This document shows, in pieces, positions 1 through 39,549 of a stretch of 39,549 nucleotides of DNA. This stretch comes from Acidobacteriota bacterium (GTDB taxonomy: Bacteria; Acidobacteriota; Terriglobia; Bryobacterales; Bryobacteraceae), in NCBI GenBank assembly GCA_016213775.1, contig JACQZR010000040.1, positions 1-39,549 of the forward strand, in the 5' to 3' direction. The first letter of the stretch is position 1. Each line of letters begins with the position of its first letter. Below the pieces are notes generated by a model, which searched no databases, was not told the DNA's origin, and saw only the letters and a list, made by a program, of their open reading frames with translations. Made by a program: the position numbers and the translations under genes.

Positions 1-1
1 G

Positions 2-202
2 TCGCGCCGCGCTCTGGAGGCTTTGGCCGCGGCGGAATACAAGCACGACCGTCTCACGAAGCCTGAGTTGCAGCGGCTTCTGGGGATAGAGACAAGTTTT
101 CAACTGGACGAATTCCTTAAGTCTTATGACGTGTGGATTGAATACACGATGGAGGATGCGGAGCGGGAGCAGAGGGGGCTCGAGCGGCTGGGATTCCGAT
201 GA
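2..202 (+). CDS. UPF0175 family antitoxin, C-terminal part (5' end outside window)
   Basis: Reading from base 2 gives 66 residues ending in GLERLGFR and a TGA. The pattern of an EYKHDRLTKPELQRLLG stretch, then a FQLDEFLKSY stretch, then YTMEDAERE is that of the C-terminal half of UPF0175 proteins, which are antitoxins paired with PIN-domain toxins. In the family the first part forms a small helical DNA-binding or toxin-neutralising region. The stop codon overlaps the next start as ATGA (199-202), so toxin and antitoxin would be translationally coupled. The N-terminus lies before the window. The family assignment is by recognised motif spacing; the antitoxin role is inferred from the family and the PIN neighbour. 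Confidence 0.8.
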   Translation, partial: SRRALEALAAAEYKHDRLTKPELQRLLGIETSFQLDEFLKSYDVWIEYTMEDAEREQRGLERLGFR

Positions 203-595
203 GAGTGGTGATTGCGGACACCGGCCCTATTTTCTACCTGCTGTCCATCGACCAAATAGAGGTTCTCCCACAGTTGTTCGGCAGGATTCTGCTACCTGAG
301 GCGGTTTACGAGGAGCTTGGTCATCCGGCAGCTCCGGATGCGATCCGCAATTGGGCAGCTAGTCTGCCACCATGGACTGAGGTTGTGGCGGTAGAAGCGC
401 TCGCTGATCCGGCACTCGATAGGTTAGGCAAAGGGGGAGCGGGCGGCGATCACGTTTGCGTTGTGGAGACGCGCTGATTTGCTTTTGATCGACGACCGTA
501 AAGGCGTGGCTCTAGCACTTCATCGAGGATTCGAGGTGATGCCGCCTCCAATGACACACGAGTCTTTCCCACTCCCGGGCTGCCGACGAGGGTGA
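199..595 (+). pseudogene. PIN-domain (DUF3368-type) toxin, frameshifted and truncated
   Basis: The first frame (199-477) opens with VVIADTGPIFYLLSI, the first PIN strand with its catalytic Asp7, and has the LPEAVYEEL helix usual in DUF3368 proteins. After LGKG the frame goes wrong. Dropping one G from the GGGGG run at 433-437 restores GKGERAAITFALWRRADLL and then IDDRKGVALALHRGFEV, which carry the remaining conserved PIN acidic residues. The gene therefore has a +1 G, either a real mutation or a homopolymer sequencing error. Even in the repaired frame the similarity stops at about 541, where family members continue with a GTLGVL-like end. Here the reading frame runs into DNA antisense to the kinase remnant and stops at 593-595. 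If the frame is really broken the toxin is dead, because two catalytic acidic positions are lost. Confidence 0.82.
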
Positions 596-1738
596 TCAGC
601 CGCGGCACGTCACGGCGCAGCAGCTTGCCGATGTTGTCGATCACTTCGGCGCGTCCTATGAGTGACGTTAACGGCGCCGGGATCCGCTGGGGACGGGAGG
701 CTCTTCGCGTAGAGCGAATAGCGGCTGCCGCGGACTCGGCCGTCCTTGCTCCCGCTTCCTCCAGTGCGCTCACCACGTCCAAGGCATGCGCAAAACGATC
801 GCCCGGCCGCACCGCAAGGCACCGCCGGATCGTCGCATCCCAGCCGCTTTCGATTGGCAGTGGATTGGCATCGGGCCGCTCTCCAGCCAGCATCTCGTAG
901 ATCACCACCCCGAGCGCATAAATGTCGGTGGCGGTTGACACTTCCCGGTTCTCCATCTGCTCCGGAGCCAGGTACCCGCGCGTTCCGAAAGCCGCCTCGT
1001 TGCGTGCGTCGCTTTCAGCGAAGTTGTGAGACAGACCGAAGTCCGTCAGAACCACCCGCGTCGAAGCGCATTCGCCCGGAGTGAGAAGGATATTGGAAGG
1101 CTTCAAGTCCAGGTGGATGATACCGTGACGATGACACGCATCCAGACCAGCGGCGATCTGCCGGATCACTTCGATGGCTTCGCTTCTCGTGAAACGCTGC
1201 CTGCACAGCCGCGCGCCGAGAGTCTCCCCTTCCAGTAATTCCATCGTGAAGTAAAGTAAAGCAGGTCCGCCCCTTCCCTCCTCGCGCAGCGGCCGAAATC
1301 GTGCAACCGGCAAACGTTCCGGTGCGTGACGCGCCTGGCTAACTGGACCTCACGCCGGAAGCGATGGAGCATCCCTTGTTCTTGTTCCGGCGCAAAACGA
1401 ATCGTTTTCAGGGCGATCCGCTCTCCCAACTCGGTATCCAGTACTTCGTAGACTTCGCCCATCCCTCCAGCACCGAGAAACCGCACCACTGTGAACCGGC
1501 CAGCTATCTGCTCGTTCACAAACAACGTTTGATGGGTTGCCTGCTGCAGCACTCCCGCAAAAGGCGGATGGTCGAGAAACGTCTCCGAGTCTCCGTGTTT
1601 ATCCAAGAGACGGAACACCGCCGCTGCGATCTCCGGTGATGGACTCTTGTCCGCGACATAGGCGTGACGCTCCCGGGGCGGAAGCTCGATCGCTTCGCCA
1701 AGCACTTCGCAGATCAACTCCCAGAGGGTCGGATCCAA
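450..1738 (-). pseudogene. Ser/Thr protein kinase fused to an NTPase domain, frameshifted and 3'-truncated
   Basis: The protein starts at a TTG (1738-1736) and has a short helical lead. The kinase domain follows, with glycine loop LGAGGMGEVYEV, Lys in ALKTI, catalytic loop HLDLKPSNIL (a non-RD form), DFGLS and an APE-like APEQM. The first frame runs 1738-1166. At the sequence for LLYFT the frame switches to the one ending at 450. The cause is visible: GTAAA is duplicated at 1251-1260, and removing one 5-bp copy joins ADLLYFTMELLEGETLG perfectly. After the kinase come PLTSLIGRAEVI and VGSPGVGKTRVS, the N-terminus and Walker A of an AAA/NB-ARC-type domain. The rest of that domain is missing; the last residues are antisense to the PIN gene, so recognisable sequence ends near 548. 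Such kinases usually continue for hundreds of residues, often with TPRs. The adjacent ECF gene suggests a former regulatory pair. Confidence 0.85.
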
Positions 1739-1841
1739 GACGTCCTCATTGTCCTGATCAACTTACTAAATGGATCGCAGAGCCGTCAACAACCAGGCGG
1801 CGCCGGAGGAGGTAGGATCATAAAGGGAGAGTTCTAGCCAC

Positions 1842-2396
1842 GTGGATGCTGAGAGTTTCGCCACTCTTTTATCGGGGTGCGCCAATGGAGACCGCCGGGC
1901 CGAAGAGCAATTGTTCGAACAGGTCTACGGGGAATTAAGGAGGATGGCGTCTCATTTCCTTCGCAATGAAGACCGCCGTCAGGCCATGAACACGTCAACG
2001 CTTGTCCATGAAACCTACCTCCGGATGTTAGGCGGCGAGCGAAGCAATATGCCAAACCGGTCGTATTTCTTCGGGGCGGCGGCCCAGGCGATGCGGCGCA
2101 TACTCGTTGACCACGCCCGCGCAAGATCGACAAAGAAGCGTTCCCCCCCGGGGCGCTTCGACTTCGAGCCCGGCGACACCATCCTCCCTCCGGTGAGCGG
2201 CGACTTGCTCGATCTCGACCAGGCCTTGGATTCTCTTGCCGGGTTCGACGCGAACAAAGCGAAGGTGGTGGAATTGCTATTCTTTGGTGGGCTCTCAATA
2301 CCGGAAACGGCGCTGGTCCTCGAAATCTCCGAGCGAACTGTGAAGCGGCACTGGGCCATCGCCCGCGCCTGGCTGCGAAGCGAACTGGAGAAGTGA
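1842..2396 (+). CDS. ECF-subfamily RNA polymerase sigma factor (Acidobacteria/Planctomycetes type)
   Basis: A 184-residue sigma-70 family protein. Region 2 is about residues 15-95 (NTSTLVHETYLRM, then YFFGAAAQAMRRILVDHAR), and region 4 about 125-182, with a helix-turn-helix in LSIPETALVLEISERTVKRH. There is no region 1 or 3, which marks it as ECF. The NTSTLVHETYLRM and YFFGAAAQAMRRILVDHAR signatures are those of the ECF-like group common in Acidobacteria and Planctomycetes, usually found beside Ser/Thr kinase genes. The start is GTG at 1842 with GGGAGAG about 11 bases upstream. It diverges from the kinase remnant; in related genomes the kinase more often lies downstream in the same direction. 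No anti-sigma factor is visible, so control may have run through the now-broken kinase (inference). Confidence 0.9.
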   Translation: MDAESFATLLSGCANGDRRAEEQLFEQVYGELRRMASHFLRNEDRRQAMNTSTLVHETYLRMLGGERSNMPNRSYFFGAAAQAMRRILVDHARARSTKKRSPPGRFDFEPGDTILPPVSGDLLDLDQALDSLAGFDANKAKVVELLFFGGLSIPETALVLEISERTVKRHWAIARAWLRSELEK

Positions 2397-2455
2397 GGCC
2401 CTGTGTATCGTGGGGGCGTAGTGCTGAAACCTGCACCCGCGGGATATGGTTGGCT

Positions 2456-3391
2456 TCATGGCGCCACCACCGGAGGATTGAAAGGAGAATAGTCGAGAAA
2501 CTCAGCTCTCAGATTAGAGGGGAGCGGAAGCTCTTGCCATCGAGCGACCGTCATCTCGACAAATCGACGCGTGCCGCCGGTCTTGTTAGCGGGATCGCTC
2601 TGATCCCATAACGTGACGGCACTACCCGTTAACTGGAGAATCCGGCTCCGCTCGAAATCCGGAATCGCCAGGCCGGCTTCAGGATTGTGCACCAGGTTGC
2701 CCAAGGTGTTGAACATGCTGTTGCCCGGGTATTCAGGCCATTGGATGGTCAGCGGTCCGGTGACTTTCACGAAACCCGGAAGGCCGCCACGATGGCTCAC
2801 ATCGTAGCCGCCCTCGTCACTGCGGGTGGCCACAAACATGGTGTCCGCGTTGCTGAACGTCGCGAAGGGTGCTTCAAAGAGTCCAGCCCCCGGCGCCGGC
2901 GCTCCGTCGTCCACCGCCGTTTCTAAAGACGTGATTCGAACGTGCCGGCGTGTGATGTACTTTGGGCAGGCCGGGAAACTCTCTTCAACATCAATTCTGA
3001 GGTGGTTGTTCTCCTCAAGGTGGGCGGGACCATTAATTCGGATGCGGCGCCGGCTGCCAAGTTCGATGACGAGTGAACCCAGCCGCTTTTCGCGTCCGGC
3101 ATTGGCCCACAGAGGATCGCGTGGATCAACCAGAGCCCGATTCAGATCGATATCGAGGTGTGCTCCGTCCTGTGACGACAGGAAGCCCGGCCGCCCAAAG
3201 ACTATCGACGCCCACATCGCTGATTCCTCGTCCAAACTGGAGAGCACGATCATCGGTTGTTGTGCCAGAAACAGTCGTGCTCCGCCCGTCACTTTGCTCG
3301 AAACGGCGGAGCCGTTCCGCCGGGCGATAGCGGCCTCACCCGCGCGCTCCTGAACCGCCAACTCCCCGCTGTGGAAAGGTGCGTTTGTCAT
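2456..3391 (-). CDS. Pyridoxamine 5'-phosphate oxidase-like FMN-binding split-barrel protein
   Basis: A 311-residue protein with two split-barrel halves of the pyridoxamine-phosphate-oxidase-like flavoprotein superfamily. Characteristic pieces are ESFPACPKYI near the end of the first half, then FVATRSDEGGYDVSHRGGLPGF, then GNSMFNTLGNL and GLAIPDFERSRILQLTG in the second half. Family members bind FMN or F420 and act as reductases, oxidases or stress proteins; the substrate cannot be read from the sequence. I chose the ATG at 3391-3389 because AGAAGG lies about 8 bases upstream; an in-frame start 42 bases earlier has no such site. It lies 64 bp downstream of the DsrE gene and is probably cotranscribed with it under TetR control. 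Confidence 0.88.
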   Translation of the reverse strand: MTNAPFHSGELAVQERAGEAAIARRNGSAVSSKVTGGARLFLAQQPMIVLSSLDEESAMWASIVFGRPGFLSSQDGAHLDIDLNRALVDPRDPLWANAGREKRLGSLVIELGSRRRIRINGPAHLEENNHLRIDVEESFPACPKYITRRHVRITSLETAVDDGAPAPGAGLFEAPFATFSNADTMFVATRSDEGGYDVSHRGGLPGFVKVTGPLTIQWPEYPGNSMFNTLGNLVHNPEAGLAIPDFERSRILQLTGSAVTLWDQSDPANKTGGTRRFVEMTVARWQELPLPSNLRAEFLDYSPFNPPVVAP

Positions 3392-3413
3392 ATCAGGCCT
3401 TCTTTCATTCCCC

Positions 3414-3445
3414 CGGACGGCTCCGCTTCTCATCGGAGCCGTCCG
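3414..3445 (-). terminator. Perfect 12-bp hairpin between the DsrE and flavoprotein genes
   Basis: CGGACGGCTCCG (3414-3425) and CGGAGCCGTCCG (3434-3445) are exact inverted copies with an 8-base loop. The hairpin lies wholly in the 64-bp gap between the DsrE stop and the flavoprotein start. No run of U follows it in the direction of transcription. It may therefore be an mRNA-stabilising, processing or attenuating element rather than a full intrinsic terminator. The structure is seen directly; the function is inferred. Confidence 0.6.
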
Positions 3446-3455
3446 CGTCAGTGGA

Positions 3456-3830
3456 TTAGAACGTGAGGATCGAGTAGCCCTGCTCAGTCAGATTGCGAAG
3501 GCTTGGCAGACCCGTGGTCCCGGGGATCGGGTTGTCCGTGAGCAGTGCAAAGCCATTTGCCTTTGCATCGCCGGCGGCCCCGAAGGCGTCCGCACAGCCG
3601 CAGGAAACACCGGCAATCTTGTCTTCCACGGCCCTATAGAGAGCGTTGAGTGGGTGATCGGCTTTCGTCAGAATGCCGGACCAGCGCGTCCCCGGCCCGT
3701 TGAAGAGGATCGTTACGTCGTCGCCCTTCTGCTTATAGTCATACGCTGCCGACAAGGCATTGAAGACGCGTCCAAAAGCTTCTTCCGTTCCCGGTTTCGG
3801 GTCTGCCAGAACTACGATTGCTGCTTTCAT
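3456..3830 (-). CDS. DsrE/DsrF-like family protein
   Basis: A 124-residue cytoplasmic protein of the DsrE fold, the full length of small single-domain members. It starts with the strand KAAIVVLADPKPGTEEAFGRVFNAL, then YDYKQKGDDVTILFNGPGTRW, and has a two-cysteine site at Cys77 and Cys79 (VSCGCADAFG), where family members carry a conserved cysteine used in sulfur transfer or redox chemistry. Its partner is unknown; none of the usual Dsr or Tus genes are nearby. The start ATG (3830-3828) has a strong GGAG 7 bases upstream. A perfect TetR-type palindrome lies 20 bases upstream of the start, so this is probably the first gene of a TetR-repressed operon with the flavoprotein. Confidence 0.88.
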   Translation of the reverse strand: MKAAIVVLADPKPGTEEAFGRVFNALSAAYDYKQKGDDVTILFNGPGTRWSGILTKADHPLNALYRAVEDKIAGVSCGCADAFGAAGDAKANGFALLTDNPIPGTTGLPSLRNLTEQGYSILTF

Positions 3831-3849
3831 TTGTTTCTCCTTTTTTCTA

Positions 3850-3867
3850 GTAGACCGATCGGTCTAC
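3850..3867. promoter_or_regulatory. TetR operator candidate 1 (perfect 18-bp palindrome)
   Basis: GTAGACCGATCGGTCTAC is a perfect palindrome in the DsrE/TetR intergenic region, 20 bases upstream of the DsrE start. Its core ACCGATCGGT recurs in candidate 2. Size, symmetry and position fit a TetR dimer site repressing the DsrE operon; binding is inferred. Confidence 0.8.
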
Positions 3868-3924
3868 ACTGCCTTGGATGGCGCGCAGGCAGTTCGGTTG
3901 CAGAAATCTTGCGGAAAATGCGGC

Positions 3925-3942
3925 CTGAACCGATCGGTCCAG
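3925..3942. promoter_or_regulatory. TetR operator candidate 2 (18-bp palindrome, one mismatched pair)
   Basis: CTGAACCGATCGGTCCAG shares the ACCGATCGGT core with candidate 1 and lies 19 bases upstream of the TetR ATG. The centres of the two sites are exactly 75 bp apart, close to seven helical turns, so both would face the same side of the DNA. It is probably the autoregulatory site of the TetR gene. Confidence 0.75.
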
Positions 3943-3961
3943 TAGTGGTGTCTAATTGGAC

Positions 3962-4531
3962 ATGGGACTTCAAAAGTTCTCAGAGAACGAGGTGCTCAAC
4001 ACGCTGACCGGCTTGTTTCGCCACCACGGATACGATGGGACCAGCCTGTCACTCATCATGAAGGCGACGGGCCTCGTCAAAGCCAGCCTCTACCATCGGT
4101 TCCGCGGCGGCAAGGAAGAGATGGCAGTGACGGTGATGGACCGGGTGGCAGGTGAGTTTGCTTCGGACCTTTTGGCGCTTCTGAACGAGCCGGGCGATCC
4201 AGCGGAACGTCTGCGGAAGACCGGGGAAAGGCTGCGGAAGTTTTACGGTTCGGGGAAGAAGGCTTGTCTGCTGGACACGTTAACTCTGAATCGTGATAGT
4301 CCGGCGGTGCAGGCTCGGGCAAAGGCGGCGCTTGAGTTCTGGATCGATTCCTTCGCCCGGTTCGCCGAAGACTCGGGTGGACTTCCTCGTGTTCTTGCGA
4401 TGGCGCGCGCGCAAGACGCGGTGTCGGCCCTTGAAGGTGGATTGGTGATCTCGCGCGTCTCCGGAAACAGAGCCCCTTTTTTGAGGGCTATCGAAAGCCT
4501 GCCCGAAAGGTTGATGCGTCCTGGCCGGTAG
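3962..4531 (+). CDS. TetR/AcrR family transcriptional repressor
   Basis: A 189-residue protein with the TetR DNA-binding domain in residues 1-55. The helix-turn-helix is TSLSLIMKATGLVKASLYHRF, followed by RGGKEEMA, the HFPGGKEE-like signature of the LmrA/YxaF-type subgroup. The C-terminal part (about 70-185) would be the ligand-binding and dimer domain, with a KACLLD segment like the GCL(V/L) motif of that subgroup. The reading frame is stopped at 3953-3955, so the start is either TTG 3956 or ATG 3962; I prefer the ATG. No good Shine-Dalgarno site is visible for either. It diverges from the DsrE/flavoprotein operon and probably represses both that operon and itself. Confidence 0.9.
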   Translation: MGLQKFSENEVLNTLTGLFRHHGYDGTSLSLIMKATGLVKASLYHRFRGGKEEMAVTVMDRVAGEFASDLLALLNEPGDPAERLRKTGERLRKFYGSGKKACLLDTLTLNRDSPAVQARAKAALEFWIDSFARFAEDSGGLPRVLAMARAQDAVSALEGGLVISRVSGNRAPFLRAIESLPERLMRPGR

Positions 4532-4645
4532 AGGAGTCGCGGTTAGCTCGGCGAATTCTCGGGGCAAGTTGGGGATGCGACCGAAATCGGTCGGATTCGC
4601 TACTTTCCCGCCACAGCATTGATTGCGGTATTTTGCTGCAATCCA

Positions 4646-4666
4646 CCCGTTCCAGCCTGGAACGGG
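4646..4666. repeat. 9-bp inverted repeat with 3-base loop
   Basis: CCCGTTCCA and TGGAACGGG are exact inverted copies separated by GCC, about 115 bases downstream of the TetR stop. There is no T-run, so it is not a classical terminator. It may be a weak terminator, a protein-binding site or a copy of a dispersed palindromic element. Confidence 0.55.
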
Positions 4667-4864
4667 AATGATCCTGGACAAGCGGCGCTAACTCAGCCAG
4701 GCAAACCCCAACTTCGAAACGGCAGTCCCGGAGAGCCAGGCTCCTCGTTTCATCCGCGGCTTCATGCTCGCGGATGGATTTAGATAACCCTGTAATAATC
4801 AAGACACCGCCGGCATCCTTCGGATTTCCACGTTGTCCGGGCGTTTTACTTTCTCAAAGCGCGC

Positions 4865-4923
4865 GGAGGTCACGGAGACAGATCAGGTTGGTTTGGCTCC
4901 GTGATCTCCGTGTCCTCCGTGAG
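4865..4923. repeat. CTCCGTG 9-bp tandem repeats facing an inverted copy
   Basis: Three consecutive 9-base units, CTCCGTGAT, CTCCGTGTC and CTCCGTGAG, occupy 4897-4923. Upstream, GGAGGTCACGGAG (4865-4877) is an inverted copy, with one G-T-type mismatch, of CTCCGTGATCTCC (4897-4909). The two arms could fold into a 13-bp hairpin with a 19-base loop. Similar CTCCGTG intergenic runs are, from memory, scattered in various bacterial genomes. Confidence 0.7.
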
Positions 4924-5096
4924 AGATATTCTTGCTGTTGCCTCTCCAAGACCACACGGTGATATCCAGATGCGTCGTGCAGTTGGCGCGCCACACTCCC
5001 CGCTTACAATCCTGCTTAAAAGATGTGGGGCGAACCTTGCACATTTTTCAGATCGATATTCAGAGAATACATGATACTCTTCAAATGGAGACTCAG

Positions 5097-8000
5097 ATGC
5101 CCCTACACGAAACGTGCCACCGGGGGCTGAAGCCCGGTTCGACATGCCCGGGGAGGCAATTCACAGTACTGGCACTGGCAGCGCTGACCCTATGTCTGGG
5201 AGCGCCGGCAGCGGCTCAATCCAATGTTGCTAGCATCACGGGGATCGTGACTGACGTGAACGGCGCGTCGATTCCGTCGTGCGAGATCGTCATCGTCAAC
5301 ATGGACACCGGCATCGCCCAGCGAACCATCACCAATGACGACGGCGTCTTTTTGGCGTCGTCGCTAGCGCCGGGGCCGTATCGCGCGGAGGCCAGCCGGG
5401 AAGGATTCAAAAAGCGGCAAATCCGGAATCTCGTCCTGCAGACGGGCCAGGGGTTGCGGCTCGATATTGCGCTCGATCTAGGCGACGTCAACCAGTCGGT
5501 GGACGTCCAGGCTTCCATCGCACCGCTGCAGCGGGAATCGGCGGAGCTGAGCGACACTTTCACATCCGAGGAGATCCGCAACCTGCCGATCAACGGACGG
5601 AGTCCCTACGGACTGCTCGACCTGAGCGCGGGGATGTCTTCCACGAGTGAGGATCCGAGCAGCCCCAACTACGGCAGCGGTGTGAGCGTCAACGGCGGCG
5701 CGGCCTTCGGCAATTCCTTCGTGGTGGACGGCGCGACGACGACCCACATCGGCGGCATTGGGGAGAGGGTGGGGTCGGTCGAGGCGATCGGAGAGTTCAA
5801 GGTCTACACCCACACGTACTCGGCGGAGTTCGGCCGGACCTCAGGCGCCACAGTCTCGTTCCAGGTGAAATCCGGCACTCAGAAGTACCGTGGGTCGCTG
5901 TATGAATTCCACCGCAACAACGTTTTCAACGCCAACAGTTGGGCGAGCAACGCGCGCGGGGTGGCGACGACGGCGCGCGTGCGCCATGAATTCGGCGCCA
6001 CCCTGGGCGGACCCATCGCGAAGACGAAGAAGAAGATGTTCTTCTTCGTCAGCTTCGAGGGAAATCGCGACGTGTCGCCGATCGAGTTCATCCGCAGCAT
6101 CCCCGAGCCCTCAATGCGCGGCGGCGACTTCGGTTCCAGTCGAGTCGTCATCAACGACCCAACGGCGGGTCAGCCGTTCCCCGGCAATGTCATTCCCGCC
6201 AGCCGTCTCGATCCGGCGGCGGCAAGGTTCGTTCAACTCTTCCCCACGCCCAACAGCACGGGCAACCTCAACGCCACGACCGGCATTCATACCAACAACT
6301 GGATCTCGGCGTCCTCCCAGGGCCGGCCGGGTTACTACACGATCGGCCGTCTGGACTACTATCTTTCCAACAAAGACAAGCTGGCCTTCACGATCTCGCG
6401 TGTGAGCGAGGGTCCCTGGGAGTACGGGTCGGACTTCCCCAACGCGCTGAACAACCGGCAGGGCGTCATGACGCGGAACCTGCACCGGGCCACCTTCAGC
6501 TACACGCGTTTCGTGAGTCCCGGGCTAACCAACGAGTTTGTCGCCCACGGTCAGCGCGACCCGCGGGTTGTGCGGCCGACGGCCTCGGGGTTCGACGCCG
6601 CCAGGGACTTGGGAATCGAGCGGACCGCAGGGCCTGACATGCCCAATATCGTCCTGCCGACCTACGGCACGTTCGGCGACAGCGACCGCCAGATCTGGTT
6701 TCATCAGCCCGCCGGGCTGAACGACAGTGTGACTTGGCAGCGCGGCCGTCACACCCTGAAGTTCGGCGCCCAACTGTGGCAGAACCAGTTCTGGTACATC
6801 AGCTCCGGCGACGTCGCGGGCACTTACAACTTTAACGGCGAGATCACGGGATTGGGGGCCGCGGGCCGATCCAACGTCATTAACGGACTTGCCGATCTGT
6901 TGCTCGGCGCCGTCAAGACGGCCAGCCTGTCGGTCGCGCAGATCCCGGTCAACCGCACCAACTACAACCTCGGGCTTTTCATCAACGACACCTGGAAAGC
7001 GACTCGCAAGCTCACCCTGAACCTGGGACTGCGCTACGAGTTCGAAACTCCGCAGGTAGTCAAGAACAATGTGTATTCACGCGTCGACGTGCAGACCGGC
7101 GAGCTCCTGGTGGCCGGCCGGAACGCTTCCCGGACCCTGAATGTAGGGAACGATTTCGTGAATTTCGCACCGCGGCTCGGAGTGGCGTACGCGCTCGACC
7201 GCAAGACGGTGATCCGGACGGGGATGGCGATCTTCTTCTCGAATCTCTGGATGTACAACGGCCAGATGGTGTCCTATCCCGGATGGACGGCCAGCCAGTC
7301 GTTCGTCGACCAGGGAGTCGGGCGGGCCCAGCCGTTCACTTTCAAGCAGGGGCTGCCGCTCGACGGCGTTAACGTCGTGCCCGACCCGCTGGCGCGGTAC
7401 GCGGCGTCGTCGCAACAGTCGCCGCTTTCGGTTGGCGCCTTGACTTACGGCAGAGATGCCAACCTGCCCCGCACCACGCAGTGGAACTTCGGTATCCAAC
7501 GAAGCCTGCCTTTTCGCACCGTGCTGGAGGTCTCCTACGTGGGGAGCGCCGGAACCCACGTGCCGTGGAACATGCCCGCGAACAATCCGGGGCTGAAGGA
7601 CGCACCCGCGGTCGTCATCGGCCGCGTCGCGCCGCAAAGCGTCCGCCCTTTTCCGAAAGCGTCGGCCTTCAATGCCGTCTATTACACCGGCTCGTCGGAC
7701 TACAACTCCCTCCAGGTGAAGGGCACGCGGCGGTTCCACTCCGGCTTCAGCCTGATGGGTGCTTATACGTTCTCCAAGAACCTGGACAACGTCACCATCG
7801 GAGCCACCAATTCGTTCCAGATCCCCTGGGAACTGCCCGGACTCGAACGCGGACTTTCCAGCCTGGATCGTCCCCAGACGCTGTCGCTCGGCTGGGCGTG
7901 GGAACTGCCGTTCGGCCGGAAGCAGCGGTTCTTCCCAGCCAACCGGACCCTCGGGCGGGCGCTGGGAGGCTTCCAGGTGAACGGACTGTTCAAGACCGGC

Positions 8001-8435
8001 GACGCCGCGCCCTTCACCATCACCCAGCGGCTCGACAATACGGTTCTCTCGGCGCAACGGCCGGACGTGACGAATCCGGCGAAACTCGACGGCCGTGTAG
8101 ACCAGCCGGGCTTCAGTGGGGCGGCATTGCGCTGGCTGATTGCGCCGTCCGACGCCAATTTCCCCTTCCAGAACTCGAGCAATGTGGGCGTCGGCAACCT
8201 CGCCCGCAACACGGGACGGGGGCCGGGCTTCGTGAATTTCAATTTGTCCCTTTTCCGGGACTTCCGGCTGACCGAGCGGATGCGGATGCAGTTCCGGCTG
8301 GAGGCCTTCAACGCGCTCAACACCGTCAACTTCAGCAGGCCGGCGTCGACGGCGACCAACAACGCCAACTACGGACTGATCACGGGGAGCGCCCCGGCGC
8401 GACAGGTTCAGATCGGGGCCAGGATTTCGTTCTGA
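5097..8435 (+). CDS. TonB-dependent receptor, Oar-like, with carboxypeptidase-regulatory-like domain
   Basis: An outer-membrane transporter of 1112 residues. A signal segment (VLALAALTLCLGAPAAAQS) is followed by a carboxypeptidase-regulatory-like beta-sandwich (ASITGIVTDVNGASIPSCEI to about residue 125). A plug domain comes next (IRNLPINGRSPYGLLDL, SVNGGAAFGNSFVVDG, YSAEFGRTSGATVSFQVKSG), then a long beta-barrel ending in an aromatic strand, RQVQIGARISF. I chose ATG 5097 because GGAG lies 6 bases before it; ATG 5085 and the start at 4932 lack such a site. No clear TonB box is visible. The family is very expanded in Acidobacteria and is thought to import oligosaccharides or other large molecules. 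The secreted hydrolase 79 bp downstream suggests a joint role in polymer use; the substrate is unknown. Confidence 0.93.
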   Translation: MPLHETCHRGLKPGSTCPGRQFTVLALAALTLCLGAPAAAQSNVASITGIVTDVNGASIPSCEIVIVNMDTGIAQRTITNDDGVFLASSLAPGPYRAEASREGFKKRQIRNLVLQTGQGLRLDIALDLGDVNQSVDVQASIAPLQRESAELSDTFTSEEIRNLPINGRSPYGLLDLSAGMSSTSEDPSSPNYGSGVSVNGGAAFGNSFVVDGATTTHIGGIGERVGSVEAIGEFKVYTHTYSAEFGRTSGATVSFQVKSGTQKYRGSLYEFHRNNVFNANSWASNARGVATTARVRHEFGATLGGPIAKTKKKMFFFVSFEGNRDVSPIEFIRSIPEPSMRGGDFGSSRVVINDPTAGQPFPGNVIPASRLDPAAARFVQLFPTPNSTGNLNATTGIHTNNWISASSQGRPGYYTIGRLDYYLSNKDKLAFTISRVSEGPWEYGSDFPNALNNRQGVMTRNLHRATFSYTRFVSPGLTNEFVAHGQRDPRVVRPTASGFDAARDLGIERTAGPDMPNIVLPTYGTFGDSDRQIWFHQPAGLNDSVTWQRGRHTLKFGAQLWQNQFWYISSGDVAGTYNFNGEITGLGAAGRSNVINGLADLLLGAVKTASLSVAQIPVNRTNYNLGLFINDTWKATRKLTLNLGLRYEFETPQVVKNNVYSRVDVQTGELLVAGRNASRTLNVGNDFVNFAPRLGVAYALDRKTVIRTGMAIFFSNLWMYNGQMVSYPGWTASQSFVDQGVGRAQPFTFKQGLPLDGVNVVPDPLARYAASSQQSPLSVGALTYGRDANLPRTTQWNFGIQRSLPFRTVLEVSYVGSAGTHVPWNMPANNPGLKDAPAVVIGRVAPQSVRPFPKASAFNAVYYTGSSDYNSLQVKGTRRFHSGFSLMGAYTFSKNLDNVTIGATNSFQIPWELPGLERGLSSLDRPQTLSLGWAWELPFGRKQRFFPANRTLGRALGGFQVNGLFKTGDAAPFTITQRLDNTVLSAQRPDVTNPAKLDGRVDQPGFSGAALRWLIAPSDANFPFQNSSNVGVGNLARNTGRGPGFVNFNLSLFRDFRLTERMRMQFRLEAFNALNTVNFSRPASTATNNANYGLITGSAPARQVQIGARISF

Positions 8436-8453
8436 ACACGACGCCATGCCTCT

Positions 8454-8465
8454 TTTCCCGGGAAA
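8454..8465. repeat. 12-bp perfect palindrome in the gap before the hydrolase gene
   Basis: TTTCCCGGGAAA, flanked by CTCT and GAG that extend the symmetry with one bulge, lies 19 bases after the receptor stop. It could be a binding site or the base of a weak hairpin; no U-run follows. Function unknown. Confidence 0.35.
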
Positions 8466-8514
8466 GAGAACCCATCGCGTTCGCCGTTGTCCGGCAGGCC
8501 CGGGAGGAGGTGCA

Positions 8515-9657
8515 ATGGAAGTCAGTGGCATAGTGGTTGAGTGGCTGCTCGCCGCGATGTGCGTAGCGGCGGCCGCGGTTCCGGCCAACGGGCAGACCGT
8601 CTTTCCGGGCGCGGATTGGCAGGAGGTCTCTCCCGATTCGCAAGGTGTGGACAGCGCGAAGCTGAAGGCCGCCGTTGCATGGCTGGACGCCAACTTCGGT
8701 CCACAGGGCGCGCAGGAACTCGTCGTCATCCGCAACGGCCGCCTGATCTGGAAGAGCGCGCAAAGCGGCGCCTATCATAATATCTGGTCCTCGACGAAGA
8801 ATTTCACCAGCACCGCGCTCGGGCTGATGGTGGCCGACCGCAAGTGTACCCTCGACGATCTCGCCGTCAACCACCTGCCTGCCCTGGCCGAACGCGATCC
8901 CGCGTACTCGAAAATCAAACTGCGGCACTTGGCCTCGATGTCGTCGGGCTATCGCGGGGAGCTAGTCAACGTCACCAGGGAGCAGCCGTGGGGCGAGCCG
9001 TTGTTCTACCTCAATCCGGTGGCCCCCTTCTTCGAGCCAGGCACCAAGGTACAGTATCAGGACCACCAGGTGTTCGTGTTGGGCGCCATCGTCACTCAAC
9101 TGGCCGGCGAGTCCCTCAAGGCCCTGTTCGCACGCCGCATCGCGAACCCCATTGGCATGACGCAGTGGGACTGGGGCGTCAGTGGAAAACTCAAGGGCAT
9201 TGACCTCAACAATGCCGCAGGCACTCCCACTACACCGGGAATTCAGACGAACGCCCTCCAGTTGGCGCGCTTCGGACTCCTCTATCTGAATCGTGGCGAA
9301 TGGAACGGAAAGCAACTGCTCCCCGCTTCATTCGTTGACCAGGCGACCGCGAACCAGGTGGCAGGGGCGGGGGCGAGCGCCTTTCTGCACGGCAGATATG
9401 GGTTCTACTGGTGGACGAACGATGTCAGGCCGGATGGGACGCGTCCATGGCCGTCGGCGCCCCCCAAAGCTTACACTTCGCACGGCAATGGCTCCAACTT
9501 CTGCTTCGTGGTCCCGGAATGGAATATGGTGGTAGTGCGAACGGGAACGATTCCGTTCGGCTCCGCCACCCAGCGCCCAAACCGTCAGGACCTGGCCTGG
9601 GACGGATTCTTCGCCAGGGTCGGCGAGGCCCTCGGCCGGGTTCGCAGCAGCCCCTGA
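8515..9657 (+). CDS. Secreted serine hydrolase, beta-lactamase (class C/PBP4-like) fold
   Basis: A 380-residue protein with a signal peptide (VVEWLLAAMCVAAAAVPANG, cleavage near residue 26). The S-x-x-K nucleophile motif is Ser92-Ser-Thr-Lys95 in IWSSTKNFTS, and the second motif is Tyr181-Gln-Asp183 in VQYQDHQV. The later GRYGFYWWTND and KAYTSHGNGSNFCFV segments are typical of the family. Members include esterases, D-amino-acid peptidases and beta-lactamase-like enzymes, so the substrate cannot be named. The start at ATG 8515 is fixed by GGAGGAGG just upstream; an in-frame ATG at 8446 has none. It follows the receptor in the same direction and is probably cotranscribed. It resembles the first module of the convergent protein at 9691-12867. 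Confidence 0.9.
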   Translation: MEVSGIVVEWLLAAMCVAAAAVPANGQTVFPGADWQEVSPDSQGVDSAKLKAAVAWLDANFGPQGAQELVVIRNGRLIWKSAQSGAYHNIWSSTKNFTSTALGLMVADRKCTLDDLAVNHLPALAERDPAYSKIKLRHLASMSSGYRGELVNVTREQPWGEPLFYLNPVAPFFEPGTKVQYQDHQVFVLGAIVTQLAGESLKALFARRIANPIGMTQWDWGVSGKLKGIDLNNAAGTPTTPGIQTNALQLARFGLLYLNRGEWNGKQLLPASFVDQATANQVAGAGASAFLHGRYGFYWWTNDVRPDGTRPWPSAPPKAYTSHGNGSNFCFVVPEWNMVVVRTGTIPFGSATQRPNRQDLAWDGFFARVGEALGRVRSSP

Positions 9658-9690
9658 GCGATGACCACTACCGCGACGCTCGATCCGTCC

Positions 9691-12600
9691 TCACCGAATT
9701 CCCTTTGAAACCATTCTCGATCCCCCTTGTTTCAGCCAGCGCTCGAAGAACGCCTTCCAGGCGGGGTCGATCTCGGGCCCATTCGGCTTGTGGCCATCGT
9801 CCGTCAGGGCGAACTCGATTCTTTCCGGGATTCCCAGAAGCTGGTACACCTCCCGGGCGCGATTGAAATAGCCCCAGCTCTGCAGGTCGTCCGAATCGCC
9901 GCCGCAATCCTCACAACGCCGCTTCCCGCCGATGAGCAGGAATGCTCGTGGTGCCGTCAGAGCCATCAGTTCGTGGTGGTCGTGCTCGAATCCTGCCCGG
10001 TTCACATCCGGGTTGAGCAGGCTCAGAACAGTGTACTGTGCGGTGCGAATGCCAGGAAACGGCCGCCGCCAGTCCAGGTACCACGGTGCATACCAGTTGG
10101 TCCCGCCGTTGATGGCGATGTGCGGATCGAGAGCGACCGTTGCTTTGAACTCCTTGGCGAAAGCGGCCACGTACACAGCGGCCTTGGCGCCCAGCGAGAA
10201 CCCGATGAACCCGATCCGGTTCCCGTCCACCTGCTTCAGCCCGCGCAGGTACTCCGCCTCCCGCTGTGCATCGTGGACCATCTTCGCCATCGGCAGCCAG
10301 TGCCCGAATCGCTCGTATAATCTCTCCGACACATTGTTGAGATCCGACGTGCCCCCGCGGTAATGACGAATGAATGACCAACTCGTGAGCACGACGTACC
10401 CATTCTCCGCCAGCCACTTGCCCCACCATTCCTCAGGCTTGGCGAAATCGGGCGTGCTGGAACTCCAGCAGACCACTGCCGGAAACGGTCCAGGTCCCTG
10501 GTTCTTGGGCAGAAGCAGCAGATGCTTCTGCTGGAAATCCGTCTCCATCGGCAGATCGAGCCGGATACGCGTGTACTTCTCCGTCTCCTGAGTCTCCAGG
10601 ATGACCGCCTTCCGTATGTCTCCGAACCACCGGCGGTCGTTCCGATCCGGGCCCAGCTTTCCGAGAATCTGCGTCCAGAGTTTCACGATCTCCGGCCGGC
10701 GTTTGCCGTACCAGTCCGCGGGCGAGCGGAGGCCCTCCACCAACGAGGGAATCAACTCCCGCTCGGCGCCGGGTTCGGGTGCCGGACTCGGACGCGAAGT
10801 GACCCGGTGCTGGGTCAGCCGCGGATGCAGGCTGAGCGTGACCTTGCGTAACGAGAACCGGTCGTCGCCGGAAAAGACAAGGAACATGGTCTTGCCATCG
10901 CTGCTCATCCATTTGGGAGGAAAGTGCTGGTTCTCCCCCGGGCCGGCGTCCCAGGTTGGTGTGAAATACACAGTCGTCCACGGACCCCACGGTTCCGGAG
11001 CGTCATAAACTCCGAACCCGCCCTGAAAGCGGACGTCCGTTTCGCCCTTATGAACCTGGTTCATGAAGTAGCGGCGGAGCCCCGCGTTGTAGCTCACCTG
11101 GGTACGGTAGCACCCCGCCGGCGGATTGGAGAAGACCGCGCCTCGGTCCTCGATCTTGCTTGTCCACACCGGGCCGCCGTCCTCGATGCGTTGGAAAAAG
11201 CTGTAGGAGCCCCGGTCGCGCAGGCGATCCTTCGGGACCCGCGCCATCACCACGCGCCCCGACGCCTCGTAGGCGCTGTCGCTGTCCGGCGAGTAGATGT
11301 ACACGTATTGGTCCCTGGCGCCGGCGTAGTTCTTTCCGAAGTTCAGAAACGCAGGGTGGCCGAAACTCGTTGTGAATTTCCAGTCGCTCCAGGTCCAGGT
11401 CTTGGCGTGATCGGTGGACCAGGCGAGTTGAGAATTGCCCGCGTTGCGCGCCCACAGGTACAGTACCCCATCCACCATCAGAAGGCCGCTGCCTTTGCGG
11501 CCGAGCCGTCCTTGCCCGTTATTTTCCCCGCTCGGCGCTGGGATGTTAATCTCCTTCAGAGCCGGCGGCGCACCGCTGATTCTGCCGAAGCCCATACCGA
11601 GCTTCGCCGGCCGCACTGGATCAAAGCCCCGGCAGTCCCCATAAGCCGTATACAGTTCGTTGTCGTCGGCCCACGTGGTGGGAAGATTGTCGCAATCCGA
11701 GCCGCTGCGGCGAATCGTCGAAGGCGGCGCCCAGATGGCGCTCTCAATCACCCCGCTGGGCGGGTACGGTGGTCGTGCCAAGCCTTGCCGGGGGCTCGCG
11801 GCCTCGACAATCGGCTCGAGCAGAGGCTTCAGCCTTCCCGGCACCGCTCCAGTCGAGTCGTCCATTGCCTTCCTGCCGGCTCGCACGATCACCATGTCCA
11901 GACTCGGAATCACGATGATCAGGTTGTCGAACAGGCCCCACGACCAGTAAGCGTCTCGAGGCGCCCGTTCAATCCAGCCGTCGGCGTTGTTCCACCAGAG
12001 GTAGCCGTAGTGACTCGATGCACGCGGGTATTCCACCGGCTTCGTCACCCGCAGACCTTGCACCCCCGGCGACGGCACCCGCGCCGCGGCAACGAAATCG
12101 GGGGGAAGAATCTGCCTTCCGCCGATGCGTCCCGCTCGCAGGTAGAGCAGTCCGAAGCGGGCCATCGCATCGACGTTGGCATGGATGCCGGAGCCGAACT
12201 CGCGCCGCGCGATGCCATTGAGCGCGCTCGGCCGATAGGCGTTCTCCCGCCATGAGAGATCATCGCGGCTGATGCCCAACGGCGCGAAAACCCGCTCATT
12301 CATCAGTTCCCTGAGATCCCGCCTGTACACCATCGTGAGACTGTCGGCGAGCCAGTTCGGACCGGAGTCGCTGTACGCCCACTGTGTTCCCGGTTTGAAC
12401 AACAGCGGCTGATAGCCTCCTTGCTTGTCAAAGCCTGCCGTCTGTGTCGCCAGATGCCAAAGGGTGATTTCCTTCAGCCAGCCGGTGGCGCGGTTCGTCT
12501 CGGGAGGGTAGCCGAACTCCGGCAGGTGTTTCATCACCGGATCATCGAGCTTGACCTTGCCGTCCTGCATCGCCAGTCCGAGCACGGTCGCTCCAAAGGA

Positions 12601-12867
12601 CTTCGTCGTTGACTTGAGATCGTATTTGACAGCGAGGTCGCCCCATGAGAACACCAGCTTCCCACGGTAGATGATCATCCCGGAACCGCCGCCGTGCAAC
12701 GAGTAATCCCGCGCCTGGATCAGCTTGGCTTCGTCCAACCCTGCCTCTCCTGGCGTTGCCCGGGGCCACGGCGCAGGCTCGCCGCGCACCGCACTCTGCT
12801 GGCACAGGCTGAGGCCCGGGCCCAGGATGAGCCCCATCAAGAGAACACTCAACAAAGCCGGTCGCAT
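9691..12867 (-). CDS. Exported three-module hydrolase: beta-lactamase fold + DUF4185-like propeller + alpha/beta-hydrolase
   Basis: A 1058-residue single frame. After a signal peptide (residues 1-24), module 1 (about 35-355) has a beta-lactamase fold, with nucleophile motif Ser86-Thr-Thr-Lys89 (DLKSTTKSFG) and Tyr165-Ser-Asp (WAYSDSGPN). Module 2 (about 375-690) resembles DUF4185 beta-propellers: TTWADDNELYTAYGD, then LAWSTDHAKTW and a SGDDRFSLRKVTL end. Module 3 (about 705-1050) is an alpha/beta-hydrolase of the acetyl-xylan-esterase/dienelactone type, with nucleophile elbow Gly889-Phe-Ser891-Leu-Gly893 and a probable catalytic His1026 in DDGHKPNG. I chose ATG 12867 because it gives a clean signal peptide and GGGAGAG lies upstream. 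It is the last gene of the - strand operon, 111 bp after the beta-helix gene. Two serine hydrolases on one secreted chain suggest stepwise deacylation of one polymer (inference). Confidence 0.87.
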   Translation of the reverse strand: MRPALLSVLLMGLILGPGLSLCQQSAVRGEPAPWPRATPGEAGLDEAKLIQARDYSLHGGGSGMIIYRGKLVFSWGDLAVKYDLKSTTKSFGATVLGLAMQDGKVKLDDPVMKHLPEFGYPPETNRATGWLKEITLWHLATQTAGFDKQGGYQPLLFKPGTQWAYSDSGPNWLADSLTMVYRRDLRELMNERVFAPLGISRDDLSWRENAYRPSALNGIARREFGSGIHANVDAMARFGLLYLRAGRIGGRQILPPDFVAAARVPSPGVQGLRVTKPVEYPRASSHYGYLWWNNADGWIERAPRDAYWSWGLFDNLIIVIPSLDMVIVRAGRKAMDDSTGAVPGRLKPLLEPIVEAASPRQGLARPPYPPSGVIESAIWAPPSTIRRSGSDCDNLPTTWADDNELYTAYGDCRGFDPVRPAKLGMGFGRISGAPPALKEINIPAPSGENNGQGRLGRKGSGLLMVDGVLYLWARNAGNSQLAWSTDHAKTWTWSDWKFTTSFGHPAFLNFGKNYAGARDQYVYIYSPDSDSAYEASGRVVMARVPKDRLRDRGSYSFFQRIEDGGPVWTSKIEDRGAVFSNPPAGCYRTQVSYNAGLRRYFMNQVHKGETDVRFQGGFGVYDAPEPWGPWTTVYFTPTWDAGPGENQHFPPKWMSSDGKTMFLVFSGDDRFSLRKVTLSLHPRLTQHRVTSRPSPAPEPGAERELIPSLVEGLRSPADWYGKRRPEIVKLWTQILGKLGPDRNDRRWFGDIRKAVILETQETEKYTRIRLDLPMETDFQQKHLLLLPKNQGPGPFPAVVCWSSSTPDFAKPEEWWGKWLAENGYVVLTSWSFIRHYRGGTSDLNNVSERLYERFGHWLPMAKMVHDAQREAEYLRGLKQVDGNRIGFIGFSLGAKAAVYVAAFAKEFKATVALDPHIAINGGTNWYAPWYLDWRRPFPGIRTAQYTVLSLLNPDVNRAGFEHDHHELMALTAPRAFLLIGGKRRCEDCGGDSDDLQSWGYFNRAREVYQLLGIPERIEFALTDDGHKPNGPEIDPAWKAFFERWLKQGGSRMVSKGIR

Positions 12868-12978
12868 ATGTTTCAATCTCTCCCTTCGTCTTCTTATTGC
12901 AGCCAGTCGAGAGGCATCTTCGCATCCGCGCAAACGCAGCCCACTGCCGCTGCAATCCACACAGTTAAACGGATACGC

Positions 12979-14718
12979 CTACTTGCGCGTATCACGGTGC
13001 TGAACCTCCCAAATTGTTCCCTCGTCGGTGCCCTCGGGGCGCGGACCGTAATGCGGCAGAGGGCGCTCCCGTTCATGGGCGCCAAGGTCCGGTGCGACGC
13101 CGCGAAAACCGTCGTTCACGTTCGGCAGCCGAACGCCGGCGTCCACGGCCGCAGAGCCGCGCCTCAAACGCAATTCGGGAGGGCGGCGCTCCGGAAACGG
13201 CGGGTTCGGAAACTCCGCTCCGTCAAAGACGCCGATGTCCACCCGCACCGCGTGTTTCTCGGTCGTGAGCCGCCGCAGCTCTTCGATGCCCGAGAAAAGG
13301 ATCTTGCCGAGCGACCCCGCGAACGGAGTGCCGAATGTGCCCACCCCGTCGTAGTCGAAGTCGTTGCTGGCATCGGTTTCGGGGGTGTAGAAGGCGCGGC
13401 CCGTTCCGCTCGTATATCGTCCGTACCTCCCTGCTCCCGCTCCCCCGATCACGAGATTGTTTCGCAGGACGGTGTCCGAGTATTCACCCGGCCCATGTGG
13501 GATCCGCAGGCCATCCCCCACTTTCACCACGGTGTTGTGGAGGAAGAGATTGCCCCCGCTGCCGCGCTCGAGCTTGAACGGAGCTTCAATGATGTTGTAC
13601 ATCACATTTCGGATGAAGTAAGCCGGGCCGCCCAGGCTGGGCTGGGAGCTCAAGCCCATGAAGCAATTCGTGATCCGGTTTCGTAGGATCCTGCAGTTCC
13701 CCATGCAGAAGTCCGCCTCGATGGCGTCGTCATCCCCCACTTCGATGTCGTTGTTGTAGATGTCGATGGAGACCTGTTCGAACGCCTCGGCGTCCTCCAT
13801 GGTCGAGATGCAGTCGCGATAGCCCTTCACCCGATTGTGGCAAATCACGTTTCCGGGACCCGTCATCTGAATCCCCTCGCCGACGCTGGCCGGACCGCGG
13901 TAGATGCTCTCCGATCCCATGGCTTCGGCGATCCAGGGCATTGTGGATGCAACGATGTTGTCGGCGATGTAGCAGTTCCTGGCCCCTGGCTTGCGATTGG
14001 CGATGATTCCGAACCGGGCATTGACGCGGCAGTAGCGGACCGCAACATCCTCGGCTTCAGCCAGGTCGATAGGACCGTCGACCGCCAGTTTCTCCAGGAT
14101 GAGATGCTTACGATTCCGAACCAGGATCGAATCGAATGTGGTGCCGATGGGTGGCATGGTGTCGCCGCGGATGACGATCGGCCTTCCGGGAGCGCCGTCT
14201 CTTGTGAGCACGGCGTTTTGGTAGAAGCCAGGACTGAGCAGCAGGATATCGCCGGGTTGGGCGGCGGCCTCGATAGCTCGGAATGTCCGAGGGTTGACGG
14301 GGATTGTTCGGGCATCGGAAGCGGGCCTGGGCACGGCGCGCGTCCTCGCCCGCAACGTCCGTTCCGCAGCGCCTCCGTCGGGGTCCGTGAGAATCAGTCG
14401 AATCTCGTACTCGGAATCCGGCCGAAGATCGAAGATGCTGCCGGAGTGCCTGTTGTCCCAGTAGAAGGTCGTGGGCGACCGTTTCCCGCTATTGCCCGCC
14501 CGGATGCGCCGCAGGGGCAGTCCCTCACTCCAGGCCGTTTCGCCGGCGCGCCGGTATTGCACAGCGACATGACCGTTCCCGTTGGCGTCGCCCTCAATGC
14601 GCCACTCCACTGACAGGTTCGTGACGGTGGGGTAGGGAGAGGTGGCTGCGCCAGCGATAGTGGCGTCCTGCGCCGAAAGGCGAACCGCCAGTGCCAACCC
14701 GCAGAGCAGAGGTCTCAT
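12979..14718 (-). CDS. Exported right-handed beta-helix protein (polysaccharide-lyase-like) with N-terminal FN3-like domain
   Basis: A 579-residue protein with a signal peptide (MRPLLCGLALAVRLSAQ). A fibronectin-III-like region runs from about residue 30 to 135 (SVEWRIEGDANG, DLRPDSEYEIRLILTDPDGG). A parallel beta-helix follows: FRAIEAAAQPGDILLLSPG and APGRPIVIRGD openings, then repeated coils such as NCYIADNIV, NVICHNRV, IDIYNNDIEV, CRILRNRI and AYFIRNVMYNI. Such folds occur in pectate lyases, chondroitinase-B-like and alginate lyases, but no family-specific catalytic set could be assigned. The start at ATG 14718 overlaps the stop of the preceding gene as ATGA, which is translational coupling. 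The probable role is binding or cutting a polyanionic glycan outside the cytoplasm. Confidence 0.85.
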   Translation of the reverse strand: MRPLLCGLALAVRLSAQDATIAGAATSPYPTVTNLSVEWRIEGDANGNGHVAVQYRRAGETAWSEGLPLRRIRAGNSGKRSPTTFYWDNRHSGSIFDLRPDSEYEIRLILTDPDGGAAERTLRARTRAVPRPASDARTIPVNPRTFRAIEAAAQPGDILLLSPGFYQNAVLTRDGAPGRPIVIRGDTMPPIGTTFDSILVRNRKHLILEKLAVDGPIDLAEAEDVAVRYCRVNARFGIIANRKPGARNCYIADNIVASTMPWIAEAMGSESIYRGPASVGEGIQMTGPGNVICHNRVKGYRDCISTMEDAEAFEQVSIDIYNNDIEVGDDDAIEADFCMGNCRILRNRITNCFMGLSSQPSLGGPAYFIRNVMYNIIEAPFKLERGSGGNLFLHNTVVKVGDGLRIPHGPGEYSDTVLRNNLVIGGAGAGRYGRYTSGTGRAFYTPETDASNDFDYDGVGTFGTPFAGSLGKILFSGIEELRRLTTEKHAVRVDIGVFDGAEFPNPPFPERRPPELRLRRGSAAVDAGVRLPNVNDGFRGVAPDLGAHERERPLPHYGPRPEGTDEGTIWEVQHRDTRK

Positions 14719-16550
14719 CGGGTTTTGAAGCGGAAGATGCGGCTCCATGGACTGATGTTACCGTTTGCGTCCTCGGCGCGCACCCGCCAGTAATACGCCG
14801 TCGCCGGATTCAACCAGCCGGCCGGGACCTGGAACTCCGTACCCTGGCGAACATCGCGGTCCAGCGTGGCGACCACTGGCCAGGCGCAGTCCGGACGGAG
14901 ACTGACTTGGACGCGGTAGTTGACGATGGAATCGCCGTCGGGGTCTGTGGCCGGACTCCACGCAAGTCGCGGCGCCGGCGCTACCCCTTGCTCGCCGTCG
15001 TGGGGGGAAACGGCGGACTCCGGTGCCTGCGGGACGTGCTGGCCGGCCCTCTCACGCCACTTATACGTCACCTTGACCTCGTGTCCGCCTGGTGTTTCGT
15101 CGGTGTAGCGAATCACGTTCCGCCCGAGCGAGAGAGCCGGAAGGCTGTTCGGGTTGAGTTGGAGATCAGCGACCACCTTCACGCGGTCCAGCCCCGACTG
15201 GCCGCCGTAGATTAGCGGGTAGCGCGCACCACTTACGCTCGCTTTGTTGGCCGAGATGGTGTAGGTGGCGGCGATCTGGTAGCTGGCCGTCGGGCCGTCC
15301 TTCACCAGCTTGGGGTCAAGCTGAGCCCGGGCGTGCCCGAGTCCGTAGGCCCATTGGTAGTAATTCCAGAGCAGAGTGGATTGGTGCTGGACGGGGTCCA
15401 GATCGGCCGCCAGCGAGACACCGTCCAACCCGCTTGTCCCTCCCTTGTAGAAGGTCGTGTCAATGTGGCCCCCGACGATGACGTAGGGACTGCTCATGCC
15501 GATCGTCAGCGTGGACGCGCGATCGCGCAGCGGGTCTTGCAGACGCGCGACGTGCACCGCGGGCCCATGGCCGTCATTGGCCTGAAACTCAATGTTCCGA
15601 TGACTGATCAGCCCCTCGTAAGAGCGCTTGCTGAAATCCGGCTCGAAGATGAGCTGGCCGTTGGCGTAACGCGGCGGTTCGTGGGTCTTGGCCTGATCGT
15701 AGTATTTGTGCAGCGTGGGAAGCCACCACCGTACCAGTTTCTCGTCCGGCCTCAGCGTCAGGTTCATCGTGTGAGGCTCGTCGATCCAGCGGTCGTAGTT
15801 CTCGTCCACAATCCAATCGGACTTGTTGAAGTACAGATCGGCCAAGCCCTTGCCGGCGTGTTCGGCGTCCGGTTTGTATATGTTTCTGCGGCTCTGGCCC
15901 GACGGCACAACCCACCGGTAGGGTTTATAAGTGCGCGCCGCCCATTCAGGATGCGCCGCAAGCTCTTCCATGGATGCGATCGTGCGGTTGTCATCCTTCA
16001 AGTGCCAGAATCCGATATCGGCGTCCAGGTGATGCCACGCCCCATCCCACTCAATCTCCGCCACGGAATGGTGCCGGATGTGCACAATGCGCCCCTTCAA
16101 CCCGATGGCTCGGCTGAGGCCCACCAATTGGCAGGCCGAATCCGAGCAGATGTGGTAGCCGTAGACGTTGAAATGGCGCACCGGATTCAGTCGTGTGCGT
16201 TCCTTGGGAAAGCTCCACCAGTAACTCTGGCTGGCGACGAAATCGAAGATCGCCATCACCTTTTCTTCGGCCGTCGCGCGGCCGGCGGTGATCTCCCCAA
16301 CCAGACCCTCCACCGTGTACCAGTTGTACTTTCCGTTCACCGTGATGCGGGGGTTCCTAACCGCCGTTTCGCCGCTGTTTTCGATGGTGATTTCGACGTT
16401 TTCCGGATCGATGGTCCCTCCGACATCGATCGTGAAAGCATGCTCCCCCGAACGGATGGTCTCGGTTCGCGTCCGGATCTCCGCGCCGAGGCTGCTGGCA
16501 AAGCCCGGCGCATAGCAGAGCAAACACACTAAGATTTCAGCGCAACGCAC
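14715..16550 (-). CDS. Exported transglutaminase-like (papain-fold) protein with C-terminal FN3-like domain
   Basis: A 611-residue protein from a GTG start. That start is favoured by a perfect AGGAGG 6 bases upstream; the ATG 30 bases earlier has no such site. The signal segment is residues 1-23 (ILVCLLCYAPGFASS). A transglutaminase-like core follows, with candidate catalytic Cys135 (GYHICSDSACQLVGLSRAIG), His161 (HHSVAEIEWDG) and Asp176 (AWHHLDADIGF), the expected order Cys-His-Asp. The middle (about 200-500) is a large beta-rich region I do not recognise, and the last 95 residues look like fibronectin III (APRLAWSPATDPDGDSIVNY). Bacterial relatives act as peptidases or amidases, or are catalytically reassigned. 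It overlaps the GNAT gene by 14 bp and the beta-helix gene by ATGA. Confidence 0.85.
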   Translation of the reverse strand: MRCAEILVCLLCYAPGFASSLGAEIRTRTETIRSGEHAFTIDVGGTIDPENVEITIENSGETAVRNPRITVNGKYNWYTVEGLVGEITAGRATAEEKVMAIFDFVASQSYWWSFPKERTRLNPVRHFNVYGYHICSDSACQLVGLSRAIGLKGRIVHIRHHSVAEIEWDGAWHHLDADIGFWHLKDDNRTIASMEELAAHPEWAARTYKPYRWVVPSGQSRRNIYKPDAEHAGKGLADLYFNKSDWIVDENYDRWIDEPHTMNLTLRPDEKLVRWWLPTLHKYYDQAKTHEPPRYANGQLIFEPDFSKRSYEGLISHRNIEFQANDGHGPAVHVARLQDPLRDRASTLTIGMSSPYVIVGGHIDTTFYKGGTSGLDGVSLAADLDPVQHQSTLLWNYYQWAYGLGHARAQLDPKLVKDGPTASYQIAATYTISANKASVSGARYPLIYGGQSGLDRVKVVADLQLNPNSLPALSLGRNVIRYTDETPGGHEVKVTYKWRERAGQHVPQAPESAVSPHDGEQGVAPAPRLAWSPATDPDGDSIVNYRVQVSLRPDCAWPVVATLDRDVRQGTEFQVPAGWLNPATAYYWRVRAEDANGNISPWSRIFRFKTR

Positions 16551-17319
16551 CGAGTTCCTCCTGAATCGGAAATACACCACTTACCGCGTCTGCGCGCCAC
16601 GGCCCAAGCAGGTACCTGCCGCCGCCATCCATGCGCTCAAACCCGACCGCGGCCAATCCTCGTTCCAGACAAGCCTCGAATTGTCTGGCTACCGACTCCT
16701 GGATCTCGATCGCCTGCCCAGGCTGTTGCCGCCGCACGATCCCGATGTCGGCCGGAACTTCGATGCAAGCTTCCACCAGGTCCTCGCGGCAATCTCCCCC
16801 GTGGACGATCGACTCCGTTCGGGCGAGATCCAGATGCCATTCCGCGATGCAGCGGTGCGTGGGCATGCCCCTATGGAGCTCGCTGGTGGTCACACCATAA
16901 TGGTTTCTCACAAACCTGCGCACGATCGCACCAAGCCGCTCGATGTTGAGGAAGGCGTTTCTGAGCTCAAGAGGATCGAAGGTCCACTCAATGAGTTTGA
17001 TGCCGCGGCGCAGCGCGTCCGATCTTTGGGCAAGTTTCAGTTGTCTGCCGATCCCGTGGTCACGGTATGCCGGGAGCACCGCCAGCATCTGGCTGTGCAG
17101 GTAGCTCGACCCGTCGGGATGAAAACCCGGGTGCGCCAGGCAGAATCCGACCAGGCGCCCCGAGTCGAAGGCGCCCAGCACTTGTCCTCCGGTCCTATGG
17201 GCGATAAGAAACGAGCGCGAAGGCAGTAGTTCCAGATCGGCAGACCCCCAGACCTCGCGCTGGAGCCCTACTACATCCTCATACTCGGCAAATGTAGTCA
17301 AGTGCTGTATTTCAATCAT
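16537..17319 (-). CDS. GNAT superfamily N-acyltransferase (COG3375-like)
   Basis: A 260-residue cytoplasmic acyltransferase. The acyl-CoA binding motif A is AYRDHGIGRQLKLAQR (residues 84-99), preceded by strand YLHSQMLAVLP and followed by IKLIEWTFDPLELRNAFLNI, an arrangement I associate with the COG3375 group. Some relatives, as I recall, acylate amino acids in racemisation pathways, but no racemase lies here and the acceptor is unknown. I used ATG 17319, which begins the conserved MIEIQHL strand; upstream in-frame codons give a low-complexity extension. It starts 19 bp after the receptor stop and overlaps the transglutaminase gene, so it is in the operon. It is the only cytoplasmic enzyme in this operon. 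Confidence 0.85.
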   Translation of the reverse strand: MIEIQHLTTFAEYEDVVGLQREVWGSADLELLPSRSFLIAHRTGGQVLGAFDSGRLVGFCLAHPGFHPDGSSYLHSQMLAVLPAYRDHGIGRQLKLAQRSDALRRGIKLIEWTFDPLELRNAFLNIERLGAIVRRFVRNHYGVTTSELHRGMPTHRCIAEWHLDLARTESIVHGGDCREDLVEACIEVPADIGIVRRQQPGQAIEIQESVARQFEACLERGLAAVGFERMDGGGRYLLGPWRADAVSGVFPIQEELGALR

Positions 17320-17338
17320 GAGATCCGCCTGACCCGAG

Positions 17339-20300
17339 CTAGAAGTCCAACCGCAGACCCATGCGCAGTGCTCGCGCACCGGCGTAGTCACGCGCGTTCG
17401 CCCCTCCCGCCGCGGTGATGCGTCCGAAGCTGCCGGCAGTGTCCATCCGGGTGCCCGGATCGGCCCAATTCGGATGGTTCAACGCGTTGTTGGCTACCAC
17501 CTCCCATCGCAACCAGGACTTCTCGGCGATGCGGAACGTCTTGAACAGGCCCGCCCCCAAGGTGGCCAGACCCGGACCCTCCACCGTGCCGCGTCCACAG
17601 GTGCCATAGCGTCCCGATCCTGCCGGAATGCTCGTGAACGCCCCGGTGTTGAAGTAGCGATCCAGGGTGCGCTCCCCCTCCGGCAGGTTGGCGTCGATCG
17701 AGCAATCCGGCCGCCCGACCACGAACGCCGGCGTCGTGCTCGAGGTAAACGCAGTTCCGGTGGTATCCCGAACGCGGTCCTGGATGGTCATGTGACGGCC
17801 CGTCTGGAGGATCCCGATCCCGCTGATCGCCCACCCGCCCACCACCAGGTCGGCCACTTTCGGCACACTCGCCCCGAACTTCTTTCCTCGTCCGAAGGGC
17901 AGCTCATAGATGAAGTTGCTGACATAGCGCAGATTGGGGAGTGAATAGTCCGGTCCCTTCTCGCGAGCCCGGTCGAAGGCGTTCTCGGGCGTGTAGCGGT
18001 CGCCGAGATCCCGCGCCCAGGTCAGCGCGCCCTGGAACAACAACCCGTTGGCCATCTTTCGCTTCGCCTCCAGCATCAGAGCGTGATACTGATGGTTAGC
18101 CCCGTTGACGCTGGAGTTGATGCCGGGGTATTTCGGGAACGGACGAGTCTTGTCCATGTACAGCCGCGTGTCCGGCACCGGCTGGTTGAGGTTGAACGTG
18201 TAAAGCATCTGGCGGGTGTTTGTGCCGATGTAGCTGGCGCGGAAGCCGGTCTTCCAACGCTCATGTTCGACGGTGAGGTTCCACTGCTGGCTATACGGGA
18301 TTGCCTGATTCGGGTCGGTCGCTCCGGGCAGACTGACCGTCGAGGGCCCGCCGGTGCCGGTGGAGGGAAAAACCTGCGGGAACACCAGCGTCGGAGTCGG
18401 GCGCGTGTTGGTGTAGCTGGGTTCCGAAATCTGGAACGGAACACCCCCGGTAGTGGGCCGTGTCGGAACGACGTCGAAGAAGATGCCGTAGCCGGCGCGC
18501 ACAACCGTGGTTGGCTCGGAGAACGGCCGCCACGCGACACCCGTCCTGATCGCGAAGTTGTTTTTGTCGGTCCGGATCAGACCCTGTGACAACCCCGCCT
18601 GCGACGCCTTCACCACCTCGGCATACCCCACTGGCATCAGCGGGCTGACTGACCCGAAGGCGGCATCCGGCACCACGATCCTTCCCGTGGCCGGATCAAA
18701 CAGTGAGAAATCGTTGTCCCTCGCGTGGAACGAGGGTGCCACGTCGTAGCGAAGCCCGAGATTCAAGGTCACCTTCCGGCTGATCTTATAATCGTCCTGC
18801 GCGTACAGGCTCACCGCCCACCGGTTCACGAATTGCCGCTGCTCTCCGAAAGAGCGGGAGGCTCCGTCCGGCACCCCGAGCAGAAAGTCCGCGTAGGCGT
18901 GCTTCGAGTAGGTTGAACTGAATGTCACGCACCCGAAGATACACGAGCCCGCAGTCGCGTTGTCGAGCCTGGCATAGAGATACGTGCCGCCGGCCTTCAA
19001 GTTATGCTTTCCGCGGAACCAACTGAGACTGTCGTAGTAGGTGAAGACGCGGTTCTCGTAGCCGGGATTCGCACGGTCGGACTGCGTGATTCCCGCGATC
19101 GGGACGCCAGAGAAACTCACCTTGAAGACTCCGCCGTAGTTGGGGTCCGTCGGAAGGTTCGGCGCCAGCCCTTGCAGCCCAAGGTCGGCCACAAGCGGGG
19201 GCCCCATCACAGGGCCCTGGTGCGGCAACGTGTTCTGCAGGTAAGTGAATTGCGCTTCATGGACAACGGCGGGCGTCAACGTTCGCGACCAGGTACCCGT
19301 CAGGCTGTGGATGGTACGGAGTGAGTCCGTCGGTCCGAATGTCGGGAGGCTGCTCTCCCAGTCGGTCTCTCGCTGGCTGTAGTAGACATAGCGTCCCGAA
19401 ACATCATCCTTGCCTGTGACGCGATGGCTCATCCGGCCCACCAGGTAGTGTGGCGTCGAGGGTGGCCGGTCCACAGTTTGCCGGAAGTTGTTTTGTGCGA
19501 ACGTAGCCGCATCTCCGTAGTTCGGCAAGGGGTAAAATCGTTCCTGCAGCTTCTTCGACACGGAACTGATCCTGGTCGCGGGAATCCGGTTGTTGGGGAT
19601 CGGTTGGCCCGTGAACGGGTCGAGCAACGCTGTTGTCACGTCGGAGAAGTCGCCGTTGCGCCAAGCCGAAAGGGGGACCGTCGGCGACAGGTTTGTCGTC
19701 AGCTTGTTCTGCCGTTGCGTCTCGTAGGAGAGGAAGAAAAACGTCCGGTCTCTTCCTTTGTACAGGCCAGGCAGGATCACCGGCCCGCCAAGGCTCCCGC
19801 CCGGTTCATGTTGAATCGTACCCGAGCGCTGCGTCGCGAATGGCGCGATTGCCCGGAACGAGGGGGTCTGATAGTAGTCGAAGATTCCCCCGCGGAATTG
19901 GTTGGTTCCGGCTTTCGAGATGACGGAGATCCTGGCCAGTTCCCGGAACTCGGCGCTGTTGTTTGCGATGTCCACCTTCACCTCGTCATACGACTCGATG
20001 AAATTGCCCATCGGCCCCATACTGCTGCCGACGCCGTCCTCGGTAGTGGACCCGTCCACCAGGATGTTGATCTGGTTGGGTTGGCTCCCGGCATAGCTGG
20101 TCCCTCCGCTATTACCGTCCTTGGCTGTCCGCGTCATCCCACCGGCAAACATCAGAGTCTGGGCCCACAAGCCGCGACTCGGGATGGGCATCATCCGCAT
20201 CTGATCCCCGGAGCGGGCATCTCCGATGCGGGCGGTTTCGGTCTCAATCAGGCCGCCTCCTCCCGCCGTCACCTCGATCGATGTCGTGGTGGTCCCGATT

Positions 20301-20638
20301 TCCAGTTTCAAGTCGACCCGGCGGACGTCATTCGACACCAGTGCGACGTCCTTGACGTCCAGACGTTGGAACCCGCTTGCTTCCGCGCTCACCACGTAGG
20401 TGCCGCGCGCCAGACGCTCGATCTGGTAGTTGCCGAGCTCGTTGGAAGTCGACTGATAGGTCAGGTTCGTCTCCATGCACCTGGCTGTCACCTTGGCCCC
20501 CGGCACCACCGCGCCGTTGGGGTCAGTGGCTGTTCCGACGAGAGTCGAGGATGTTGTTTGTCCTTCGCACCGGTTGGCCGCAGCCAGAATCATCAGGACA
20601 ACGGTTGTCAATGTCCAAAAAAGACGCGTAATGGTCAT
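17339..20638 (-). CDS. TonB-dependent receptor, Oar-like, with carboxypeptidase-regulatory-like domain
   Basis: A 1099-residue outer-membrane receptor. The signal segment (LFWTLTTVVLMILAAANRCEG) is followed by a carboxypeptidase-regulatory-like domain (STLVGTATDPNGAVVPGAKV to about residue 115). A plug (INILVDGSTTEDGVGSSMG, ELARISVISKAGTNQFRGGI) and a beta-barrel ending in ALRMGLRLDF complete it. The ATG at 20638 gives a clean signal peptide and has AAGGGAAA upstream; the open frame extends further but without signal-peptide logic. It opens the - strand operon with GNAT, transglutaminase, beta-helix and trimodular hydrolase genes, and diverges from the winged-helix/TPR regulator. It probably imports the product released by the exported enzymes; the ligand is unknown. 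Confidence 0.93.
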   Translation of the reverse strand: MTITRLFWTLTTVVLMILAAANRCEGQTTSSTLVGTATDPNGAVVPGAKVTARCMETNLTYQSTSNELGNYQIERLARGTYVVSAEASGFQRLDVKDVALVSNDVRRVDLKLEIGTTTTSIEVTAGGGGLIETETARIGDARSGDQMRMMPIPSRGLWAQTLMFAGGMTRTAKDGNSGGTSYAGSQPNQINILVDGSTTEDGVGSSMGPMGNFIESYDEVKVDIANNSAEFRELARISVISKAGTNQFRGGIFDYYQTPSFRAIAPFATQRSGTIQHEPGGSLGGPVILPGLYKGRDRTFFFLSYETQRQNKLTTNLSPTVPLSAWRNGDFSDVTTALLDPFTGQPIPNNRIPATRISSVSKKLQERFYPLPNYGDAATFAQNNFRQTVDRPPSTPHYLVGRMSHRVTGKDDVSGRYVYYSQRETDWESSLPTFGPTDSLRTIHSLTGTWSRTLTPAVVHEAQFTYLQNTLPHQGPVMGPPLVADLGLQGLAPNLPTDPNYGGVFKVSFSGVPIAGITQSDRANPGYENRVFTYYDSLSWFRGKHNLKAGGTYLYARLDNATAGSCIFGCVTFSSTYSKHAYADFLLGVPDGASRSFGEQRQFVNRWAVSLYAQDDYKISRKVTLNLGLRYDVAPSFHARDNDFSLFDPATGRIVVPDAAFGSVSPLMPVGYAEVVKASQAGLSQGLIRTDKNNFAIRTGVAWRPFSEPTTVVRAGYGIFFDVVPTRPTTGGVPFQISEPSYTNTRPTPTLVFPQVFPSTGTGGPSTVSLPGATDPNQAIPYSQQWNLTVEHERWKTGFRASYIGTNTRQMLYTFNLNQPVPDTRLYMDKTRPFPKYPGINSSVNGANHQYHALMLEAKRKMANGLLFQGALTWARDLGDRYTPENAFDRAREKGPDYSLPNLRYVSNFIYELPFGRGKKFGASVPKVADLVVGGWAISGIGILQTGRHMTIQDRVRDTTGTAFTSSTTPAFVVGRPDCSIDANLPEGERTLDRYFNTGAFTSIPAGSGRYGTCGRGTVEGPGLATLGAGLFKTFRIAEKSWLRWEVVANNALNHPNWADPGTRMDTAGSFGRITAAGGANARDYAGARALRMGLRLDF

Positions 20639-20693
20639 GGATTTCCCTTTCCCTTCGTGATCGCACTTGCACCGCTCCAAGCGCGCCGCCAGA

Positions 20694-20711
20694 CCGTTCC
20701 GTACGGAGCGG
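20694..20711. promoter_or_regulatory. 18-bp palindrome upstream of the receptor operon
   Basis: CCGTTCCGTACGGAGCGG is symmetric except for one pair, with a perfect TCCGTACGGA centre. It lies 56 bases upstream of the receptor start in the divergent promoter region, a sensible place for an operator. The binding protein is unknown. Confidence 0.5.
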
Positions 20712-20814
20712 AGGCAAGAGCGCGCTATGCTATACTCCGGCATAAGCCGCGGTAGTATGTCGAACAGGAGCTACAGGAGAAGTATGCACCCCAACCCGGC
20801 TGGGGGTCTTCAGG

Positions 20815-20843
20815 TGAGAATCAATCTTTCTCACTTTTTCTCA
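20815..20843. promoter_or_regulatory. TTCTCA repeats: candidate winged-helix operator
   Basis: TGAGAA at 20815-20820 is inverted relative to two direct copies of TTCTCA at 20828-20833 and 20838-20843. The direct copies are exactly 10 bp apart, and the last ends 7 bases before the regulator's ATG. OmpR/PhoB-type winged-helix domains typically bind hexamer-like direct repeats spaced one helical turn apart, so autoregulation is plausible. Confidence 0.55.
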
Positions 20844-20850
20844 AGGCGTC

Positions 20851-22614
20851 ATGACTGACCCTGTCCAGCAGTTCGAGTTTGACAACTATCGGGTCGACGC
20901 CGCAAGGCGCCTTCTTTTTCGCGACGGTGCACCCGTTCCGCTACCTCCGAAGGTCTTCGATCTTCTCCTCTACCTCCTGCAACACTCCGATTGTGTGGTC
21001 AGAAAATCGGAGTTGATGGGCGCTCTCTGGCCCGACACCGCGGTCGAGGACTCCAACCTCACGCAAAGCGTCTTTCTCCTCCGGAAGGGGTTGCGCGAAG
21101 GGCCGCGCGACCATCGCTATCTGGTGACCGTACCGGGCAGGGGCTATCGGTTTGTCGCCGAGGTTCGGGAGCAATCGGGTTCGCATGGGACTGTCGCCCG
21201 TCACTTCTCCAACGACCGGCATATTGGCCCCGGTAGGATCGGTTCCATCGTGGTGCTCCCCTTTCGAGGTCTCAACCTCCAAGCCCACGACGAATACCTC
21301 GGCCTCGGCATAGCCGACAACCTCACCGCCATGCTGGGCGGAATTCCTCAGTTCGAGGTGCGGCCCTCGGACGCGCTGTTCAGGTATGATGAAACCGTAT
21401 TTGAGCCCCTCCGGGCCGGGCGCGAACTCGGAGTCGATTTCCTGGTCCATGGCACGTTGCAGCGAAGCGGGGACCGGCTTCGAATCATCGTCCACTTCCT
21501 GGCCGTGAAGGAAGCGAGACTGCTATGGGCCGAAACACTGGAGGAGAAGGCCACCGAAATATTTGTTCTCCAGGATGCGGTCACGCAACGGGTGGGACAA
21601 GCCCTGGCCCTTAAGTTCAATCTCGAAGGCACCGTCCCTGTCCCGGAGCGCCGCACCGATTCCACCGACGCCTATCAGGCGTACTTGAAAGGGCACTTCT
21701 TCTGGTGCAAGCGGACTCCCGGCGGATACAACAAAGCCATCCAGTGCTTTCGCCAGGCGTGTTCCAGAGATCCAGACTTTGTCGAAGCCAAGGCCGGCTT
21801 GGCCTACTGCTACAACACCCTCGCTGCTTACAACGTGATTCCCCCGCTGCAGGCTTGGCCGGTGGCCAAAGCTTTTGCCAGAGAGTGCCTGCAGTCAGGC
21901 GCCCATCTCGCTCAGGCGCACGTCTCGATAGTCCCTTCGTGCATGGCCTTCGACCGGGACTGGCCCACCGCCGAACAGCACTGCCGCAAAGCCCTCGAAC
22001 TGAACCCTCGCTATCCAACCGCTTACGACATCTATGCCGAGTATCTGGCGTCTCAAGGGAGTCTGGATCTGGCGATCGAAGCCATCCGGCGCGCACAAGA
22101 ACTGGATCCGCTCTCTCTGTTCGTGAATCGGGATGTCGGCGTGATGTTGTACTTGGCGCGACGCTATTCCGAGGCCATCGAGCAATTGCAGGACACGCTC
22201 GAGCTGGATCCGGAGTTTGGTCTGGCTCATGAGTCTTTGGGATGGGCACTGGAAAGAGTTGGCCGGACTGACGAGGCGGTTTTCCACTTTCGTAAGGCAG
22301 TCCAACTGTCCGGCGGCACCAGTGAGGCGCTGGCGGAAATCGGCTTCGCCTACGGCGCTTCGCGACAGGAAGACCAGGCGCGATCAATACTCGAAGAGCT
22401 GTCGGCGCCGGCGCGGAACAGCTACGTCTCCCCGTTCGATATGGCACTGGTGCACGCCGGACTCGGCGAGAATGACCAGACACTGCATTGGCTCGAGCAA
22501 GCCTTCGAACACCGCACCTGGCGGTTGATCTACCTCAAGACCGATCCCCACTTCGACCCTCTGCGCTCCAGCGCCAGGTTCGACGCATTGCTTCACCGCT
22601 CAGGACTCGGCTAG
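20851..22614 (+). CDS. Winged-helix (OmpR/CadC-type) regulator with TolB-like and TPR domains
   Basis: A 587-residue protein. Residues 5-105 form a Trans_reg_C winged helix (FEFDNYRVDAARRLLFRDG, LPPKVFDLLLYLLQHSD, KSELMGALWPDTAVEDSNL, HRYLVTVPGRGYRFVAEV). Residues about 128-245 are the TolB-like or adenylate-cyclase-associated segment (SIVVLPFRGL, LGLGIADNLTAML, VDFLVHGTLQRSGDRLRI). Residues 258-580 carry TPR units (NKAIQCFRQACSRDPDFVEA, TAEQHCRKALELNPRYPTAY, SEAIEQLQDTLELDPEFGLA, DEAVFHFRKAVQLSGG). There is no transmembrane segment, unlike CadC, so it is probably cytoplasmic. AAGG precedes the ATG. It diverges from the receptor operon by 212 bp and probably controls it; its signal is unknown. 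Confidence 0.92.
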   Translation: MTDPVQQFEFDNYRVDAARRLLFRDGAPVPLPPKVFDLLLYLLQHSDCVVRKSELMGALWPDTAVEDSNLTQSVFLLRKGLREGPRDHRYLVTVPGRGYRFVAEVREQSGSHGTVARHFSNDRHIGPGRIGSIVVLPFRGLNLQAHDEYLGLGIADNLTAMLGGIPQFEVRPSDALFRYDETVFEPLRAGRELGVDFLVHGTLQRSGDRLRIIVHFLAVKEARLLWAETLEEKATEIFVLQDAVTQRVGQALALKFNLEGTVPVPERRTDSTDAYQAYLKGHFFWCKRTPGGYNKAIQCFRQACSRDPDFVEAKAGLAYCYNTLAAYNVIPPLQAWPVAKAFARECLQSGAHLAQAHVSIVPSCMAFDRDWPTAEQHCRKALELNPRYPTAYDIYAEYLASQGSLDLAIEAIRRAQELDPLSLFVNRDVGVMLYLARRYSEAIEQLQDTLELDPEFGLAHESLGWALERVGRTDEAVFHFRKAVQLSGGTSEALAEIGFAYGASRQEDQARSILEELSAPARNSYVSPFDMALVHAGLGENDQTLHWLEQAFEHRTWRLIYLKTDPHFDPLRSSARFDALLHRSGLG

Positions 22615-22651
22615 GCATCCCGAGACCCCGCCCCGCAGAAAATTCTGGTGC

Positions 22652-22669
22652 GCAAGAAAAAACTCTTGC
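22652..22669. promoter_or_regulatory. Inverted repeat overlapping the IclR-gene -35 region
   Basis: GCAAGA and TCTTGC are exact inverted copies separated by six A/C-rich bases. The right arm overlaps the -35 hexamer proposed at 22666. IclR proteins bind short palindromes at or near their own promoter, so this is a candidate autoregulatory operator. Confidence 0.5.
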
Positions 22670-22694
22670 TTAGACTACCGAATCCATATATGAT
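22666..22694 (+). promoter_or_regulatory. Promoter of the IclR-led catabolic operon
   Basis: TTGCTT (22666-22671) and TATGAT (22689-22694, five of six to the consensus -10) are separated by 17 bases. Transcription would start near 22701, leaving only about 7 bases before the ATG at 22709. That agrees with the lack of a Shine-Dalgarno site: a nearly leaderless mRNA. Confidence 0.6.
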
Positions 22695-22708
22695 TGGTCT
22701 ATTCTGAT

Positions 22709-23548
22709 ATGCAGAATGAGTTCCGCACAGCAGAACATCGCGACCCTTACATCGACGTCGTCGGCAGGGTACTCAAGGTCGCCGAGGCCCTCGCCTCGGA
22801 GCCGGATGGCCTCACCCTCAACGAGCTCGCCCGGCGCACGGGCTACGTCAAGAGCTCCGTCCACAGAATTCTGTACAGTCTCAAGCGGCACGGCTACGTC
22901 GAGCAGGACGGCTCACGCGGGGCGTACAAACTCGGAATACAATTCGCGGTGCTCGCAAGGGGCGTCAAGCACAGTCTGCTCGAACTGGCCAGGCCGCTCC
23001 TGCGAGAGCTGCTGGAGAGATTCGACGAGACCGTATACCTTGCTGTTCTACGTGACAACGCGGCCCTCTTTCTGGATGTCCAGGAAACGCGGCGTGACCT
23101 ACGGCTGGTGGGGCCGCTCGACGCCCAGGTTCACTTTCACGCCACCGCCGCCGGCAAGGCAATCGCGGCATTTCTGCCGGCGGAACGCGCGCACTCGCTG
23201 CTCAACGGAGAACCGCTCAAGCAGCTCACCGCGCGCACCAACGTTGACCCGGTCGAAGTGCGCCGTGATTGGGCGAAAGTGATGCGCGCGGGGTATGCCA
23301 CGAACACGGAGGAGACCATCCTTGGGGCCATCTTCCTGGGTGCGCCCGTGTTCGATTCTCGCCGCATGGCCTGTGCCAGCATCAGCATCGGTGTGCCGAA
23401 GGCGCGCTATAGCGCCGAGTTGGGCCGTGAAATGGCCGGGGCATTAATGGAAGCGTGCGGGCGGCTTTCCCAGTCGTTGGGAAGGACAGGCTACACGCAT
23501 GAATCACAACTGGTGGAATCTCAACCCGTACAAGGGAGGTTGCTATGA
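22709..23548 (+). CDS. IclR family transcriptional regulator
   Basis: A 279-residue protein. Residues about 12-80 form the IclR winged helix (VVGRVLKVAEALASEPDG, LTLNELARRTGYVKSSVHRIL, LKRHGYVEQDGSRGAYKLG). Residues 90-265 form the effector domain (ETVYLAVLRDNAALFLDVQE, VHFHATAAGKAIAAFLP, AGYATNTEETILGAIFLGAPVF). Family members bind small organic acids or sugars and often control aromatic or sugar-acid catabolism. A TTG start at 22694 is possible, but the ATG at 22709 fits the promoter just upstream. The stop overlaps the next start as ATGA. A regulator that is the first gene of the operon it probably controls suggests feedback control by the imported substrate. Confidence 0.92.
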   Translation: MQNEFRTAEHRDPYIDVVGRVLKVAEALASEPDGLTLNELARRTGYVKSSVHRILYSLKRHGYVEQDGSRGAYKLGIQFAVLARGVKHSLLELARPLLRELLERFDETVYLAVLRDNAALFLDVQETRRDLRLVGPLDAQVHFHATAAGKAIAAFLPAERAHSLLNGEPLKQLTARTNVDPVEVRRDWAKVMRAGYATNTEETILGAIFLGAPVFDSRRMACASISIGVPKARYSAELGREMAGALMEACGRLSQSLGRTGYTHESQLVESQPVQGRLL

Positions 23549-26500
23549 GGAACGACGCTCTCCGACAAATACCAATCGCCGTATTGGTCCTTTTACTTCT
23601 TGTTGCCGCCATGCAGGCGCAGGTGACAACGCAGAATATTGTAGGTGTGGTAACGGATAACAGCGGCGCGGCGATACCGGGCGCGCAGGTGGTCTGCACC
23701 AATAACGAAACCAATCTGGTGCGTTCCGCGGTTTCCGATGAAGCCGGTAACTACGCGCTCCGATTGCTGCCCACAGGCACCTATCGGGTCGAGATCACAG
23801 CCGGGACATTCAAGAAGTATGTCCAGACCGGCGTGGCGCTGGAGATCAACCGCACGGCGCGAGTCAATGCGGTGCTGGAAATCGGCATGGTAACCGAGTC
23901 GGTGACCGTGTCCTCGGATGCTCCGTTGGTCAACACGGCGGATGCAGCCATCGGCCGCACCGTGGGGAACGCGGAGATTGCCAATCTGCCGCTGGTCAAC
24001 CGCGACGTGTACGCGTTGTTGAGCCTTACTCCGGGTGTGGAGTCGTCTGAAAACGGCAACGCCTTCGGCTTCCCGGAGCAGCGTACGAGCATCAACGGCA
24101 GTTCCTACCAGGGCACGGGCACCGTGAACTACTTCCTCGACGGAGGCAATAACACCACCGGCTTGCGAGGGACAGGGAACATGGCGCCGAATCCGGACGC
24201 GGTGCAGGAGTTCCGCGTTGTCACCAACAGTTACGGGGCCGAGTTCGGACGTTTTGCCGGCGGCGTGGTGGATGTCATTACGCGCTCCGGAAGCAACGCC
24301 CTCCATGGATCGTTGTTCGAGTTTCTTCGCAATGATGCATTGAACGCGAATACCTGGGGTGCGTTGTCGAAGCCGCCGCTGCGAAGAAACCAGTTTGGAG
24401 GGTCGCTGGGCGGACCAATCCGCAAAGATCGAACATTCTTCTTTGCCAGCTACCAGGGCCTGCGGCAACGCGAGCAGCAGTTCCGCAACAGCGCCATCGT
24501 TCCGACTGAGCTCGAGCGGCGCGGCGATTTCTCCGCGTCTCGGATCAAGCCAAACGATCCGCTGACGCGGCAGCCGTTCGCGGGCGGGATCATTCCCGCA
24601 ACGCGCTTCGATCCAACCGCGAAGAACATCCTCGATCAGAACATCCCGCTCGCCAACCTGCCCGGCAGCTTCCATCAGGTGATCCAGGGCCAGCCCAGCA
24701 ATTCCGATGAATTCTCATTGAAAGGCGACCATACCTTGGGGCGCGGCCACCAGTTGACCGGCAGCTATTTTCTGCAAAAGGGCGAGAACATCGAATCGCT
24801 GGCCGGCAACCTCGCCTGGTCACAACGGTTGTTCTCGTGGAGACAGCAGAACTTCAATGCCAGCGACACGTGGGTCATCAATCCCGGAACCATCAACCAG
24901 TTGCGGCTGACCTATGTAAGGAACTTCGGCGGACGTTTGAACATTCCGGAGAAGACGCTTGCCGACTACGGTTCCACGTTCCGCGTGCAAGGCCAGCCTT
25001 CGCTGCCGCAGGTATCGGTGAGCGGCTTCTTCACTCTGGGACAGGGGATTGCCGGTCCCGCGGCGGGCAGCAACTACTATGGCCTGCGAGACATTTTGAA
25101 CATCACTCGTGGAAAGCATTCCATAAAACTGGGCGGCGAGATGTCGCTCGAAAAGTTCGTCCACGACACCACTCTGAACAACTACGGCACGTTTTCATTT
25201 GACGGTTCCATCAGCGGCAGCGGCCTGACGGACTTTGTGCTCGGCCGCCCGCGCACGATGAACCAGGACGTTCCCATCACCAAGATCGACAACGGATGGT
25301 TTTATGGCCTCTTTGTTCAGGATGACTGGCGGATCCACCGGCGGCTCACCTTGAACCTCGGCCTCCGCTATGATCTCCAGCCCCCGTTCACCGATCCTCA
25401 TGACCGCAAGCTGACGTTTGTTCCTGGTCAGCGTTCGCAGATCGTGCCGGCGGCGCCATTGGGACTTCTCTATCCTGGCGATGCCGGGATCGGGCGCGGC
25501 ATCATCCGTGCGGATAAAAACAATTTCGCGCCGCGGCTTGGCTTGGCTTGGGATCCATTCGGTGACGGCAAGACGTCCGTGCGCTCCGCATTCGGTTTGT
25601 TCTACGGTGGCATCTCGGGCAACGAGTGGAACACGACGGCGGACAACCAGCCGTTCACCATCCGCCAGCAGTTCAACACCGTTCGGTCGTTCACTGATGT
25701 CTACGGCGATTTGCCTGGCGGCTCACCGTTCCCTTACAACTACTCGCCGGCGAATCCCCGGTTCATTTCACCGGCTGCGGTCTCGGGGCCGAGCCTCGAT
25801 TTCCGCTGGCCCTACAGCTACCAGATAAATTTCTCCGTGCAGCGGCAGGTGATGAAGGATCTGAGTATCGAGACCGCGTATGTGAGCTCGCTCGCCCACA
25901 AACTGCCGTTCGCACGCGATCTGAACTACCCGGTTTACGGAACAGGAGCAACGGCCGGGAACGTCAACTCGCGCCGGCCGTATCTTCCGGGGACACTGTC
26001 CACCATCAATCAGCTTTCTTCCATCATGAACACCGCGTATCACGGTTTGCAGGTTTCGGTCGACAAACGCATGTCGCGCGGAGTGCAGTTCAAGGGATAC
26101 TACACCTTCAGCAAGAGCCTCGAGGGTGCACGCATGCAGAACGACACCACCAACGGCGGCGCACAGAACATGAACAACCTGTCCGCGGAGCGTGGACGCA
26201 CGGACAACGACCGGCGGCACAACTTTGTCGGCTCCTTGATCTGGCAGCTTCAGTATTTCCAGGCTCCGGTGGTACGGCAGGCGCTCAACGGCTGGACGCT
26301 GTCGAGCATCATCACCCTACGCAGCGGCGCGCCGTTCACGGTCACCAGCGGGCGCGACAACAACCTCGACGGAACCAACAACGACCGCGCGAATCTGGTA
26401 GGCGATCCTTTTCTCGACCCGAACCGCTCGCGATCGCAGGCGGCGAGCGCCTGGTTCAATACGGCTGCATTCGTGGCCAATGCAGTGGGGACCGATGGAA

Positions 26501-26736
26501 CGTCCGGACGCAACATCATCAACGAGCCTGGGCGCAAAGTGGTCGACCTCGGGATCTTCCGCGACTTCCGGGTGAAGGAGGGGCTGAAGGTGCAGTTCCG
26601 CGGCGAATTGACGAACGGGTTCAACCTCGTGAATCTGAGTGCGCCCACAGCGAACTTGAACTCGCAAGCCGTGGGCACGATCCGCAACGCGCGTGCGATG
26701 CGGCAGGTTCAGGTCGGCCTCCGGCTTGTCTTTTAG
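23545..26736 (+). CDS. TonB-dependent receptor, Oar-like, with carboxypeptidase-regulatory-like domain
   Basis: A 1063-residue outer-membrane receptor with a signal peptide (IPIAVLVLLLLVAAMQAQ). The carboxypeptidase-regulatory-like domain runs to about residue 110 (NIVGVVTDNSGAAIPGAQVV). The plug includes IANLPLVNRDVYALLSLTPG, NYFLDGGNNTTGLRGTG and YGAEFGRFAGGVVDVITRSG; the barrel ends in RQVQVGLRLVF. GGGAGG lies just upstream of the ATG, which overlaps the IclR stop by 4 bases. It is the outer-membrane step of the catabolic operon and feeds the MFS transporter 12 bp downstream. Unlike the other two receptors it is coupled to small-molecule catabolic enzymes rather than exported hydrolases, so the ligand is probably small (inference). 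Confidence 0.94.
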   Translation: MRNDALRQIPIAVLVLLLLVAAMQAQVTTQNIVGVVTDNSGAAIPGAQVVCTNNETNLVRSAVSDEAGNYALRLLPTGTYRVEITAGTFKKYVQTGVALEINRTARVNAVLEIGMVTESVTVSSDAPLVNTADAAIGRTVGNAEIANLPLVNRDVYALLSLTPGVESSENGNAFGFPEQRTSINGSSYQGTGTVNYFLDGGNNTTGLRGTGNMAPNPDAVQEFRVVTNSYGAEFGRFAGGVVDVITRSGSNALHGSLFEFLRNDALNANTWGALSKPPLRRNQFGGSLGGPIRKDRTFFFASYQGLRQREQQFRNSAIVPTELERRGDFSASRIKPNDPLTRQPFAGGIIPATRFDPTAKNILDQNIPLANLPGSFHQVIQGQPSNSDEFSLKGDHTLGRGHQLTGSYFLQKGENIESLAGNLAWSQRLFSWRQQNFNASDTWVINPGTINQLRLTYVRNFGGRLNIPEKTLADYGSTFRVQGQPSLPQVSVSGFFTLGQGIAGPAAGSNYYGLRDILNITRGKHSIKLGGEMSLEKFVHDTTLNNYGTFSFDGSISGSGLTDFVLGRPRTMNQDVPITKIDNGWFYGLFVQDDWRIHRRLTLNLGLRYDLQPPFTDPHDRKLTFVPGQRSQIVPAAPLGLLYPGDAGIGRGIIRADKNNFAPRLGLAWDPFGDGKTSVRSAFGLFYGGISGNEWNTTADNQPFTIRQQFNTVRSFTDVYGDLPGGSPFPYNYSPANPRFISPAAVSGPSLDFRWPYSYQINFSVQRQVMKDLSIETAYVSSLAHKLPFARDLNYPVYGTGATAGNVNSRRPYLPGTLSTINQLSSIMNTAYHGLQVSVDKRMSRGVQFKGYYTFSKSLEGARMQNDTTNGGAQNMNNLSAERGRTDNDRRHNFVGSLIWQLQYFQAPVVRQALNGWTLSSIITLRSGAPFTVTSGRDNNLDGTNNDRANLVGDPFLDPNRSRSQAASAWFNTAAFVANAVGTDGTSGRNIINEPGRKVVDLGIFRDFRVKEGLKVQFRGELTNGFNLVNLSAPTANLNSQAVGTIRNARAMRQVQVGLRLVF

Positions 26737-26748
26737 GCGCTAGCCCGA

Positions 26749-28032
26749 ATGACAACTCAGTCCCCGGCGCGGCAGCTACAGACTCGCGGGGGGACGGGCT
26801 GGAAGCCTGTCTCCCCCAACCTGCGCTGGTACATCGGCGTGCTTCTCTTCCTATCGACGGTCATTAACTACATCGACCGCCAAACGCTGAGCGTGCTCGC
26901 GCCGTTCATCAAGCAGGAGTACCAATGGAGCAACTCCGACTTCGCCCTTCTGATCATCTCCTTCCGCGTAGCTTATGCGCTGGGGCAGACGCTCGCGGGG
27001 CGGTTTCTCGACCGCGTCGGAACGCGCGTGGGACTCACCATCACGGTCGCTTTCTATTCCCTGGCAGCCATGTTCACTTCGCTTGCCGTTGGGCTGAAGA
27101 GCTTCTGCGCATTTCGATTCCTGGTGGGGTTCGGTGAATCGGCGAACTGGCCGGGTGCCACCAAGGCCGTATCCGAGTGGTTCCCGAGAAAAGAAAGCGG
27201 ATGGGCGGTGGCCCTCTTTGACAGCGGTTCGTCGATCGGCGCAGCAGTGGCTCCGATGCTCGTCCTGTGGGTTTACCACTGGTCGGGAAGCTGGCGTCCG
27301 GCATTCCTGGCGGCCGGCGCCCTCGGACTGCTATGGCTGCCGGTCTTCTGGCTGATGTACCGCCGGCCGGAAGAGCGCCTGCAAGTTCCTCAAGAGCGTC
27401 CAGGCAGCCTGCCGTACCGCAGCCTGCTTGGGTTGCCCCAGACGTGGGGAATCATCCTCGCAAAGACGCTCACCGATCCGGTGTGGTTCTTCATCACCGA
27501 TTGGTTTGCGATCTACCTGGTCTCGAAAGGCTATCCACTGGAGCAAAGCCTGCTCGCGTTCTGGATTCCTTTCGTTGCCGCCGATGCCGGCAACTTCATT
27601 GGGGGCGGCGTTTCCAGTTATCTCATCAGCCGCGGCTGGAGTGTCGGAACCGCCCGAAAGACTGTCGTGCTGGTCTCCGGCCTCGGGATGGCCGTGCTGA
27701 TGGCGAGCGCATTCCTGAATTCGTTTCACTGGCTCATCGCGTGCTTCGCTGTCTCGACGCTGTCCTACGCGGCTCTGTCCACGATGGTGTTGAACCTCCC
27801 CGCCGACGTGTTTCCGTCGCATTCGGTCGCATCGGTGAGTGGCATGAGCGGAACGGGAGCGGGAATCGGAACCATCGTTGCGACGTACCTCATCGGCAGG
27901 GTGGCGGATGCGCGGTCGTTTGAGCCGGTGCTCATCGTTGCCAGCCTTGTTCCCTTGCTGGCCGTGCTTGCAGTGCTCAGTTTGGTCCGCAACAACGCAG
28001 CGGTTGAGAAAGGAATTGTGAATTCGATATGA
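26749..28032 (+). CDS. MFS transporter, anion:cation symporter type (hexuronate/sugar-acid-like)
   Basis: A 427-residue inner-membrane transporter with about 12 hydrophobic segments. [13 protein letters not shown] (residues 40-52) is the signature of the ACS family, which includes hexuronate, glucarate/galactarate and tartrate permeases. [10 protein letters not shown] (84-93) is the general MFS loop 2-3 motif, and [25 protein letters not shown] is typical of ACS helices 4-5. Transport would be proton symport of an organic or sugar acid. It starts 12 bp after the receptor and overlaps the GNAT gene as ATGA. It supports a sugar-acid-like substrate for the whole operon. Confidence 0.92.
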
Positions 28033-28886
28033 GGCTCTCCACGACGACAGCCTTTCACTTGCGGGAGATGGTCTGCAAGGACATCCCTTGCGGACTGCGT
28101 CTGTGCCGCGCCTGCGGCTGGAACCAGTTGGAGCGGGATTGGCGCTTCTTTCTCGACTCGAGTCCCGGCGGGTGCGGTGTCGCAGTCACGGACGGCGAGG
28201 TCGCAGGGACAGTAGCGACCCTGCGCTACGAGAACCGCTTTGCATGGGTCAGCATGGTGCTGGTGGATCCAGCAGTGCGCGGCCAGGGGATTGGCTCAGG
28301 ACTGCTCGATCACGCGCTGCAAATTCTCGGTGACGTAAGATCAGTGCGGCTCGATGCGACGCCGCAGGGGCGCATGGTCTACCAGAAGCTCGGATTTCAT
28401 GACGAGTATCCGCTCTGCCGTATGCAGGCTGTCAGCCCTTCTGCCGCCGAGCCGCCGGTGAGCATCGCGCGGCCAATCACCGCGGCGGATCTGCACGGGC
28501 TCGCCGGCACGGACTGCGCAGTCTTCGGGGCCAACCGCGGCCGTTTACTCGATTGGTTGCTCGAGGGCGCGCCGGAGTATGGCTGGGTGTTGGAGACGGG
28601 CGATGGCTATATGCTCGGGCGTCATGGGTATTCTTTTGAGCACCTCGGGCCGATCGTCGCAACCAGCGTGGAAGCGGCACAGGCTCTCGTTTCTGCCTGC
28701 CTGCCGGCAGTGGCCGGACGGCCCGTCGTCATAGACGCTCCCATGCATTCCGCACAGTGGAAACACTGGCTGGAATCGCTCGGGTTCGTCGAGCAGCGCC
28801 CTTTTGTTCGCATGTTCCGCGGCGAGAACGCGCATCCAGGGCTTCCTGAAAAACAATTCGCGATCGCCGGTCCGGAGTTCGGATGA
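28029..28886 (+). CDS. Two-part GNAT acetyltransferase with Acetyltransf_18-like C-terminal domain
   Basis: A 285-residue protein. The N-terminal GNAT domain (about 8-140) has motif [20 protein letters not shown], with the acetyl-CoA pyrophosphate loop at residues 84-89, then [14 protein letters not shown]. The C-terminal half (about 150-275) follows the second-domain pattern of such two-part GNATs ([33 protein letters not shown] is the start; [20 protein letters not shown] the end). The acceptor is unknown; in this operon it may acylate an amino intermediate or protect against a toxic one. The start overlaps the MFS stop, and the stop overlaps the serine dehydratase start. Confidence 0.86.
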
Positions 28887-30223
28887 TGACGGCAAGCGTG
28901 TTCGATCTATTCCGAATTGGAATCGGCTCTTCCAGCTCGCACACGGTAGGTCCCATGCGGGCGGCCGCGGTGTTTGTGGAGCGGCTCAACGGGCACCTCG
29001 ACCGCACCGCGCGAGTGCGGATCGACTTGTACGGCTCGCTCGCTCTGACCGGCAAGGGACACGGCACGGACCGCGCTGTGCTCCTCGGGCTCGAGGGCGA
29101 ACGGCCGGAATCGGTTTCGCCTCACCGTCGGACCCTGGCAAGAGTGATTCGGCTGGCGGGGCGCGTTCCGGTCGCCTTCGACGAAGCCGGCGACCTCGTG
29201 TTTCGCTGTCACGAAACGCTGCCCCGCCATCCTAACGGGCTGCGGTTCACGGCATTTGACGATCGAAGCGCAGTACTGAGCGAGGAAGTCTATTACTCAA
29301 TCGGCGGCGGTTTCATCGAAGGTGAGAACGGAGAAGCCGATCCCGAGCTGCGGACGCGCGTGAATCTGCCTTATCCATTTGAGAGCGCGGAAGCGCTGCT
29401 ATCGTCGGCCCGGAGTAACGGAATGCGCATCGCGGAGATCGTGTTCGAGAACGAGCGATGCTGGCGTTCGCCGCAAGAGATCCGCGCCAGAGCGCTGCAC
29501 ATCTGGAACGTCATGGCGGCTTCGATCGAACGCGGTCTGTCTACGGAAGGCGTCTTGCCCGGGAGGTTGGGCGTGCGCCGGCGCGCGCCTTCGCTGCATC
29601 ACGCACTTCGACAGGAATCAACCGATGACTTGCGTCTCATGGATTGGTTGAGCGCATGCGCCATTGCAGTGAACGAAGAGAACGCAGCCGGTGGACGCAT
29701 TGTCACAGCGCCCACCAATGGCGCGGCCGGCATTGTTCCATCGGTGCTCAACTACTATCGGAAGTTCTGCCGCGGAGCGACGGACGACGGCATCGTCACG
29801 TTCTTACTCACGGCCGGTGCGATCGGACTTCTGTACAAGCGCAACGCTTCCATCTCCGGCGCCGAGGTCGGCTGCCAGGGTGAAATCGGCGTTGCCTGTT
29901 CCATGGCCGCGGGCGGGCTCGCCGCTGTGCTCGGCGGCTCCAATGAACAGGTGGAATGCGCGGCCGAGATCGGAATGGAGCACAACCTGGGGCTTACTTG
30001 CGATCCCGTGGGCGGGCTCGTCCAGATTCCCTGCATCGAACGCAACGGGATGGGCGCCGTCAAGGCGGTGAACGCTGCCCGCATGGCGCTCAGAAGCAAT
30101 GGCCGGCACCATGTATCACTCGACCAGGTGATCCGTACCATGCGCGACACTGGCCGCGACATGCAATCGAAGTACAAGGAAACATCTCAAGGAGGTTTAG
30201 CGCTCAATGTCATCGAATGTTAA
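28883..30223 (+). CDS. sdaA: L-serine ammonia-lyase (serine dehydratase), iron-sulfur type, single chain
   Basis: A 446-residue cytosolic enzyme converting L-serine to pyruvate and ammonia with a [4Fe-4S] cluster. The beta-type domain opens with [15 protein letters not shown]; the catalytic alpha domain has [58 protein letters not shown] and [16 protein letters not shown]. Cys331, Cys373 and Cys384 are the usual cluster ligands, and the chain ends in Cys446, the C-terminal cysteine that reaches into the active site in the studied Legionella enzyme. One deviation: the usual GPSSSH is GSSSSH (Ser16 for Pro). It overlaps both neighbours. Its place inside a sugar-acid-type operon is unusual; a beta-hydroxy amino acid released by the pathway could be the real substrate. 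Confidence 0.93.
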
Positions 30224-31502
30224 TCGTCGTCTGTTTCTGCGGACTGCCTCTTCGGCCGCGATGGCCGCGTCCAGTTACGCACAAGTGCGCGGGGCCAACG
30301 ATCGCGTTCGCGTTGCGCTGGTCGGCTTCTCCGATCGTGCCAGGGCCGCGCTTGTACCCGCGTTCGCAAAGGTGTCCCGCGCGCAGAACTTCAGCCTTGT
30401 GGCGCTATCCGATATCTGGTCGGTAAGGCGAAACGAGGGAGCCGGGTTCATCAACCGCCTCACTGATACGCCCGTTGCCAAGGTGCGTAACAATGACGAG
30501 CTCTACGACCGTAAGGACATCGATGCTGTCATCATCGCCACCGCCGACCATCAACATGCGGCGCACGGCGTCGAAGCGGTAAAGACCGGCCGTGATGCAT
30601 ACATCGAGAAGCCGCTCGCGAATCGGATACAGGATGCGCGGGCCATTCTCGAGGCGGTCAGGAGCACAGGGCGTATCGTGCAGATCGGAACCCAGCGGCG
30701 GAGTTCCACCCGCGCCGCCCGCGTCCGCGAGTTTCTGCAATCGGGCGCGTTCGGCGATATCAATATGGTGCAGTTGACGGCCAACTTCAATCAGCCCTCG
30801 CGCTGGCGCCGTCCGGACGTGATTGCCGCCTTGCGGCCGGAAGATACGGATTGGACGCGGTTCCTGGCAGGCCGCTCGACGGATTCCTGGGACCCGCGCA
30901 AGTATGTCGAATTCCGCTTGTTCCGCACCTATTCCTCGGGCATACCGGATCAGTGGATGGTCCACCAGATCGACCTTCTGCACATGCTGACCGGAATGGA
31001 GCGCCCGCGAAGCGTGGTCGCCAGCGGCGGTATCTACCAGTGGGCGGATGGCCGCGAGAATCCGGACACAGTGACGGCGGTCTTCGAATATGCGCAAGCA
31101 GGCGGTAAAGGATTCCAGGCGTTGTTCACCGGCCGCATGGGCAATGCCGCTGGAGGCAGCCGCGATCTGTATTGTTCCAGCGGCGGCACCCTGGAGGTGA
31201 CCACTGGGCAGGTTTCGCCCGACGGCGGGCTCACCGAAAAGGCGGCAGCTACTGCCGGTATGAAGCCGAACCTCTTGGAGAGCCGGTCTCTCGGGGGAAC
31301 CGGAAAGGCCGATGCGGCCGACGACTCGATTGCTGCGCACCTCGAGAACTGGATGCAGTGCGTGCGCTCGCGCCGGCAGCCGATCGCCGATATCACCGCC
31401 GGGTACAACCATTCCGTGGCACTGTGCATGACCGTGGCGGCGATGCGCTCGGGACGGCGCGCAACTTTCGATGACAAGTCACAGCAGGTGGTGTTGGGAT
31501 GA
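30207..31502 (+). CDS. Gfo/Idh/MocA family oxidoreductase with Tat signal
   Basis: A 431-residue NAD(P)-dependent dehydrogenase-like protein. The N-terminus [15 protein letters not shown] matches the Tat motif RRxFLK, pointing to folded export, as is common for this family in Acidobacteria and Planctomycetes. A Rossmann domain follows ([20 protein letters not shown], a loose version of GxGxxG), with [22 protein letters not shown] and the family's EKP at 134-136. The C-terminal domain has the substrate-side helix [15 protein letters not shown]. Reactions in the family are sugar or inositol oxidation, epimerisation or hydrolysis by redox; this one's is unknown. It overlaps sdaA by 17 bp, and the SDR gene starts inside its stop (ATGA). 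Confidence 0.91.
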
Positions 31503-32527
31503 CGAGAAACATGCAAACGGAAAATCAACTCGAAGAGGCCCTCTCCGCGCCGAACGAGGCCGACATTTCCTTCCTGCGGCGCCTTCGCGGCGACGTGATG
31601 CTGCTCGGGGCGGGCGGGAAAATGGGGCCGTCGCTGGCGCGCCGCATTCGCAGGGCTGCCGATGCCGCGGGTGTTCCCACGCGGGTATGCGCCGTATCGC
31701 GGTTCAGCTCGCCGGCCTCTCGACAGGAACTGGAAGCCGCCGGTGTTGAGACAATTTCCTGCGATTTGCTGGATCCCGATCAAGTGAAACTTCTCCCCTG
31801 CTTCGACAATGTCCTGTTTCTCGCCGGCAGAAAGTTCGGATCGGGTGGCCGGCCCGACCTGACCTGGGCGATGAACTCTGTGGTTCCGGCCATCGTGGCG
31901 CGGCGCTTCCGATCGTCTCGCATCGTTGTCTTCTCCACCGGCAATGTGTACCCGTTTGTGTCCACCGCTGGCCGTGGTTCCATCGAATCAGACGATCCGT
32001 CGCCGCGCGGCGAGTACGCGCAGTCCTGTCTCGGGCGCGAACGCGTCTTCGAATTCTATTCCCGCGAGTTCGGTACGCCGTGTCTCATCTATCGGCTGAA
32101 CTACGCTGTCGACCTGCGCTACGGCGTCCTGGTGGATATTGCGCGCAGGGTGGCTGACGGCCAGACGGTGGATGTGTCCGTTCCGGTGTTCAACGTGATC
32201 TGGCAGGGCGATGCCAACTCCTATGCACTGCGCAGCCTCGAGTTGTGTGAATCGCCGCCTCGTTATCTGAACGTGACGGGCCTCGAGACGCTTGGCGTGC
32301 GCGAAACAGCCGGATTTTTCGCGCGGCGCTTCGGCCGCCAGGCGGCATTCGGTGGAGAGGAGGGCGACACCGCGCTGCTCAGCAATGCCGGAGCTTGCCA
32401 TCGGATTCTGGGCGCCCCGGAGGTGCCCGTCGCACAACTCATGGAGTGGGTTGCGGGTTGGATCGAGTCGGGAGGCAGCAGTCTCAATAAACCGACCATG
32501 TTCCAGGTTGCGAGTGGGAGATTCTAA
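31499..32527 (+). CDS. NAD(P)-dependent epimerase/dehydratase (extended SDR-like) with altered active site
   Basis: A 342-residue protein with a Rossmann glycine motif, VMLLGAGGKMGPSLARRI (Gly37, Gly40, Gly43), and strands NVLFLAG and RIVVFSTGNVYPF typical of the extended SDR group. The catalytic Tyr173 stands in GEYAQSCLGRERVFEF, where the usual YxxxK lysine is replaced by Cys177. Gly-Arg follows, so a nearby basic residue may substitute. The C-terminal part (about 195-335) would bind the substrate. It may oxidise or epimerise a sugar acid or its aldehyde. It is joined by ATGA to the Gfo gene and by TAATG to the aldolase gene, so all three are made together. Confidence 0.85.
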   Translation: MTRNMQTENQLEEALSAPNEADISFLRRLRGDVMLLGAGGKMGPSLARRIRRAADAAGVPTRVCAVSRFSSPASRQELEAAGVETISCDLLDPDQVKLLPCFDNVLFLAGRKFGSGGRPDLTWAMNSVVPAIVARRFRSSRIVVFSTGNVYPFVSTAGRGSIESDDPSPRGEYAQSCLGRERVFEFYSREFGTPCLIYRLNYAVDLRYGVLVDIARRVADGQTVDVSVPVFNVIWQGDANSYALRSLELCESPPRYLNVTGLETLGVRETAGFFARRFGRQAAFGGEEGDTALLSNAGACHRILGAPEVPVAQLMEWVAGWIESGGSSLNKPTMFQVASGRF

Positions 32528-33561
32528 TGACTCTTACGGTAACAGAGCTTCGAAAACTGCTTCAGAGCGGCCTGGTGATTCCGGCGCATCCGCTGGCGTT
32601 GACCGCGGAGCGGAAGCTGGATGAACGCCATCAGAGGGCGCTCACCCGCTACTATTGCGATGCCGGCGCCGGCGGCATTGCCGTCGGTGTGCACACGACG
32701 CAATTCGCCATTCGTGATCCGCAACACGGGTTGTTCAAGCCCGTGCTCTCAATGGCCATCGAGGAAGCCGGACGTTTCGAGGCGCGTGCGGAGAGAAGGG
32801 TGCTGAAGATCGCCGGTGTCTGCGGCGATACGAACCAGGCGCTCGAGGAAGCCGCCCTCGCTCGCGGCCTCGGCTATGACGCGGGCCTTCTCAGTCTGGG
32901 CGCGTTGCGTCATGCTTCGGTTCCGGAGTTGATCGGCCACAGCCGCGCAGTCGCCGAAGTCATGCCGATCGTCGGGTTCTACCTTCAGCCGGCGGTCGGC
33001 GGGCGCGCACTCGAGTATGAGTTCTGGCGGAAGTTCGCCGAGATCGACAACGTAGTTGCCATCAAGCTCGCACCGTTCAACCGCTACCAGACCATCGAAG
33101 TGTTGCGTGCGGTGGCCGACAGCGGACGCGCAAAGGAAATTGCGCTCTACACCGGCAACGATGACAACATAGTCGCTGATCTGCTGACGGAGTTCCGGCT
33201 GGCGAATGCCACGTTGCGCTTCGCGGGCGGATTGCTCGGCCACTGGGCGGTGTGGACGCGCCGCGCTGTCGAACTGCTGCAGTGCGTGAAGGCCGGACGT
33301 GGCGGGCTGCTGGCGCGTTCCGCCGAGGTGACCGATTCCAACGCCGCGCTGTTCGACGCGCGGAACGGATTCCGCGGGTGCATCGCGGGCCTCCACGAGA
33401 TCCTGCGGCGCCAGGGCCTGATGGCCGGTCGCTGGTGCCTGGATCCCGATGAAGACGTTTCGCCGGGACAGATCGACGAGATCGATCGCGTGTGTGCGTG
33501 CTTTCCGCATCTCACGGACGATGAATTTGTGGCGGAAAATCTCGAACGCTGGTTGCGCTAG
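32527..33561 (+). CDS. Dihydrodipicolinate synthase/N-acetylneuraminate lyase family aldolase
   Basis: A 344-residue class I aldolase of TIM-barrel type. The Schiff-base lysine is Lys180 in VVAIKLAPF, and the family tyrosine is Tyr152 in IVGFYLQP. The pyruvate-site TT pair appears as HTTQF instead of the common GTTGE, so the carboxylate end of the substrate may differ. Family members cleave or make 2-keto-3-deoxy sugar acids, N-acetylneuraminate or dihydrodipicolinate, usually giving pyruvate. It is about 40 residues longer than typical DapA, with the extra at the C-terminus (DEDVSPGQIDEIDRVCACF). As the last gene of the operon it probably performs the carbon-carbon cleavage step. Confidence 0.88.
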   Translation: MTLTVTELRKLLQSGLVIPAHPLALTAERKLDERHQRALTRYYCDAGAGGIAVGVHTTQFAIRDPQHGLFKPVLSMAIEEAGRFEARAERRVLKIAGVCGDTNQALEEAALARGLGYDAGLLSLGALRHASVPELIGHSRAVAEVMPIVGFYLQPAVGGRALEYEFWRKFAEIDNVVAIKLAPFNRYQTIEVLRAVADSGRAKEIALYTGNDDNIVADLLTEFRLANATLRFAGGLLGHWAVWTRRAVELLQCVKAGRGGLLARSAEVTDSNAALFDARNGFRGCIAGLHEILRRQGLMAGRWCLDPDEDVSPGQIDEIDRVCACFPHLTDDEFVAENLERWLR

Positions 33562-33578
33562 AGCAGCAGCGGCCAGCC

Positions 33579-35273
33579 CTACTTCCAGCCTGGCGCCTCG
33601 GGCATTGCCGCCCCATCCTTTCGCGGATCTGAGCCGCCCAGGTTCACTCCGCTTTCGAAATTGCGCTCGATCGCCTGTCCGCCGCCAACGGGCTTCGAAT
33701 ACGGCCCCAACAACTCAATCTGGTGGCCCTTGCCCGCCAGTTCTCTTCGCACGCTCTCCGGCACCCTCGATTCGATGCTGACGTCGCACCCTTCGAACGT
33801 GCGCTTCGTCATGCGCGCCGCTTCCAGCGCCTGCTGCACGTTCATCTTGTGGTCCACAACGTTCATCACAAACTGCGCATGCGCCTGACCCTGGTTCCAC
33901 CCGCCCATGATGCCGAAACTGATGCGCCGGGAACCGTTCGACAGGAATCCGGGAATGATGGTGTGCAATGGCCGCCTGCGTGGTCCCGCTGCATTCGGAT
34001 GTCCTGGCTCCAATGTGAACAGGCCGCCGCGATTCTGCAGCACGAAGCCCGTTGCCTCCGCCACCAGCGCGGAACCGAAATCGAGGTAGTTGCTTTGAAT
34101 GAGCGACACCATGTTCCCTTCCCGGTCGGCGACAGAGAGGTAAATCGTATCGCCGCCGGGCCGCCCGGCGAACGTGGTCAGTTCGGAAGGAAGCGCCGCG
34201 CACGCCGCCTCGTTCTCGCGGATGAGTTTCGCCCGCTGTGAGGCGAACGACTTCGAGATCAGCGATTCCACCGGCAGTTGCGTCCCGCGCGGGTCGCCGA
34301 TGTACCGCATGAGATCGGCGTAGGCCAGCTTCTTCGCCTCGATGAGCACATGCAGTGACCGCGCCGTGTTGTGACCGTATTCCCGCATCGGAAAACGCTC
34401 GAGAATATTCAACATTTCCAGAACCGCGATGCCCTGTCCGTTCGGCGGCAGCTCGCTGATGGTCCAGCCGCGATAGCTGGTGGTGATCGGAGTGACCCAC
34501 TCCGGACGATATTCGACAAGGTCGGAGGCATCCATGCTCCCGCCGAGACGCTCCGAAAGTTTCAGGATCGAATCGGCGACGGGGCCGCGATAGAATCCGT
34601 CCCGGCCTCGAGCCGCGATGTGGCGCAGCGACCGCGCCAAATCCGGATTGCGAAAAAGCTGTCCAACTGCCGGAGGCTCGCCATTGGCCAGATAGACGCG
34701 CCTCGTCTCAGCTTGCTCGCGCAGCCTGTTGCGGGACAAGGCCCAGTCCGCGGCGATGATCTCGCTAACCGGAAAACCGTTTTCGGCATAATAGATCGCG
34801 GGTGCGAGCGTCTGTTTGAAACTCAGACGGCCGAATCGCTTCCGCAGCTCATCCCAACCGGCAACTACTCCCGGCACCGTGACGGATTCGATCCCCGACT
34901 CCGGCATCGAGGAAAAACCCTTGGCGCGCAGGCGTTCGATGGTGAGGCCCTTCGGCGACCACCCACTGGCATTCAAACCCGTGACCTTGCCCGTTTTGGC
35001 CTCATAGACGATGGCGAACAGGTCGCCGCCGATGCCCGATCCCATTGGCTCCACGACACCAAGCGTAGCGTTCGCGGCGATAGCGGCGTCGATGGCGTTG
35101 CCGCCGCTCTCCAGAATCTGTACGCCCGCGCGGGCGGCCAGCGGCTGGCTGGCAGCCACAACGCCGAACTTCGAGATCACCATCGAGCGGGCCTGCCACC
35201 GCCCCGTCGGCCAACGGTCCAGATCCTGCGCGGAAAGCAGAGAAGCAGCCATTAGGGCGACAGTCCACCTCAC
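33579..35273 (-). CDS. ggt: Gamma-glutamyltransferase (Ntn hydrolase), exported
   Basis: A 564-residue precursor with a short signal segment ([12 protein letters not shown]). [20 protein letters not shown] and [14 protein letters not shown] are canonical GGT segments. The self-cleavage and nucleophile site is Thr376 in [15 protein letters not shown]; in enterobacterial GGT the corresponding motif is TTHYSV. The small subunit includes [13 protein letters not shown] and [16 protein letters not shown]. It would hydrolyse glutathione or other gamma-glutamyl compounds, or transfer the group, outside the cytoplasm. The start is GTG 35273, overlapping the stop of the Gfo gene as GTGA. It ends only 17 bp from the convergent catabolic operon, with no terminator in between. 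Control is presumably by the GntR gene at the head of the operon. Confidence 0.93.
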
Positions 35274-36244
35274 CGCATCACCTCCTGTAGGGCGACCGCG
35301 GCGCCGTGCCGGCTCTTGCTCACTTCAGCCGCTTCCATGAAGGCGAATACTTCCAGTGTCTCGTCCAGCTTGACCGGCGGCACGCCGCTCTGGAAGAACC
35401 TTACGATCTCGCGCACCAGGTTGACGTAGTTGGATCTCGCTTCACCGGCCGGCGCGCCCGCGGGCGGCGTCGTCAGGTTTCCCTGAGAGCCGAACACCAC
35501 GGCTCCGTAGGACTTCGCTCCTTCGCGGATACCGCGCACCGTCCCGATTCGTCCATCCTTCCATTTGGCGACCAGAAGATCGATGGCGGGCGTATGGGTG
35601 CGCGTGACAGATTCGCATCCGGGCCCCATCAGCGCGTAGAGAGCTTCGATGCTGTGGATTCCATACCAGAACAGATCGGGCAGGTACGGCTCGATCGGAG
35701 CCGGCCCCCAGGTAAACGCTCCGAGGATGGTTCCGGGCTTCGGATTCGCCTTGAGTGCCAGGATCTCACTCGAATAGCGCTGGCTGGAAGCGCTGAACAA
35801 CGGCGTGCCGGACGCGCGCGCCAGCTTCACTATCTCGCGCGCATCCTTGAGACTCCCGGCCATCGGCTTGTCAATGAAGATAGGCTTCTTCGCCTGCAGC
35901 ACCGGCCGTGCCTGCTCCAGGTGCTTGCGCCCATCGACGCTTAATAGAAGCACCGCGTCCACTCTACGGCAGAGCTCGGGAATGGAGTCCACCAGTTCGA
36001 CACCCCACTTCGACGTCACCTCGGCGGTGAACTTCTCGATGCGGTTCACGCTGGCGGCAACGTCCGGGCTGCCCCCCTTAAAAGCGGCGACGACGCGCGC
36101 TCCAGGAACGTGCTCGCTCCGCGAGCTGTCGTTCAGCAACTGCGTGAACTGGACGACGTGAGACGTATCCAACCCTATGATGCCGACGCGAAGGTCGGCG
36201 GCAAAGGTCAGAAACGGGAGAATTGCCAAAGTCAGTAATTTCAT
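35270..36244 (-). CDS. Gfo/Idh/MocA family oxidoreductase, exported
   Basis: A 324-residue protein with a Sec-like signal segment ([18 protein letters not shown]). The Rossmann start is [15 protein letters not shown], with the second and third glycines of GxGxxG changed. DKP at residues 125-127 ([17 protein letters not shown]) takes the place of the family's EKP. ATG 36244 is preferred: GGGGAT precedes it and the signal segment begins there. The altered nucleotide motif and periplasmic location make ordinary NAD use uncertain. It lies 24 bp after the GntR gene and overlaps ggt, forming a three-gene operon. Confidence 0.86.
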
Positions 36245-36267
36245 AGATCCCCTAAACCGCGCGTCCC

Positions 36268-37068
36268 CTACCTTCGGCGGCTCCTCGAAGCAATGTCCGC
36301 GCTTCGGCGGTACCGCGAGCGCCACAATGCCGCGCCAACGGCTTCGCCCAGCACCTCCGGGCCCTGCAATCCGCCGCCACCGGCGCCGTATCTCTCGCTG
36401 ATTGCCGCCAGGATCTCCTGCATTCCACTTCGCACGTGCTTTCGCATGGCTGCGTCCGCCGCATCCGGGTCGTTGCCGGCCAGCAGTTCGATTAATGGCT
36501 GGTGGAACCCAGGCGGAAGCTGGTAGCCCGCCGCCATGTCGTACAACCAGTTAATCGCCAGCACCTGATTCTTCTCAATCAACTCGCACAGCGGTCCACA
36601 CCCGGTACACTCGGCGATCCGCATGTGCAGCGAAAGGTGAAAACTCTGCACCGAGAAGACGAAATCGGGGTCGTCCTCTCCTCCGGTCCAGCGCTCGCTC
36701 ATCTCATCCAGACGGGCCGCCATGCGGCGCATCTCTTCCCGCTCCGCCGAACTGGCCTTCTCGCAAAACAGCCGCGCCGACTGCGTCTCCAGCGCTTCCC
36801 GGATGATGTACCGGTCCCGCAGATCCTGCGGCGTCGGTACACGTACTCGTGTTCCCACGCGAGGCCGGCTCTCCACCAATCCTTCCGCCTCCAGGCGCTG
36901 CATGGCTTCCGAGATGGGGACGAAACTCATTTCCAGCTCAGCGGCCAGGTTGCGGCGTGACAAGGGGGCGCCGAGAGCGAATTCGCCACGCAGAATCTTG
37001 TTGCGAATCAATACGTAAGCTCGGTCGGACAAGCTCCCGGGCGCGGCTGGGCGAGTGGAAAGAGGCAT
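36268..37068 (-). CDS. GntR family regulator, FCD subfamily
   Basis: A 266-residue protein. Residues 10-80 form the winged helix ([60 protein letters not shown]). Residues 85-225 form the all-helical FCD ligand domain ([47 protein letters not shown]), with the histidines typical of its metal site. FCD regulators respond to organic acids and sugar acids. The final 40 residues are Arg/Gly-rich and look unstructured. I used ATG 37068; the in-frame codons upstream add a basic stretch of unlikely relevance. It heads the - strand operon and diverges from a Tat-type Gfo gene, both probable targets. Confidence 0.92.
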
Positions 37069-37085
37069 GTGTTTGGAATTTCTTC

Positions 37086-37115
37086 TTGACAGCCTACCAT
37101 GAATCGAGGTATTTT
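37086..37115 (+). promoter_or_regulatory. Promoter of the divergent Gfo/Idh/MocA gene
   Basis: TTGACA (37086-37091, perfect -35) and TATTTT (37110-37115, four of six) are separated by 18 bases, upstream of the ATG at 37171. Transcription would start inside the palindrome and repeats described next. Confidence 0.6.
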
Positions 37116-37147
37116 GCAATAAATTGCTATTTCAGTATATTTCAGTA
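37116..37147. promoter_or_regulatory. GntR operator candidate: palindrome plus 10-bp direct repeat
   Basis: GCAATAAATTGC (37116-37127) is a palindrome around AA, placed right after the -10 hexamer. It is followed by ATTTCAGTA twice (37129-37137 and 37139-37147), exactly 10 bp apart. The position over the expected start of transcription fits repression by the adjacent GntR protein. Confidence 0.55.
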
Positions 37148-37170
37148 ATCAGCTAGCCCTGGAGCCACTA

Positions 37171-38505
37171 ATGATCCCGTTCACCCGAAGAGACTTCGCT
37201 CGTCGCACCGCCCTCGTTTCCGCCCTCAGCTACTCACGCATTTTGGGGGCCAACGATCGTATCCGCGTCGGTCATATAGGCCTTGGCAATCAGGGCGCTA
37301 CGGTGCACAGCCAGTTCCTGGAGTGCAGGAACCAGCAAACAGCAGCGGTGTGCGACTTACAGGATGACTACATGGACCTCGCCGTGCGCAAGGCGGGCAA
37401 CTCCCCGCCGAAATACCAGGATTACCGCAAGCTGCTCGACCAAAAGGACGTCGATGCCGTGGTGATCGCCACGCCCGATCACTGGCACGCCTTGATGTTC
37501 GTCCACGCCTGCCTGGCGGGCAAGGACGTGTACATCGAGAAACCCCTCTCTCTCACCGTGGTCGAGGGCCGCAAGATGGTCGAGACTGCGGAGCGCACCA
37601 GCCGGGTTACACAGTCCGGAATCTACCGCCGCTCGCAGACTTTTCTCAAGGAAGCCGCCGGCTTCGTGCGCTCGGGAGGGATCGGGCACGTGACGGTGGC
37701 CAAGTCGTATCACATCATGAACGACTGGCCGAACGGAATCGGCAGGCCACCGGACAGCGCTCCTCCGGACGCGAAAAAGTGGGATCAATGGGTGGGGCCC
37801 GCGCCCATGCGCCCATACAATCCAAACCGCACCTTCTATAATTTCCGCTGGTTTTACGACTACTCGGGCGGGCAGTTGACCAACTTCGGCGTCCACCATA
37901 TGGACGTGATCCGCTGGTGCCTGGGTCAGGACAGTCCGCGCGCGGTCACCGCGATGGGGGGCCGCTACACTGTGGGCGATAACCGCGAGATCCCGGACAC
38001 CATGGAGGTGTTGTGGCAATTCGACGGCCCCACCATGGTTGTTTTCTCCCAATACAATGCCAACGCCTCTCCCGGAAACATTCAGAACGCCGAGATCGAG
38101 TTGCGCGGGACGAAGGGGACGATGTTCATTCACGGGACCCGCTCGGAAGTCGTTCCTGAGAAGGTGACCGAGATGGTGAAGTTCGCCCGAAGCCCGCTCG
38201 ATCGCCAGACGGAACGGGCCTACGGGCCATCGAAGAAAGCGCTGATCGCGGCGAAGACCGCGCACAGCACGGACGATCGCATTGGCCACTGCCAGAATTT
38301 TCTGGACTGCATCCGGTCGCGCGCCAAGTGCAATGCGGACGTGCTTTCGACCCATCTCTCGACCTCGGCCACCTTGATCGCCAACATCGCCTATCGCACC
38401 AGGAGTTACCTCGAGTGGGACGGCAAGGCGGAGCGGTTCACCAACAATGCCGCCGCGAATCAGTACCTCAGCTACAACTACCGCGAACCTTACCGGTTGC
38501 CTTGA
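37171..38505 (+). CDS. Gfo/Idh/MocA family oxidoreductase with Tat-type signal
   Basis: A 444-residue protein. The N-terminus TRRDFARRTALVSALS resembles a Tat signal. The Rossmann motif is intact (RVGHIGLGNQGATVHS, GLGNQG at 37-42), and VVIATPDHWHALMFVHACLAGKDV precedes EKP at 123-125. The C-terminal domain carries GGQLTNFGVHHMDVIRWCLG with the usual substrate-side histidines. The closing PYRLP after a conserved YREPY end is common in the large acidobacterial/planctomycetal subgroup. The exact sugar substrate is unknown. GGAG lies 8 bases before the ATG. It diverges from the GntR operon and is probably under the same regulator. Confidence 0.92.
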   Translation: MIPFTRRDFARRTALVSALSYSRILGANDRIRVGHIGLGNQGATVHSQFLECRNQQTAAVCDLQDDYMDLAVRKAGNSPPKYQDYRKLLDQKDVDAVVIATPDHWHALMFVHACLAGKDVYIEKPLSLTVVEGRKMVETAERTSRVTQSGIYRRSQTFLKEAAGFVRSGGIGHVTVAKSYHIMNDWPNGIGRPPDSAPPDAKKWDQWVGPAPMRPYNPNRTFYNFRWFYDYSGGQLTNFGVHHMDVIRWCLGQDSPRAVTAMGGRYTVGDNREIPDTMEVLWQFDGPTMVVFSQYNANASPGNIQNAEIELRGTKGTMFIHGTRSEVVPEKVTEMVKFARSPLDRQTERAYGPSKKALIAAKTAHSTDDRIGHCQNFLDCIRSRAKCNADVLSTHLSTSATLIANIAYRTRSYLEWDGKAERFTNNAAANQYLSYNYREPYRLP

Positions 38506-38867
38506 GATCGAATCACCTCCTGCGGGTTGAAGTCTGCGCGCACAGCCTTCCGCCGGTCTGCGATGACGTTCCGCGCCGCGCCCTATCGCTCACCATTCCG
38601 TTCCTTCTCCGCGTGCCGAAAGCGGTCGTGTCGGCTGCCCTATTGAAGCTGCGCCGGACTCTGCTGCTCGTCGATGTTGCGTGCCCTGTCAACACGCAAT
38701 GCACGAACACAACAATCCCATTGCCGGCGCAAAGGCTCAGTTCATGGCGTACGGCCACCCCGTTGGCTTGGCCAACAAACTGTAGCCCTGCGAATCGTCG
38801 ATGCATCTGGATATTTTTAACCCAATCATACTATAGAAATGTTTAAAACAGTCGATCTATATAATGT
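38506..38867. other. 362-bp gap without a recognisable gene; small inverted repeats, A+T-rich end
   Basis: I found no credible gene here. There is an inverted repeat TTGCGTG/CACGCAA with a 9-base spacer (38677-38699) and a small GTTGGC/GCCAAC hairpin (38762-38776). The last 60 bases are markedly A+T-rich compared with the window. They include a perfect TATAAT (38860-38865) that sits too near the next ATG to be its -10. Confidence 0.6.
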
Positions 38868-39549
38868 ATGCTGCTAACGACCCTCCTCCTCGCAATCCAA
38901 ACCCTCAACGCCCAGCCCAACCGCTTCGGTCTCCCCACCTGCACCGCCCCAGACCAACAACTCGCCACCCGCACCGCCTTCACCATCTGCCACAGCAACA
39001 CGCACCGAGTCCCAGTCTGGACCGCCTATCAACTCACCCCCGAAATGCTCGACGCCCCCTCCGCCCCGCGCCACCACTTCCGCCGTGACCCCAAACTCGC
39101 CTCATCCGCGACTGACGCTGACTATCGCAATTCGGGTTTCCACCGCAGCCACCTCGTCCCGGCCCGCGACCTGGCCTCCTCGCACGAAGCCCTCCGCGAG
39201 TCCTACTTCCTCTCCAACGCCGTCCCTCAACTCCCCGAACTGAATATCTCCGCCTGGCGCAAAATCGAAAACGACATCCGCAAACTCGCCTCCCATTCCG
39301 ACTCCCTCATCATCCTCACCGGAACCCTCTTCGATTGCGACAACATCCAGCACATCGGCCCCAACCACGTCGCCGTCCCCTGCGCCACCTTCAAAATCGC
39401 AATCGCCCTCAGCGGCGGAACCAAATCCGCCTATGCCGTCATCCTCCCCAACCATCCCGCCGCCACACGGCAAACCGTCTCCATCCGCGAAATCGAAACC
39501 CGCGCCGCCCTCGACTTCTTCTCTGCCCTCCCCACGCCCGAACAGGACA
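38868..39549 (+). CDS. Secreted DNA/RNA non-specific endonuclease (NUC family), 3' end outside window
   Basis: The open frame from ATG 38868 has 227 codons and no stop before the window ends. A signal peptide (MLLTTLLLAIQTLNAQ) precedes the NUC fold. ADYRNSGFHRSHLVPARDLA corresponds to the family's DYxxSGxDRGHLxPxxD. His95 is the general base, but the DRGH core is HRSH (Asp92 to His, Gly94 to Ser). YFLSNAVPQLPELNISAWRKIEND matches the metal-site region; Asn126 is the likely Mg ligand and Trp130 and Glu134 are in place. Family members cut DNA and RNA outside the cell or in the periplasm. The coding strand is exceptionally poor in G and rich in C compared with neighbours. No Shine-Dalgarno site is visible. 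Whether the variant is active cannot be read from the sequence. Confidence 0.85.
   Translation, partial: MLLTTLLLAIQTLNAQPNRFGLPTCTAPDQQLATRTAFTICHSNTHRVPVWTAYQLTPEMLDAPSAPRHHFRRDPKLASSATDADYRNSGFHRSHLVPARDLASSHEALRESYFLSNAVPQLPELNISAWRKIENDIRKLASHSDSLIILTGTLFDCDNIQHIGPNHVAVPCATFKIAIALSGGTKSAYAVILPNHPAATRQTVSIREIETRAALDFFSALPTPEQD

Follow-up and report, generated by a model that had tools for sequence, protein, structure and literature searches.

An L-serine dehydratase gene beside a widespread SDR-DapA pair suggests a serine-releasing catabolic operon in an Acidobacteriota bacterium

We found that an eight-gene operon of an Acidobacteriota bacterium joins the gene of an Fe-S L-serine dehydratase to an old and widespread module, the gene pair of an SDR and a DapA-like aldolase. 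The dehydratase is the most surprising of the eight, and since its gene adjoins the SDR-DapA pair in unrelated bacteria as well, the pathway is suggested to release serine. The eight genes probably form one catabolic operon for a sugar-acid-like compound. They lie in a window of 39,549 nucleotides, the whole stretch of DNA that was analysed (contig JACQZR010000040.1, assembly GCA_016213775.1, from a soil-type bacterium), and are followed by a convergent unit of three genes.

22694 (TTG) or 22709 (ATG)..23548, + strand: IclR-family regulator (Pfam IclR_C 102.4 bits, HTH_IclR 60.7)
23545..26736, + strand: outer-membrane receptor, which we take to be TonB-dependent/Oar-type (Pfam OMP_b-brl_4 739.8 bits, and CarboxypepD_reg)
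26749..28032, + strand: MFS transporter, ACS-like (MFS_1 173.5 bits)
28029..28886, + strand: two-domain GNAT acetyltransferase (Acetyltransf_1 and Acetyltransf_18)
28883..30223, + strand: Fe-S L-serine dehydratase, single chain (TIGR00720 660.3 bits, cut-off 345.1)
30207..31502, + strand: Gfo/Idh/MocA oxidoreductase (Pfam GFO_IDH_MocA 51.6 bits)
31499..32527, + strand: extended SDR without the YxxxK lysine (Pfam Epimerase 29.5 bits)
32527..33561, + strand: DapA/NAL-superfamily aldolase (Pfam DHDPS 32.4 bits)
33579..35273, - strand: gamma-glutamyltransferase, GGT (TIGR00066 392.6 bits, cut-off 357.85; G_glu_transpept 500.9 bits)
35270..36325, - strand: second Gfo, GfoB, homologous to the GfoB of Paenibacillaceae clusters
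36268..37119, - strand: GntR/FCD regulator (Pfam GntR 60.3, FCD 47.7 bits)

All eight open reading frames of the operon were confirmed on the plus strand between 22694 and 33561, in the order IclR, TonB-type receptor, MFS, GNAT, L-serine dehydratase, Gfo, SDR and DapA-like protein. With the first possible start codons taken, neighbouring genes overlap at six of the seven junctions, by 1-17 bases, and are 12 bases apart at the remaining one; the dehydratase gene overlaps its neighbours at both its start and its stop. The coupled eight-gene operon described in an earlier sequence-only reading was therefore confirmed, and the gene families named there agreed with the Pfam and NCBIfam searches. 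A sequence scan for promoters and terminators was uninformative: it gave no promoter-like site, against a chance expectation of 2.3, and 9 terminator-like sites, against 10.0. The best NCBIfam model for the IclR regulator was BhcR (155 bits, below the cut-off of 350), and the MFS carrier scored 191.9 bits against TIGR00893, the D-galactonate transporter subfamily, far below the cut-off of 395. The operon may extend beyond 33561, where the convergent GGT, GfoB and GntR genes come next.

The core of the operon is shared very widely. Of 157 loci, 137 have the SDR gene within 1 kb of DapA and in the same orientation, the pair was seen in about 14 phyla, and one scan alone gave at least 594 DapA relatives. 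Homologues of the other operon genes were also encountered, namely a 59% identical Gfo in the closest syntenic locus (L105) and a GNAT near DapA in 18 of 114 loci, the window counted. This widespread module has an SDR that lacks the textbook catalytic residue. Tyr173 is present in 140/140 sequences, while four residues further on C, A, V, T or G stands in place of the lysine in 139/140, the 139 for which it was read, so that the window SDR does not have the classical extended-SDR YxxxK motif. TerB, an SDR of the terfestatin pathway (6d2v/6nd7), is both the nearest solved fold and the best profile match, and it has YPVGK where the window SDR family has YAQSC.

The DapA-like protein has the TIM barrel, the lysine and the tyrosine that define the DapA superfamily. 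Lys180, presumably the Schiff-base lysine, is invariant in both alignments (A1, 13 rows; A4, 26 rows), and Tyr152, which we assume to be the catalytic tyrosine, is present in the window and in 26/26 rows of A4 but is Ala or Ser in 2/13 rows of A1 (L101, L102). Fold, lysine and, in most rows, tyrosine are common to the N-acetylneuraminate lyase/DHDPS superfamily, and N-acetylneuraminate lyases were the best Foldseek matches (E 4.7e-15) of the predicted structure (pLDDT 93.2), at 18-22% identity. The window protein has GVHTTQF where other superfamily members have GxxGE, and by TIGR00674 it does not score as a 4-hydroxy-tetrahydrodipicolinate synthase (21.4 bits against a cut-off of 206.15). Family and context support its prediction as a 2-keto-3-deoxy-acid-type aldolase.

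The dehydratase, in turn, is predicted to be a canonical L-serine enzyme that deaminates its substrate. It matches 4rqo along its full length with 515 bits, and Cys331, Cys373 and Cys384, which we take to be the cluster cysteines, align together with Cys446, presumably the C-terminal cysteine of this family; it differs from the 4rqo/TIGR00720 enzymes in its genomic partners only. Of 172 positions invariant in 19 relatives it keeps 160, with 12 changed. In the linked dehydratase of Prescottella, 16 of the same 172 columns are changed; Cys339, a residue outside the cluster cysteines, is Ser there. In Paenibacillaceae, 22 of the 104 SdaAA columns invariant in 20 unlinked rows are changed in at least one linked row, as are 24 of 57 invariant SdaAB columns, and no cluster cysteine was seen by eye among the changed columns of these alignments. 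An altered specificity of the DapA-linked dehydratases was considered and rejected. A profile search of the window's genome found the operon dehydratase as its sole SDH_alpha match. Of six linked genomes checked, four likewise had no SDH_alpha match besides the linked gene, which is what one would expect of a general L-serine enzyme.

Recurrence of the dehydratase gene beside DapA was then sought; locus maps were made by tblastn, since ORF calling missed or fused genes (8/52 loci had no called DapA). In a Paenibacillus family, SDH_alpha of the two-subunit enzyme lies directly downstream of DapA on the same strand, 731-886 bases off, at a minimum of 41/100 DapA places and in at least 40/98 genomes, where rough densities predict about 0.25 places by chance. 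The linked SdaAA proteins came from two distant dehydratase clades, and in one genome (G155) DapA occurs twice with a dehydratase beside each copy, so that both dehydratase genes of that genome are linked. On a soil plasmid of Prescottella the dehydratase gene stands divergently beside the pair. Dehydratase genes were present in 96/98 DapA-positive versus 104/147 DapA-negative genomes of the Paenibacillus family (p 5e-9, although Paenibacillaceae genomes are related and p-values from them overstate independence). A functional tie of dehydratase and aldolase, proposed earlier from the window, is therefore supported, the linkage recurring in two further phyla. Outside Paenibacillaceae the link amounts to two cases, neither of them strong by itself (the probability of one or more by chance is about 0.04 and 0.15), and it is absent from all 68 other named loci examined. 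D-serine dehydratase was considered as a stand-in but dropped, being near DapA in only 2/114 loci.

It could still be argued that the dehydratase is a bystander, a housekeeping serine deaminase that came to lie in this operon but works in the general turnover of serine. The sequence-only reading had tied this view to absence of the dehydratase from orthologous operons, and such absence was found in the window's own order: the gene is near DapA in 1/106 DapA-positive genomes, that of the window, where contigs are often short, and the two genes do not co-occur there beyond chance (20/106 versus 7/44, p 0.8). In L105, the operon with the closest synteny, a dehydratase gene is missing, and the L105 assembly is without an SDH_alpha match; the window gene being the sole match of its genome also suits a housekeeping role. 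Against this stand the linkage in the Paenibacillus family and Prescottella, the two linked genes of G155, the overlaps on both sides of the window dehydratase and the association with M20 in Paenibacillaceae described below. This was our leading explanation until the linkage in other phyla was seen; we keep it as a rival with roughly one chance in four.

The genes that accompany the dehydratase give further indications of its role. Among 53 Paenibacillaceae loci, an aminoacylase-type M20 gene was near the pair in 18/30 loci with the dehydratase and 0/23 without (p 1.4e-6), and GfoB in 13/30 versus 2/23 (p 0.006). M20 is absent from the other 12/30 loci, one of which (L182) is on a contig ending there, and five loci from other phyla (L134, L151, L171, L172, L178) have M20 near the pair but no dehydratase, so M20 is not tied to the dehydratase everywhere. 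The M20 protein passes the general amidohydrolase model TIGR01891, with CpsA and DoeB2 next best and below cut-off. No M20 gene was found near the window operon, and that GGT stands in for it is a guess. Other clusters carry a lactonase-IlvD-SDR-DapA arrangement (L143, L186, L193, L195, L196) or a mandelate racemase-annotated protein beside SDR-DapA; a heparinase II/III-type gene occurs in 10 Paenibacillaceae loci and a chondroitinase-B-type gene in L105. Polysaccharide lyase and M20 occur in different Bacillota loci, and Pfam found no polysaccharide lyase among the eight genes of the window operon.

From these observations we infer a substrate type, an order of steps and the activities as follows. 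The catabolic operon would be built on the SDR-DapA core, with DapA acting as a Schiff-base aldolase that cleaves a 2-keto-3-deoxy acid to pyruvate and an aldehyde. Its feed would vary by cluster, from an IlvD-type sugar-acid dehydratase or a mandelate-racemase-like protein to a polysaccharide lyase. In dehydratase-bearing versions the pathway would also give L-serine from an N-acylated precursor. M20 in Bacillota and Prescottella, and possibly GGT in the window, would act as the amide hydrolase that frees the serine, and the dehydratase would convert it to pyruvate and ammonia; import in the window would rely on the TonB-type receptor together with the MFS carrier, under IclR control. In our judgement there is about an even chance that the pathway makes an N-acylated serine whose serine is released and then deaminated, with DapA splitting a 2-keto-3-deoxy acid. 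The dehydratase has joined the module repeatedly, in one family along with an aminoacylase-type gene, and this narrows the range of substrates to compounds from which N-acylated serine may arise; the serine link would help to tell what soil and sediment bacteria use the SDR-DapA module for. No substrate for this module, nor the clusters or proposed intermediates, was reported in the open-licence literature searched, which does not imply that they are unprinted.

There are two potential sources of such serine. A sugar acid or uronate may be amide-linked to L-serine and split by M20 or GGT, its halves being degraded separately. This serine-conjugate alternative, already raised in the sequence-only reading, gained most, since the amidohydrolase/carboxypeptidase-kind M20 goes with the dehydratase in Paenibacillaceae, and uronate-lyase-type genes occur near the pair; sequence cannot tell it from the other source, and taken singly it is a tentative proposal. 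The other is catabolism of an N-acetylhexosaminuronate-type sugar, in which a lyase-opened N-acetylhexosaminuronate would lead to a 5-acetamido-2-keto-3-deoxy acid, the SDR and DapA would cut the chain to pyruvate and N-acetylserinal, a serine-sized N-acetylated fragment, and this would be oxidised to N-acetyl-L-serine, deacetylated by the aminoacylase and deaminated to a second pyruvate and ammonia. It would give a role to SDR, DapA, dehydratase, M20 and the lyase of Bacillota clusters. N-acetylneuraminate lyases, the best fold matches, cleave a 5-acetamido-2-keto acid, and the configuration at C2 of gluco/galacto amino sugars would, as worked out on paper, lead to L-serine. If true, an amino sugar would be burned through serine and not through glucosamine-6-phosphate. 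On the other hand, it has no known intermediate, polymer or activity, its intermediates being among those missing from the literature searched, the low-identity fold matches are in a family that fills the structure library, and no locus combines the lyase with M20. We consider this aldolase route unlikely.

The earlier proposal puts the dehydratase one step ahead of the aldolase, where it would turn a 2-amino-3-hydroxy sugar acid into the 2-keto-3-deoxy acid for DapA; for Bacillota a preceding deacetylation by M20 would have to be added. This proposal did not hold up well, and we regard it as quite improbable. M20 and dehydratase do occur together in Paenibacillaceae, and other clusters have a sugar-acid dehydratase by the pair. 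However, the dehydratase is canonical and often the only one of its genome, M20 matches a general amidohydrolase model, and the enzymes are of L-type families, whereas gluco/galacto 2-amino acids are D-configured. A similar known route is the ong pathway for GlcNAc1A of oxidised chitin, which proceeds through N-deacetylation and ammonia loss to a 2-keto-3-deoxy acid, KDG (PMC9537276, PMC12017989). There the deacetylase OngB is a D-aminoacylase-like TIM barrel and the deaminase OngC belongs among PLP-dependent enzymes, followed by the kinase KdgK, whereas the present clusters have M20 or no deacetylase and combine an Fe-S L-serine enzyme with a DapA-like aldolase. Pfam found neither an OngB-type D-aminoacylase nor an OngC-type PLP deaminase among the eight operon genes, GGT, GfoB and GntR.

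The unsaturated-uronate route through DEHU and KDG would share a lyase-made uronate, an NAD-dependent reductase/dehydrogenase and 2-keto-3-deoxy acids (PMC8563752), and the chondroitinase-B-type gene of L105 adds to the likeness. It differs in that the window SDR is without the YxxxK lysine and that serine dehydratase and aminoacylase are extra. Of the convergent genes, GfoB is a probable associate of the operon, and GGT and the GntR/FCD regulator are possible ones; the window GfoB is 47%, 42%, 41% and 32% identical to the copies inside the related clusters L162, L170, L129 and L096, respectively.

The eight genes at 22694-33561 of the window (39,549 bases, 61.6% GC, one contig out of an 11 Mb genome) occupy one strand. 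We found that together they make a genuine catabolic operon, well formed and of a general kind already known, in which the iron-sulfur L-serine dehydratase (SDH) is unexpected and recurrent.

Junctions in the operon, with the first possible start codons used
IclR/receptor: 4-base overlap
Receptor/MFS: 12-base gap
MFS/GNAT: 4-base overlap
GNAT/dehydratase: 4-base overlap
Dehydratase/Gfo: 17-base overlap
Gfo/SDR: 4-base overlap
SDR/DapA: 1-base overlap

The system may extend to about 37119, because the convergent gene at 35270-36325 encodes a second Gfo type (GfoB), and GfoB, GNAT, SDR and DapA are neighbours in another genome (L162). A further Gfo/Idh/MocA gene lies at 37171-38505 (plus strand), directly beyond a GntR regulator.

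The dehydratase, the sole match to the SDH_alpha profile in its genome, aligns with 4rqo along its length and contains all four cysteines; of 172 positions at which 19 relatives from its order never vary, it keeps 160. The DapA structure model (pLDDT 93.2) has N-acetylneuraminate lyases as its top fold matches (17-22% identity), and the protein fails the DHDPS model (21.4 bits, cut-off 206.15); two relatives from the actinobacteria (L101, L102) have Ala or Ser instead of its tyrosine 152. For the SDR (model pLDDT 93.2) the nearest structure was TerB, whose YPVGK stretch is aligned with YAQSC in the window protein. Judging from its sequences, the SDR family appears to be catalytically odd across phyla, and we infer that the window SDR probably binds NAD(P). 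In the family (window 31499-32527 and 139 homologues), Tyr173 is kept, Arg180-Glu181-Arg182 is nearly invariant, and the position of the YxxxK lysine, read in 139 of the 140 members, holds C, A, V, T or G in 139/140.

The sequence-only reading had proposed that the dehydratase and the aldolase belong together, and this holds beyond the window's genome, in the Paenibacillus family and on a Prescottella plasmid. Among 245 genomes from the family of one Paenibacillus (G150), DapA was present in 98 and SDH_alpha in 200, and SDH adjoined DapA at no fewer than 41 of the 100 DapA places (at least 41, in 40 genomes), always on the same strand and 731-886 bases downstream. The random expectation is about 0.25, the SDH density behind it being a rough estimate. 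Three further linked genomes (L188, L192, L199) were found on reading; one genome (G155) has two DapA copies, each with its own SDH, and the linked SDH was the sole match in 4 of the 6 linked genomes checked. The two genes co-occur above chance in this family (SDH in 96/98 DapA-positive vs 104/147 DapA-negative genomes; p 5e-9, kinship ignored). Among the 80 named loci, the top-ranking ones of at least 594 DapA relatives, both subunits of the two-chain enzyme directly follow DapA in six, all Paenibacillaceae; a seventh has the first subunit only, where the contig stops, and the 68 named loci outside Paenibacillaceae have no dehydratase. On the Prescottella plasmid (NZ_CP121764), the SDH is of the single-chain form and is transcribed divergently from SDR-DapA-MFS, and a gene for an aminoacylase-type hydrolase (M20) lies further downstream.

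Named relatives place the window's genome in the Acidobacteriota, probably in the order Bryobacterales. In the window's order, 150 genomes were searched, and DapA was found in 106, SDR in 109 and the dehydratase in 27; all seven other genomes of the window's genus lack the dehydratase. Co-occurrence of dehydratase and DapA was not above chance in these 150 genomes (20/106 DapA-positive vs 7/44 DapA-negative, p 0.8). The two lay less than 20 kb apart on one contig in 1 of the 20 genomes having both, the window's own, and many contigs in the order are short, so near cases could be hidden.

A dehydratase has joined SDR-DapA several times, since the linked SdaAA form two clades, the SDH label changes repeatedly on the DapA tree and Prescottella has an SDH in divergent orientation beside the pair. 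In a tree of 49 SdaAA, long, fully supported branches split the 29 linked sequences into a clade with 24 of them and another with the 5 from the lyase-type operon. At least two changes are required by supported branches, although the program warns of long branches meeting. On a quick tree of 157 DapA, the label changes at least seven times on supported branches. Most simply, there were two joining events in Paenibacillaceae (or a single one followed by replacement in place), one in Actinomycetota and one in the window's line. The latter two are each weak taken alone (chance of at least one about 0.15 and 0.04).

The SDR-DapA core itself is widespread. Going by record titles, the plasmid records and the 80 named loci (top of at least 594 relatives) show the pair in about fourteen phyla, including Acidobacteriota, Planctomycetota, Verrucomicrobiota, Bacillota, Bacteroidota, Pseudomonadota, Actinomycetota, Chloroflexota and several candidate phyla. 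A same-strand SDR lies within 1 kb of DapA in 137 of 157 loci, a non-random sample with some organisms present twice, from two collections (L059 is identical to L106).

Loci with a same-strand SDR within 1 kb of DapA
Window's order: 19/23
Plasmid loci: 13/13
Named loci: 64/80
Paenibacillus family: 40/40
Window: present

In several genomes of the order, additional copies of SDR and DapA sit on separate contigs; this is also so in the window's genome (L071, L072). Of 114 loci, 18 have a GNAT homologue close to the pair, and therefore GNAT accompanies the system across several phyla; none of the 157 loci has both GNAT and M20. The closest syntenic operon (L105) reads MFS (65%), GNAT (54%), Gfo (59%), a chondroitinase-B-type gene, SDR (68%) and DapA (71%), with no dehydratase in the operon; its assembly likewise lacks any SDH_alpha match. 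A run of N breaks its chondroitinase-B-type gene (7299-8456; PF14592, 302 bits).

Companion genes were counted in 53 Paenibacillaceae loci, a non-random set (20 fetched as linked, 20 as unlinked, 13 others), of which 30 contained SDH. M20 was found in 18/30 loci with SDH vs 0/23 without, GfoB in 13/30 vs 2/23, and the regulator-like Reg5 in 22/30 vs 8/23. In other phyla, five loci (L134, L151, L171, L172, L178) have M20, partly of another subfamily, near the pair and lack SDH, which counts against a strict M20-SDH tie.

Operon types
Reg5-SDR-DapA-sdaAB-sdaAA-M20-GfoB
SDR-DapA-sdaAB-sdaAA-heparinase II/III type-ABC
Heparinase II/III lyase-type gene and ABC transporter as in the SDH version, SDH missing
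Lactonase-IlvD-SDR-DapA

M20 passed the cut-off of amidohydrolase subfamily TIGR01891 (380.5 bits, cut-off 153.75; Prescottella M20, 276) and fell under those for CpsA and the N-acetyl-diaminobutanoate deacetylase DoeB2. The IlvD protein was below the cut-off for L-arabinonate dehydratase (799.6 bits, 882) and above that of subfamily NF004784 (854.7, 539), and the heparinase-like protein was far below that of heparin-sulfate lyase HepC (128.7, 700). The last operon type looks like an oxidative sugar pathway with this aldolase last; in the Paenibacillus family this type, with a lactonase-like gene (Amidohydro_2), was seen in L143, L186, L193, L195 and L196.

Considering its superfamily and the genes near it in other clusters, DapA would cleave a 2-keto-3-deoxy acid. 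Nearby genes are IlvD-type in 6/157 loci (the L093 copy about 8 kb away on the opposite strand), mandelate-racemase-like in 4/157 (a name from the L095 annotation, with no NCBIfam match) and lyase-type in 11/157. L-serine would arise wherever the dehydratase accompanies the pair, either by splitting of a serine conjugate or because the aldolase leaves N-acetylserinal, which would become N-acetylserine; both routes explain M20 beside SDH. Among the explanations that fit, deamination of released serine, which the sequence-only reading had offered as its alternative, is best supported, by the distribution of M20 with SDH in Paenibacillaceae. Its main proposal, that the dehydratase acts on a 2-amino sugar acid, is the least likely. 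As worked on paper, if a gluco or galacto amino sugar is reduced at C1 and oxidised at C3, its C2 gives L-serine, while a 2-amino sugar acid with C1 kept as the acid is D-configured. The oxidised-chitin (ong) route relies on a D-aminoacylase-like and a PLP-dependent enzyme (PMC9537276, PMC12017989). On these grounds stereochemistry favours the N-acetylserinal route over amino-sugar-acid dehydration. The window is without M20, and that the convergent gamma-glutamyltransferase gene replaces it is speculation.

Reg5 (L129 7500-8831 and 11 other loci) has a weak GdpP-like GGDEF match and occurs with the pair in Bacillota and on the Prescottella plasmid (24% identity in the latter). On two haloarchaeal plasmids (L099, L103), the SDR lies within 10 kb of Gfo and IclR genes, and the part of the annotation shown has no DapA. 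L064 (6370-8328) encodes a 653-residue PALP (PLP-dependent) protein, a possible serine/threonine-dehydratase-like stand-in, roughly 1.4 kb away from DapA and on the opposite strand.
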